The position numbers and the translations under genes were made by a program. From Bryoerythrophyllum caledonicum (lineage: Eukaryota > Streptophyta > Bryopsida > Pottiales > Pottiaceae), in NCBI GenBank assembly GCA_963971425.1, contig OZ020516.1:33220199-33284198 (forward strand): a DNA stretch of 64,000 nucleotides, in the 5' to 3' direction. Every line of letters begins with the position of its first letter. Within the stretch, counting starts at the first letter, position 1. Under the pieces are notes generated by a model, which made no database searches, was not told where the DNA came from, and saw nothing but the letters and a program-made list of their open reading frames with translations. Of this stretch, positions 1 to 64,000 are shown one piece after another.

Positions 1-705
1 ATTGATGGCCGTTTCCATATTGCCATATTGCTACTAGTGAATAATTGGGACTCCATCCTGTCACAAAAAAGATGTTCAAATCAATGTTCATGGAGATGGA
101 TTCTCAAAAAAGACATTTATGGAGAAATTTTGGGTTTGTATGATTCCAGGAGAAACTTTGTGTCGCCACATGTGTGGTCTCTAAAGAATTTGTGTCGCCA
201 CTCTAGCTAAAACTGTGAAACGAAAAAGAAAGCCCTGGTAAGTTCCTCACAGATTTGGAATTGAGAGTATACACATCCAGAGACTAAAAAGTGGTTGCGT
301 GGTCACTAATTTCAGGGCTCCACACACAAAGTCCCATAAATTCCAGTCCACAAGCCCCCCAGACCCCATGTGCAACAGTCACAAAAACTCGAAAGCGCTG
401 CCTAAAAGACCAGACTCGCCGGAACCCAAAATTATTCATCCCCATCCACCACCGATCGTTTTCATCCACTCCCACAACTACACTAATTTTGGTATTTAGT
501 GTTTGAGACACTAATTACAAACTCTATCATTGTATCTCAACAAAGCTGATAACATAACATCACTAAATGTCAACATAAATACAGAGAATGTAACTTTGGA
601 CTTTTACTCCCTATATATTTAGTGTTATTAATAAATAAATAGTTTGCAAAAATTTGAGAAATAACAAATATTTCAAAATGTACAAAATAAGATAAAGAAT
701 TCTTT
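1..705. repeat. Dispersed repeat, copy 1 (direct repeat of 63351-64000)
   Basis: Bases 1 to about 705 match 63351-64000 in the same orientation with scattered substitutions and small indels. Copy 1 carries about 55 bases (around 518-573) that copy 2 lacks. Two short GTGTCGCCAC motifs sit about 40 bp apart in both copies. No coding signal is supported; the short reading frames on both strands are incidental. The repeat probably continues beyond both window edges, so its full form and class cannot be told here. Confidence 0.85.
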
Positions 706-1503
706 TGGTTGAAATGTAACACTAATTTTCTAGAGAAATATAACTAGAGTTATGTGGTGAAGAGAGGTTATAACATTAAATGTAGTGTTAACACTAAATC
801 AGTGTGGTATCTTCATCAGTTCCTTCAACTATACCATTCATCTAGTGTTTTATCAGTTCACCCACGCCTCTTCATCCATTAAACCCCTGAAACTTCATCC
901 ATTTCTCGGTCACCCTCATCCCACCATCCATTTCCACATTCATCTATTTCACATCGCATCTCCGCCAAACAAACCTCGAAAACAACAAGAGCACTAAACC
1001 GTATGCTTCAAGTCAGGCGGAAATTGGTGGACCACAAAAGGTTAAGCAAACCCCGGATATTCCATTCAACCCCCTCACCAGGAAGTCCGCCTGTATCCCT
1101 CTCAAACTGCCACAGTGTCACCCAGATTTCTCCCCAGTATCACACCAATATCACCCAAGTATCACGTTTTGTTATCCAGGTGCTACCAAGAGTTGGAGTT
1201 TGTACCTGGCTAATTCATCTTCTGCTTCTTTGAGTTTCTGTGGTTTTTGTGTAATTCGGAGGGTTTACGCTGGGTCGCCGTGCTAGTTCGTCCCCTGCCT
1301 CCGCGATTTGTGTGGGTTTGTGAAATCTTTTTGAGTAGTTGTGATGGGGTTTTATTGAGTTGATGCGAGGGTGAAGCCCTCACGGTTTGCGTCTTGCACC
1401 CACTCTTTAGGCTAGGCACTTTGTTTTTCCTCGGTTTGATAGGCTTTTTTGTGGAGTAGAATTTCTGTACATACGCGCACTTGTTTGGATTTCTCTGTGT
1501 TGT
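706..1503. other. Non-coding stretch, nothing recognised
   Basis: AT-rich at first, with several AACACTAAAT/ATTTAGTGTT short inverted motifs, then mixed composition. Small frames here show no family resemblance. From about 1200 the DNA could be leader or intron of the AP2/ERF fragment that follows, but no splice signal proves it. Confidence 0.4.
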
Positions 1504-2148
1504 TTGTTTGCGAGTATCTTAGTGTGTTTTCATTCTTGTTCTTTTCCTTTTTCTGTCTCCAATATGCTGCCTGGATATGTTTGTCCTCGTGGCGAGGAGC
1601 CAAGTCTGGTGATTGGCACATCGTTCAGTGGTCCTGGGACCTCTGAACCATGCACAAGCAATCCAGGCAGCAGTGTCTGTCCTGTACGTATCTCACCCCC
1701 GCCGTCGCTTCCATTAATTGTTCCGGAAGCTCAACAATTCCTGCCCGTCTTCGTCCCACACTTGCAGGATGGGCGCATTCCAGACCCGGAGCAGTTTCTG
1801 CTCCACATCGCCGCTGCCCAGCTCGCGTTATCGGCGGAGGATCAGCAGGCGCTTCTGGAGCTTCAAGCGCGCTCCTCCTTCATCAGTCTCAGCCCGGGTG
1901 CGCACCCTACGAATAGGACCGCCGCGCGGCCCAAGCAGGCCGCCGCGCAGCACAAGAAGACCACCGCGCAACGCAAGAAGGCCGTCGCGCAGCGCAAGAT
2001 GGCCGCCGCGCAGCCCAAGGAGACCGCCGCGCAGCCCAAGGAGCCCTTCCACGGCTTGCGCCAGCGCTACGGGAGGCCGTTGGTCGTCGAGATCCGCCCC
2101 TCCCGCGTGGGCACCCAACTCTGGCTCGGCACGTACAAGACCGCCTGA
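1504..2148 (+). pseudogene. AP2/ERF transcription-factor fragment, domain cut short
   Basis: A 214-codon frame whose last ~33 residues resemble the first part of a plant AP2/ERF DNA-binding domain: FHGLRQRYG, then VVEIRPS, then GTQLWLGTYKTA, matching the usual YRGVRxRxWG...AEIRD...GTRxWLGTFxTAEEAA. The frame stops exactly where the amphipathic helix (EEAARAYD) should begin, so the helix packing against the DNA-binding sheet is missing. Upstream, residues about 139-180 are a basic, alanine-rich run made by an 18-bp repeat. The N-terminus is unremarkable and the true start is uncertain; a later ATG at 1564 (MLPGYVC) is possible. AP2/ERF proteins are nuclear plant regulators. This is either a truncated copy or one exon whose partner I cannot find. 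The domain call is fairly firm; functionality is doubtful. Confidence 0.6.
1917..2048 (+). repeat. 18-bp imperfect tandem repeat coding an Ala-Gln-Lys run
   Basis: About seven units of an 18-bp sequence (GCCGCGCAGCCCAAGGAG and variants) encode repeated (A)AQ(P/R/H)K(K/E/M)(T/A) hexads just before the AP2 domain. It is GC-rich, unlike its surroundings. Confidence 0.8.
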
Positions 2149-2481
2149 TATATAGGTCTAGATAATCTATATAACCCTAGATCTAAATGATATCGTCAAA
2201 ACCATGTTGTTGAGGAGGATCACAAGCATTTGTTGTTAGAACATCCTCTCAGTAAAGACACGCCCAAACAAACGGGTGTTAAGTTCTTGATCAAGATGCG
2301 AAAAGTGCGGGTTGGGCTTCCAGTAGTCAAACCAATTCAAACCCACAACTCGATTTGCTTCATAGGGAGTCTGTTGGTTAACCCCGTTGGTGAACCCGCC
2401 GTATGTTCACATTGAGTTCCCAGAGTGTTCCCATGTAGATCCTATGATCTTTCCACCTTACTTCCAAAGAGTTTACAGTAA
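2149..2481. other. Non-coding stretch up to the TAA target duplication
   Basis: No supported gene. It ends with the TAA (2479-2481) repeated at 4955-4957, which brackets the TIR element between them. Confidence 0.4.
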
Positions 2482-4954
2482 GGGGGGTTTTACACTATGG
2501 TGGAGAACTCCATTGGCCGGTCAAGAAGTCTCGGCCAAGACATGGTTATTTGAGGCGAGCGGTGGGTGGATGTTGGACAAGACAAAAAAAGAATAAAGTA
2601 ATGCATGAAGAAGTCTTGACCGGTTAGTAGTGTAAACACCCAACGGTGAAGTCCACCGGCCAACTTCATAAGGTGAAGACCACCGGTGAACTTCACCACC
2701 AAGAAAGTTTATGCTAGCCAATGGAAACCACAATTTCTAATGGTCCCCATGGACACGTTATGTAACTTCATGGGCTCCGTTGAACTACAAAACTTATATC
2801 TTTTGCATCAAATGTCCAAATGTAGTACGGTAACAGTTGTTGGGAAAAAAGCCCCTACTTGTCTAGTTTGTGTGGTAAAAATTTAACATGAATACAATAT
2901 ACATGTTAGCACATACAACCATGTTATAATTGATTTGTTTCAAACCTTTTAATTATTTGCTTGCCTTTTCTTCAATTATTGAATAAGGCTTGTTGATGCT
3001 GACATTAGACTAGGTAACAACACATCTATGTGCTTACTATGAGTTCTACTTTATAATTTTTATACTACAAAAAAAAATCGATTTGGTTGTTCAAAATTTA
3101 TTTACCAAAAGTACATCAGTAAAATAGAAGGTAATTTTGTTCATATGTAGAATATATCAGAGATATATGTTTCTTGTGGTCATATTGATTCCATATGGGT
3201 CATAAATCGCATTCCATATCAATATCGACATAAAATCAATATTGTTTCAATCCTTCTTGAGATCATATTGTAAAAAGACAATATGAAGTTGGTATAAAAT
3301 ATTTTCAATACAATAATTTTAAAAAATGAAATATGAAAAATAACACATAATTTGAAAAAAATATTAGTATGAAACATTAGGACATTGTTTTTTTGTGTGG
3401 ACAATAATTGACCCAATTAATAGAAATGAAATGATTTTTGCACATTAGACGAGTGTATAAAAGAAATCTCAAAAGATGTCAATATAAAAATAAAAATAAA
3501 GATAAGATATACCTTGACAATGATTGATGTCCAAATATAAGGTCAAACTCAAAAGAAACTATTCTAAAAAAAACATGTACCATCAATGTAAGTTGTTTTT
3601 TTAATTTCCTTCCCGCTTTTTGCCAATGTCATCTTGTCTTTTCCTTTTAATTTCTTTAATGCTCCAACTCTTTGTAGATGAAAAATCATTTTCCAAATTA
3701 GCTTTTAATTTCTTTGAACAAAGGATGGATATCTCCCATCTACTTATCGTTATAAGGTCCCCCATGCATTTTTGGCCATAATCACCTTTCAAAATCTATA
3801 CATTTTACATCAAGTGTAAAAATGTAGTAAAACCTGTTGGAAAAAATGGTCCTACTTGTCTAATTTGTGTGGTAAAAAGTTCACATGAACTCAACAAACA
3901 ATGTAATTTTGAGAGCCATTTATTACACCGGGTTAACTCTACTTCTTGTTAAGATAAGTTAGCAGAGAGTTTTTGGGTTACAGTCAATTTTGAAAATCCA
4001 AGAAAAAGTAACAAGTAGTAAACTCCTACTTGAAACACAAGCCCCATAATCATGTCATTTACAATTAAAGAACAGTTGAAAATCAATAGCAATAAAAATT
4101 TGCAAATATGCAGAACCCCCTTCCACTAAAATGCACGTAACTCACTCAAATCTAATCCAATGGACTTCAAATTTATACCACGTAAACTAGACAAGAATGC
4201 GCATCTATAAAAAAAACAAGTGTTATAAACGGATCTTCTACCAAGAAGTTACAGCACGCCAAAGTAGCAGTGTTCAAAACTGACCCTGAATTTTATGGCA
4301 GAACTCCCTTCTACTAAAATGCATTTAATCACTCAATACTTATCTAACGAACTTAAAATTTGTACCACATAATCTAGATAAAAATGCGCATCTCTGAAAA
4401 AATCAAGCGTTGGATAAGAATCTTTCACCAAGAAGTTACATCACGCCGAAGTTGCAGTGTTCAAAACTGACCCTGAATTTGTTTGCAGAGCCCTCTTCCA
4501 CTAAAATGCACGTGAATCACTCAATACTTATTGAATGGACTTGAAATTTGTACCACATAAATTAGACAAACATGCGCATCTTATCCAATAATTGTTTTTT
4601 AAAATTGACACTCATGGAAGGAGAAGCAAGAACTTGAATTGTTGTCAAATTCAGCAAATTTGGAGGGGGAAAGAATTTGTTTAGTAAGTTCTTCTTCTCC
4701 AGTGGTTTGGTTTCTTGTCCGGGGGGTTGAGGTCGGACAAGAAACTAATCTAGAGGAGAGGACCTCTTCAAAAAAGTGTTGCCACATAGGCATCCATGTC
4801 ATTTTTCCATCCATGCTTGAAGTTCTTCACCGGTCAAGTCTTGGCCATAGTGTAAATCCAATCCGGTGAAGAACAAATTGTTCTCCAATCATATTGCTCC
4901 ATTTCCCTTGAATTCTTGGCCGGTGGAGTTCTCCACCATAGTGTAAAGTGGGCC
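2482..4954. mobile_element. Non-autonomous TIR element, PIF/Harbinger-like, TAA target duplication
   Basis: Left end 2482 and right end 4954 form inverted repeats of about 45 bp sharing TTTACACTATGGTGGAGAAC and a CCGG-containing block (GGCCGGTCAAGAA on the left, CGGCCAAGAA on the right). TAA flanks both ends directly (2479-2481, 4955-4957). Terminal GG.. bases and a 3-bp TAA duplication are usual for PIF/Harbinger. No transposase is visible inside. Related inverted motifs occur internally near 2606-2641 and 4815-4855, so this could instead be two MITEs of one family flanking unrelated DNA. The interior holds AT-rich sequence and a 188-bp tandem repeat. Confidence 0.65.
4110..4585. repeat. ~188-bp tandem repeat, about 2.5 copies
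   Basis: The phrase CTTCCACTAAAATGCAC and its variants recurs near 4118, 4307 and 4494, each followed by the same order of motifs (CACTCAA, GTACCACATAA, ATGCGCATCT, CAAGAAGTTACA). Copies are diverged by substitutions. No coding potential. Confidence 0.85.
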
Positions 4955-4957
4955 TAA

Positions 4958-5685
4958 GTTTCCTATGAGTTTCGCTAGCGTTCCTTATGAGTTCCCTAAG
5001 TCCTCTCTATGTTTCTAAGCAATACGCAATTTTTCTGTGTCCCTTATGCATTCCCAATATGATCCTAACTTGCTTCCAGAGGCGGCAAATTTTACTTTTC
5101 TAGTTATTGTTGATTTTATTTACAGAAATACCAGCATATATGGCCCACCAGCAATTGTTTGGTTCCCAATGGTGCTTAATGTGCATGCATGTTCGCCTGA
5201 TGCGGATACGTGATAGTGGAGTCTTTGGTTCTTGAGCCACTAAGAATAAAGGAGTCTTAGTGGGATCTTTGTAACCTTGGGCTATAAGCGTTGAGCAGCT
5301 TGGAGCTTGATATGAACTTTTCTACAAGGCTAGCGCCATTCAAAGAATCCCACCACGTGAATCAATTTTCCTTAGTCCCGTCCAAACAATAGGGCGACGC
5401 ACATGAGGCCCTACGGGCTGTTATTGGGCCCCCATCCACAGAAATCGGGCGTCGCTCTGCACCAACAAGCCGCGACGTGAAAAACCCCACAGCCCATGGG
5501 GTTTGCATCCAAACCGTCCGCATGGCCCTTGACATTTACTTTTGGCCACTTTACTGGTAACTTTAGTTACTCATCTCCTAGTACCGCTACAACATAGGCA
5601 TAGACGGTCCTTTCTCTCTCTTTCTCTATGCAGCTCTCTATGCGGCTCTATGTGCTAGGATTTTAGGCTGTGAACCTCTATAGAC
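4958..5685. other. Non-coding stretch before the Harbinger Myb-like gene
   Basis: No gene supported. The GC-richer part (5390-5540) could lie near an end of the Harbinger element, but I could not find a matching inverted partner near 10-11 kb. A CT-rich TCTCTCTCTTTCTCT tract near 5611 could be promoter or leader sequence. Confidence 0.35.
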
Positions 5686-6616
5686 ATGGCATCATTTCCT
5701 GTTGGTGGGATTTTGAATCTTTTGCTTGAAGACAACCCTTCTCAAGTGACTCAAGAGGAGAGTCTTGTGAAGAAAAAGTCTTATAGAGAATGGTCAGATG
5801 AGAGTGTACATTTCTTCTTGAGCATGTTGTCTGAGAAGTATTGGGAGAGTGATTGCAAGCCTTTTAAGGAGAGCCACTGGAATGTATTTGCGAGAAAGAT
5901 GAATGAGCAATTTCCTGTGGTGCTTGAATGAACTTGGAAACAATGTAGAGACAAATACGAGCGAATGCGACTTAAGTACAAAGCTGAGAAGGAGAAGCAA
6001 GATGCAATAGGAGCTGCACCATCGAAGTGGCCGTGGTACGAGACTTTTGACAACATGCTCGGGGGAACCGCCAAAATTTGAGGTAAAATGATTATATATT
6101 GTTCATCATTTTATGTTTTTTAACCTTCATGATTTTGGTATTTTTTATAATTTATATTATTTCCCTTCAAAATCTAATTATATGTTCCTCAATTCTCGAG
6201 GGGTGTCTTAAATGACAATATTTTATGTTCAGATGTGCCCGGTGGTGTCGACCAGGGGACGCACACAATGCATGAGGAGACCATTCACCTATCGGATGAA
6301 GATTTGGATTCTCCACCAACCGCGACCTCTTCAGCCGGCACTTCGAACACTCCATTATCACCGCGATTGAGAGTTGCCGAACAACCACATGTCAGCGGGC
6401 ACATCAACAAGAGTGCGGAGAAGCGCCGGAAGAAAGTTAGTGATCAAACAATTGCCGCTGCAATCGGTAAGTTCTGAGGGTATTATTCAAGTATCCAAGG
6501 ATATTTTAGAGAGTGAAAAGCAAGGTAGACAGATGTTGTTGCAAGGGCAACTTCAAATGGCTGCATTATTTGCGGATGCATTCAAGGGCAAAGGCTCATC
6601 TTCAGATTTACCATAA
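5686..6616 (+). pseudogene. PIF/Harbinger Myb/SANT-like DNA-binding protein, broken
   Basis: From ATG 5686 the frame encodes a trihelix Myb/SANT-like domain of the kind carried as the second protein of PIF/Harbinger transposons: YREWSDESVHFFLSMLSEKY, then WNVFARKMNEQFP, then (after a TGA at 5929) TWKQCRDKYERMRLKYKAEK and KWPWYETFDNMLG. A likely intron runs from GTAAAA near 6083 to the CAG before 6231. The second exon has a Ser/Thr/Pro-rich linker, a basic KSAEKRRKK stretch and a Q/L-rich helix (LQGQLQMAALFADAFK). Besides the premature TGA there is a one-base frame change near 6065 and another near 6470. In this family the Myb-like protein helps bring the transposase to the ends in the nucleus. 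The transposase is at 9051-9990, convergent. Confidence 0.75.
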
Positions 6617-9050
6617 GTACTTCATGGTAGGGTTTCTTCGATTTGAAGGTTTGCTCTCATGTTTATTGCAACTAATGATCTTTGCTAAGTTGTTTATTAA
6701 TTCAAAGTGGATTTGAATTGAACTTGGTGTGTACAATAACTGTCTAGATCATGTCCAAATCATGTGTAGACCATGTCTAAATCATGTCCACATCAAAGAT
6801 GCGATGATGGGCTAGATGTTGTTGCTCTGTCAATTTCCTTCTAATTCTGCTTATGCTCCACAGGTTTTGTGTCCTAAAAAATTCCTTCCCATTTAATTCC
6901 TACCGTGGATGATTAATTCCAACTAATCAATGATTAATTCAAATTGTGCATTTAATTGATCAACTATTCAATTGTTCAACTGTTCAAGTGTGCATTGTTC
7001 AACTGTTCAACTGATCAATTCCAACTGTGCATTCAATGATCAATAATTAATTCCAACTCTGCATTGTTCCTTGTGCATTTCACATGTACCTTTTAATTCC
7101 TATTGTGCATTGTTTTTTTCCCTACTCTGCATTGTACCAGAACCATCTGTTTTTAATTTTGAATATGCATTTGTGTGCTTACAAATAGAATTTTAAATGA
7201 AATCTCACTTACACATATTCACTGAAACGTTACTAATACACTTTCACTGAAAACTCACTAACAGAGTATTACATGCATATGGTCCTGATTTCAAGCAGGC
7301 CTTCTATGTCATTCTAATCAGATATGTTACATGACCATGTAAGCTAATAACAGATATTAGTTCCAATGTAAGTTGCCCAAATTTTTTTTTTCCTAAGCAT
7401 TGCAAATTGTTTAAAGCTATTCCCAATGGGCATAACCAATTGGTGAAGCAATGTGCATATGTATCGAGAGAAAATCATTTTAAACTTATTTTTCACTAAC
7501 ACCTAATAGAATTTCAATCTGAATTCAAGAGAATACATATATTCCCGATGAAAACCAAATTATTTAAGAACTTTTAAAGTAACTTGCCATATTTGGTGGG
7601 TGTCCATGAATATGTACACCTATAACCAATGATCAAAGTAATATTTCTTATCAACCACCAAACCTCCATGTTCAGCTCCACTGGTGGTAATGGGGTGGAA
7701 GTGGGTTGGATATACTCCAGTTTTATAACCATTGGCTATGGTTTTGGGTTGGTTATAAGGGGCTAACCTTATAATATTAATGAGTGATTCACGCATCTTT
7801 CTTTGTTTTTGGAAAAATAAAAAATAAAAAATAAAACTTGTGTTAAAAATAAAAAATAAAACTTGGAACAAAATAAAATAAAAAATAAAACTTCGAGCCC
7901 TCCGAAGTCCCCATTCTGTATTTAGAGGAATATTGATTTCAAGCCAAAAATCCAAAAACCCCAAAAAAAAACCTCCACAAAGCTCTCACTAGGGACAATC
8001 TACTATGAAAGTGTATTTGAAAAAGTGTTTTCTCCCAAATTTTATGAATCCGCCCAATATTAAAATCACCTCCCTAAGGAGAGGTGATCCCTTAAGGGTT
8101 TATAAAATGGTTTGTTCCACAAATTTTAGTTCACAAATCACACAGTAAACAATATAAAGAAAGCTAAGTTTAACATGGATAGAAAAGAGGTTTTCTTATT
8201 ACAATATTGAATTTCAAAAATGTTAATTAATAGTTTTGGACTTTTTTCATCTGAAAAATAATGAAGATTTACACCATTGTTTTTTTATTCCTATTCACTT
8301 AGTTAAAAAATAATTTGGAAATCCAAGATTTTATACATTGTGAAGTCCTAAAAACCAAATTATCAATTCAACATAAGTAAGTATTTGTCTCTATCCTCCT
8401 TTATTATCTTGGAATTGGCATATAGCAAGGAAGCGGAGCTTATAAAATACATTGTGGAAATCATATTATTTTTGTACAGAAGCAGCTATGGTACAAAAAT
8501 TCTAAAGGCCCAAGGTATTTTTACAACAAATACACTTCAAAAACCATTTGTTCCATTGCAATGATAATATGAAGAAACAATAATTCTAATATTTTTAATT
8601 AAAGAAAATAATAGAGAAAAAATAAATCAATTGCCTAATGTGATCGCTTTCTCCATTTCAAAATCACAACCATATAAATTGTTCAGTAAACGTCGTATGA
8701 AGGGAAAAATTATAAGTAGACAGCGATGTAATGATTTTGAAGATGTATGTTATGAAGTAACACCATGATAACTTTACCAAACCCCCAAGTGGATTGTTGG
8801 ATCTTAAAGGATTTATATAGTTACTTTATCCATTACATTAAATTGTAACATTATCAAAAACAATAAAGAATAAAGAATAGAAACATACGTATCGGGTGTC
8901 TCTCATGATTACAATGATTGGTATAAAGAAACATTGACTAGTAACAATAACAATACACATACATTCACCTCACATTATGAATGGAGAAAAATTCACAAAA
9001 AATACAAAAGAACATCTTTCATATATAAAGATTGCAAACAAATATGAAGA
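6617..9050. other. Long AT-rich interior of the Harbinger element
   Basis: No supported gene over 2.4 kb. 6890-7140 is a loose repetition of TGTGCATT, GTTCAACTG and AATTCCAACT. 7810-7890 is a low-complexity AAATAAAAAATAAAACTT run. The rest is AT-rich with frequent stops. It separates the two convergent Harbinger genes and may include further unrecognised insertions. Confidence 0.45.
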
Positions 9051-9990
9051 CTAGTTTTCGGGATTGTGGATGAGCCATTGTTCAAACAATTTATCTCTTA
9101 AAACTTCTCCCGCTGCTCTGGCTCTGTCTCCCTCGCGAAATACTGGTTGTCTAACATTTCCAAATCCCTGCAACTCTCCATCTCTGCAACTAACTCCAAA
9201 ATCAGCAGGCTCAGGCATACCCCGCTCCTCACAGTAGTTGTGTAACCAATAACAAGCAACAGTTACTCTAGCTGCTCTATCAACTCTAGGATTGAAATTT
9301 TTCAACAGACGCCATTTATTTTTCAAAGAATCAAATGCATTCTCTATCACCACCATCCTGGAGTTCATAAATTTGTTGAACCTTTTTTTGTCTTCATCTT
9401 GGGGCGACTTGTAGTTCTTCTGCAAATAGGTCCTAATAGGATAAGCAGAATCATCAATCAAATACGGAGTGCACAACGTGTCTCAAACATCCACAACATG
9501 GGTCTGCAAAATGGCGCGGTTCCTCAAGTCCTTGTATAAACTGGAGACTTTAAACTGCCCTCCATCATGTACACCCCTAGGCTCACTTGCACAAACATTC
9601 CAGAAGACCTCATTTGCATCGCAAACTCCTTGCAAAACAATAGAGTGGAACTTTTTCCTGTTAAAGAAGTCACTTTGAGCTAGAGTCACTCTTCTACTTC
9701 GTCTATCGGCAAGAGGAATGTGTGTGCCATCAATTGCACCACATATGTTTGGTAATCTCATGATGTTATGAAATTCATCGATAATGCCTTGCAAACGATC
9801 CCCTGTAGGTATGCTAATACATCAAGCGAACAACTTGTTCTTATTAGAAAGGATGTCACAAACTATGTCTACGTACTTACGAATAGTAGACGCTCCAACT
9901 TTAAGACGATCAGCAATGTGGTAAGGAGAATATCCATGCACAAGTCTATAGAGAACAGTTGCAACAATTTTCCTAATCTGCATCTGAACT
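9051..9990 (-). pseudogene. PIF/Harbinger DDE transposase, broken
   Basis: Read on the - strand from about 9990: an N-terminal helix-turn-helix (LYRLVHGYSPYHIADRLKVG, then ASTIRKYVD), then the DDE_4 nuclease with the first Asp in GAIDGTHIPL, the second in GVHDGGQFKVSSLY, the YLIDDSAYPIRTYLQKNY motif, and the Glu in VVIENAFDSLKNKWRLLK. The C-terminus is DKLFEQWL. The order is typical for PIF/Harbinger transposases, which cut and paste DNA at TWA sites. Two in-frame TGA codons (near 9480 and 9827) interrupt one continuous frame, so this copy cannot make full-length protein. The first-exon start upstream of the HTH is not resolved. Confidence 0.85.
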
Positions 9991-9992
9991 CT

Positions 9993-10180
9993 TACAGGAT
10001 TTTGTTAGCATGAGCAGTGGTGCACTTGGCAAGCGCAAAGCATGGACAAACTGCAAGCATTTGTATTATGTGTATCGATACCTTTGCAAGGCAAACTGTG
10101 AAGACGACAAGTTCATACACGCTCCAAGTCTCAGCTTCGATGAAATACAGTTGCTGCTTTGCAATAGCAATCTCTAAGAT
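9993..10180 (+). pseudogene. Fragment of a MULE transposase: SWIM finger and C-terminal tail
   Basis: The + strand frame reads QDFVSMSSGALGKRKAW, then CKHLYYVYRYLC, then HAPSLSFDEIQLLL and stops. It lines up with the end of the transposase at 16588-20911 (FKEMSRKSLGRRPQW, CKHLYFNFTIVC, HAPSFSFNKIKCVI). Only the second half of the SWIM motif (C-x-H) is kept, so it is a remnant of a different copy of the same family. It abuts or slightly overlaps the N-terminal end of the Harbinger transposase, marking a junction between two elements. Confidence 0.65.
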
Positions 10181-10261
10181 TGTAGGTTCACAGTAGAACG
10201 GACATATTACTTCCTCGTTTGTAATATATGTTTGGGATTTTACATTTTATGTTTGGGATTT

Positions 10262-10660
10262 TTTTTGTCGAAGGTTGGAATGGTTGATTGGCAGTAAAGA
10301 AACACAACTACAAGAACAAATAGAGCTCCATACGGGCACTTTGGCGCCAAGGTGCCCACAATCTCTCAATTGCTATCTTGTAAAGTTCACTATTTTTTTT
10401 CGTCGAAGGTTGGAGTGACTGATTGGCAGTAAAGAAACGCAACTACAAGAACAAACAAAGCTCCATATGGGCACTTAGGCGCCAAGGTGCCCCTAATATC
10501 TCAATTGCTATCTTGTAAAGTTCACTATTTTTTTTTTGTCGAAGGTTGGAGTGACTGATTGACAGTAAAGAAACGCAACTACAAGAACGAACAGAGCTCC
10601 GTATGGGCACTTTGGCGCCAAGGTGCCCATAATATCTCGATTGCTATATTGTAAAATACA
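10262..10660. repeat. 135-bp tandem repeat, three copies, each with a 24-bp palindrome
   Basis: Each unit starts with a T-run and GTCGAAGGTTGGA, continues through GGCAGTAAAGAAACGCAACT (or one-base variants), and holds a near-perfect palindrome centred on GGCGCC with outer arms GGGCAC and GTGCCC, at 10334-10357, 10469-10492 and 10605-10628. Spacing is 135 and 136 bp. The units are about 95% alike by eye. No coding potential. Confidence 0.9.
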
Positions 10661-11108
10661 TTGTATAATTTCATGACTGCAGTGGTTAGAATTTCAAGGA
10701 AAAACAATTAGTGTACGTTAAAAAAATATAGCTTAAAAATTGAGGACTCTATAAGAGAAGACTAGAATTTATTCTCCTAAGATGTGAAGGCTATTATTTT
10801 TGTGAAAAGTGAGTTATTGTATACCACTAATTCGTATTGTGGTATAATACGAGTATTGTATCCATGTATGTTCCAATGGTTGCCAATAAACCATAATGGT
10901 TGTTTTAAATACATCCTTTGTCTTTTGTATATCCTCTTTTCACTTGAACATGCATTACGGCCATTTTAGCATGCAGATATGATACCTTCACACTTTGTCT
11001 TGGTATTCCATTTTATTTAGAATCATGGCTCAATTAATCGTTTTGTTTAGTAATTTTCTGACCTACGTGAATGAGGTGATTCTGAATTGCGCTTCCTTGC
11101 AATTGTAA
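10661..11108. other. Non-coding AT-rich stretch
   Basis: No supported gene or repeat beyond local A/T runs. Confidence 0.4.
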
Positions 11109-11435
11109 ATGGCATACCCCCCAACTAAATATGACATTGAGAGCTACTTGATGGATGCCCGATCATATGGAGCTGCCCGAGAACTGTCAGGCCATGTTGC
11201 GAAGTTATCCAAGAGATTCGAGACGCTGGTGAAGTATAATCAAGATGGGACTGTTCGTTGGACTTATGGCACACGCAAAGCTTATATAGGCATTGCATAC
11301 TTCCTTGGCTTCGAGTACAGTCCAGACTCCACTTTCGTAGATTGTAGCGGTACATATTATTGGCGTCTTTGCAAGATGTCGGATGTGGAGTTGGCGAATT
11401 TTGTTCGCGAAGAGGCTGGCATCACTACACTGTAG
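11109..11435 (+). CDS. Orphan 108-codon ORF, unknown
   Basis: An open frame starting MAYPPTKYDIESYLMDARSY and ending VREEAGITTL, with balanced charged residues, two cysteines and aromatic-rich stretches (YIGIAYFLGFEYSP, GTYYWRLCKM). Its composition looks like real protein rather than chance in this AT-rich region. I do not recognise a domain. It lies 0.5 kb inside the MULE terminus at 11930, so it may be an accessory gene or captured exon of that element. No membrane segment or signal peptide is evident. It may be an exon of a larger gene; I found no clear splice sites. Confidence 0.4.
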   Translation: MAYPPTKYDIESYLMDARSYGAARELSGHVAKLSKRFETLVKYNQDGTVRWTYGTRKAYIGIAYFLGFEYSPDSTFVDCSGTYYWRLCKMSDVELANFVREEAGITTL

Positions 11436-11876
11436 GTGGTGTTGTCTAAAGTACTATCTATTTTAAATGTCGTTGATACAATGTACATTTGCGTACTTCA
11501 TCATCATATTAGAAAAATCAAGTGAATTTAGTAGGGAGAAATTGAATGATGCACGTCCGTGCACCCTTTTCAACCCTAAACTTGTTCACCCACAAATTTT
11601 GTTCATCTATAACTCTATACATCCATAATAATTTTCATCCATAAAAATCATCTATTTCTAAATTGGAGAGAGCAGTTTGGCCATCAAAGAAGGTGCAAAA
11701 TCTAACCTTATATTTGAGCAATGACCGGAAGTTCAGTCCAGTAGGAGGCCATGTAGAACTTTACTGTCATTGAAGACATTTTGCAGTCCATGGTTATAGG
11801 ATTAAAAAAAGTTCTATTAATAGTGAAAAATTTGGGAATATACTCAGAATCAATATATTCCGTACTAAAAAAAGGC
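11436..11876. other. Non-coding stretch inside the partial MULE
   Basis: No gene supported; AT-rich, running up to the heptamer array at the element's end. Confidence 0.35.
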
Positions 11877-11930
11877 TCACTGCTCATGGCTCATTGCTCA
11901 CCGCTCACCGCTCACATTCTAGCATCGTTG
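11877..11930. mobile_element. Right terminus of a second, partial MULE (heptamer array)
   Basis: About six units of GCTCACC/GCTCATG/GCTCATT-type heptamers end in CACATTCTAGCATCGTTG. Read inward on the other strand this gives GATGCTAGAATGTGAGCGGTG, which resembles the termini of the 12692-28859 element (GCTATCTTG followed by GAGC.GTGAGCGG). LINE homology begins immediately after, at 11931, which fixes the end of the element. Its left end is not visible in the window. Confidence 0.65.
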
Positions 11931-12691
11931 AAAAGTGGACCAGTAACAACAACATAGACAATGAACTCTCTACAAATTTCTGGAAAAACCCTATCATCAC
12001 CGATTCACAAATAACATGCCTCATCAAATTCCGTACTGGACAATACATGGGAAATGCCCGAAAACAACTCTTCTTTGGAATAGAAAGATTCCCATCCATA
12101 ACATGCCCAATATGCACTTCCACGGATCCCGACACATGGCTACATGTGCTTCTTAAATGTCACAACCACCACATACATGCCCTAATTGTCAAAAGACATA
12201 ACAAAGTCGTAAATATGGGAAATATGTAAATTAATCACCTCCCATAACATATTGAGATGTTTTATCCTCATGAATGTCGGCACCTTTAACAACAACCCAC
12301 AAGAAAATACAGTGCCACCATGGCTACTTCCATGTACATGTGTAACTCAAAGATGCCACTGCAATGCTAGACTCAAACCGGACATACTATGCGTTAGAGG
12401 CCAACCATACAATGACCCCCCACCCGACCACGAAAATCAAAACTACCTCATTCAATTCATCGAATTTACATACTGTAATGACAGATTCTCCCTAGAAACA
12501 ATCGAAAACAAAATCAACAAATATCAACCCCTTATTGATGACATCACTGCCCTTGGATGGAAAGTGGAGCCTCTTATTGTCATCACAGCTGGCGCTTGTG
12601 CCACAACCTTTATCCCATATATAAAAAACCTAGAAGATACCTTCAAAATTCCTATCGATACAATTACAATTACTTTCAAAAATATAAACAT
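11931..12691 (+). pseudogene. LINE copy A, ORF2 C-terminal part (5' half of a split copy)
   Basis: Encodes the same C-terminal region as 53940-54686: NELSTNFWKNPII, the zinc-finger-like CPICTSTDPDTWLHVLLKC, and the restriction-endonuclease-like block KPDILCV...IQFIEFTYCNDR...KYQPLIDDI...PLIVIT. A frame change near 12225-12250 separates the two halves. The LINE is cut at 12691 by the large MULE and resumes at 28870; across the join the sequence aligns without a gap to the corresponding stretch at 54684-54722. The 5' side is cut by the MULE terminus at 11930. Confidence 0.85.
12682..12691. repeat. 10-bp target-site duplication, left copy (ATATAAACAT)
   Basis: Identical to 28860-28869. It directly flanks the first GG of the element's left TIR. 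MULEs typically duplicate 8-11 bp. Confidence 0.9.
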
Positions 12692-12790
12692 GGACGAAGC
12701 TATCTTGTGTGCGGTGAGGCATGAGCGGTGAGCGGTGCGGCGTGAGCGGTGAGTCGTAAGCGGTGAACAATAAGCGGTAAGAAAAAAGTT
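12692..12790. repeat. Left terminal inverted repeat with TGAGCGG heptamer array
   Basis: GCTATCTTG is followed by about nine units near TGAGCGG (12708-12778), then GGTAAGAAAAAAG and GGTAAAAAGTTTTT. The same order (GCTATCTTG, heptamers, GCGGTAAGGGG, TAAAAACTTT) is read inward from the right end. The left array is roughly twice as long as the right. Confidence 0.85.
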
Positions 12791-12859
12791 GGTAAAAAGT
12801 TTTTGAAAATTGTCACTTTTTTACTATATGAAAGTAACTTTTTTACTATATGATAGTAT

Positions 12860-15800
12860 TCAGAGTACAGGAACTGAAATTATGTTACCAAACATAATCT
12901 GAAATAAGGATTCGAAGACGGCCTAATGACCGAAGAAAGAGCACAACAATTTCACGTAAATGACCGTGGACCTGTAACATGGTTTAGGGTCCTTTAAAAA
13001 GTGTTTAGGAGCCATATCTGAACGACGATCCGAGACGACCATTGTCGTACCACGAATTTCAAAATTTTGTTAATTAGTTAGTTAGGGATCTTAAATATGA
13101 CTTGTTTGATAGATACAAAAGTTAGTCCTAGACTAGTATTAACCTTTAAGATAGATTAGAGTTAAGAAAGTTGGAAGGTATTTCAAAAACCTTAGAGTGG
13201 ATAAAAAGTAGTCTAGGACCCGATCCTAGCTAGAGCAGAATAAGGAGCCCGGGAGGGGAAAACTCGAAGCTCAATAGTTGGAGCGGAGTGCAAGGAGCCC
13301 GGAGAAAAACAACCTGAAGCTCAACAGCTGGAGTAGAGTATGAGGAGCTCGGAGGGAAAGAACCCGGAGATAACAACTGAAGCCTGAAGGAAACTTCTAC
13401 GGCCCAAGCCCGGACTTCTTATAGAGTTGCAACCTCAAAAGTGAACAACACCAGCCAAGCCCGGAGGTCGACATCAACACAAGAGCGGAGGCCAGCATCA
13501 ACGGAGCCTGGAGGCCAACACCAGTAGAGCCGGAGGCCAGCATCAACGGAGCTCGGAGGCGAGCACCAACGGAGCCTGGAGGTTGACATCAACACGAACC
13601 CGGAGGCCAGCACCAGCGAAGCGCGAGGAGGAAGTCCGAGCAGTCAACCCAAGCAGGAAGCTGCTCACGAGCTCCACCCAAGCTAGAGGCCGATACAAGA
13701 ACAAACAGCGGAGCGTGAGGAGGAGGTCCGAGCAGGCAACTCAAGCAGGAAGCTGTTCACGAGCTCCACCCAAGTTAGAGGCCGGGACAAGAACAAGCAG
13801 TGGAACGCGAGGAGGAGATCCGATCAGGCAGCCCAAGCACCGGAACACGAGGAAGGAGGAGATCCGAGCAGGCAGCCCAAGCACCAGAGCTCGAGGATCA
13901 CCGCGGAGCAGGCTAGGAGCAGGACTTTAAGGGAGAGGAAGAACCCCGTAAGGACGACGGCGAGGAACATGAGCAAGCAGGCGGGAGGAAGCTGGCCCGG
14001 AAATCTGGCCCGGAAATCTGGCCCGGAACACTGGTCCTGAAATCTGGCCCGGAAAACTGTCCCGGGAGTCCCGAACCTTGGGAGAGGCATAACTCCCTCA
14101 ATACTTGTCCAAATGGGGCAAGTGATGAGTCTATCGGCATCTACGCGACGAGGAGATATCAATCAAGTGGTCGATCGTCCCGTTTGGATACGGGAAGAGG
14201 AAGATACACGGCCCGGAAGGCTGGCCCGGAAAGTTGGCCCGGAAGGCTGGCCCGGAAAACTGTCCCGGGAGTCCCGAACCTTGGGAGAACCATAACTCCC
14301 TTGATACTTGTCCAAATGGGATGAGTGAGGAGTCTATCGGCATCTACGCAACGAGAAGATGTCAATTAAGTGGTCGATCGTCCCGTTCGGATGCGAAACA
14401 GGGAAGATATGCTGCCTAGAAGGTTCAGCTCGGATGTGAGCTCGGAAGGGAGCTCGGATAGGCAAAGGAGGACGACCACCACCGCCACGGCTAGGAAGGC
14501 AAGCCCGGACCGGGAAGGAGAGAACGAGACCGGACCAGGAAGGAGAGGAGGTCCGGGCTAGCCCGGACTCTTAGCGACCAAGACGAGGAGCTCCATTGCT
14601 GGAGAAGAGGTCCGGGCGAGCCCGGACTCGTGGGGATCAAGACGAAGAGCACTTGCGACGGCAGCGCCCACCCCGACTTCAAGCCGGAGTTCCAAGAAGC
14701 GCAAGAGGAGGGATGAGCGGAAGAGACTCGAGGATCTGGCCCGGAAGTAGGCCATGATCTTGGTTTGTAGGTCACTGTTCAGTCCGGGATTTGGCCCCCG
14801 GTTGACTTTGGTTTTGACTTGGTTTTGCCTTGGGTTTTGTGTAATAAGTTACCACTGACGGTGCACGTCGTGTGTAGTGGCAGCACCGCCGCCAAGAGTA
14901 GTTATTGTCACCGTTTTTAGTTAGAAGGTATCGTTTGAGTTTGGACTCTTGTGTGAGTCCTTCGCAGTATAAGAGAGGAGTCTCGTGGCCCCTCTCTTCA
15001 CTGCTTGATGTGTGTATTTGCTTTCAGAGTTAATTCTAAACCTACGCTCTGAGAAGACCTTCGAAGGTTGGAGAGCTCGGATTGCATATATGACTGTGAG
15101 TGCCATTTCAAGTAGTCCACTCCTCAAGTCTATACTAACTATCTAATCATCGTTTCCTTGTTCCATCAAGTAGATTAGTCCGGGTGGATGGGAATAACAG
15201 GTGAGGTGAGAGGATAGTTAGTAGGGGCGTGACTCTAACTCTAAACCGTTACACTTGTTTCCTTGTTCCATCAAGTAGAATAGTTGGGGTGGATGGGAAT
15301 AACAGGTGAGATTGTACGTGTCTAGGGAAGGACGAGGGGGGAGTGACGGATGGATAAGGGTCCCAATGAGTCTTGAGTGACCTTCCGGCGTACCGATTGG
15401 TGTCGGTTGTGAAGACTCGTATCATCCCCTGAACATCTTACCTCCAGCCGCATTGGATGTGGAGGGAGACTGAAAGGAGGACGGATAGTGGGCGGGTAGA
15501 CCCCTTGCTCACTTACATTACGCCACTCACAGTTTCGGAAACACGGGTCTAACACCCCCTCGGGGGGATCTCAGTGATGCCATAACCATCTAAGTGAGTG
15601 AGTAGAGGTAGAAGGAGAGAATGGGAGGAAGAGTCTCGGTTACTTGTGTCAAACACTAAAATCTCTGTGAGTCCTCGGATCAACATCCTTGGTAATACAA
15701 CCCCCCCCCCGTGTGCCGGGTACGCATGTACTCAGGCTGTCCACATTGTGCATAGGTGTTACTATAAGTCTCAGATCTAATCTAAGGTTTGAGTAATAGA

Positions 15801-16200
15801 AGTCTTTACTACCCGTGCGAGGTAGTACGTACAAAGATAGGACGTACAAAGGTAGGAGGTACGAAGGTAGGACGTACGAATGTAGGACGTACGAATGTAG
15901 GACGTACGAATGTAGGACGTACGAATGTACGACCTACGACGTACAAGGAGACAACACGCGTACGAAGAATGGGAATTGGTGTAATTAACACCCAGGCTTT
16001 GTGATCTAAACCCTTATTCCCTCCTTTCTTTTTGATATACCGATTGTATAGTTGACATGGTATAGATTTTTGGCTTGGTGTTAGTCGTTGTAGTTCTCGG
16101 TGACTCTCTGTGGGAACGATTACCTTAAGGGTATCTTTGTGTTAAGATGTGAATACTTGCCATTACGTACTACAACAACCATAAACTACCTGGGGGGTAA
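12860..16200. repeat. GC-rich nested repeat block, perhaps an old LTR-type element remnant
   Basis: No credible gene; frames here are by-products of repeats. Layers seen: a ~57-bp GGAGC(C/T)CGGAG repeat (13230-13400), a ~29-bp GGAGGCCAGCATCAACG repeat (13460-13625), a ~103-bp repeat (13630-13910), a 13-bp GCCCGGAAATCTG run (13990-14060), a ~190-bp duplication (14077-14220 and 14270-14400), a 54-bp duplication (15157-15210 and 15259-15312) and a 15-bp GTAGGACGTACGAAT minisatellite (15835-15945). GGTGACTCTCTGTGGGAACGA near 16099 resembles a retroelement primer site. I infer a long-LTR-type fossil inserted in the MULE, but no paired LTR or target duplication was found. Confidence 0.4.
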
Positions 16201-16305
16201 TGTCGGATACCAAAAAGAATGAGGTCTAGGATTTGATTCCTTGCTGTAAAATCTTTACGAGATAGCCGGTAGTAGGCAATTGCAGCAACGACTCCGACCC
16301 CGGGG

Positions 16306-16470
16306 AAAAATAAAGTGAAAAAAAAACAAAAGAAAGAAAAAAAAACTTGAGAAAAAAAAATCCTGAGGAAAAAAAAGTGAGAAAAAAGTGACAAAAAAGA
16401 GAAAAATAAAGTGAAAAAAAAGGAAAAAAAGTGAAGATAGAAAAAGTGAGAATTTTTTTTGTCAAAAAAA
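16306..16470. repeat. A-rich low-complexity tract (GTGAAAAAAA-like)
   Basis: Repeated GTGA/GAGA followed by A-runs on the + strand; no coding meaning. It lies just past the 3' end of the - strand transposase gene. Confidence 0.8.
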
Positions 16471-18235
16471 CATTGAGCGATTCAAGAACAGTTCAAATTC
16501 TTGCCAATACAGCGGTGGCCTTGTAGTCTCACTGTCTCTTACATATTATAGAGAATAGGTACAAGGGTTACTTCGTCATATCAAACACTAGGTGCAGCCT
16601 TCTTTCTGAAACAAGACTTCGATAACACACTTAATCTTATTGAAGCTAAAACTAGGGGCGTGCAGAAAGACATCCACCTCACGGTCTAGCTCACAAACAA
16701 TGGTGAAATTAAAATAAAGGTGTTTGCAGTAACACCACTGAGGACGTCTGCCAAGAGACTTCCTCGACATCTCTTTGAAAGAAAGGCACTCACAACTAGG
16801 AAATTGACTGATAGAGAGCATGTAGTTTGGAACCTTAGTTATGGATTTGGACTCGAACGAGAGAATGCAGCCAAAGGTAGGGTCAAAGAACATAAGAAGG
16901 TTACTGACTTTTCCAAGAACAGAATGCGCAGATGCGCAGGTGTTCCGATGTCTCGTGGTTGGGGCCTTTGGATTCCGACGAATGTTCTTGCCAAATCTTC
17001 GCTTCGGATGCTCATCTGAGTTCACTGGAGTTGGAACAGATTTCAAATCAAACAATGCACCATCCTGGGAGAACAACTTCCGGGGAGAGAGCATTACCCG
17101 CTCGGCGAGTCAAAAACCGGCATTTCCAAGACATAGAATCTCGGCCTTCGTAAGGGACGTGCCAGCTTTCACCGGCCAAACATCAGGGACCGTTGGCTTA
17201 GAAATAACCCAGTCCCTCTTTGAACCCATCACACAACAATGGATGTCATCGTCACAAAAGGAAAAATGCATCCTTTCAAGCCTTGTCTTCTTATGGTTCT
17301 TCATCATGCCACTGTAGGTCGGTGTGGCAGTACTCTTGTTGTTCTGCACAATTCGAGCAGTACACTTCTTCTTTGTACCAGCCTCTTGTGCAAAACGTGC
17401 TTTCACTGATGTCCTAGGTAGCCTTGCAGTATGCCATTTGCTTTTGTCGCAGACAGTCTCCAAAACATCCATAATATGGGTTACCCCTGTTGAAGTTCAT
17501 GTTCATGGGAGACTAACGAGGTTGGCTGGAGCTTCCCCTACTGGTGAATACACACACTCGTCAGTAGTAAGGTCCACAGTAATTCGTGAAGACGCCCTTG
17601 TCGTCACCCTGGGACGTGAAACACTGATTTTGTCTGGACGATGTGAATCGAACTCCGATCCTGGAGGAAGGTCAGGCCTCCGTTTCAGGGGGAGGAAGAC
17701 TTCCTCTCCTTCCAAATGCGGAGGGCGAGTGCAAAACTCAGCAACTCCAGGCATATTACAGAAAGCCTCATGAAGTGCTTTGGAGTTCCCCGAACGTTGA
17801 GCAATGCGTTGAGCAGAACGAAGTTGAAGCTCTTCCTTCCCAGGCCCTTGCCCTCCTCGCTCACCTTTCGAGAATTGATAGCAAGCCACAACTTGCATGA
17901 ATGCACAAACCATGTCATCAATAGTCGCAACGTATAAATCATTACCACGCTTTCCCAACTGCTGCAACCACTTATTGTGGACAGTCTCCGTTAAATTGCA
18001 AGATGGCATTTCAGCCAATTTAGAATCTGTAAGTTCCTGCAGACCTCAATCAAGAATACTTGAGAGAGGAACTTGTAAAAAAAGAAGCATAAAATGGGGA
18101 TTGCGACCAATCCACAAGAGCAAGACAAGGAAGCTAGACAGCGTACAAAGAAGTTCATCCAAAATTCAAGGTCGATCTTCAGGAAAATGAAGAATTAGTA
18201 AGGCCATTTCAAAGAAAAAAGTACAACTTCAGGAA

Positions 18236-18257
18236 GGTGTGCCGGCAACGGCACACC
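18236..18257. repeat. 22-bp palindrome, spacer GCAA
   Basis: Perfect 9-bp arms GGTGTGCCG and CGGCACACC around GCAA. It lies in the intron region of the transposase gene. Confidence 0.95.
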
Positions 18258-18576
18258 CATTTTCCAAGCTAGAAGACACGGGCTGGCTGGTTAAAAAAAT
18301 AGGAAACAAGAATCTGGAGTCAAGGGGAAATTGTAAGTCTATTAAAAATTGCTGTGATGAGTGAAAAAAATCACCAAAAGAAGGGACAGAAGACAGCGCA
18401 TCAATTGTGAAGGACTCCAAACTAACGCAATGCACTTGCATAATTTGTTCTGCCGCTAGAGGCAGAGAACAATGTTGGGCTCACATCAAGCGGTGTAATC
18501 AGTCAAGACAGGCGTGACTTTATAGGCGGATAAGTTTGCATGAAACCAGTAAAAGGCTTATGTAGCACAGCAAGTA

Positions 18577-18665
18577 GGTATGCCGTTGGCGGCACACCCC
18601 AAACAAGTGGTACAGGATTCACTATCAAGGTCAACACAGCAAGGGTGTGCCGCTAACGGCACACC
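18577..18665. repeat. Two 22-bp palindromes, spacers TTGG and CTAA
   Basis: 18577-18598 has arms GGTATGCCG/CGGCACACC (one arm mismatch) around TTGG. 18644-18665 has perfect arms around CTAA. Both lie in the long transposase intron (about 18796-18037). Confidence 0.95.
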
Positions 18666-20911
18666 TTCTTAGACAACAAGATCCAGAGTGCCGTTACAAT
18701 GGTGCCCAAATATGTCAATAACTGGATATTAAATTAAAATGAATTCAGCGATTATATAATCAATGTGGCATGAATGAAGAAAGAACATACCGATACCACA
18801 AACCCACCCCATTGTCGATATCGAAAATGCCAGAAGGCTAGCCATAAATCAAGACGTACGGCACCAGCATCAGATGTTGCACCCGACGATAACCACCACG
18901 CGTTGATCGCCAAGTACTTAGCTTTGGCTTCCTCCATTGTCTTTGCATCTTTGTATAGCTTGCAAAGCTGACGATGTTGCTCTTGAAGGTCGGTTCTTAT
19001 GTCAGCCTTCGTATGCTTCTCCAAGGATTGAGTCCAGTGAAAAAGGCACGTTCTCTCCCGATTGTCCATCGGGACTGACGCATCACCGCTCCCGTAAAGA
19101 ATGTGGACTGCATTCCAGTTGGCATGTACACTATCAACCATGAATCCTTTGAATGAAACTGTCGGAACATTGTGTCGTGCAGCAACTGCATTCAAGTTCT
19201 TCCAAAACACTAGCTGAGCTTTGACGTCCTCGGATTGCATGTCACATACGGCAATCGTCATCACACGGCAGTAGGTTGAATCATACACATGACAACCCAT
19301 CGTGGTCAACCCCTTAACTCGTTTGACATGGTCAAACATGATCCAGGAATCTTCAAGGTCTCTTCTAGGTTGCATTCGCTTCACAAGATCTACGCCACTG
19401 CTAGGACCAACTTCTGCCATCTTGAAGACGAACACCTTGTCCAAATCGGCGCCTTGCCCTGGAAATCTATTCTCCTGAATAAAAGCCCAGTTGCTTGATT
19501 CCCGAAGTTTAGTGATGCTATCCATTACACCAAAGCGTCGCAAATATCTAAAATTTGTAACCTCGTTTCGGATAGTAGGAGACGTCATTTGCTTAAATTT
19601 CTCTAGGACCGGAATTAGTTCGTCTAAGACTAGAGGCTTCTGTGAAACTTCCTCTGGACACAGCAGTAGCTCACCGAGAAACTCTTTACTTGCTTCTAAA
19701 ATAATGGCAGAGTTTGTAGCAGATGGGGTACGCTCCACTTGCTCAGAAATCAAAGTCTTCAGCTTTGTGGATGAATCTCGACAGTTGCCTAATTTTACCG
19801 GATGCTCATGAGTTCCAATATGGACACATAAACGGGACATGGTGTCCTTCCCCAACACATAGTAAATTTTTGCAGGGCAGGTTTCTAAGCAGATTGGCTA
19901 AACTCGGCAAAGTTTGCAGACAAGTGTCGAACCAGCTGGAGAAGCCCCACCGACCCCGAAAATTGATGAGGACGTGCCCTCCCATTCGGTCTCATTAACG
20001 TTTGACACTCTATTTTTCCGCTCTAAGTATTCGCATTGAGGATTGAGACATTGCAAGTGTCCCAAACAAGAAGATGTCCGAAAGGTGAGGTTAGAATCAT
20101 TCGCAATGTGAGTGGTCACGGTTCTTGTCCAAGTATGTCCGTCATGTTTCTTATCCATACCCAAGAGCGACCCAGCTTGTGATGAAGTAATTCCCTTCCC
20201 AAGGGGTGGAAGCTCGAAGAGAACATCTCCATTGAAAGCTGCTGGAAGGAAGTCAACCTTCTCAACTCTAATGGTATCAAAATCTATCTTTGTTAAAACA
20301 AATTTTGATCTAGATCGAGAACGAAGATTACGTAGACAGTTGATAGTACTAGAAGATTGGACGGGAATAGGAATCACAGTGGGTTTGGGTCTTGGAGGTA
20401 GAGAGGAAGTGGCAGCCGTTGCCGGAGGCATGGCCGGAAGTGACGATTTCCTCTCGAATTCAGAGGGACTAAAATCGAGACTGCAACTGTCGGAGTCATC
20501 GCTAAAGATGTGAATCGAGTTCTCTACCGGTTCTATTTTCACTTTCTGCATCAAAGGTGTCACCTGGATTGTAGTGGTAGACAATTTAGGTGTTAAGGAA
20601 ATTGAAGGGGAATCGTCAGGAACCTCCCTAGGTCCATACACTCTGTACTTTCCACACTGAAGTGGCCAGACTACGACGTTGTTTTGATTACAAGATGACT
20701 GAACTATAGTGTGTGTGAGCTCTCCGGTAATCTCGTCAAATTCCTCTTTCTCAACATTCAAGGACCCCTCAATGATATGGAAATGCTGGCTTAAGTGAAG
20801 AGAACTAACAGTCGCTATTCCCTCAGAGTCACTAGTGAAACAGATCGGGACGCATGCACTATCTCTACGGATAACGACGGATCCCACCTCATGATCCGCC
20901 AACGAAGCCAT

Positions 20912-22190
20912 TCTATGTAAACAACAAAGCTGCAAATGAAAAGAATCAGGACGGAACAAGGGGTCCTCGTTGTATTAGCTTGGAGGTGAAGCATGGCATG
21001 GTCATATCCTCATGTGTTCAAAATTAATGCATTTGCTAGAAGTACGGTGGTTTGTGCCAAAACATATCTCTTGCTGTCAAGACCGGATTCATGTGCACCA
21101 AATTAAATGGTGGAGATGAGTAGCTGATGTCATTGTGATAAATTGGAGTCTAGTTAAATTAGGAATTCTGATTTAAGGTCATTCCAAATCAGAGGATATG
21201 AGAAGTACGCTCAACAGAATTGAATTATATTGAGACCGAAGTGGTTTGGTACACTACATTTGTGATAGTGGATTTTATAATGAATATGACGGTGTCATCT
21301 AAAATATGGGGGCACTACAATGGAGTGTATCTGGAGGTTAGATCACATGAAGGTGAATTGAATGAAATTCAAAATGGCTATGCCTGCTCAATGCATTTAT
21401 GCTGGCTGGAGCTGGTGCTTGCAAGGTGGGGCACAAAGTAATGAGCAGCACTATTAATCCAAGGTTTTAAGAGAATCTTCCAGGAATGATAAAGCTTATG
21501 TCTTTTCAAGCAAGGCACAATATCTGAATCCATTCCACATAGACTAACGAGGTTAATCTTTGCCAATGAGCCTCTTGCTATTATGAAAAGACGAAAGCAG
21601 AAGCTCTATTTTAGTGATCGGAAAATTTTGATGAGAAGTAGAGGAGTGAGAGGAATTGCGATGGGAAAGCCCAAGGATTCTTTCTCTGAAACTTCAAAGA
21701 AATTAGAGTTTGATGGAGTTCAGAGTGGTGTTGATAGGGAGAGAAGGACTGGGCTAACTGTAATTTCAGAATGTTTCGATGGGAGCCGTCATTTCCCGGA
21801 ATCAGAAAATCAACTTGCAGATGCTGAAATGAGTGAGGGGACCCAATTTAAACCGGAAGTGAGGGAAATGACAGCTTACTCAGGTACTTGAGAGGATTGG
21901 CCATAATGGTTTTTGTGAGCGAACTTCGTGATGGACATGTGATTAGAGATTGCTTATATGTGTGACTTGAGTTTATGTTAAAGGTGAACTTCGTTGAGAG
22001 CGAGTTTGCGAATAGAGCGCGATTAGTGTTATTTCGTCTGAAGTAGATTATCTCGCTACAAACTCCGTCATTCTCTATGCTGGACGTCCAAGGATTGGTA
22101 AAACTTTTGTGCGTGAACGTATATTGATATTATGGCGACTAACCTAATTCCAGAAATAGTTTTATGGACATCGGGCTTAGAAGAACGCCG
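20912..22190. promoter_or_regulatory. Divergent intergenic region between transposase and methyltransferase genes
   Basis: The two genes read away from this ~1.3-kb stretch, so it should hold both promoters. No TATA box can be assigned with confidence. The frame at 21583-21891 has no recognised family and is probably chance or leader sequence. No member of the palindrome family is found here. Confidence 0.4.
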
Positions 22191-22735
22191 CACTAAGTTG
22201 TTGTTTTCGGACCTTGAAAAAGTTGGGGTTGTAGGAGAGAGCGAAGAACGTACGGGAGGAGCTGGCAGATCGTTGAAGATGGACGGCGGGGAGGCGGATT
22301 CGGCGGCGCAATCCACAGGTGATGTTCGCATGTTTTTTGTGTGAGGATTGACTGCCTTAGGGTTTCAATGATATGGCAGCGCGATCCTCGTAGCGTATGA
22401 AAAGAACCGTGATCCACATGTGAAATTCGCTTGTTTTTTATAGAAGGTATGACTACCTTTAGGGATGTGGCAGCACGATCCTTGTTGCGTATGAAAAGAA
22501 CCGCGATCCACTTAAAATGTTCGCATGCTTTTTGTGTGAAGTATGTCTGCCTTAGGGTTTCAGGGATATGTTCGAGCGAACTGCATAGCGTTTGTAGAGA
22601 ACGTGCAGTAAGTAGTTGTTTTCTGACCTGGAAGTTGGAGTTGTAGGAGAGAGGGAAGAGCGTGCAGGAGGGGGCGGCACCTCGTCGAAGATGGACGGCG
22701 GCGAGGCGGTGTCGGCGGTGCGATCTACAGGTGTG
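22190..22735 (+). repeat. Tandem duplication of the methyltransferase first exon and its leader
   Basis: Two copies about 412 bp apart: leader, then ATG GAC GGC GG(G/C) GAG GCG, ending in a CAG|GT donor. Exon 1a is 22279-22318 and exon 1b 22691-22730; both are 40 nt, so both leave the same splice phase. Between them a ~95-bp block (GGCAGC.CGATCC..GT.GCGTATGAAAAGAACCG) is itself repeated near 22374 and 22468. Either copy could splice to the acceptor at 23636. Confidence 0.75.
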
Positions 22736-22830
22736 ATGTTAGCTTTCTATTTATGAGGTATGACTGAGGTAGGGTTTAAGGGGTATGGCAACTCGATCCG
22801 CATAGTGTTTGAAGAGAAGCTTGCGCGGAA

Positions 22831-22915
22831 GGTGTGCCGCAGCCGGCACACCATCCCCAAGTCCCTATCCACATTGACAGGGACTTGGCAGATGGAGTGC
22901 CGGCAGCGGCACACC
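22831..22915. repeat. Compound palindrome: two 22-bp palindromes flanking a hairpin
   Basis: 22831-22852 (spacer CAGC) and 22894-22915 (GGAGTGCCG arm, spacer GCAG) bracket CCAAGTCCCT...AGGGACTTGG. The whole ~95 bp, with outer GGAAGG/CCTTCC, is one large inverted repeat. It lies in intron 1, downstream of exon 1b. Confidence 0.92.
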
Positions 22916-22983
22916 TTCCGGGCAAGCTATTCCAGTTCTTTTAGAAGGCTCGCGGAGGATGTTGGATTGACGCCTGAACAACA

Positions 22984-23023
22984 TTTGCGAAGTCTGTCAA
23001 TGTGGACAGCGACTTCGCGGATT
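22984..23023. repeat. Second hairpin related to the one at 22860-22890
   Basis: GCGAAGTCTGTC AATGTGGACA GCGACTTCGC forms a stem-loop. Its loop TGTCAATGTGGA matches the complement of the loop in the 22860-22890 hairpin, so the two are related hairpins in intron 1. Confidence 0.75.
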
Positions 23024-24771
23024 TAGTGCCAACGAACCTAAACCTTCGGAAACATTCTCGAATTCAGGATTTTGATATCCGATCAAACAGACAGTCTGGC
23101 GTTTAAAATAAGTCACCAATTCTTTGCTATTCTTAGTCTCTTTAGTCTCGCAGTAGTTGTTGAAGTTGCATTTGATGTGTCTATTTTTTGGGGCTGTGTC
23201 TTGGTTTACGTACATTCAAGTTCTTGCCTCGGATAGATGCTCCATTTGTTGTAGTTAGAGTCCGTGAATCTGTTCTCTCTGCCCTCGACTTAAATCCTAA
23301 AAGATGACATCCTCTTTGAATTTCTGAATTTAAAATCGTCTTGAATTGCCGTATAGCATGTAGATTTCAATACTGATTGCTAGGATATTATAGCACAATG
23401 TCCTTCATTTGAATTCTCCTTTCTTCTTTCTGTCACTCCCCACCATGTCATCAAATGTTTTGTTTCATTGCATTGCAGAGATGCAAAGCCAGTCTCATAT
23501 TTCGGTTTGAGGAGTCAAACCAGATACCGAAATAGAGACTCACAATTCATTGAACTCAGCTATGCACCTATCAAGTAATCTGCTAAAAATTTTTATTGAC
23601 CTGTGATTTTACCACTATCAACTTTGTTTGGGCAGGGAGTTCTCCCGCAAAGGAACTCAATGATGATGGGGCAGAAAGTGAGGATGTTGAAGTTTCAAGA
23701 TCGGAACGGAAATCATCAGAACCACTCTCGGCTGCGAATTTGGAGAAGCACATGGATGATCTCGTTTTAAAAGAAACAGTGAACACATCAGCGCTGCTTG
23801 ATGGACTCCAATTTCAGCCGAAGGAGAAATCAAAGCTTGACATCCCTCTATGCCGGATGATTGGGCTGCCAATCGTTCGACCTCACTTGAAGAACAATGT
23901 CATGGGGCTTGGTTCCCACTTTCTGAAGAACGGATACACGGAAGGCTCAGGTGTTTTCTATGTTGCAACTGAGAACCACAAGGGGAAGACTGTAGACGTC
24001 TCAGAAGAAATCTTAAAGAGTTGGAGTCCAACCTGGATTGCTGCAAACGAGGCATTCGAACAGAGGTTGAATTCGAATCCAGACCTGCGAGTGTTTTCAA
24101 GAAAGATGTTTCATGTTTGGGATGGCAACCATCGGCTCCAGGCATGGTTGCCGATAATAAACCGAGATCATGGTGATGATCCCAGTTGGCATTTTGCGGT
24201 CGAGTCAATTCTGCTGAATGTGAATGGCTATGTTGCAGTACTTCTTTCCGCGCTGCATCAAGTAAACTGGTAAGAATTTTTGGTGTTAAAACAACATTAT
24301 CTTCTGCATCTATTTTACAATGAGTCTTAATGGCCTATTTATCTTCATATGTAGGCTAAACCAGAAGTTCTTTGTTACAACGAATCTTGTCCACAAGCTT
24401 TACCGCATTCAAGGTATGGCAAGGCAGCCTCTGAATTACTTTGAAAAACTTGTATCAAAAGCCAAAATCAATGCCACTGAAGCGAAGCAAAACTCTGTGA
24501 AGCGGATGTGGTACACGCTCACATTGAAATTCTTAAACAGTGTCCTCTATCAAGTTAGTCTTTGAATTCATTTGCTCAATCCTAAATTCCTTGTATCACA
24601 TCAGAAAGAGTTAGGTGAGTTATTGTGGACCGAGTTGTTGTTTCGATCTTGGCAGAACTCCATTTTCATGCGGATTAGCTTGAATGAGATTGTTGTTTTA
24701 AACAAATTTAAGTCTGCCATTGTTGACAAGTGATGCCAAGCTCGTTGCGCTGGGAAGCTTGTTGCGCTGGG

Positions 24772-24932
24772 GGTGTGCCGCCAGCGGCACACCTCTCAGC
24801 GCGCTCACTTCGGTTTTAAAATGAGACGTGGTGATCGCGCTGAGAAGTGTGCCGCTGGCGGCACACGCCCAGCGCAACGTGCTTCTTTGTGAAAGCTCGT
24901 TTGTACTGGAGGTGTGCCGCCAGCGGCACACC
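24772..24932. repeat. Cluster of three palindromes in methyltransferase intron 3
   Basis: 24772-24793 (spacer CCAG), 24847-24866 (arms GTGTGCCG/CGGCACAC, spacer CTGG) and 24911-24932 (spacer CCAG). The first two lie in larger mirrored units (TTGCGCTGG...CTCAGCGCG and its inverse), so they are inverted copies of one ~44-bp unit; the third shares the CTCAGCGCGC tail. A decayed half-site (GTGTGCCGGCAA) follows at 25044. Confidence 0.95.
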
Positions 24933-26601
24933 TCTCAGCGCGCTTACCGCGGTCACAACCAGTTTTACAGGCCATTTGGACATCAATTATTTAAGTAGTT
25001 AATCCCTGATTCCCTGGATTTGGATACTTTAGAAACTTAAGGAGTGTGCCGGCAACAGCAGAGACGCTAATCAGAATCGTGTTTGTTCAATTACGATGCA
25101 GCTATCTCGCCAGTATTCCGTGATCAGTCTTTTAAAATTTTGCTTCAAATGTTTGTCAAATTTGTCACAGCAAGAGATCGGTGAAGCAGCTGTGGTGGCG
25201 GGGCGGAAGTTTGCTGAGAAATTTCCCAATCCTAAGGAGTGGACCTCAACTAATGCGCACGATTTCGTCAGAAAAGCTGTGGAGAAGATGAAGTTATCCA
25301 CACTTTTGGAGCTTCGGAAGCAACTTCCGATTGGTGATCCCAAGCACACTCCAGCATTCCTTAGTCAAGTGAAGCTTCATTACAAAGCTCATGATGACGA
25401 CGCAGAGATGACCCAAGAGAAACTCAGCATGCTTGTGACGTCTGCCATGGATCCTGTGATGAAAGTAAAATGGCTACAACGTTGGAATAGAGATGGAAAT
25501 CTTAGAGAATCTCTTAGGTTTCCGAAGTCAAAGTTTTCCGATAGTGATTTTCCTGATTGGCTTCACCGCGCTACTTGGTAAGCTGAGGTATACACTGTTC
25601 ATTTATTGAGACTTCTCTATTTAATGTTCAAAGTGTCATTCTAAAACGTTTCATTCTTTTGGTATCTTTTGCGAAGCAGAGAAGCTTTTGGAGGACTCTC
25701 TCTTAGATATTGGCGTTGAAGTGAATTACAACCCTGATATTGGCGACCCAATCACCATAATTTTGGACTATATTGAGGAGCTGCGGATTCAACTGTGGAA
25801 GACGGCATTTTTTCGAGAGTTCAACGTGGACAAGGGAGTTCACAAGAACTATGAACCAGCGGATCAGTGCGGGTTCCCATCTGCTCGCGACGTACCTTAT
25901 ACAGGTACTTCAAGTTTATTCTGATGTTGGCGAGGGTTGTGACCCGCAACCCTCCATTCTTTGCATCGTACCTTGATTCCAAGAGCCCATCCACCATGTT
26001 ATCTGAGGGAATCCAGGCTGATTGGGGACCTCAGCACTGGGAGCGCTGCAGATGGTATCTGGACTGCCCCGTACAGAAACCGCCTCATTTCGACATCTCT
26101 CTGCGAGATGGCATTCAGCCTGAGCTGATTGGGGTGGAGTCCAATGTCGAAGCGGCTGCTGAGGCTACTAAAGCTAAGGGTAAGGGCAAAGCTGCCACAA
26201 AGAAGGCGCGAGGATCTTCATTTCGCAACCCTGAGGTTGAGGTTGTTATTCCATCATCAGTCGCCACACCCGACTCTTTTCCTGCTACTGCTGAGAGCTT
26301 TCCACATGTACAACCGTCTTCGGAGGTTCCGGACTCCCCTCGGCATCAGCCGTCAAAGAAGGTGAAACAGAAGGCATTTCATGACGCCTTCTCTCCTCCG
26401 AGCGCGTCTGCTCCAAAGATGGGTATCAGTATTGAACTCTCATCTGTCCAGGATATGATGAATGGTGGGAAAGACCATCCGTGCATGATTCGACTTAACG
26501 AGTTCATGCTGAAGGTAAATCCGCTCCATGTTAACTTCTACCCTCTTATATGCTTCCCATCAAGTAGTTCCTTCTTTCGAATTAATTTATGATCTTGGTG
26601 G

Positions 26602-26619
26602 AGTGCCGTTGGCGGCACT
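26602..26619. repeat. 18-bp palindrome, spacer TTGG
   Basis: Arms AGTGCCG and CGGCACT around TTGG; a shortened member of the same family, in the intron between 26514 and 26776. Confidence 0.9.
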
Positions 26620-28097
26620 TTAATTCTGTACTTTTGAGTTTTCAAACACGATTGAGTTTTGTTTTAGTCCCCAACATCTCTTGGGGAATTCGGTAAGCTT
26701 CACCCATTGAATGAATTCATTTGTATTCTCTCCCTCATTACTCATTCTAATATTCATCAATTCTTGTTCGTGCAGGTGTGTCTTCCCACTTCAAACCCGG
26801 CCCGCAGCGCAACATGTCCCCACCGAGGTTTTGATCTCATTCTCGGAGACATCCCGAAGGGCCTGTGGGTACCATGGATTTCATGAGATGCAAAGGACAT
26901 CCCACCATGGAGTGTTTATTCTGAGCCGATAGTTGAGGCCCTCTTTAAGTTTGTTGATTTGTTCCTTCAAGAACATGGATGCATTATGGTTATTATTCCT
27001 GAGTCTGTGCAGATCCGCACCGACGTGAGGTCATACGCTGCTGCATACAATTTCAAGTTACTTCGCGAGTGGTAGGGTGTAAACGGATTACCATTGGCGT
27101 TGCCCACTGATCCATCAAAGAAGGTTAGTGAGTATTTATCAATGACAGTGCTAGGTTTTTTTATTACCGTCCACCTAATTACGATATTCTTCATTGTCTT
27201 TTCTTATTCAGACCCACCATTTTCGGATCCTCCTCGATGTGAGGAACGCGTTACCATTGGAGTCCTTCACGTACATTGTGAATGCGTAGCTGTCAAAGAC
27301 TGGTTGGGGAGTAGAAGAGACCAACGTCCTTCTCAATCACAACGGCTTCACTACCCAGTCTATGGGAGGTAATGTTCCATGGAGGGCTGGACGGGAGAAG
27401 GGCATCATTTTTTACCACATGCTATTCGAGGCCCTCACGAAGCTGGGAGCTATGATTTTTGATGCATTTGCTTCTACAGGTATCGCTTCCTCATCTATTA
27501 TCCTGTCATTTTCATATTTATTCTATCATTTCATTTTATTTCCTCTCATTTCATTTTGATGTTCTTCCTATCAACAATTCTAATCATTTCTGGTATTCTA
27601 GGAAACTCCCTTCGCACGTGTCACGCTGCTGCTCGGCATTTCATGGGCTTCGAATCTGATAAGGTTGTTTTTGAGGCGGTGTTGAAGCCACTTTTCATGC
27701 CCAAGCCTCCGCGATTCACTCTTGTTCTGCCCGCCACCGTGGATCTCACCATTGATGACGATCCCCCAATCCGGAAGATCACAAAGAAATCGATTGAGTA
27801 AGTAAGTCTTGTTTTTAATTTTACTTCTGTAGTTTCCTTATTCACTCATATTAATATGTGCTGTTGCTTTCTGTTTTCAATTTGATGGCGTTGGCTGCTT
27901 CACCGGATCGGGATTTCTTGCTCCCTTCGTATGCCGGCCAAGCTGCAAACGAGATGGCAAATGTGCTCTGCCCTTCGTCTACTTCCACTTCCTCTAGTTC
28001 TGGTTTTACATTCAACGACTTCCTTGATCTGGAGGCTTTAGAAGAGTCCGACATTTTTCTTTCATCGTCGGATAGTTATTGTAACTCTTCTTCCTAG

Positions 28098-28798
28098 ATA
28101 CTTTTCGTGGGTAGCCTATTTCTTTGCAACAATTTTCTTGGTGACACAGCATCTCAAAGCATTTTCCCTCAACTAATATCATTGTTCCATGTATTCTGAG
28201 TTTTCCTTCCTTTGTTGCGGATATGGCCCATTCTACTACAATATTCTCCCCATGACCACTCTTTCTTCTATCTCGTGAAGGTTCGTATTACGCTTGTATT
28301 CTCATATCTTTAACTTTCTACTTCACTCTAAATCCACGCCAAATCCACTGCCAGTGCTTCAACACCCTTAGCCATTATTCTTTCACTTCCTCACATCACA
28401 ACAATTTTCAATAATGTTTGTTATACTTACTGCTCTTCATTGAACCCCCAAAATCATTTCAGTTCATTATTCGAACGAAGTATTAGTAATTTCCCTTCTC
28501 AGTTCTGACACTCTACCCTCTAGGGACCTTTGCTAACACTCCGATATCCACTTCTTTTAACGGATATCGTAGGAGTTTTGTTGGATGTCACCTTATACTC
28601 TAATTCTAAGGCCAGTTTTTGGGCTTTCCACAACGGACAACGTCTGCAGATACAGGGTTCCCTCTAATCTCTTCTTCTTGAGTCAGATCTAAAAATTTAT
28701 TATATTTCTCTTCACGATAACAGACTCATTCCTATATTATAGAATTTGAGGTCCCCTTCAATTTACTATCAGTAACATTTTAGAAGTAAATGCACTTC
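28098..28798. other. 3' flank of the methyltransferase gene, nothing recognised
   Basis: Mixed AT-rich sequence between the last exon and the right TIR. It presumably holds the transcript end. No repeat or gene is supported. Confidence 0.4.
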
Positions 28799-28859
28799 AA
28801 AGTTTTTACCCCTTACCGCTCACCGCTCACCGCTCACTGCTCGCAAGATAGCATTCCCC
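28799..28859. repeat. Right terminal inverted repeat of the large MULE
   Basis: AAGTTTTTACCCCTTACCGC, then about four GCTCACC-type heptamers, then GCTCGCAAGATAGCATTCCCC, the inverse of the left terminus, ending directly at the target duplication 28860-28869. Confidence 0.85.
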
Positions 28860-28869
28860 ATATAAACAT
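28860..28869. repeat. 10-bp target-site duplication, right copy (ATATAAACAT)
   Basis: Identical to 12682-12691; the next base resumes LINE 3' sequence. Confidence 0.9.
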
Positions 28870-29145
28870 CATTGTCATACAACATGCTATGTCCATCCTT
28901 CTATATAAACGTAAAATTGAAAACAACCAAGCCCTTCCTGATACACAAGACCCCCCATAAAATTACCCTTATACCTTATTTTAATCCCTCACACTCTCAT
29001 CCCCCCCACTCTCTCTCCCCTCCCCTCCTTCCTTGCTACTCTTTTGATTGGTTGGTTTGTGGTTCTTTGGCTACTTGCTACATAGTGTCTACCTTCAAGA
29101 GGGGGAAGTAGTTCCAGCTTATTAATTCCTTGTCCGGTGGAAGGG
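28870..29145 (+). mobile_element. LINE copy A, 3' untranslated end
   Basis: Matches 54713-54965: AACATGC.ATGTC.AT, ACGCAAGACCCCCC-like, CATAGTGTCTACC, GGGGGAAGTAGTTCCAG and CCTTGTCCGGTGG in the same order. Similarity stops after CCGGTGG, which I take as this copy's end or the point where the subfamilies differ. Confidence 0.8.
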
Positions 29146-30359
29146 AGAATGAAGACTGGGTGAGCTCCGTAATTTCTGGTGAGGGGAGGTCTGACCTAGT
29201 TTCGAACAACAAAGATTGTGGGCACCAAGAGGTGGCTGACCTTAGTGAGAGCTCACCACAAGGTTTTGAGTTTCAAAAAGGATAGTCTGGGAAGCAGATA
29301 GTGTTGGAAAAGAGCTCACATACTTGCAGATCGGGGGTTTTTTGAGTGAATGAGGCTTAGATCTATAGTGTGCGTTTACTGAGAAGCATGGGAGCAAGTG
29401 TTGGCACATAGATTGAGTTAACCTCTTACAAACAAGATCCACCCAGATCTTAGCGTTAGATACCAGATCTACAGATCTCCTTACTAGTCGTCGCACCCCC
29501 CCAAAACCCAGATATTCATCCTTATTATTGAAAGACAAGTCTTACAAGCAACAATCAACGCATCCACAACTTTGGCAAACAATCACACTAGCAACAGAAG
29601 GAAGCAACAACACTTCAGCACATTAGCAGCAGTAGGCAGCAACAACACATAGGCAGCAACAAAGTACACAACCCTGGAGAACGGCACAACAGCAGCAGCA
29701 AGCAACAAGTATCACCTACCGTAGTAAGTTTTTCAAACAATTGCTTTTAAGATCCTTGCATTAACACACTAGATCTATAGCCCACACACCTCCGATAAAG
29801 CACTCTTTGCAATACAAGTCTCTTAGTGATTTAACCTAATAAGTAGATTAGAACATTGACAGTGATAATACTAGACTATAACTACTAAGCTGACCTAATC
29901 CTAGATCACATAAACCCTTAGCACACACATAGAAAGTTACACATCTATAGTAGTGCACGGAAGCGCTGCACAAATTTCTCTGGAAAACTACAGGTATGCA
30001 GAAGGAAGACCAAGTACACAAGCCCACATTTCGGACCTGCACCTACACTTGAATTAAGTCCGAGAGAAGATCAGCGCCAACACTGTGAAGAACACATGCG
30101 CTGAAGAGCCCCCACAGAGACACTAGAAGTCAAGAAAACACTGCTGGACCAACTCACTCGGAGACACAGCAGCAGTCGACGTCAACAACAGGGAGAAGTA
30201 GACAGCAGGGAAGTGGACAAAAGGGAGCTGAGTAGGGCCGCCTCTTCACCTGCAATACAAGTTAACCTGACGTTAGATCCCAGAGCTCGTGATCCGGAGA
30301 ACTGAACTTGAAAGACCAGCGACTTTAACAAGGAAATTCTGACCCCGAGAAAAGCCTCC
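29146..30359. other. Unassigned stretch, possibly the start of the LINE 1 leader
   Basis: No gene recognised. It contains CAGCAGCA/AGCAACAA-rich runs (29580-29710). It lies between the tail of LINE copy A and the leader repeats of LINE 1, so it may be the beginning of the LINE 1 5' region; the boundary is unresolved. Confidence 0.35.
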
Positions 30360-30585
30360 AACCCTGACATCGACACAAGATTCCTCAGTCCCGCTCGGAA
30401 GGTGCATCGACTCAAGTGTACCGACCTCCAACTCGGACATCATAACAAGACTCCTCAGGCCAGTTCAGAAGATGCATTGACTCAGGTGTATCGTCCTCCA
30501 ACTCGGACATCAAAAACAAGACTCCTCAGATCCGAAAGGAAGGTGCATCGGCTCACGTGTACAGACTTTGGCCCGAAGCCTCATA
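30360..30585 (+). repeat. ~70-bp tandem leader repeat, three copies
   Basis: Each unit has ACAAGA(C/T)TCCTCAG, GAAG(G/A)TGCAT(C/T)G, CTCA.GTGTA and CCAACTCGGACAT in the same order. It lies about 1 kb upstream of ORF1, in what should be the LINE leader or promoter region. Confidence 0.8.
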
Positions 30586-31089
30586 TACCCTCGACTTGAC
30601 AAGAAGGTGCACAGACCAAGACGTAACAATTCAAGCACTAATCCAAGCACAAGGCACAAGATCATCAACAACACAAGAACAAGAAACCAACTCGAGGAAC
30701 AGGAGCCCGCACTCGAACTGTGACGACACAAGATCAGCAGAGAACTCAACAGCTATAACCCAATCAGGAGATCCAGACAAGCGCCGAAGGCATTCAACAA
30801 CCATCATCAACTCCAAAAGACGGTGGGAAGAAGAACAGTGCTCACTACAGATTAGGAAGAAGTACACAACACGCAGCACCAACTCAAGACCGTAGAAGAG
30901 CAAGACCAATATAGCAAAGAGAGGTCCTCGAAGAAGACTAGCACACAAGGAGAGAGAACCGGCAAGAGATTCCAGCCAGCCCAGCAACGCTACACGAACC
31001 CCTGCACGAGATTGAGAGTACTACATCGTGCCTGGAACATACCACGTCGTGCCAGGTTCGTTTGTGCCTGAGAATCGTGCTAGGCTCTC

Positions 31090-31475
31090 TCACCAGCGAC
31101 CTACTGCCAAGAGCCAACGAACCACTGTAGGGAGCCACGATCTACTACAGAAGAGCCAACGACTACTGCTAAAAAATTTTGCGACCTACTGCCGAGAGCC
31201 TGAGAACTATAGCAGCAAATAGTGACCTGCTGCCGGAGAACCAACAACCCACTGCGAGGAGCCAGCGACCACTGCGAGGAGCCATCGACCCACTGCGAGG
31301 AGCCAGCAACCCACTACAGGGAGTCAGCGACCCACTGCGAGGAGCCAACGACCCACTACGGGGAGTCAGCGACCCACTGCGGGGAGCCAGCGACCCACTA
31401 CGAGGAAACATCGACCCACTGTGAGGAGCCAGCGACCCACCGCTGCGATCTAGCGACCTACTGAGGAGAGCCAAA
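31090..31475 (+). repeat. 21-bp minisatellite just upstream of ORF1
   Basis: About fifteen units near GAGCCAGCGACCCACTGCGAG, most regular at 31240-31440. The AGCGACCC core also appears in the leader of the inverted LINE 2 (57500-57915, read on the - strand). Confidence 0.9.
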
Positions 31476-31591
31476 TCCTCCCATATAAGACTAAAGGTAA
31501 GCCCCCTCAAAAGGTACGTTGCTCACCTTCTTTCCTTTTTGTTAACAATTCTAAAAGCAAGATAAATAAGACAACAAGTAGTGATAATAAT

Positions 31592-33226
31592 ATGTCTATC
31601 ACAAAACAAAACCTTAGGTTCGAGGAAAACATGGACATTGATGGAGTGGGGACAAGTTCAACAATAAATTGGAGAGAGAAAGGAATAAGAAAGAACACAG
31701 AGGAGAAAAATGGCAACACCAAGAAGAGCAGGAGCACACAGGAAGAGGTAAGCCAATCCCCTCCCTTTAACGCAATGACCATGTCTCTAAAGTTTTGGCT
31801 AGGATTTGAAGACATGGAGCGCCTTGCAATCAAGGAAGGGCTAGAAGAACTCCTATATGACGAAAAGGTGGAAGACATGGTGACTAGAGGGTTCCTGGAA
31901 CACGAGGCCAAAAAGTTCAAGATGTCAAAGGTGGCCTATCCAAGAATTCCCCAGCTCTACTATCCCATTGCACGGGCGGGAAGCGAGGAGCAACACTACA
32001 ACATCACACAGATTCCCCAACACACCAAAGTCAACGGTGCCACAAGTTTGGCACATGGTTTCCATGTGGTTATCCACTTTGAACCCCCTCCCTCCATTCT
32101 ATTGCATGATGATGTTCATAAAATGATAACACATAGACTAGATAACATGGACATTAAACTTGGAGAAGGAGTTATGGACCCAATCTATATACATTGTCAT
32201 AGTGTTAAAAGAGGTGGGCAAAAGGGAGTGTGGACCAGCATGTTCAAACTTCACTTATTAAACCCCGGAACCGATGCTCTCATGTTGTTAAAAGGAATTA
32301 GACCTTTCATTCTTAACATAAACAACCAAAACACCATTGAAAAAGTATGTAAACCTTACCCCCAAATTGCTAATGCTTCTAACCTCTCCGTGCAAGTGCG
32401 TAGTGACACATTGATAGGTATTTCCGCACACCAACTCTTCAAGGACATCCTCATCAACAGCTTCAAGCGTGGCCAAGACTATGAGATCACGGGAGTGACC
32501 AAGGGAGAAGGAGATCTCCACGCCTTCATTGCCGCCACCACCCCTAAACAAGCCTCCAAGATCCAATTTCAACACATCACCACCCACCACGAAGTCATCA
32601 AGGCAAGGAAGACATACAATGGTGGTCGTATGACCCCCGAGACTAAGGCAAGAAAAGATGCAATATCCCTCACCCTCTCTCCATCACCCCTTCTCATGAA
32701 TGTGCAAGATGTCACTAGTGCTATCCAAAAAATCATGGGAGTGAATAATCTTAAGTCCATATGGTTCCATAAGGAAATTGGAGGTAGGCACAATGGCAAA
32801 GCTAACGTGGAATGTGCTAACCCAATAGTATACAAGCAATTTGTTAGAAAACACTTCGACATTGGTGACAATTTCGTAGACTTCACTCTACATTGGAAGA
32901 GCTTGGAAGGCACACAACCCCCCACGGAGGAACAAATCAATGCATTTGGCTTCAACGACATCAATGCCGCCATGGTCAACACCGTGGCAACCTTCAAGAT
33001 ACAAGACACCCCGACCGCCATCACCAAGAAAGAATTGAAGGAGGCCTTGGAAGAGAACAACAAGAAGGTGATAGAAGAAAGCAAGAAGTACACCGACACC
33101 CTCTACAACTCCTTGATGGAACACCTAGACAAGATGGAGGAAGCCATGAATGCCACAAGACTTGCATTCCAAGCCATGAAAGGAAGAATGCCCCCAAGAC
33201 TTGAAGATAGGTCGCCAAACATGTAA
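31592..33226 (+). CDS. LINE 1 ORF1 protein (intact, 544 aa)
   Basis: An intact frame from MSITKQNLRFEENM to LEDRSPNM. The N-terminus (1-65) is charged and disordered. A core follows with KFWLGFEDMERLAIKEGLEE, YPRIPQLYYPIA, HYNITQIP and GGQKGVWTSMFKLHLLNPG. Residues about 365-445 (LLMNVQDVTSAIQKIMGV, NNLKSIWFH, GKANVECANPIVYKQFV) have the beta-alpha-beta-beta-alpha-beta look of an RRM. The C-terminus (about 470-530) is a Lys/Glu helix likely to form a coiled coil. LINE ORF1 proteins bind element RNA and act as chaperones in the RNP; the RRM reading is by pattern only. The homologue at 55717-57342 shares order and length. No CCHC knuckle is seen. Confidence 0.8.
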   Translation: MSITKQNLRFEENMDIDGVGTSSTINWREKGIRKNTEEKNGNTKKSRSTQEEVSQSPPFNAMTMSLKFWLGFEDMERLAIKEGLEELLYDEKVEDMVTRGFLEHEAKKFKMSKVAYPRIPQLYYPIARAGSEEQHYNITQIPQHTKVNGATSLAHGFHVVIHFEPPPSILLHDDVHKMITHRLDNMDIKLGEGVMDPIYIHCHSVKRGGQKGVWTSMFKLHLLNPGTDALMLLKGIRPFILNINNQNTIEKVCKPYPQIANASNLSVQVRSDTLIGISAHQLFKDILINSFKRGQDYEITGVTKGEGDLHAFIAATTPKQASKIQFQHITTHHEVIKARKTYNGGRMTPETKARKDAISLTLSPSPLLMNVQDVTSAIQKIMGVNNLKSIWFHKEIGGRHNGKANVECANPIVYKQFVRKHFDIGDNFVDFTLHWKSLEGTQPPTEEQINAFGFNDINAAMVNTVATFKIQDTPTAITKKELKEALEENNKKVIEESKKYTDTLYNSLMEHLDKMEEAMNATRLAFQAMKGRMPPRLEDRSPNM

Positions 33227-33729
33227 AGTTCAAAGACCTCAAGGTAATACATAGTTACCAATTAGTATTCAATACCCTACACATACTATATCCTACTAGT
33301 AGAAAATACAACTACCTCACTAGTACAATACACATAGAAATCCTTACATACTTCAAAACTATATACAAATACTGTACGGTTTTTTATACAAATAAAAAAT
33401 ACACACTACAGTACGAGGACGCCTACATAATACCCAAATACCTCACCATATACCAAACAAATACTAAATACTATATTCTACATACAATATACATACACCA
33501 TAAGGACTACTACCCCAACTACTACACCTACTATACCAATTACGAATACCAAATAATAAGTACAAAAAACTATATAAACACATACACACAAACACACAAA
33601 CATAAATACAATTCCAGAACACATTCGCAAACAAATACACAAAAAACCACATACTTAAGAATTCCAAAAAACACGTATACAAAAACACAAACAAAAAGGA
33701 CAAAAAATCAAAAATACACACACAAGTAC
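33227..33729 (+). other. LINE 1 inter-ORF spacer, A/C-rich and nearly free of G
   Basis: Low-complexity ACAAACACATA-type sequence continuing into the first ~130 codons of ORF2. A similar spacer is present in LINE 2 (55130-55716, - strand). Translation of ORF2 must bridge this stretch. Confidence 0.6.
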
Positions 33730-36688
33730 TTGCGCATAAATACACGCACATATACAACTATACACAAAACATTAAAAAAACAACAAACAAATATAAACAA
33801 AAAGCTACACCATAACATAAACATGAAAAAACAACACAAAAATACAAACATAAACAAAAAACAAACACAAAAATACAAACATAAACAAAAAACATCGAAA
33901 AATACAAACGCAAATAAAAACAAAAAAACACGTAAAAACACAACCACACATAACTTGCACAACAAAAACAAAACTACCACCATAACCACAAGACAAGACA
34001 TAATCCCATGCTATAATATAGAAATAAAAACTAAAACACCAAAAAGCCGATATACAACCAATGTTCCTAAGCTCGTCATAACTACAAATATAATTCCAAA
34101 AACCCCCCAGAACAAAGGGGTACATAAAATCCCAAAAAAATACAACTGTAAGACCAATAGAAAACACCAAACAATATCACAAAAAGGAATTACTAGAAAA
34201 CAAACCACTAATCCCAAGCACATAAAGCTACTACTACTTTTAAGCGGAGACATAGAGACCAACCCGGGACCCATGCCTAATATACTAAAAAGACACCCTA
34301 CATCACATAAGAAAAATGCCAAATTATACTTCATACCGAATACCATAAAATTCCAACCGGAATATAAACACATTGCAAAAACCTTCGCACCCTTCTTCAA
34401 AAATATACATACATTACACCACATATAAAACACTACACACCCAAACATTGCCCAATACATACAACAAAAAAATACACACCCACCACCCCACATCCTATAT
34501 GCCCTAATAGTCACTACACATCCACATATAGATGAATGCAACTATCTCCTAAACCCACAAAACTCAAACACAATCACATGGACCAACACACTACTACAAA
34601 CTCTAATAAACCTAGAAAACCCCCCAGAACGTCACATACACATCACGCACCCCTATATAAAGTTTCTTGAAGACAACCAAAATATCATAAACCATGAAAC
34701 CTCAATACATAAAAACCTATACGATTTTCTACATAGTCAAAACATACCTCCCTCTAATGAAACAATAAAACTAAAATTCCCGTACCTTCCCAACAACCTC
34801 ATAAATGAATTATTAAAATGCTTAGACCCTATTTCAGAATACACCCGTCCCCCACCACCACCTCCCGACATCCCTCCACAAAACCAAAACAACAATATAA
34901 ACCAAGAAGATACATACATAATCACATGGAATGCCTCCTCACTAAACACCGCCCTTCCTAGTCTACAAAATTTAGTCACAAACACAGACACACCACCGGC
35001 CCTCATAGTTATACAGGAAACAAAACTTACCGCCACAAAATCTACAAAATATATACAAAATATATTTCAAGACTATAAACTTATCTTTAACAACACACTT
35101 ACATTCACTAGATGCATCCAACAAAGAAGACCATACACACCAGGTCGGGGTGGACTCCTCACATTAATACACAAAAAATATGCCTTCCCGGGCAACATCA
35201 ACAAAATCCCTACCCCCATGCATATATCACCTTACATCCAAATAATCAAAATCACTAACCACCCACTACAACCTTGGTTAATCTTCCACATGTATATGCC
35301 ATCCCACCCCGAAGATACTAGATATATCATAGACATACAAAATACTATTACTTCTCAAATTAATAATAACCCTAATCACACATATATACTATGTGGAGAC
35401 TTCAACAAAGACATAGCACTTATAGGTTGCCAAAATGGAAATCACAGCACCCCTTCTCAAAACATTGACTATCAATGGCGTCATTTCACAGAAAACCTAA
35501 ACTTCACTTATATCCACACTGACACACAATTCTCTAGACAAGGTGGATACAACTACAGCGATTGGAGTCTAATAGACGGTTTTTATATAAATACAAACAA
35601 TAATACACAATACACCTCTACAACAAACATTGATGATACTCTCAACTTGGACCAGTCGCCCATACGACTGCACATACCAAACAACACATTAATCAACAGA
35701 ACTCCCACAATACCAAATAATGACACAATACGAATACTCAACCCTATACCAAAAGATAACATAGAAAAATTCAACACAAATTTTTTGAAGAAAATTCCAT
35801 GCGAATAGATTCTCTCACAAACACCCTCAAAAACAATAGTCAACTATCACAAATATAGTGGCAAGAAGCATGCCACGTCCTAGACACACTCATCAATAAA
35901 ATCTCTGACACAATAGAACAAACTTGTAAAGCTCACCCAATACCTATTATGACAAACATAACCTCTCAACAAGGCGGGTATCTCCCCCGCAAACTTTTAA
36001 AAACTTGGAAACAACACCTCACTACATACCATATTATAAGGAAAACCATTAGAATCGTAAAAAATAACCCCCAATGGCGTAATCACCCCATATGCAACGA
36101 ACTATTAACCCTGCAACACACCCAAATCCCCATTCCACCACCGCCGGACCTACCCCACGATACATGGATAAATGACATTGCGCTAATTGCAAAAAATGCC
36201 AACATACAAGCCCGTAAAATAACCTCAACATATGCCAAAGATAACATTAAGAAAGCCATCTCAAAATAAAGACAACTACATGAAATTAGCCCCAGAAAAA
36301 TCAACAAAAAGTCTTTAAAAACCTTGAATCACCGCCAATGGACTATATCACAAACCAATACAATAATATTCTAACGAGCCCTAAAGACATTGCGAATGAA
36401 ATATTCAACCAACAAACAAAAAGTAATAGGCCAACAGTACCAACATGTAACTATCAACCACAACACCCAAATGAATGCACATGCGCTGTACGCCAATACC
36501 CATGGCATGACCTTGATGGATTTACTCTTGACAAACGCGGTGAACCAGAAATCCCACTACATAAATACTTTAACATAGCCACATACGACACATGTCTCAG
36601 GAACCTTGGTAACAACAAAGCCCCAGGCCCAGACCGCATACCTAACTCTATACTCAAAAACATGCCCCCAAGATTTCATAGACTATTA
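33730..36688 (+). pseudogene. LINE 1 ORF2, first part: 2A-like peptide, AP endonuclease, start of RT
   Basis: It opens with a Lys/Asn/Thr-rich low-complexity head, then the 2A-like peptide (34228-34272). A TAA at 34426 interrupts the frame, which is otherwise open to 35808. AP endonuclease motifs: TWNASSLN, VIQETKL, YILCGDFNKD, and WSLIDGFYI (the position of the usual SDH, with G for H). After 35808 the reading frame changes more than once. RT begins near 36600 with NKAPGPDRIPNSIL. The stretch ends at the pogo insertion site (TA at 36687-36688). The APE would nick target DNA to prime reverse transcription. Confidence 0.78.
34228..34272 (+). other. 2A-like ribosome-skipping peptide
   Basis: Encodes LLLLLSGDIETNPGP followed by Met. 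It fits the D-x-E-x-N-P-G-P 2A consensus exactly, with the hydrophobic run and SGD typical of 2A sequences found at the N-terminal end of some animal and trypanosome non-LTR ORFs. If active, the ribosome would skip the Gly-Pro bond and release the Lys-rich leader from the APE-RT polyprotein. Confidence 0.88.
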
Positions 36689-39654
36689 CAGTCACAACTC
36701 TATAAATGTTACAGGCTGGGAGTAGAAAATTTATAACATATATAGAATTATAACAACTAACATTTATAGAATTTAACACGACAATATATAACATTTATAG
36801 AAATAACACTTTAAAAACCTCAAATTAAACAATATAACGTTTATAAAAATAAAGGATGAAAATACAAATGATATAACATATTCAACTAAACTAATTGTAA
36901 AACATAATCCATATTGTAGTAGCTTGACGAGATTCTTCCAACTAAACTAACTGAAAGAAAGAATCTATAGTGGTTTGATGACAATCTTCCAAACGATGAG
37001 ATGAAACTTCCTTCTAAAGTGCTCAAATGGTTCTAATGTGTGATAGAACATCATTTGGTCTTTGTTGAGAGTATTTTTTCAATGTCTCTAGACAACGCTC
37101 AACAGCTCCAAATCCCACAACTTCTTCCACTACATCAACCATAGCCTCATCAACATCAACTTCTTGATGTTTGGTAGGAAGCATATCAAGAAATCCTCAT
37201 CGGTGGGTTCATAGGGATTGTTTAAGTCATATTCTAGCTCATAATTTAGATATTCATAAGCACCCATGACAAAACTCTCTCCAATATTAGAAGATAACAA
37301 TGTCAATTGATGAAGTAAAGCAGTAATCTCATCAACCTCTTCTGTCTGTCTAGTTTCCTCTATCTCCCTGTCAAAAAGGATTGAAAGAATGTTAGTATGT
37401 TTCCAACAATTTTTAATTGTTGTTGTTGTGACTTCAACATGCCACGCCCGCTCTACCATAATGACAGCTTGATACAAATCAATTGCAAACACCTTGTTTG
37501 CAATAAGACATTCTATCTCGTATTGAATCAATAACTTTCGGTATTGTGCCTTGACAGATGTTATTATGCCTGCATCCATAGGTTGAAAATGGCTAGTTGT
37601 GTTTGGAGGTAAGAAAACTAACTGTGTCACACTTAATCGTGAACCCACGTTTGGCACCTGGTGACCAGAAAAATTATCCACAAGAAAAATTACCTTTTCT
37701 TTCTGTGCCAATATCATTCTCCTATGAAAATCCAGTATAAATTGCTCAAAAATATCCGTAGTCATCCATGCCTTCTTGTTATCAGCCCATTTAATCCCTA
37801 AGTTTTATGGATTTAAAATGTGCCTGGAAGTGAAGGCTCTGGGCCTTTGAAACTGATTAATAATCAGTGGAGGGAGGCAAATAGTCCCTGTAGCATTTGC
37901 TGTAAGCGCTACGGTAATTCTCTCTTTCTGTTTCTTCTTCCCAGAGAGTCTTCTGGTAGCCAAAGTACAACTTGGCTCCAATCTATAAAATAGGTTTGTC
38001 TCATCCATATTAAAAATATCATCGCTGTTGTATTCAGATACAAGAGCTTTGATTTCTTCCATCCTCAATACAACTTTTGTTGAAGTATCAGCAGAAGCAT
38101 CTTCTCCGTGACGCGTATAGGCTTGAATGTTAAATCTTTTTTTAAATTTGCCTACCCATCCATATGAGAGTGAAGTTCCTTCTCGTTGTGATCTCTTGGC
38201 ATTAAAGTGTACAATCGCTTTGCTGCAGCTATCACTAAGTCATCGGATATGGTAGCACCCCGCTCTTGCATTGTGATAATCCGGTTGAAGGTGGCTTGTT
38301 CCACTTCCGGACACTGCACCTTTCTAATGCGTTTTGTATCAGTTAAATGACCCACATCAAAAGTAGAGAGTGACTCCTTACGTTTCAACAACCTACCGAT
38401 AGTCATCTGCGTAATTGAAGTTCCATACCTCGCATTGGCCCATTCAGTCAAAGCCTTGTTGCTCATTTTTTGCCCTGAAGCCAACAAACTCTCACGATGA
38501 GATAGAATCTCTTGTTTCTCTTTAAAGGAGAACTCCCGGCTCCTAGCCATTGTGAACTCTCCGCTTCTACCCAATACGCAATGCTCAAAACATAAATGTC
38601 CCTTGTGTACACAAAATCCTCATAAAAAAAAATGGTGCCTCGACCACCAAAAACCTTGAGCAAAATCAATTTGGGTTGAATTGGAAACCAAGTGGCTAAA
38701 ATAAAGTAGATAATAGAATAAATTATGAGAGCTTCTTGCAAAATAAAATTCTGGAACTTGGGGCCTGTTGTTGGTGCTAAATGTTTGAGCCTGATGCTAG
38801 TTCAACAAATGTCTAAGTCAATGACACTGGATTGTATTATCATCTAATCATTGTGCCTGATGATGCCAATAAAACTTGATAAAATGTTCCAAGTCTTGAT
38901 GATGATTATTAAACTAAAAATAAAAATTCTAGAATCATCCTAGGTGTTGCAGCCGCATGCCTGATGATGCATGATGATGCATGCCAACGATGCAAAGTCT
39001 CAAGTCTCAATGATACTTGATGGAGAGTTTAAAAATGAATTAAAAAAACCCAAATGCCAGAATCGTTGCGTTGCCACAATCATGCCAAAATCGTCTAAAA
39101 TCGTCAGAATGCTAGAATGCTAAAGCCGATGCCAGAATAATCAAGGTTGATGCCCGATGCTACTGCTTGGCTCAAAATCCAATGCCCAAGCCTGACTATC
39201 TCTAACGGACTCTAACCCAGAACCCTAAACCTAAATCTCTGACCCAAAACCTTGCAAGTTTCCTACCTCCACTGCAAGAAAGGTTACTCAAGTCGTCTCA
39301 CTAGCTCTTCTCGCCCTCTCACCATTCCTCCGAAATTTAGAACTTGATTCAAAGTGCACAGAGATGAATCTCTAAATAAGAATGAACATACAAGTTATGC
39401 TCAAAACATATGGTATAATGTGTATGTGAAGATTTAAGTACAAATCTATGGTTTTCATGTATCACTGTGATGTTTTTCTCCAAATCTAACACTTATAGAA
39501 TTGAATTAACAAAGGAGGGAGCGGAGAATGTTATAACATTTAACATATAACACTTACTAGTGTTAAAATGAGCGTTTTTCGAAGGGAGCGAAATTTTCAT
39601 AACATATTTGGAATTATAACACTTATAGAAGTAACATTTATAGAGTTGTGACTG
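36689..39654 (-). mobile_element. pogo/Tigger-type Tc1-mariner element inserted in LINE 1
   Basis: Perfect inverted ends of about 24 bp beginning CAGTCACAACTCTATAAA, flanked by TA on both sides (36687-36688, 39655-39656). Removing 36689-39654 and one TA rejoins the LINE RT reading frame. Sub-terminal copies of AACATTTATAGAA or close variants lie within ~100 bp of both ends and may be transposase-binding sites. One broken transposase gene is inside; 38.75-39.45 kb is non-coding with GATGATGC and CTAGAATG repetitions. Confidence 0.9.
37130..38574 (-). pseudogene. pogo-type transposase (HTH plus DDE), broken
   Basis: N-terminal psq/CENP-B-type HTH: SFKEKQEILSHRESLLASG, NKALTEWANARYGTSITQM, TIGRLLKRKE. 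The DDE_1 domain follows with Asp in IFNMDETNLFYRL, Asp in KVIFLVDNFSGHQ, and Asp in HFQPMDAGIITSVKAQY, the DDxD pattern of pogo/Tigger. The C-terminus is acidic. A frame change lies between HTH and DDE (near 38070-38150), and one in-frame TAA falls near 37808. The enzyme would cut at the element's TIRs and insert at TA. Confidence 0.88.
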
Positions 39655-39656
39655 TA

Positions 39657-39864
39657 TTCCTATTCTTCTCTCAATGCTACAAACAAAAACAAATACCAGC
39701 GTCTTGGAAATCAAGTACAACAATTCTACTCTACAAAAAAAGAGACCCATCTATTCTACCTAACCATAGACCAATTGCACTAGCTAACACAATATATAAA
39801 CTCTTCACTAGTACATTCACCTCTATACTATCTTCATACGGTGAAAAATTCAAAATCCTACACG
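39657..39864 (+). pseudogene. LINE 1 RT segment between the pogo and Ty3 insertions
   Basis: Encodes QIPASWKSSTTILLYKKRDP, then NHRPIALANTIYKLFTS, RT motifs 1-2 of a non-LTR element. It continues after the Ty3 element with EGFRAERSTARQIQTII. It ends at the ATAGC target duplication (39865-39869). Confidence 0.88.
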
Positions 39865-39869
39865 ATAGC

Positions 39870-40968
39870 TGTGAAGCATAAAACCGAGATAGTTAAAATA
39901 ACTATGACTCAGCGAATTCGTCCCTAGGGAATTGAAAGTTATGTTTTGCCGTAATATTAGTGTCACTATTATATGTAAGTGTGGTCCGTAACCCTTACGA
40001 AGCCTTGATTTAGCACCATAATCCGTTAATAATCCTCCAAGTCAAGTGCCATTAAGTCTTCCATAACATCCTCCACATCCAAGTGCAAGTACTCTGCCCT
40101 CCCTATGGCTTCCGTTGTCTCGTACTCACCAATGTTCCATTCCATTGCTTCTTCTATTGTTATCGGTTCAGCAGGAATTCCGTTCTTCTCCTCTTCCGTT
40201 CCGTATCTCATTAACCAGGTGTAATCTTCTTCTCGTAATCTCGCTCCTATCTCCGTTCTTTGGTTTGCTTTGATCCGTATGTAGATTTCGTGGTCTATTC
40301 TCTCCTTTTCCTCTCGGTTTACAATCGTCACTCTTTCCTTATCGCTATTCAACCATCCATACTTCAAATTCAACCAACACCTGAATGCCTTGAATTTCTC
40401 CTCGTCCGTTAGTTCCAATCCTGGCATTACTTCATCTTCATAACCTGATTATGAATTATGTTCAATTCATAACACACTTTTATTCTGATCATTATTTGAT
40501 CGCTCTATTATTTATCTCCTAAATTAACCCGCAATTGCGGTCCTCAGATTTATTTTCATATCAGTTTCTTATGATTTTCTTTCTCTCGATTCACTCCTCT
40601 CTCCTTCTCGGTGTCATTGATTTACTCTCAATTGACTTCATTCACAGCGTAATCTTTCTCGATTCTTCAATATGCACAACTTCAATTACATTAACTTCCA
40701 GAAACAGTACAGCAAAGAAAACAAAGAGATAGCACATCGCGTATCTCGGCACTACAACTGATCAACACAATTGGGCCTCGAGCCAATTCCAAAAACTCCT
40801 ACTTAAACACCCGCAACTCCCAACTGTCTACCCTTTCACCGCAACCGACACCCCTTTCGATCTCAAGTCCGTTGGAAACCCTGAACTTAAGCTCCTAAAC
40901 CTGTAACTAACTAACTTTAACTACAAAAAAGGGTTAACTCAAAAAGAAAGACTATTCTACGTTCTACA
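39870..40968 (-). repeat. 3' LTR of the Ty3 element
   Basis: 1,099 bp, nearly identical to 49292-50390; one base difference was noticed by eye near the outer edge. It contains the 133-codon frame at 40026-40427. Confidence 0.95.
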
Positions 40969-40979
40969 TAGCCCCACTC

Positions 40980-42716
40980 CTATTGTGCAGCGTCTTCGCA
41001 AACATGGTAGATCTCTGGTCGGTTGTCGCGACGCATGACTTCGATGACATCCTCCTCTGCGTCGATCGGTTCCGTTACGTTCGGCTCCGTCTCGAGAAGG
41101 GGTTCGGTCACTCCCTTCTGCTCACGGACAGGTGGTTCATCTTCCTCCGTCTCTGAATCTGAACCCTCTGCCTCCAGGTCCATGATCTTTTGGGACAACT
41201 CATCGTTGAAGTTGCCCAGCTGACGGACCTGATCCTCCAACTCCAGAATGCGTCGGTCCTTCCGTTGCGTTCCGTTTGCCTCTGCACTCTCCGTCTGACT
41301 GGTAGCAGCCACCACCTGAACAGCACTAGGGTTCCGTAACTGAGTTTCCATCGACGTTACCTTGTCCGATAGCGCCTGGTTCTCCACCCGTAAGCTGTGC
41401 CGCAGCTTCGCCTACTCCTCCAAGATAGCCGCCTTATCCTTCCGTAAAATGTTGGCCTCCGTCCGTTCCCTTTCCAGCGCATCCCGCAAGACTGTCTGCT
41501 CCGTATCACCGATGCTCTTGAGGCTCGATACAGTCTTGATCTTTTCCTGTAGATCAACTACCTGCTTCCTGAGTGCGTCGCACTACCCCTCCAACTGCAC
41601 CTTCTCCTGCAAAGCTGGGTTACGACTCCGTGTCGCAAGGCTCGCCATAGCACGGGCATCGGCCAATGCCTTCTCCATGGCGCCCACATCCGCCATACCA
41701 CGGGCATCGGCCAATGCCTTCTCCATGGCGCCCACATCCGCCATACCCATCACGGTCTCCCTGAATAGCTCTAGCTGCACCATCAGCTTCTGTTTCACGT
41801 CGTACTCCTCCATGCTCGTCTGCCCCTCCGTACGAGTCCGCTCCTCCAGTAATGTGTCCGATGCTGGCTGCTTCCCCTTATCCATTTTGACGGGGGTCGT
41901 CGCTCTTACGGGAGTCGGCTCATCGTCTTCCTCCTCCGTCTCCTCTAGTGATATGACTTGTCGCACCCTCGGTTTCGGAGTTCGCCCTGGAGTCGACAGC
42001 TGCCGGCTGGGTCGCTTCAGTTCGTTGAGCAACGACCTACGGATGATGTTGCTCACATAATTGGAGCACAGCAGCGCTCCCATCCTCCCCGATTGCCTCT
42101 TCATTCCGAGCTCATTGTGAATGCGATTGTTCACGTACGCCGCCCAGTTCATCTGCATACCTCTGAGCGTCGCCACCACTGCATACAAAATCTTCCGTGG
42201 CACGTACGTCGAATGTCGAAGAATGGCCAGCCGCTTCGCCGCAAAGCGCATCCACTCCACCAGCTCCGGTGTCATCGCATCGGCCGCTCACCATCCTTGC
42301 TTGGGGTCCATTGCGTCCAAGCCCGACTTGAATTGCTCTTCCGGGATGAAATCGTCCGACACCACCGTGCCGTTGTTCACCGCCACCTCGCTGATCGGCA
42401 GGTAACAGTGCTCGTGCAATGTCGCTTGATCCACCACGATCTCCACCCCATTCACCTTACTTGTCCCGTCCACCACGTCGTAATTCTGCACATACTCCTT
42501 CACCAGCGCCTCGTCTATGTCTGGTAAGGATTGTGAGAACTTCACAAACCCATACATGTCGGCCTGCTTCAACTCTCGCTGAACCTCTCCAGACCAGCAA
42601 GCCTCCAGCCGAATTGGCTCCATATTTGTCACTACTACAAATGTCATGGGAGGAATCTCCTCCTTCCGCTTCACATTGCGGCTCTCTCTCACAGGTGTTC
42701 TCTTCTGCTTTGCCAT
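40980..42716 (-). CDS. Post-integrase ORF region of the Ty3 element
   Basis: Three adjoining frames between integrase and the 3' LTR. The first (MAKQKRTPVRES..., with YLPISEVAV) and second (MRFAAKRLAILRHSTYVPR) resemble the plant transposon-associated proteins found as extra ORFs in Tat-lineage Ty3 elements. The second has a coiled coil with a 16-residue tandem duplication (MADVGAMEKALADAR). The third is an acidic coiled-coil stretch (LEDQVRQLGNFNDELSQKI). Function is unknown; no membrane anchor is seen, so nothing points to an envelope. Confidence 0.6.
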
Positions 42717-43026
42717 GATCTCTACTTGCTCACCGCTCTTTCACTCCTAAACCCTTGCGCACACACTCTCTCGACACACGACACGCTCACGCAAACACAC
42801 AACAATGTCTGGACAGCCCCACTCCTAAATATTTGCCCGTGATGAACTTCAGAGTGACGCCTCCTTTTCCCTCCTCTAGCACTCATTGTGTACTCGTTAT
42901 GATGTTCATGCGTTATGATGTCTACTCACACTCTTTTAATGATGCTACACCTCCATTTAGTCACTCGATTCACCTATGACCTGACTTCTTAAGTATAGTA
43001 GGCTACCTACATACCCTCCCCTCCAA

Positions 43027-46000
43027 TCAGCCAAGAACCCGTCCCGGGTTCGGTTGATAATATAATTTTAATCTATTTCCATTAATGCGTGTCGCCAGTT
43101 GCTTACCCTCGTAATCTTCTAACTGAACTGACCCGTTCTGGAAAACCTCCGTGATTTTGTACGGTCCATGCCATCGTAATTGAAATTTACCAGGAAAATC
43201 CAAATATCTGCTATCATAAAGTAAGACATAGTCATTTACAGAAAAGGTTTTCTTTTTCAACTTGCTATCATAGTAACTTTTCCGTCGTTTTTGAATGGCT
43301 TCCATAACGAGAAATGCATTTGCGCGAGTTTCATCTAATTTTTCCAACTCCGTTAACCGCTGTTGAAGAGACTCCATATCACCGAGTCGATCCCGTATGG
43401 CTATCCGTAAACTGGGTATTTCGAGTTCAATAGGGATAATAGCTTCTGTTCCGTAGACCAGCTGAAATGGAGTTGATTGAGTAGTAACTTTATATGCCGT
43501 TCTATAAGCCCATAATGCTGCAAATAATTTAATATCCCAATCCGTACCGGTCCCCATAATAGTTTTGGTCAAGATTTTACACAAAATTCCGTTTGTCTTT
43601 TCCGTTTGGCCATTAGCCCTTGGGTGATATGGCGTTGTCTTCCGGTGCTTAATATCATATTTATCTGTTAACGCTTGAATAGTACTATTAATAAAGTGAG
43701 TGCCTCGATCACTAACCAGTTCTTTAGGGCATCCAAATCGGGTGATAATATTTTCATATAGAAACTTGGCAACAGTGCTAGCGTTATCGTTCCGTACTAC
43801 AGATGCCTCTGCCCATTTTGTAACATACTCCGTCGCTACGAGTATATAACGTTTTTGTCCGTTACGGGAGGCAGGTGCGATTGGACCAACAAAGTCTATT
43901 CCCCATTTTTCAAACGGTGCTTGTGCTAAAATAGGAACCAAGGGCATAGCTGAGGAACTTGTAGGGCGACCGACCCGTTGACAGGGATCACAATGGCGTG
44001 TATACCGGTGAGCATCCTTAAAGAGATTGGGCCACCAATATCCTGAAATCAAGACTTTCCGTGCTGTAGAGTCGCCAGCAAAGTGGCCACCACAACTGTC
44101 TTTATGGCATCCGTCTAAAAGCATCTGTACTTCACTTTGAAAAATACAACGCCGTAATACCCCATCTTTACCCTTTTTATATAACACGTCCTCCAACATA
44201 GTATATGGTATACTCTTTTCAATCAAATTCTTCTTCATTTTCTCCGTAAAAGTAATTGGAAACTTTTGTGTTGTCAAATATTGAATAAGAACTGCATAAT
44301 CTGGTGAGACTATATCAACCGCGAATAAATGAGCATCCGGTAAAGCATCTGGGATGGCTTCCGTACCAAGTTCCGTAGTTAGGCGCGATAAGTGGTCGGC
44401 ATTAGCATGTTTCTTACCTGCCCTAACCTCTATGGTAAATGTAAATTCTTGCAAGAGCAACACCCAACGGGCGATTCGGCCACTCAATTGAGGTTTATTC
44501 ACCATATACTTAAGCGCATCGTGATCAACATGAAAAACAAAAGCGTATCCCAATAAGTAGTGACGGAATTTCTGAACGGAATATATCATGCCCAGTGCTT
44601 CCCGTTCTGTAACTGTATAATTCCGTTCAGCCGAATTCAGCTGACGGCTACTATAGTATATTGGGTGATCGTACCCTTTATCATCCTTCTAGCTTAAAAC
44701 GGATCCAATTGCCACGTCAGATGCATCGACATAAACATGAAACAACTTATTCCAATCAGGTGGGATCAGAATAGGCGACGTTAACAATTTTTATTTCAAT
44801 GTTTCAAAAGCCTCCGTACACTCCTGTGTCCATACTGGCCCCGTATCCTCCGCTGGCTTCTTTAGTAAATTCGTTAAAGGTTGACATATACGAGCGAAGA
44901 ATTCAATATACCTTCTATAGTAACTGACATGTCCAACGAAACCTCTGACTCCTGTGACTGTCACTGGTCTTGGTAAATCTGCAATTCGTCTTACTTTATC
45001 GGGGTCCGTCGCAATGCCTTTTGCCGATACAATGTGTCCTAATAATTTGCCATAGGGCACGCCAAAAGTACATTTTTCCGAATTTAAAGATATTCCAAAC
45101 TCTGCACATTGGAGTAAGCACTTGTCCAACCAATCCAAATGATCGGCCTTACTACTAAACACGCAAAAATCATCCAAAAAAATCTCCATAGAGATATGTA
45201 GGTATTTTTGAAAAGCGTGAGTCATAATCCGTTGAAAAGTGGCTGGTGCATTACACAACCCGAATGGCATCACCTTATATGCAAAAGTTCCCCAGTCTGT
45301 TGTAAACGTAGTTTTTAAACGATCCTCCTTAGCGATTTGCACTTGATTGTAACCTGAAAAGCCATCAAGGAAAGAATAACATTCATGCCCTGCTACTGCA
45401 TCCAGTATACTATCCGTGAATGGTAATGGAAAGTAATCCTTCAAGGTGACTGCGTTCAGTTGACGATAGTCTTGACAAATGCGTAATTTTCCGTTTTTCT
45501 TAGGTACCATAACCATTGAAGAAACCCATTCACTGTACGGTACTGGGTAGATAAATCCCACCCGTAACAGCTTATCCAATTCTTCTTTCACCATCAATGA
45601 ATACTTTGGATTTAATCGATGTTGTCTTTGTCGGATCGGTTTTGTGTTTTCCTTAAGATATATCCTATGTTCACCAAGCTCTGGCGGAACTCCCTTCAAG
45701 TCTTCATAAGTCCAGGCAAAAGAAGACTTGTGTGCTCTAAAGAAGTCCGTCCATGTTACTAACGTTCGTCCGTTTATTCCTTCATATAGCTTAATGGGCT
45801 GGAATTTTCCGTTACTTCCGATATCCACAGACCGACAAGCCGGGTTCCCAGTATAAGCTTCCTCTAGTGGTACATCCGCACCTGCGTCCGTTATAAAATC
45901 TGATGGATTAGTGTTCTCCAGTTCAGGTTCCAAACTACTTACCATTGTGACGTCGTAAGTATTCATCCATTTCGCTATAGCATGATCCGAATTATCGGTA

Positions 46001-47502
46001 TCAAATTGACCTATAATATATTCTCCCGGTTGTCCACATTGATAAACTAAATTAAATCCTTGTTGTCTTTCAGTATGTTCCCCAAATATTGATTCCAGTT
46101 CCTCCAGATCCTCAGATGAATAACCACTGATATCTACTTCAGAGGTGACCTCCGTCAGTGGCACTTGTGATTCCCCATGATACTTTACTGGGTACATCTG
46201 TAATACTATCTTCTCACGTCCTCTACCGAGGGTTAAAGTACCCTTTCCCCAATCATTTTTAGCTTTTGCATTGTATAACCAAGAGCGTCCTAATAAGATA
46301 GGATAAGATGAAGCCGAACGGGGTAGTTTAAATACCACGTAGTCGATATTAAACTCGTGTCCCGCAATAATAGTCAAAATATTTCGGACCACTCCGACGG
46401 GTTTTACTCTACTATGATCCGCCATCCTCAGTGTTAAGGCTGTAGGTGATATGGAGGTTAGGCCTAAAGTTTCTGCAATTTCAGCCGTCATCAGGTTCAC
46501 ACTCGACCCACCGTCCACTTGGACTCCCTTTACCAATACTCCGTCAATGGAGACATCGATCATCGGGGCTCCAGGGTCAGGATTTAAAGCCACTTCATGG
46601 ATATCCTTATTCCGTATTCGTCTCCGTATTAGCCATGCATTGAGTGCAATTCTACAGTCCGGTGCAATTGCCAACAATTGCCTCATTGAAATACTTGGTC
46701 GAATTTCATCCAGATCCTTCATAATATCATAGTGTTGTAAATTTGCAGATATGCCCAGCTGTTTCATTTTTCTCTTTACTTTATCCGTCCCTCTTTTAGG
46801 GATCCATTCCTTTGATAAGGGTAGTGATGCTGGCAATACGGAGCTTCCCTTTTGTACTTTCATGTCCAGGCTAAAGTCCGTAACCACTTGTGGTGGTTCT
46901 GTGAGTACTGGTGCATCGGTGTTTATAGTCCTCTCATTCGACTTTGGTGAGCTTGCGCCGGGTACATCACCCAGTAATATAGGCTCCGTTCCTGGAGGTA
47001 ATACTCTTGGTAATATTTTCGTGACACGTCTAGCCTTCCGTAGAGTCGACCCTTGTTCCATTTCCTTATTTTTGTCCGTATCGTCGGGAAAAATTATCTT
47101 CTCCTTGTTACTTCTAGTCTGTACTATGGCCACCAATTCCACTCTATTAACGGGTAATCCTTCCATGGGGCCCTTCGATGCCTCCGAACGATTCGTTGCT
47201 TGCATATGTTGGTCCTTATTGTTAAAGTTGAAGGGAGCATTACATTCCGCCGTAGTGTGTCCATTTTGTTTGCAGTTACCACATAACGGAACGTAATCAA
47301 CGGTGGCTCTTTCATTTGTGCACTCGGTGGCATAATGTCCCATCTGTCGACATCGAAAACACCTAACTGGTCGTTTAATATTTCCTCCCGGTATATCAGA
47401 CATAGGTACAGGTATGAAACGGCTTGGTGCGTTCCATGTAGCCTTTGTGAAGGACCCCTGTTGTCCTGTATTTACTCGATTATCCATATTTTGATTCTTC
47501 AT
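43027..47502 (-). CDS. Ty3 pol region: protease, RT, RNase H, integrase
   Basis: CCHC knuckles (CFRCRQMGHYATEC, CGNCKQNGHTTAEC) precede a retropepsin-like region (VQVDGGSSVNLMTAEIAETLG, with an Asp-Gly-Gly active site). RT motifs are LRICQDYRQLNAVT, FSGYNQVQIA and IFLDDFCVF. RNase H and an integrase with an HHCC-like region (DSCGGHFAGD, CDPCQRVG) and DDE core (GIDFVGPI, SDRGTHF, NGQTEKTNGIL) follow. The C-terminal tail has no chromodomain that I can see. The order is standard for Ty3/gypsy. The region is largely open in this copy. Confidence 0.92.
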
Positions 47503-47571
47503 CCAGTGTTGTGCATTGGCTTCATAACTGTGTCCTTGATTATATCTATATTGATTATTCTGTTGATTGGG

Positions 47572-48771
47572 TTACTTACTCCCATTATATCCGTTTTGTG
47601 CTTGTACTTGATTCACGTCCCATGGTGTTATTGGTATCACTTGCTGACCTATATACATCTGCGATCTGGTCAAATGCCAACAATTTTCCGTAGGGTGGGG
47701 CTTCCCACATATTTGACATTGACCCTTCAGGTTCACTGGCGAAGGGCATTCCGTATTCATGTGGCCCTGGCCTTTACAGTTGGTGCACCACACATTGGGT
47801 CTGAAGTTCGTTTGTTTTGGTCGCTTTTCTTTATCCTTAGCCATATTGACTGCCAATTCTTCCATTTTCTTCGTTAAGTTCAACAACAACTGTTCATTAG
47901 CACCCTCTTGTCCTGTTAGCATAACGCCCGGCTTAGATCCTTCCAACCTCGGGGATAAATCTTGATACGGCGGATAAACTACGGATGGGGGTATACTTTG
48001 TATTGGTGCTGCATTTATTATCCCTGCTGGATATGTCCTTGCGGAATTGGCTACCGTCATTGGTTTCGTGTGAGTTCCCAGTGCCTCCATCCAACTTGGT
48101 CCCTTAACTCCATCTGCAGGTATCATTGTCGATCCTACAGACAAAACGGGGTCGAAATGACACTCTTCCCACAACTTTGCTCTTAGCACTGAGGCTGCTA
48201 CCGTAACGGGCCGTTCTTCCTTTACAAACATCCTTAGTTCAGGTGGGTACAATCCGTTAACCAAGATTGATAACACAAACGATTCTGGCAAGTCATTATT
48301 TGCCCATCGGCATATTATATCTGCCACCCTTCCATAATATGACTCCACAGCTTCTCCTGGGATCATTCGACTATTGATCAGTCGTTCTCTTAACCTATCT
48401 TCATAACCCACTGGTCTGAAATGCGCCAGAAATGCGGCCCTCAACGTATTCCAGTTCGCAAAGTGACCCACCGCCTGTCGATTATACCAATCAAATGCCA
48501 CTTCCTTCAACGTGGCTGGAAACCATCTTAACCACACATCTTCCGTTCTGCCATTGTTCGCGACACACGCTGTTAGAAATTGAGATAGGTGCTGGTCTGG
48601 ATCCGCTCCTGGCCAACCACTAAAAGTCGGTAACGGAGCAACGTTCGTAGTGCGATCCGTTGTCGCTCCCATTTGTATTACAATTGGTACCGCTGGAAAT
48701 CCAAGCGGTGGTGGATTTAGTGGGTCAGCCATATCTTCTTCTTGTTTTTCCTTTTCCTCTTCTTCAAACAA
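47572..48771 (-). CDS. Ty3 gag
   Basis: About 400 residues with the retrotransposon gag core (FSGWPGADPDQHLSQFLTAC, EVAFDWYNRQAVGHFANW, FLAHFRPVGYEDRLRERL), then a CCHC knuckle CTNCKGQGHMNTEC and a second Cys/His cluster CQICGKPHPTENCWH. Gag packages element RNA into particles. A leader with no assigned role (48812-49206) lies between it and the primer site. Confidence 0.9.
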   Translation of the reverse strand: MFEEEEKEKQEEDMADPLNPPPLGFPAVPIVIQMGATTDRTTNVAPLPTFSGWPGADPDQHLSQFLTACVANNGRTEDVWLRWFPATLKEVAFDWYNRQAVGHFANWNTLRAAFLAHFRPVGYEDRLRERLINSRMIPGEAVESYYGRVADIICRWANNDLPESFVLSILVNGLYPPELRMFVKEERPVTVAASVLRAKLWEECHFDPVLSVGSTMIPADGVKGPSWMEALGTHTKPMTVANSARTYPAGIINAAPIQSIPPSVVYPPYQDLSPRLEGSKPGVMLTGQEGANEQLLLNLTKKMEELAVNMAKDKEKRPKQTNFRPNVWCTNCKGQGHMNTECPSPVNLKGQCQICGKPHPTENCWHLTRSQMYIGQQVIPITPWDVNQVQAQNGYNGSK

Positions 48772-49270
48772 TCGTTTTACTATTTGTTCCTTCTCTTGAT
48801 CTTCGTGATGTTTAGCTCCTCATAGCGCTTGCAGTTTTGTTGCTGCCGAGTCGAATAAAGTACGTAATGCTCCAAATGTGCCCAAGGGGGTTCCCAAACC
48901 TTCCGAGATTCCCTCTCCTTGCGCTTGAGTTTGTAGGCCAACTTCTGGATAGCTCTGTCCGTACAACGTTCTCGGGGCTACGGACAATCCCGTCCACAAT
49001 CGAAATACAGATTCTCTTTCCTCTACTGGGCAAGATAGCGCTCGTCGAAAATCTCTTAACCACGGTGTAACCCAACTCCTTCTTCGTTGGCTTTTCCGTA
49101 CTCGATCCTCCCGCTCTCGAATTAGATTTCTTGTTCGCCATCGCCTTTCCCTTGTTGAAATCCAACGATCAGCATTCCGTTCAGCATCCACATCTTCGTT
49201 GTTCATAATCTTCTCCGAACATTTCCAACATATTACACATAATTTTCTTAATATTTACAATTTTATCAGT

Positions 49271-49288
49271 TCCCCGGCAGCGACGCCA
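49271..49288 (-). promoter_or_regulatory. Ty3 primer-binding site, tRNA-Asp type
   Basis: TGGCGTCGCTGCCGGGGA on the - strand, three bases inside the 5' LTR. It differs at two positions from the tRNA-Asp complement (TGGCGCCGTTGCCGGGGA) as I recall it. Confidence 0.85.
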
Positions 49289-49291
49289 AAA

Positions 49292-50390
49292 TGTGAAGCA
49301 TAAAACCGAGATAGTTAAAATAACTATGACTTAGCGAATTCGTCCCTAGGGAATTGAAAGTTATGTTTTGCCGTAATATTAGTGTCACTATTATATGTAA
49401 GTGTGGTCCGTAACCCTTACGAAGCCTTGATTTAGCACCATAATCCGTTAATAATCCTCCAAGTCAAGTGCCATTAAGTCTTCCATAACATCCTCCACAT
49501 CCAAGTGCAAGTACTCTGCCCTCCCTATGGCTTCCGTTGTCTCGTACTCACCAATGTTCCATTCCATTGCTTCTTCTATTGTTATCGGTTCAGCAGGAAT
49601 TCCGTTCTTCTCCTCTTCCGTTCCGTATCTCATTAACCAGGTGTAATCTTCTTCTCGTAATCTCGCTCCTATCTCCGTTCTTTGGTTTGCTTTGATCCGT
49701 ATGTAGATTTCGTGGTCTATTCTCTCCTTTTCCTCTCGGTTTACAATCGTCACTCTTTCCTTATCGCTATTCAACCATCCATACTTCAAATTCAACCAAC
49801 ACCTGAATGCCTTGAATTTCTCCTCGTCCGTTAGTTCCAATCCTGGCATTACTTCATCTTCATAACCTGATTATGAATTATGTTCAATTCATAACACACT
49901 TTTATTCTGATCATTATTTGATCGCTCTATTATTTATCTCCTAAATTAACCCGCAATTGCGGTCCTCAGATTTATTTTCATATCAGTTTCTTATGATTTT
50001 CTTTCTCTCGATTCACTCCTCTCTCCTTCTCGGTGTCATTGATTTACTCTCAATTGACTTCATTCACAGCGTAATCTTTCTCGATTCTTCAATATGCACA
50101 ACTTCAATTACATTAACTTCCAGAAACAGTACAGCAAAGAAAACAAAGAGATAGCACATCGCGTATCTCGGCACTACAACTGATCAACACAATTGGGCCT
50201 CGAGCCAATTCCAAAAACTCCTACTTAAACACCCGCAACTCCCAACTGTCTACCCTTTCACCGCAACCGACACCCCTTTCGATCTCAAGTCCGTTGGAAA
50301 CCCTGAACTTAAGCTCCTAAACCTGTAACTAACTAACTTTAACTACAAAAAAGGGTTAACTCAAAAAGAAAGACTATTCTACGTTCTACA
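49292..50390 (-). repeat. 5' LTR of the Ty3 element
   Basis: 1,099-bp partner of 39870-40968. It carries the same 133-codon frame at 49448-49849, on the element's sense strand. Confidence 0.95.
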
Positions 50391-50395
50391 ATAGC

Positions 50396-53300
50396 CAAGA
50401 AGGTTTTAGAGCAGAAAGAAGTACCGCACGACAAATACAAACTATAATAGCTGCACTAGAAGACGCAAGATTTACAAACCAAGATATATACATACTATAC
50501 GTTGACTTCAAAAATGACTTTGGCTCAATAGACCATGCTAGACTACTAGCAATAATGATGGACCTTGGGTTCCCAAAAGATGCAACTACTCTTGTAGGAA
50601 ACATATACTCTCAATCGTCCACCTGCTATATCGGAGAACACTTCGGGAAAACAAAACCCATACCCATTGAAAGGGGGACTATACAAGGGGATACCCTTAG
50701 CCCATACCTATTCATTATATTCCTAGAACCACTACTCAGATGGATAGAACGAGGCAACAATGGATATACTTTTGGCACATCACAAGTCACAATAAACTCT
50801 GCCGCATACGCGGATGACCTAGCCACCATAACCAACAAAATTAAATCTATTCAAACACAACTAGATAAAATTTATAGATATTGTAAATGAACCGGTATGG
50901 ATGTAGGAGTCCCAAAATGTGCCGCTACAGGATGCCCAAATAAATCCAAACTAAACCCTACCACTTTCAAAGCATTAATGCAAGCTTCTAACATCAGTTA
51001 TCGCAATCAACCAATTCCTATACTACATCAAAATGAACCATACATATACCTAGGTACCAATCTTGTTCCATCTCTAAAATGGAAAATCCAAATCCACACT
51101 ACAACAACAAAACTTATCAAACAATGCAATGAACTAACAACATGTCCAGCCACCATGAAACAAAAAATAAAAATGGTGGATACTGTAATACGCCCAGGCG
51201 TAGCATATAGTTTCTACGGTGTACCATATTCAATGCCTGCCATCAAAAAACTGGACAAAAAAATAATAGCCATACGAAAAACAATATGTGGATTACCAAA
51301 ATGCATGTCAAATGCAATTACCCAACTCCCACACAACCTATTTGGGCTAGAAGCTTTCTCCCTTAAAAATGCATATCTTCGTTGTATAGGTGAACAACTA
51401 CAAAATGCCTTAAATGATAAAGGTAGACTTGGAAAAATATACAACGGACTCACCCATTATGTCCTTGCCCAAAATGGAGGTGCTGAAAACATACCTAGAA
51501 TTAAAAAAAGTGACTGCTTAAGATCTCCTATAACACGAACATTCTTCCTATTAAAACACATAGCTAAAATCCACCTTGAAAGTACGCTCCCAAACTTCCT
51601 CATTAACTCTACATCACTAGAAATGATATGGCAACAAGAGACATTGAACCACAACACAATAAATACCCACCTCTCCCAAAAACTTCTACAAAAATTCCTC
51701 TCAAAAAATATCTTTAAACTAAGCCAAATTACTCTACCCAATGGCACACACATCATGAACAATGAGGACTTCAAAACATACCACCTCACCCCATCCAAAT
51801 TACTAAAAAGTGCTCTAAACATTGCCAAACAACTCTTTTGCCACCCAACATGTCCCACCACATGCCCTCCTCCTTGCAATATACACCCATACTCCCATAT
51901 ACTTCTAGAACCATTCATCACAATCAACAATAACATCACCCCAAGAAACATCTCCCCACCAATCTACCCCCCCCCACCCTCCTCACCCACATCACCCCCG
52001 ACCTCCAACATTCATCCCCAAAAGTCCTACCAACTACCCCATTAGTAACATTATACACCATAAACACATCCAACACAAAGATACAAATAATATACAAAAT
52101 ACCTACATAAAATATCTGTGCCAATGGCATCATAATGACAACATATACAACAAATGGCTCCCCCAAAGAGCCCTTTTCCCTCGACATAACACCAACACCT
52201 CCACACACAACATCAAAAAACTAAAACAATACTACCAAAAAACTCAAAACAAAATTTACTCAGATGTCATCCTAGCTCACCACCCCCACGAACAATCCCC
52301 AGACTCAAGATCCGTAACACCACCAATAATTATTCCACTCCTAAAAATACATACAACAGAATGCAACCCCGAAAATGACATCCTTGCATTCTCAAACACA
52401 ATCAAAATTAACAATAACCAAGCACATCTTTACGAAGAAAATGGCCGACATTTACACACTACCCCCGTCACTAGACTTCATTGGTTATGGAATCAATACA
52501 ACACAAAACTACAAACTCCTACATACATCGAACCAAAGACCCAATCCTTTAAAACCGAACTAATCTGGCTCTACCAAAGGTATAGATACCGAATACCAAA
52601 AAACGACCCCCTCAAAAATGCGCAATACACAATACCCACACCCATTTTAGACTCACTAATCTCAAACTTTCACATAGAACAATCATATTTTTCCTCTCCA
52701 GTCACCTGCTCCATAAAACTAAAAAAATTTTACTCACCCTTTGAAAGAGACAAAATATTTGGATCCTTGGGAAAAGCCTTTGACTACAAATGGACCGGTA
52801 AAGGGATAGCTCACCCCCACAATGAGAAAGAGATAGAACAAGCACTACACTGGGCTCGACTCGCCGCCAAAAATGATCCAATTAATACTAACATGATCAT
52901 CATCATACCAAACAACAAGTGGTACCAAAACAACAACCAACACTCAAACCCATTCCCAGACTCCCATATCATTGCAATATTTGAAGCAGACTCAATACTA
53001 TACGAAGAACCTACCATCCCACCCGAGCTAAACAAACCCCAAATCGAGCCATCTACACTACAAATACTATGTGTCCACCATCAAAATCAAACCCTTGGCA
53101 CCCTTGAGCAACTTGCCGAACTTACCTCCATAGCAGAAAATTTAAATATACAAAAATTATACACAAAATTGACCTCATCGACACCCCCACAAACCCCTGT
53201 TAACTGTAGTAAAAATTGGTCAAAACTAAACTATATCAACAATACACTAAACTACCTAGTCACATCGGCCCCCCTCCCAAACTATCCAAATCACACCACA

Positions 53301-54686
53301 CCAAAATTTAACCCTGCATACAGTTACTACACCGATGGCTCCTTTAAACCACCAGAACAAATTAGTCCAGGATCTTGGAGAAGAGAAAAAGCTGGCTATG
53401 GCATCTACAGCTCTATCAAAGAAATCATGCTAGCCAAAAGACTCCATGGACTGCAAAATATACTCAGAGCAGAACTAATGGCCATTCACAAAACACTACA
53501 AATCATCACAACAAAATACAATGATGAACCCGCACATATATTCACCGATTGTATAAACGCACTCTACCTACTTAATACTCAAATAACACACCCTACCCTT
53601 CACAATAGCCACCCCGACCAAACCATATTAACATCAATGGTACAAATGTTACAAAACCGTACACAAATCACAACCCTTCACAAAGTAAGAGCCCATGCCA
53701 ACATTGATGGCAACGAACAAGCAGACAAGCTTGCAAAAGAAGGCCGAGAAAAAACACACAAAAACGCCAAAGACCCTCACGAACATGCCCATGCCACCCC
53801 ATACTACTTTCAAAAAGAAGATTGGCCTTCCAAAGAAGATACCCCTGACAAAGGCCCAATTAGATTTTTGGGCAAATATCTCAAAAAACAAGACCTCTAC
53901 AACAACCTGGACGCAATCTCAGAAAATATTCCTAACATAGAAAAATGGACTAACAATAACGACATAGATAATGAACTCTCTACAAACTTTTGGAAAAACC
54001 CCATCATCTCAGACTCACAAATAACATGCCTCATCAAATTCCGTACGGGTCAGTATATGGGAAACGCTCGCAAACAACTCTTCTTTGGAATAGAAAGATT
54101 TCCATCCATAACATGCCCCATATGCCCCTCAACGGACCCCGACACATGGCTTCATGTACTACTCAAATGCCAAAACCACCACATTCACTCTCTAATTATC
54201 AAAAGACATAATAAAGCGGTATGGGAAATTCGAAAACTAATCACCTCCTACAAAAAATCGAGATGTTTCATAGTAATGAACGCCGGCACTTTTAATAACA
54301 ATCCACAAGAAAACACGGTCCCCCCATGGCCTCTTCCATGCTCATGTATGATCCAAAGATGTCAGTGCAACGCTAGGCTCAAACCGGACATTTTTTGTGT
54401 CAAAGGTTTACCATACAATGACCCACTCCCCGAGAACATCAACCAAGACTACACCATTCAATTCATCGAATTTACATATTGCAACGATAGATTCTCCCCG
54501 GAAACAATACAAAACAAAATAGATAAATACCAACCCCTCATAAACGACATCATTGCCCTCGGTTGGAAAGTGGACCCCCTTATTGTTATCACATTCGGCG
54601 CTCGTGCCACCACCTTTATCCCGTCTATGAAAACTCTTAAAGATACCTTCAAGATACCCATTGATACAATTAAAACTATCTTTTAA
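50396..54686 (+). pseudogene. LINE 1 ORF2, last part: RT core, RNase H, zinc finger, restriction-like endonuclease
   Basis: RT core: EGFRAERSTARQ, YVDFKNDFGSIDH, IPIERGTIQGDTLSPYLF and AAYADDLATI (the YxDD box). A thumb region follows (52045 frame). After a stretch of broken frames (about 52.05-52.77 kb), a 639-codon open frame holds RNase H (YYTDGSFKPP, RAELMAIHKTLQ, HIFTDCINALYLL, RAHANIDGNEQADKLA), then CPICPSTDPDTWLHVLLKC, then CSCMIQRCQCNARLKPDI and, after about 20 residues, IQFIEFTYCNDR and KIDKYQPLINDI...PLIVITFGARATT. The PD...E-x-T...K-x2-KY layout matches the restriction-like endonucleases of R2/NeSL/Dualen elements. The same block is kept in LINE copy A, which suggests selection on it. 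Several breaks are present. Confidence 0.82.
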
Positions 54687-55118
54687 AACATCAACACCAT
54701 CGCTATTCAACATGCCATGTCTATTTTACTACATAAACGCAAAATCGAAAATAACCAAGTCCTCCCTGATACGCAAGACCCCCCTTAGAAACTTTGCCAC
54801 CTTGTCTCTTCCTGGTTGGCTGCTTGTGTGGTTTTGTTTTTTTGTTGTTTAGATTAGTTTGGTCGTGGTTGGTCGTTGTTGGTTGGTTTCTGGCTACTCG
54901 TCACATAGTGTCTACCCTCGAAAGGGGGAAGTAGTTCCAGTTCGCTAATTCCTTGTCCGGTGGGCATGGTCTTTGCAATGGAACGAACAGACACTTTATT
55001 CATGCCGGTTCTCTTCGGGAACCGGCGTTCTTCTTCCTTGTCCGGTGGGCATGGTCTTAGTAGTGGAACGAACAAACACTTTATTCACGCTAGCCTCCTT
55101 CAGAGACTGGCATTCATC
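54687..55118 (+). other. LINE 1 3' UTR with two 85-bp tail repeats
   Basis: After the ORF2 stop comes a UTR shared with LINE copy A, then two tandem units (54951-55035 and 55036-55118), each with CCTTGTCCGGTGGGCATGGT, TGGAACGAACA and CACTTTATTCA. Iterated 3' ends are common in LINEs that lack poly(A) tails. Confidence 0.75.
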
Positions 55119-55716
55119 TTCTTCTTTCTTTGATGGTATGTAGTTGTCTTTGTATTTGTCCGTGTATGTGTAGTTGTATTTGGTTTTGTATTAGTATTCA
55201 TACGTATGTTTGTATTAGTATGCCTCTCAATTTTTGTCTTAGTATTCATATATGTATTTATATCAATATTCGTATCCATATTTGTATCACTGTTCATGTC
55301 AGTATTTGTACCAGTATTCGTATCAGTATACATATCACTATATATACCACTGAATGTACCAATATTTGTATCCGTATTCATATTGTAATTTATACTATAT
55401 GCCATACAACATAGTATTAACTCAAATTTTGTGTATAATTTATGAGAAATGTATAATTTTGTGTTTCCTTTAATGCAATATAAATATTTGTTTTAAATGT
55501 GAGGTTTAGTATAGTATTGTATTTTGTATTTAGTAAATCATCTCATACAGTGTATGTACTTGTACAATATAAGTATTGGTATTTGTATGTGGCTAAGGTA
55601 TGTAAGTACTTGTTCTATACTATACTTTCTTCTCCATCATGTCGTAGAAGAAGTATAGAGGTGGTAAGTGGATTTTACCGTGCGGTCTTTGATCATTGCA
55701 TGTTTGGCGGTTTGTC

Positions 55717-57342
55717 TTAGAGGAGAGGTAAGTTGGATTTAACGGCCACGGCGGACACCTTTTGAACTAATGAGAACATTGTTGCTTGAATGTCTTCCAT
55801 GTGGAGCTTGAGTTCTTCGTGCTTCATGTTGGTGTAGTCCTTGTTCGCTTGGATCACCTTTTTGTTGTTGTCTTCTATCATTTTTGCGACCTCCTTTGTG
55901 GTGCAATAAGGAGGTGATGATGGAGGGACTTGGGCATTGAATGTCGTGATTGTGTTGACGAGGGCGGCGTTGATGTCGTCAAAGCCAAAGTCTTTGATGA
56001 CGTCGGCGGTGGGTGAGTGTAGTCCTTCCAAGCTCCTTGGGTGTGGCGAAAAGTCCACATAGCTTCCATCTAACATATGAGTCTTTTTCACAAAGGTTCT
56101 ATACACAATGGAGTTAGCACAAAGCACATTACAACTTCCATTGTGGTAATTGTCTCTCTCGCTACGATACCAAATTTCTCTTACGTTAAGGGCTCCCATA
56201 ATCTTATAAATTTCTTGTGAGGTGCTCATAGTGTTCAAAGTGATAGGAAGGGAAGAGAGGGTAAGGGTTAGAGTTTCTTTCCTTGCCTTTGTTTTGATGA
56301 TTCCATTTGGTCCTTTGGTGTCAACCACTTGTCTTGGGAGTAGGTTTTTGTTTTGCACCGTGATGCGGTTAGTGATCATGTTCTTCACTTGTGTTGATGT
56401 TGAGGCTATAATGAATGCCCATGATTCACCATATACCATTTGTACGTCGAATATTTCATAGTCATGACCTTGTGCAAAACTATGCCGAAGTATTTCTTCA
56501 AACACCGCTTGAGCTGAAACCGCCACTAGACACTTACTTTTCACTTTCACAGAGAGGTTAGAACCTTTAGAGAGGTTGTTAAAAGTCTTGCAAACTTTGC
56601 CAACTGCATTTTGACCATGGATGTTTAAGATGAACAATCTAAGTCCATTGAGGAATGCGAGACCATCATATTCGGGTTTAAGGAGATGTACCTTAAAGCT
56701 TCCAGCCCATACTCCCTTTGTTTTCCCTTGTTTGACGCTAAGATATGGTATGTATAGGAGATCATAGACACCGGTGCCAAGCATGATGTTCATTTTCTCC
56801 AATCTTTTAACAATCATATTCTTAGCCGTGTCATACATGATAGTATTATTAGGGATTTTTAAATGGACGGCAATGTGAAAGGTGAGAGATAAACCTGTGG
56901 ATTTGTTTGTCTTGACTTGGCAAGGAAGTTGTGTAATGTTGTAGTGTTGCTTGACAACACCCTTCCTTATCTCCATAGGGTACAAAACTTGTGAGATTCG
57001 AGGGAAGGCCACCCGCGCGCCATGGGCCTCTTCGGCCTCTTCTTCTTTGAGTCCTCTAGTTATCATGTCCATTATTGTCTCACTGCTAAAGAGTTTTTCA
57101 GCTCCTTCTTCCATTGCAAGTGCTTCAATGGCCTGAAATCCCATCCAAAACTTGTAATTAGTCAAAGTGGGTTTAGTGGACTTACCTTCATTGGTGTTGG
57201 ACCTTTTGCTTCTCTTGCTAGTGTTGGTTTCGCCTTCTTTGCCTCTTGGTGTCTTTGATTTTGTGGTGAGGTTGGGGCTTTTGTTCGTTTGGTCCACCAT
57301 CTCTAAATCTAGGGATAAATTCTTCCTTGCGGTTCCTGCCAT
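55717..57342 (-). CDS. LINE 2 ORF1 protein (intact, 541 aa)
   Basis: Runs from MAGTARKNLSLDLEMVDQTN to VKSNLPLL. It is homologous along its whole length to 31592-33226: NYKFWMGFQAIEALAMEEG, FPRISQVLYPM, QHYNITQLP, GKTKGVWAGSFKVHLLKP, AFLNGLRLFILNIHGQNAVG, EIYKIMGALNVREIWYRSE and DDINAALVNTITTF. The same RRM-like segment and C-terminal coiled helix (EDNNKKVIQANKDYTNMKHE) are present. Identity is roughly 40-50% by eye, so LINE 1 and LINE 2 are distinct subfamilies under protein-level constraint. Open despite the loss of the rest of the element. Confidence 0.82.
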   Translation of the reverse strand: MAGTARKNLSLDLEMVDQTNKSPNLTTKSKTPRGKEGETNTSKRSKRSNTNEGKSTKPTLTNYKFWMGFQAIEALAMEEGAEKLFSSETIMDMITRGLKEEEAEEAHGARVAFPRISQVLYPMEIRKGVVKQHYNITQLPCQVKTNKSTGLSLTFHIAVHLKIPNNTIMYDTAKNMIVKRLEKMNIMLGTGVYDLLYIPYLSVKQGKTKGVWAGSFKVHLLKPEYDGLAFLNGLRLFILNIHGQNAVGKVCKTFNNLSKGSNLSVKVKSKCLVAVSAQAVFEEILRHSFAQGHDYEIFDVQMVYGESWAFIIASTSTQVKNMITNRITVQNKNLLPRQVVDTKGPNGIIKTKARKETLTLTLSSLPITLNTMSTSQEIYKIMGALNVREIWYRSERDNYHNGSCNVLCANSIVYRTFVKKTHMLDGSYVDFSPHPRSLEGLHSPTADVIKDFGFDDINAALVNTITTFNAQVPPSSPPYCTTKEVAKMIEDNNKKVIQANKDYTNMKHEELKLHMEDIQATMFSLVQKVSAVAVKSNLPLL

Positions 57343-57499
57343 GTTAGTTCTACTTCTTTCTAATACTATTGACGTAATTAATTTGTTTGAAACTAAGTTG
57401 TGGTGGTGTATTAGTATTGGTTTAGTGCCCTTTGGGAACCGGCGTACTTCTTCTTCTATTGGTTTAGTGTTTGATTTTGAAAAAGAGGGGGTTTTGTGA

Positions 57500-57915
57500 T
57501 GAAAGGGGCTATTGGGGAGTTCGCTACTAGAGATGTGGGGGGTCGTTGTGGGTTTAGGGGGGTCACTACGGAGGGTGGGGAGGTTGCTATTTGAAATGTG
57601 GGAAGTCGTTGTGGGTTCATGGGGCGCGTTACGAAGTGTGGGGATGTCACTATTGGAGATGTGGGGGGTCGCTGCGGATTCAGGAAGGTCGCTAAGGGTA
57701 TGAGGAGGGTCGCTACTCGCTGGTTTGAGGGTCGCTACGGGCTTGGGGAGGTCGCTCTGGATATGGAGAAGGTCGCTATAGGCTGCTTCGAGGGTCGCTA
57801 CGAGTTTGAGAGGGTCGCCATGGATATGGGGAGGGTCGCTACGGGCTGGTTTGGGGGTTGCTACGGCTGATTTGGGGGTCGCTACGCCTGATTTGGGGGT
57901 CGCTACGGGTTTGAG
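57500..57915 (-). repeat. GC-rich minisatellite in the LINE 2 leader
   Basis: About fifteen to eighteen units of 21-27 bp with a GGGTCGCTACGGG core on the + strand (AGCGACCC on the element strand). Same position (just before ORF1) and same AGCGACCC core as the minisatellite of LINE 1. Confidence 0.88.
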
Positions 57916-59100
57916 GATCGTTGGGGATAGGTCGGGGTTAGAGGGAGGGGGAGTCTCTGTATCTGTTTGGTTGTGGGAAGGGGGCTGAGGATTGAAGGTT
58001 GGAGTGGGGTTTGGGGGGCAAGGGGTTGTAGTTGATTCGGCAAGGGAAGTAAGGGAGGGTGGGCAGGGGGAGAGCGGGGAGGGGAGGGGGTCCAGCGAGG
58101 GGAGCTAGCTGAGAGAGGGGAGGTAGTTGAGGGAGGGGAGGGTAGGATTTTGGAGGAGGACATGGAGTGATTCCAGGGGTGGGAGTTAGACGATGGGAGG
58201 GAGGGAGATGGGTGGGAGGTGGGAGAGGAGTGGGAGGTGTGGAGGCAAGGAGAGGGGATGTATGTGGAGGAGGGAGAGGGTGGTGTAGGAAGCTGTAGAG
58301 ATGAGGGACAAAGATATGGACGTGGGCTACTCACATTTGTGTTGTTGTGTGTTGCACCTTGTTGTGATCTTGACATGAGTTGCTTCCTGATGTAGTGTTG
58401 CTGCGGGTTGCTCCTTGTTATGGCGTACTTGTCTGCAGTAGTGTTGGTGAAGATACCACCTTGTATTGTTGTGCCCTTGTTGTAAGATCTTGCTGTTATT
58501 TTGATGTGGATAGAGTTGGTGCGGATTTGTTGGCTGTTGCGTTGTTGTCTTGTACACCCTTGCGCTTGTGTATTTTGTTTTGATGTTGATGGTGTGTATG
58601 TCTGCTGCTGCATAGGTTGATCCAGATCTGAAAAAAAATTCAAGCGCTTCCGCGTGTGATCTCCAAACGCAAGTATAGTGTAGTTTTCTATTAGGGTTAC
58701 AGTGTGGATCTGTATGTGTGTGGTGTCATGGTGAGATTTTAGTGTACTGCAGCTAGAGTGTGTTGATGTGGTGAGGTGTAAGGTGTTACTAGGAATCAAA
58801 GTATCTACTGCAGAAAAGATATGGAGATGGATAGAAATGGCCTGATTTGATGTGTCGTTGCTATCTCAAAGCAGATCTATGAGGTGTGTTGTGTTGAGCT
58901 TCACTCCAGAGGTTGTTCTGCGGTGTTGTCCTCCAGATCTAGTGTACCAAATTCTTGAACAAATGATGTTAGATCTATTTTGGAAAGTGTGTATGTTTCT
59001 ATAAGAACATGGTGATAATGTGAAAATAACAACGAAGAACTAAGGAAAGAGAAAAAATGTGTAGGAAGGCTAAGAGATAGCCTGTAAGTGGTGAGGAGCG

Positions 59101-61000
59101 TTGATGCGATGGCAACAGCGCTGTTGTCTTGATTTCTTGTCACTTACAATGGTGGTGTCAAAGTCTAGGTTGGAAAGGGCGGTGGGACTCACGGAGGAGG
59201 CAATAGGATTCGGTATCTCCTCACCAAATCTAACTCAGATCTTGTCGCGTAAGAGTATGAAGAGTGCAGATCTACGTGCCAACACATGAGCTCCCTTGCT
59301 CCAGATCAAACACCACTCAGATTGGGCTTCAACAACTCTTTCACGGTTCACCTCTTGCAGATCTGGTGTTTCTGGCATCCCTTCCCAACACACAACTAAA
59401 GCCTCCCCTACCTCTCAGATTTGAAGCACACTTGGGACATACAAGAGGGCCAACAACCTCCTGTTGTCTAAGCCTTCCCTTTCTGAGTCTAAGTCCTTTG
59501 CCCCCTCCTCACTAGAATTTTTGGAGCTCTACTCAACCATCCCTCGTCCTGCTATTATCTCCCACGGTATTTCCTCAAGAGTATCAAACATTAACTCCCG
59601 CATTTATGAAGCTCTACATGGTGGACTAGGGAGCCTTTTTCAACCCCATCGGCGGAGATTTCTGCAAGCCCTTCAATCTCGCCGAGCTGGAACATAGACA
59701 CTTACGGCCCCATGATCCTCTCGAACTGTCATTTACATGTCCTTATGTCCGAGGTTCTCTTTCTAAATCGGCAAGCAATCTCTTGCCACAATCAACGACA
59801 ACAACGACTCCTCATTGGACTTGTGTATTTATTCGAGACTTGAATTTGTGAACCAAACTCATGCTCCAAGTCCATTTTCTAACGCTAAATTTCCCATTTG
59901 CCATCTAGAATGTGATGATCAAAAACTATTAACACTCTAGCCATGCAAAGATTGACTCTTGTTCGGAAATTCCTCTCCAGTTATCGGTGGCAATCCGTCC
60001 ATGTTGTTATCAAGGTGCACGTCTCTACAAAGGTGATAAGGTGACAAGCTTGTACTTTTAAGCCAAACTTGTATGCACCAGACATTTTTCCAAGCCAAAC
60101 TCGTATGGAAGACATTGGTGGCATGCATGAACCTTGTTAAGGAGTATGAATCTTCCCATTTTTTTATAATCAGTTGGTATATCTCCTTAAGAGTCTTCAT
60201 TTTACATTCACTTGTCGCCGTCGGCCGAGGACATAGATTGCAAAATTGTGGTATCATCAACAAAAATCTCAGAATCTTCAAAGTGTTGCTTTCAACTAAA
60301 ATCAGTGAACAAGGCTCTTGTCCACACATTTGAAATTGAAACCTTCAAATGGATGAATTCGTGGAGCAAAAAAAATCTTGTAGCAAACTAGAGTGGTTCA
60401 CAAATTGGGCCACTGCGTGCAAAAATTAACTACTACGGAATCTGGTAAACATCATCATGTGTATTATGTTACAAATGGGGGAGTTTCTGCAAGTAATGAA
60501 TCTCTAAGGTCGGGTGGCATAGTGGGAATGGAAGCGAGCTATCTTGAGTGCAACAATATGGATTTATGGAAGTCCTCTACGTCCCCGTGAGCACACCAAT
60601 CTTGATCATGTTGTGTATCACTCGGCGAACACATTGAAGAAGGCGCCTTAGTTCGCCATGTAGAGCTTAACGAGTGCGGATTTCCACGACGCATTGTAGA
60701 GCTTCGTGAGTGGGGAGCAGGCTGATCATAGAGCACGCATGGCAGTGAGAAGGAATGAGGGGCGCCAAACCCTAAACCTAGTCGATGTCAGTGTGCACTG
60801 TGCACAACAAACAACTTTGTTGCTTAAGCGGGCAGGGACAAACTGCTCAGGCGATGCTCGGGCAAGGGCTAAGGAGAAGCGATCGACGAGGCGGGGGACT
60901 TGGAGAGGGGCGACTTACAGTAGGAGTCTCCAAATGGAACTGGCCGGGTTGAAGAGTTCAGCTCAGGCAGGAAGCTCTCAACGCTTGTAGCTCGAGATTA
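59101..61000. other. No gene supported
   Basis: Mixed composition with several short frames of 60-130 codons on both strands (for example 59937-60329 - strand, 60706-60990 + strand). None shows a recognisable domain or convincing composition. Part of 59.1-59.5 kb may still belong to the LINE 2 leader. Confidence 0.4.
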
Positions 61001-63350
61001 CAGAGATCCATCTTTGTGAATAAAGATGACAAATTGTGTGTAAAATTTGGTGTTCATTAACCCACTTCATTGCAAACTAAGTGGATGATCTTAAATATTT
61101 AGACTTTAAGATTTACATAAATGATATCATCATATCATCAAATTGATATTTGGTATTACAGCTAATAGTGTAGATTCAATGTCAAAATTATTTTGACTCT
61201 AGATTTATCATTTCATATTGACCCTCAATACAAGGATTTTTCTTGAGCTTGGGATCCCTATGTTGGGCAAGTGAAGTTGCACTATCATAAAGTGTTAACA
61301 CCCTTTCAATCAAGTTTTAGACCAAAATCAATTTCCATACATATGAAATACAAAATAGTGAGTGGTATTGTACATGTCGGTGTTCATTGTATGTGAGTGT
61401 ATCTAGTAAATTTGACAATGTGTTCTAAGGTGTTCCAAGAGTTCTCTCTTCAAATCATGATACGAATTTTGAAAATTATGCACAAACTAATTGTGTTCAC
61501 AATCTAAATTGGACCATCATAGTTGCAAAACAACGCATTTCATAATGTTTCGAAATGTTATGTTTCATTCCCATTTTGCAACGGACTTCATTCATGTGAC
61601 AAGTTTTGTGACGTGTCAATACTTTGAGAGGTCACGAGACATGCAAATTTTAGATTGAAACTCTAGCGCAACAAGCCATAGTAAAGCTCTAAGGCGGATG
61701 TCACAAGCGCCGCCATCGCTGTCCAAAATCACAATGTTTTTTTCCTTTTAGATAAAACATATATTTGAGTGGTGAATAAGAATGAAATATTGTACTAATA
61801 TACATTGTTTGATGTAATGATATATGATACAATAAAATGGTTTTTTAAACAATCTCTATGTTTCATTCAACTTTTTCTAAATGCTTTGAAACGTTTTGAA
61901 ACACTCGGGTTTTGAAACGGGGCATGCAACTATGGGTAGAACCACTCAATACCACCAACTTCTATACCAAGTTCCAAAATTTAGGGGTGTAATCTAGGTT
62001 GGCATTTACATAACTTATGCATTGATTTAGAATTCATAAGTGATGTAATGATAACTTACATTTCTTCTTTTAAATCCATGAAGAGTGTAGAAGTTGGTGA
62101 TATAGGGTAGTTCTACCTTACCTTCATCATTCACATAATTTATAGATGAGTATGACGCCAGCGGATAGAGGTGGTAAAAACTAAGAGGAAGTGATACATT
62201 AAGGGTTGTTCTAACTTAGTAGAGGTTCCACATAAGAAGAGGATATAAGTTGATAGAGGTTACACATTCATATTTTAGCGGAAATTATAACTTCACCCCT
62301 AAAGGCCCTAGATGGATATATCTTAGTTTGAGAACGTTCCTATCATCTGAAAAAAATCACTTTTTAAAGTAAACTTTTATACTAGATTTTCTTCAATAAA
62401 ATCTTCATGGGGATATTTTCAAAAATATTTTTGGACTCATGGTTGGAAAGTTATTAGCCTTCAAAGTTCAAATGGGGACTTTGGGCAACTCCAAAAAATT
62501 TGCTACAAGTTTCTATTGGCATTAAGAGACTTATATTGCAAAAGGTTGTATAGATAAATAATAACATTTTCTTAGTTATTTGTAAAAAAACAAACAAATC
62601 ATGTCTTTTATGTAAGAAAGAGATTTAACCCAAGTCAAACGTACCCACACATTATTGGCCATGGTATCAAAAAAACTTCTTTTTTTCCAAAGATATATTA
62701 GAAATTTTATTGCCTTTACTTTTTTTTCCCTCTACTACAAGATGTGGTGTAAAGTTTCTTAATGACCGTTTGAATTCTAAGCATAATACATAATTAATTC
62801 AGACCAAAATAAAATGTGTAATGACGATTCTCGAACCTCCACTCCTTGCACAATTTTCTTAATACGCTACACCCCTTTTCTACCTCTAAAAATTGGTGTT
62901 CATGAAACTACTATCATGTTCAATATGATGGTGTGAAATTTAGACCTTTTGGAGTGCAAATATTTCATACCAAGTGAAGTCAAAGTTTGCTGATCCTCTC
63001 ATTGCAGGGAAGAAAACAAACATTTTTCTCTACTTCAAACACAATAATTTATAAATCCAAGCGGTCAAAGTTTGTGAGCATGTTACTTAAGAAGTCTTAA
63101 TGACAATCCTACGATTCAAATTGGAAATAAAAGATTTTTTTAACCTTCTCCACTCTTTACAAATAAAGTGTTTTTGGAGTGAAATCGTCAAGGAACTTGA
63201 GGGGTTGACCGATTATAACATTTCTAAAAATTAGTGTAGTTTTGAGGGCCTTTTTTTGGGCAATTTGGACCCAAATGGCCGTTTTTTCCCCCAAAAAAGA
63301 ATATTTCCAAAGAAGTGGGAAAATTATGATTTTATACTGCCAAAATTACA
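61001..63350. other. AT-rich stretch, nothing recognised
   Basis: Frequent stops in all frames, with no repeat structure beyond short motifs (GAAACGTTTTGAAAC near 61890). It ends where the dispersed repeat begins. Confidence 0.45.
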
Positions 63351-64000
63351 TTGATGGCCGTTTCCATATTGCCATATTGCTACTAGTGAACAACAGGGAC
63401 TCCATCCTGTAGCAAAAAAGATGTACAAATCTATGTTTATGGAGATGGATTCTCCAAAAAATATACTTACGGAGAAAATTTGGGTTTGTATGATTCCAGG
63501 AGAAACTTTGTGTCGCCACATGTGTGGTCTCCAAAGAATTTGTGTCGCCACTCTAGCTAAACCCATGAAACGAAAAAAAAAGCCCTGGTAGTCTCTCACA
63601 GATTTGGAATTGAGATTATACACATCCAGAGACTAAAACGTGGTTGTGTGGTCATTAATTTCAGGGCTCCACACACAAAGTCCCATAAATTCCAGTCCAC
63701 AAGGCCCCCAGACCCCATGTGCAACAAACACAAAAACTCGAAACCGCCGCCCAAACGACCAGACTCGGAACCCAAAATCATTCATCCCCATCCACCACCG
63801 ATCGTTTTCATCCACTCCTGCAACTACACTAATTTTGGTATTTAGTGTTCGAGACACTAATTACATAAATGCAGAGAATGTAATTTTGGACTTTTACTAC
63901 TTATACATTTAGTGTTATTATTAATAAATAAATAACTTGCAGAAAATTAAGCAATAACAAAATATTTCGAAATGTACGAAATATGATCACTTTTTTTCTT
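63351..64000. repeat. Dispersed repeat, copy 2 (direct repeat of 1-705), cut by the window end
   Basis: Same order of motifs as copy 1: ATTGATGGCCGTTTCC, two GTGTCGCCAC boxes, CACACACAAAGTCCCATAAA, ACTAATTTTGGTATTTAGTG. It lacks about 55 bases of copy 1. Confidence 0.85.

Follow-up and report, generated by a model that had tools for sequence, protein, structure and literature searches.

In the literature searched, as far as its accessible parts go, there are few settings in which transposons carry genes acting on marks of DNA or chromatin. In the VANDAL elements of Arabidopsis, which have been named as MuDR (PMC12730594), an accessory gene lies beside the transposase gene, and its product, VANC, binds to motifs that its own element contains in introns and between genes, and induces the loss of methylation (PMC5735166). 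Fungal DNA transposons (KDZ and others) carry a TET/JBP dioxygenase, and the same source also cites a SET histone methyltransferase carried by MuDR families from Phytophthora (PMC12730594). Moreover, dinoflagellate and charophyte retrotransposons carry cytosine methyltransferases, the C5 enzymes methylating CG (PMC5890265), and Pack-MULEs often harbor host gene fragments (PMC13317346).

The moss element described here resembles each of the first three systems in one respect: it has an accessory gene beside its transposase gene, like VANDALs; it is a DNA transposon with a gene of DNA-modification type, like the KDZ-type elements; and it is a mobile element with a gene of DNA-methyltransferase type, like the retrotransposons. 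However, its second protein combines ParB-like and methyltransferase-type domains, which the accessible text on VANC does not mention (PMC5735166), and the fungal TET/JBP carriers differ in enzyme and hosts, MuDR being absent from the list of carriers in the abstract (PMC12730594). Unlike the retrotransposons with C5 enzymes, the moss case concerns a DNA transposon, and its protein has a beta-class amino-methyltransferase fold with a non-canonical motif IV. VANDALs are not known to have terminal inverted repeats, whereas the moss element has inverted ends. A previous description of this prokaryote-like architecture, ParB plus methyltransferase-like, in a Mutator family was not found in the accessible parts of the literature searched.

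The 64,000-nt stretch of DNA analyzed (the window) contains a 16,168-bp insertion that is a Mutator-like (MULE superfamily) element, whose features are collected in Table 1. The 10-bp direct repeat flanking it has no third occurrence in the window, and its terminal inverted repeats, short and rich in heptamers, align with a local score of 46, versus a maximum of 32 in 5,000 random pairs from the window. The flanks, joined with one copy of the duplication, align gap-free across the junction with a paralogous site at 54.4-54.8 kb that is empty, the identity being 80-81%, and the insertion is therefore real. Repeat count, end alignment and empty site confirm the insertion with the 10-bp duplication and the matching inverted ends described in the first-pass annotation; the two divergent genes that it described are present as well, and its assignment to the Mutator-like elements is borne out by the duplication, the ends and the DDE/SWIM transposase. 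Target site duplications of Mutator elements range from 8 to 11 bp (PMC6446971); those of the window copy and of two further complete copies found in the genome, all of 10 bp, fall within this range. Ends of a similar kind occur in other genome copies, and the terminal TAGCATTCCCC is common to the right ends of the window copy and of all six other copies in which this end was read.

Table 1. Features of the Mutator-like element and of its empty target (positions refer to the window)
Feature	Position	Strand	Remarks
Left target site duplication	12682..12691	.	ATATAAACAT; exact; two occurrences in the window
Right target site duplication	28860..28869	.	ATATAAACAT; same exact 10-bp repeat
Left terminal inverted repeat	12692..12745	+	GGACGAAGCTATCTTG, then GAGCGGT-type heptamers
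Right terminal inverted repeat	28808..28859	-	Terminates in CAAGATAGCATTCCCC
Subterminal repeat	13043..13692	+	Also found at other places of the genome
Transposase exon 2	16590..18042	-	ETVHN motif, SWIM-like CxC...CxH; in-frame stop 17112
Three palindromes	18237..18664	.	GTGTGCCG-N4-CGGCACAC; transposase intron
Transposase exon 1	18791..20911	-	In-frame TAG 19900; codes for the N-terminal domain, the GCM-like region and two of the DDE residues (presumed)
Two palindromes	22832..22914	.	Region between the divergent genes
ParB-like exon	23626..24269	+	DGNHR motif; open in the window copy
Exon B, ParB/methyltransferase-like gene	24355..24552	+	
Four palindromes	24773..25063	.	One with 3 mismatches; intron of the ParB/methyltransferase-like gene
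Exon C, ParB/methyltransferase-like gene	25169..25578	+	Matches in 19/20 related regions
Exons D/E, ParB/methyltransferase-like gene	25676..26514	+	Probable frame change ~25855-25905
One palindrome	26601..26620	.	3 mismatches; later intron of the ParB/methyltransferase-like gene
Exon F, ParB/methyltransferase-like gene	26776..27123	+	Motif IV region (DIPK); stops 26884, 27073
Exon G, ParB/methyltransferase-like gene	27212..27479	+	Covers motifs X through I (DAFASTG); stop 27287
Exon H, ParB/methyltransferase-like gene	27602..27803	+	C-terminal part, methyltransferase-like domain
Paralogous empty target	53940..54963	+	LINE-like (by reading); insertion absent

The element encodes a Mutator/IS256-type DDE transposase. 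Exon 1 and its counterpart in P0001, an intact relative, are 61% identical in an alignment of 707 positions, and exon 2 shares 40% with that of the relative L001; the IS256 family (ISCth4), by difference, is a bacterial insertion sequence, with 9% sequence identity. The CxC...CxH pattern of SWIM type was recognized near the C terminus by direct reading in the window copy, L001 and L038; a Pfam SWIM match to the transposase was not obtained. Both in-frame stops listed for this gene face residues in intact relatives, and two others (17505 and 17499) fall within a stretch that has no counterpart in L001 and may be intronic. In the divergent gene, each of the three stops faces a residue in relatives, and the frame change is probable. 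The window copy is decayed, with both genes broken (at least two premature stops in the transposase; three stops and the probable frame change in its partner), a defect not reported earlier, and the implied idea of a working enzyme encoded by this copy is not supported. The anatomy we consider practically certain: the window element belongs, as a decayed copy, to a large family of the Mutator superfamily that was active recently.

The analysis of the source genome revealed that the two genes recur together. The 20 transposase loci fetched were the top-ranked ones (rank 13, C40, being left out), and in 19 of them the ParB exon and the motif IV exon lie upstream of the transposase and are divergent from it. 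These 19 loci form two subfamilies of 11 and 8 copies, and the pairs are therefore not independent cases; the only fetched locus without the partner gene, L018 (contig C454), has a transposase with five stops. Coordinates alone disclosed 15 further divergent transposase-ParB pairs, 2.7-3.8 kb apart, when about 0.1 would be expected by chance, and none in any other orientation among those listed. Overall, the same gene in the same orientation accompanies 34 of the 62 transposases listed (the best 62 of 3281 candidates), L018 lacking it and 27 being outside the count, and the ParB-like exon has at least 150 genome matches (the best 150 of 1762 candidates scored). Nine copies are 99.86-99.92% identical to L021 across 10 kb, and in five of these ten the same end base is followed by differing flanks. 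Several full-length copies with divergent pairs, similar ends and 9-10 bp duplications, which the first-pass annotation had proposed to seek, are thus present, supporting the idea that the ParB/methyltransferase-like gene recurs as a component of a recently amplified Mutator family whose copies typically carry both genes, as do most of those examined. Since recently spread, apparently intact copies carry the same pair, the second gene would appear to be functional within the element; its description as an element component holds for the family, not for a functional gene in the window copy.

Protein-level constraint acts on the exons of this gene in subfamily B. Indeed, when L033 was compared exon by exon with L019, L032 and L037, dN/dS was 0.085-0.27 in 11 of 12 cases; for exon E, the L033-L032 pair gave 0.386, with five stop-containing codons. 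The values obtained with L036 and L031, near-identical to L033, are noisy (0.205-0.926, two undefined), and those of the L021-L035 pair were 0.29-0.79. L035, which has stops in three of the four exons tested, is decaying, and L037 has one stop, in the motif II stretch, so that decay affects some copies of the family.

Concerning the ParB-like part of the protein, DGNHR, a DGxHR-type motif that we take to be ParB-type (ParB/sulfiredoxin-like superfamily), is invariant in all 19 genome copies and in the window copy. A DndB profile matched weakly in 2 of 22 family members (E 0.0059 and 0.085), no ParB-type match to this part was found in NCBIfam or PADLOC and no sequence match in the PDB, and the predicted structure, a poor model (pLDDT 48), gave no structural matches. 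The putative ParB assignment rests on the DGNHR motif and the weak DndB match.

Which role might this protein play? The likeliest, judging from the analogy with VANC, would be that of an element-encoded DNA-binding or anti-silencing factor. The ParB-like domain would load the protein onto the element, the methyltransferase fold, devoid of DPP(Y/F/W), would bind DNA or SAM instead of carrying out the usual methylation, and both domains would jointly keep the element DNA accessible in a VANC-like manner. The best overall explanation, which we hold with moderate confidence, is a two-gene Mutator family with a second protein that binds DNA and does not methylate it in the usual way; anti-silencing as its mechanism, likened to VANC by analogy only, is a more tentative proposal. 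A more specific version, which is unlikely, would be a self-recognition device in which a bacterial-type ParB clamp loads onto the element's own DNA and spreads along it, and a catalytically altered DNA-methyltransferase fold protects this DNA or marks it anew, host silencing being blocked and near-identical copies spreading. Perhaps the second gene is used for handling or protecting the element's own DNA. The existence of near-identical, apparently intact copies in one genome makes the idea of silencing escape directly testable.

Maize MuDR offers a precedent, its second gene being regarded as a transposition accessory. A function of this type, unrelated to silencing and concerned with reintegration, the pairing of ends or copy control, is the strongest of the alternatives, even if rather improbable. 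It would fit the retention of the divergent pair in near-identical copies and a ParB-like domain suggestive of DNA clamping or bridging; however, the transposase by itself already includes the DDE core as well as a GCM-like region.

The earlier reading, in which the element is marked by an amino-methyltransferase that is active on DNA despite its unusual motif IV, is somewhat less probable. The beta-class N4/N6-methyltransferase fold on which it was based is supported by matches to the sequences of solved structures (DpnA, 6e-5; CcrM, 0.0019) and by hhalign against phage methyltransferases (P 3.2e-8, 198 columns), these phage proteins having been picked for prior matches to the window domain. 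Three family members matched Pfam N6_N4_Mtase, all below the Pfam cut-off, with E values of 5.6e-5, 0.0027 (the window domain) and 0.019. Likeness to DpnA and CcrM resides in profile similarity and in the order of motifs, IV then I, as in beta-class DNA amino-methyltransferases. The catalytic motif IV of these enzymes is (D/N/S)PP(Y/F/W), and exon F aligns opposite the DPPY of the phage proteins; yet the DPPY that is catalytic in DpnA and CcrM is replaced by DIPE in 11 and DCQE in 8 of the 19 genome copies and by DIPK in the window, DPP(Y/F/W) occurring in none of them. Also, S or A takes the place of the first G in motif I (by reading). Fold, the conserved motif I/II region and exon constraint in subfamily B would favor an active enzyme, as would the retention, in the copies read, of D in motif I and of E in motif II. 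With motif IV non-canonical in 19 of 19 copies, ordinary DNA methylation appears doubtful; an altered motif IV is no proof of lost catalysis. The family would also provide an example of a methyltransferase fold on which constraint persisted beyond the loss of its canonical catalytic motif.

The frequency of host gene fragments in Pack-MULEs (PMC13317346) would suggest a chance passenger, captured in the same fashion, but this is very improbable for a multi-copy gene that is recurrent, paired in one orientation in 34 of the 62 listed transposases (27 lying outside the count) and, in subfamily B, constrained at the protein level. Least credible is an origin as a host gene or as part of a separate nested element, given that in three bounded elements the gene lies inside similar ends with one 10-bp duplication; that just 15 of the 150 listed ParB-exon places fall within 10 kb of any of the 62 listed transposases says little, because these lists are the best 150 of 1762 and the best 62 of 3281.

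As for the palindromes, which would be obvious candidates for binding sites, ten matches with up to 3 mismatches (six exact) occur in the window, versus 0.05 expected, each lying within the element but in no exon. None of 20 related upstream regions, which do not include the transposase introns of those copies, carries them; they were rejected as general binding sites and kept only as a trait of the window copy or its subfamily, and the marking of palindromes, as a family-wide feature, is not borne out. The subterminal repeat has at least 62 matches with E<=0.001 among the best 40 of 380 candidates scored in the genome, many of which begin near query base 352.

In the 437-Mb source assembly, a search with P0001, a relative of the window transposase, gave many places with open frames among the best 62 scored of 3281 candidates, and 20 of these (ranks 1-21 except rank 13) were fetched with 10 kb upstream of each. 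In 19 of the 20 upstream regions, the second gene's ParB and motif IV exons were both present and divergent from the transposase; the only region without them was that of the genome copy L018, whose transposase contains five stops. These paired copies are not independent, since 11 of them belong to one subfamily, A, and the other 8 to a second, B. A genome search with the ParB exon gave 82 places without stops among the best 150 scored of 1762 candidates. Joining the transposase and ParB-exon matches listed revealed at least 15 further pairs among the 42 unfetched transposases, all 15 divergent and spaced by 2.7-3.8 kb (about 0.1 expected by chance), and no pair in any other orientation. The divergent pairing noticed by the first-pass annotation thus recurs across the source genome.

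The insertion in the window is bordered on both sides by ATATAAACAT, which occurs nowhere else within the window, and its two ends, GGACGAAGCTATCTTG on one side and GGGGAATGCTATCTTG on the other, have 12 of 16 bases in common before continuing as GAGCGGT heptamers; their local alignment scores 46, the maximum among 5,000 random pairs being 32. As read from its frames, the flanking DNA is a LINE-like element, a second copy of which ends near 55 kb. The flanks, joined with one duplication copy, align to this paralogous copy of the same window without gaps across the junction (80-81% identity). Both the precise duplication and the matching inverted ends proposed earlier are therefore borne out. 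Full-length copies were also found at two other sites, on contigs C1 (14,371 bp, duplication GGTGACGGCT, both transposase exons with long open frames) and C2 (13,865 bp, duplication CCACATAACA), so that each of the three bounded elements has a 10-bp duplication, within the 9-10 bp anticipated. Moreover, nine copies are 99.86-99.92% identical to the copy L021 over 10 kb, and five of these ten stop at one and the same right end, TAGCATTCCCC, beyond which each has a flank of its own. On the basis of the near-identical copies, the common right end with different flanks and the duplications, the family is real and has been mobile recently. Both genes of the window copy are broken, as comparison with relatives shows (see the table).

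Coordinates of features in the window
Feature	Position	Remarks
Repeat of 0.7 kb	1-693; 63350-63987	Both window ends; 84% identity
Candidate Harbinger-like transposase remnant	9060-9995 (minus strand)	Adjoins second Mutator fragment
Second related Mutator remnant	10001-10174; 11871-11930	0.76 kb from main element; C-terminal transposase fragment, 50% identity to L001 over 58 residues; right end of main-element kind, its end coinciding with start of LINE homology (11927-11930)
Main Mutator-like element	12692-28859	16,168 bp
Transposase stops	19900; 17112	Compared with relatives
Further transposase stops	17505; 17499	Stretch without counterpart in L001, may be intronic
Imperfect repeats	22220-22819	90-102 bases; between the divergent genes
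Second gene	23626-27803	At least seven exons
Probable frame change, second gene	between about 25855 and 25905	
Second-gene stops	26884; 27073; 27287	Compared with relatives
Candidate pogo/Tigger-type DDE transposase	37130-37804	Open frame
Repeats of 300 bases	39870-40169; 49292-49591	100% identity, 9,422 bp apart; on either side of gag/pol-like frames
Probable young LTR retrotransposon	at the 300-base repeats above	
Empty site	53940-54963	Paralogous LINE-like target without insertion

In the second gene, a ParB-like exon (with VWDGNHRLQAW) is followed by a linker and then by a methyltransferase-type domain. Matches to Pfam N6_N4_Mtase lie below the cut-off: the window copy gives 0.0027 for the domain and 0.015 when the protein is taken whole, and two genome subfamilies give 5.6e-5 and 0.019. 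An alignment of these three gave five matches among PDB sequences up to E 10, namely DpnA (6e-5), CcrM (0.0019) and N4-cytosine methyltransferases; against three phage methyltransferases, selected for an earlier match to the window's domain, 198 columns aligned (P 3.2e-8), with DIPK opposite DPPY. The ParB assignment is weaker, its basis being the motif and the fact that 2 of 22 members match DndB. DGNHR is unchanged in all 19 copies, motif I reads DWKASTG or DCTAATG, and motif IV reads DIPE in 11 copies and DCQE in eight. Hence, of the fusion gene proposed earlier, the methyltransferase-type fold stands and the ParB part less firmly, but the standard catalytic motif is lacking in 19 of 19 copies.

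When L033 was compared with L019, L032 and L037, which are diverged copies of subfamily B, across the exons for the ParB part, the linker and the methyltransferase part, dN/dS was 0.085-0.27 in 11 of 12 exon comparisons; the twelfth (L033 with L032, exon E) gave 0.386, with stops present. L037 has a stop inside the motif II stretch. Nearly identical pairs give noisy values, and L021-L035 yielded 0.29-0.79, with stops in three exons. The low dN/dS and the motif readings therefore show a gene that is maintained in at least subfamily B, although its methyltransferase domain is without the standard catalytic motif.

Transposons carrying TET/JBP are already known (PMC12730594, which also cites MuDR families with SET methyltransferases), as are transposons that carry C5 methyltransferases (PMC5890265) or VANC. 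Searches of open-licence papers brought up no Mutator element carrying a gene of the ParB/amino-methyltransferase type, and the main text of the Mutator survey PMC6446971 contains neither "methyltransferase" nor "methylase". Here, a Mutator family carries an accessory gene for whose architecture no description was found in that literature.

The second-gene protein would most likely be an element-encoded DNA-binding factor, and the working model that comes nearest is VANC, from the VANDAL elements of Arabidopsis. According to PMC5735166, VANC binds short motifs, both intronic and intergenic, within its own element and causes methylation to be lost. The window copy contains ten palindromes GTGTGCCG-N4-CGGCACAC (0.05 expected), all intronic or between the genes. 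This location fitted VANC-like sites, yet the palindromes are absent from all 20 related upstream regions, in a scan outside those copies' transposase introns. The idea that the second gene marks them is thus not supported as a family trait, and an anti-silencing role is suggested by analogy. Less likely alternatives to a DNA-binding factor are a methyltransferase that is active with an altered motif and a transposition accessory.

The same eukaryotic transposase family was met in L001, positions 1-4101 of CADCWO010000080.1, which is filed as an uncultured cyanobacterium: its transposase has two exons, with frames open for 719 and 476 aa, and this suggests that the bacterial bin is contaminated with eukaryotic DNA.
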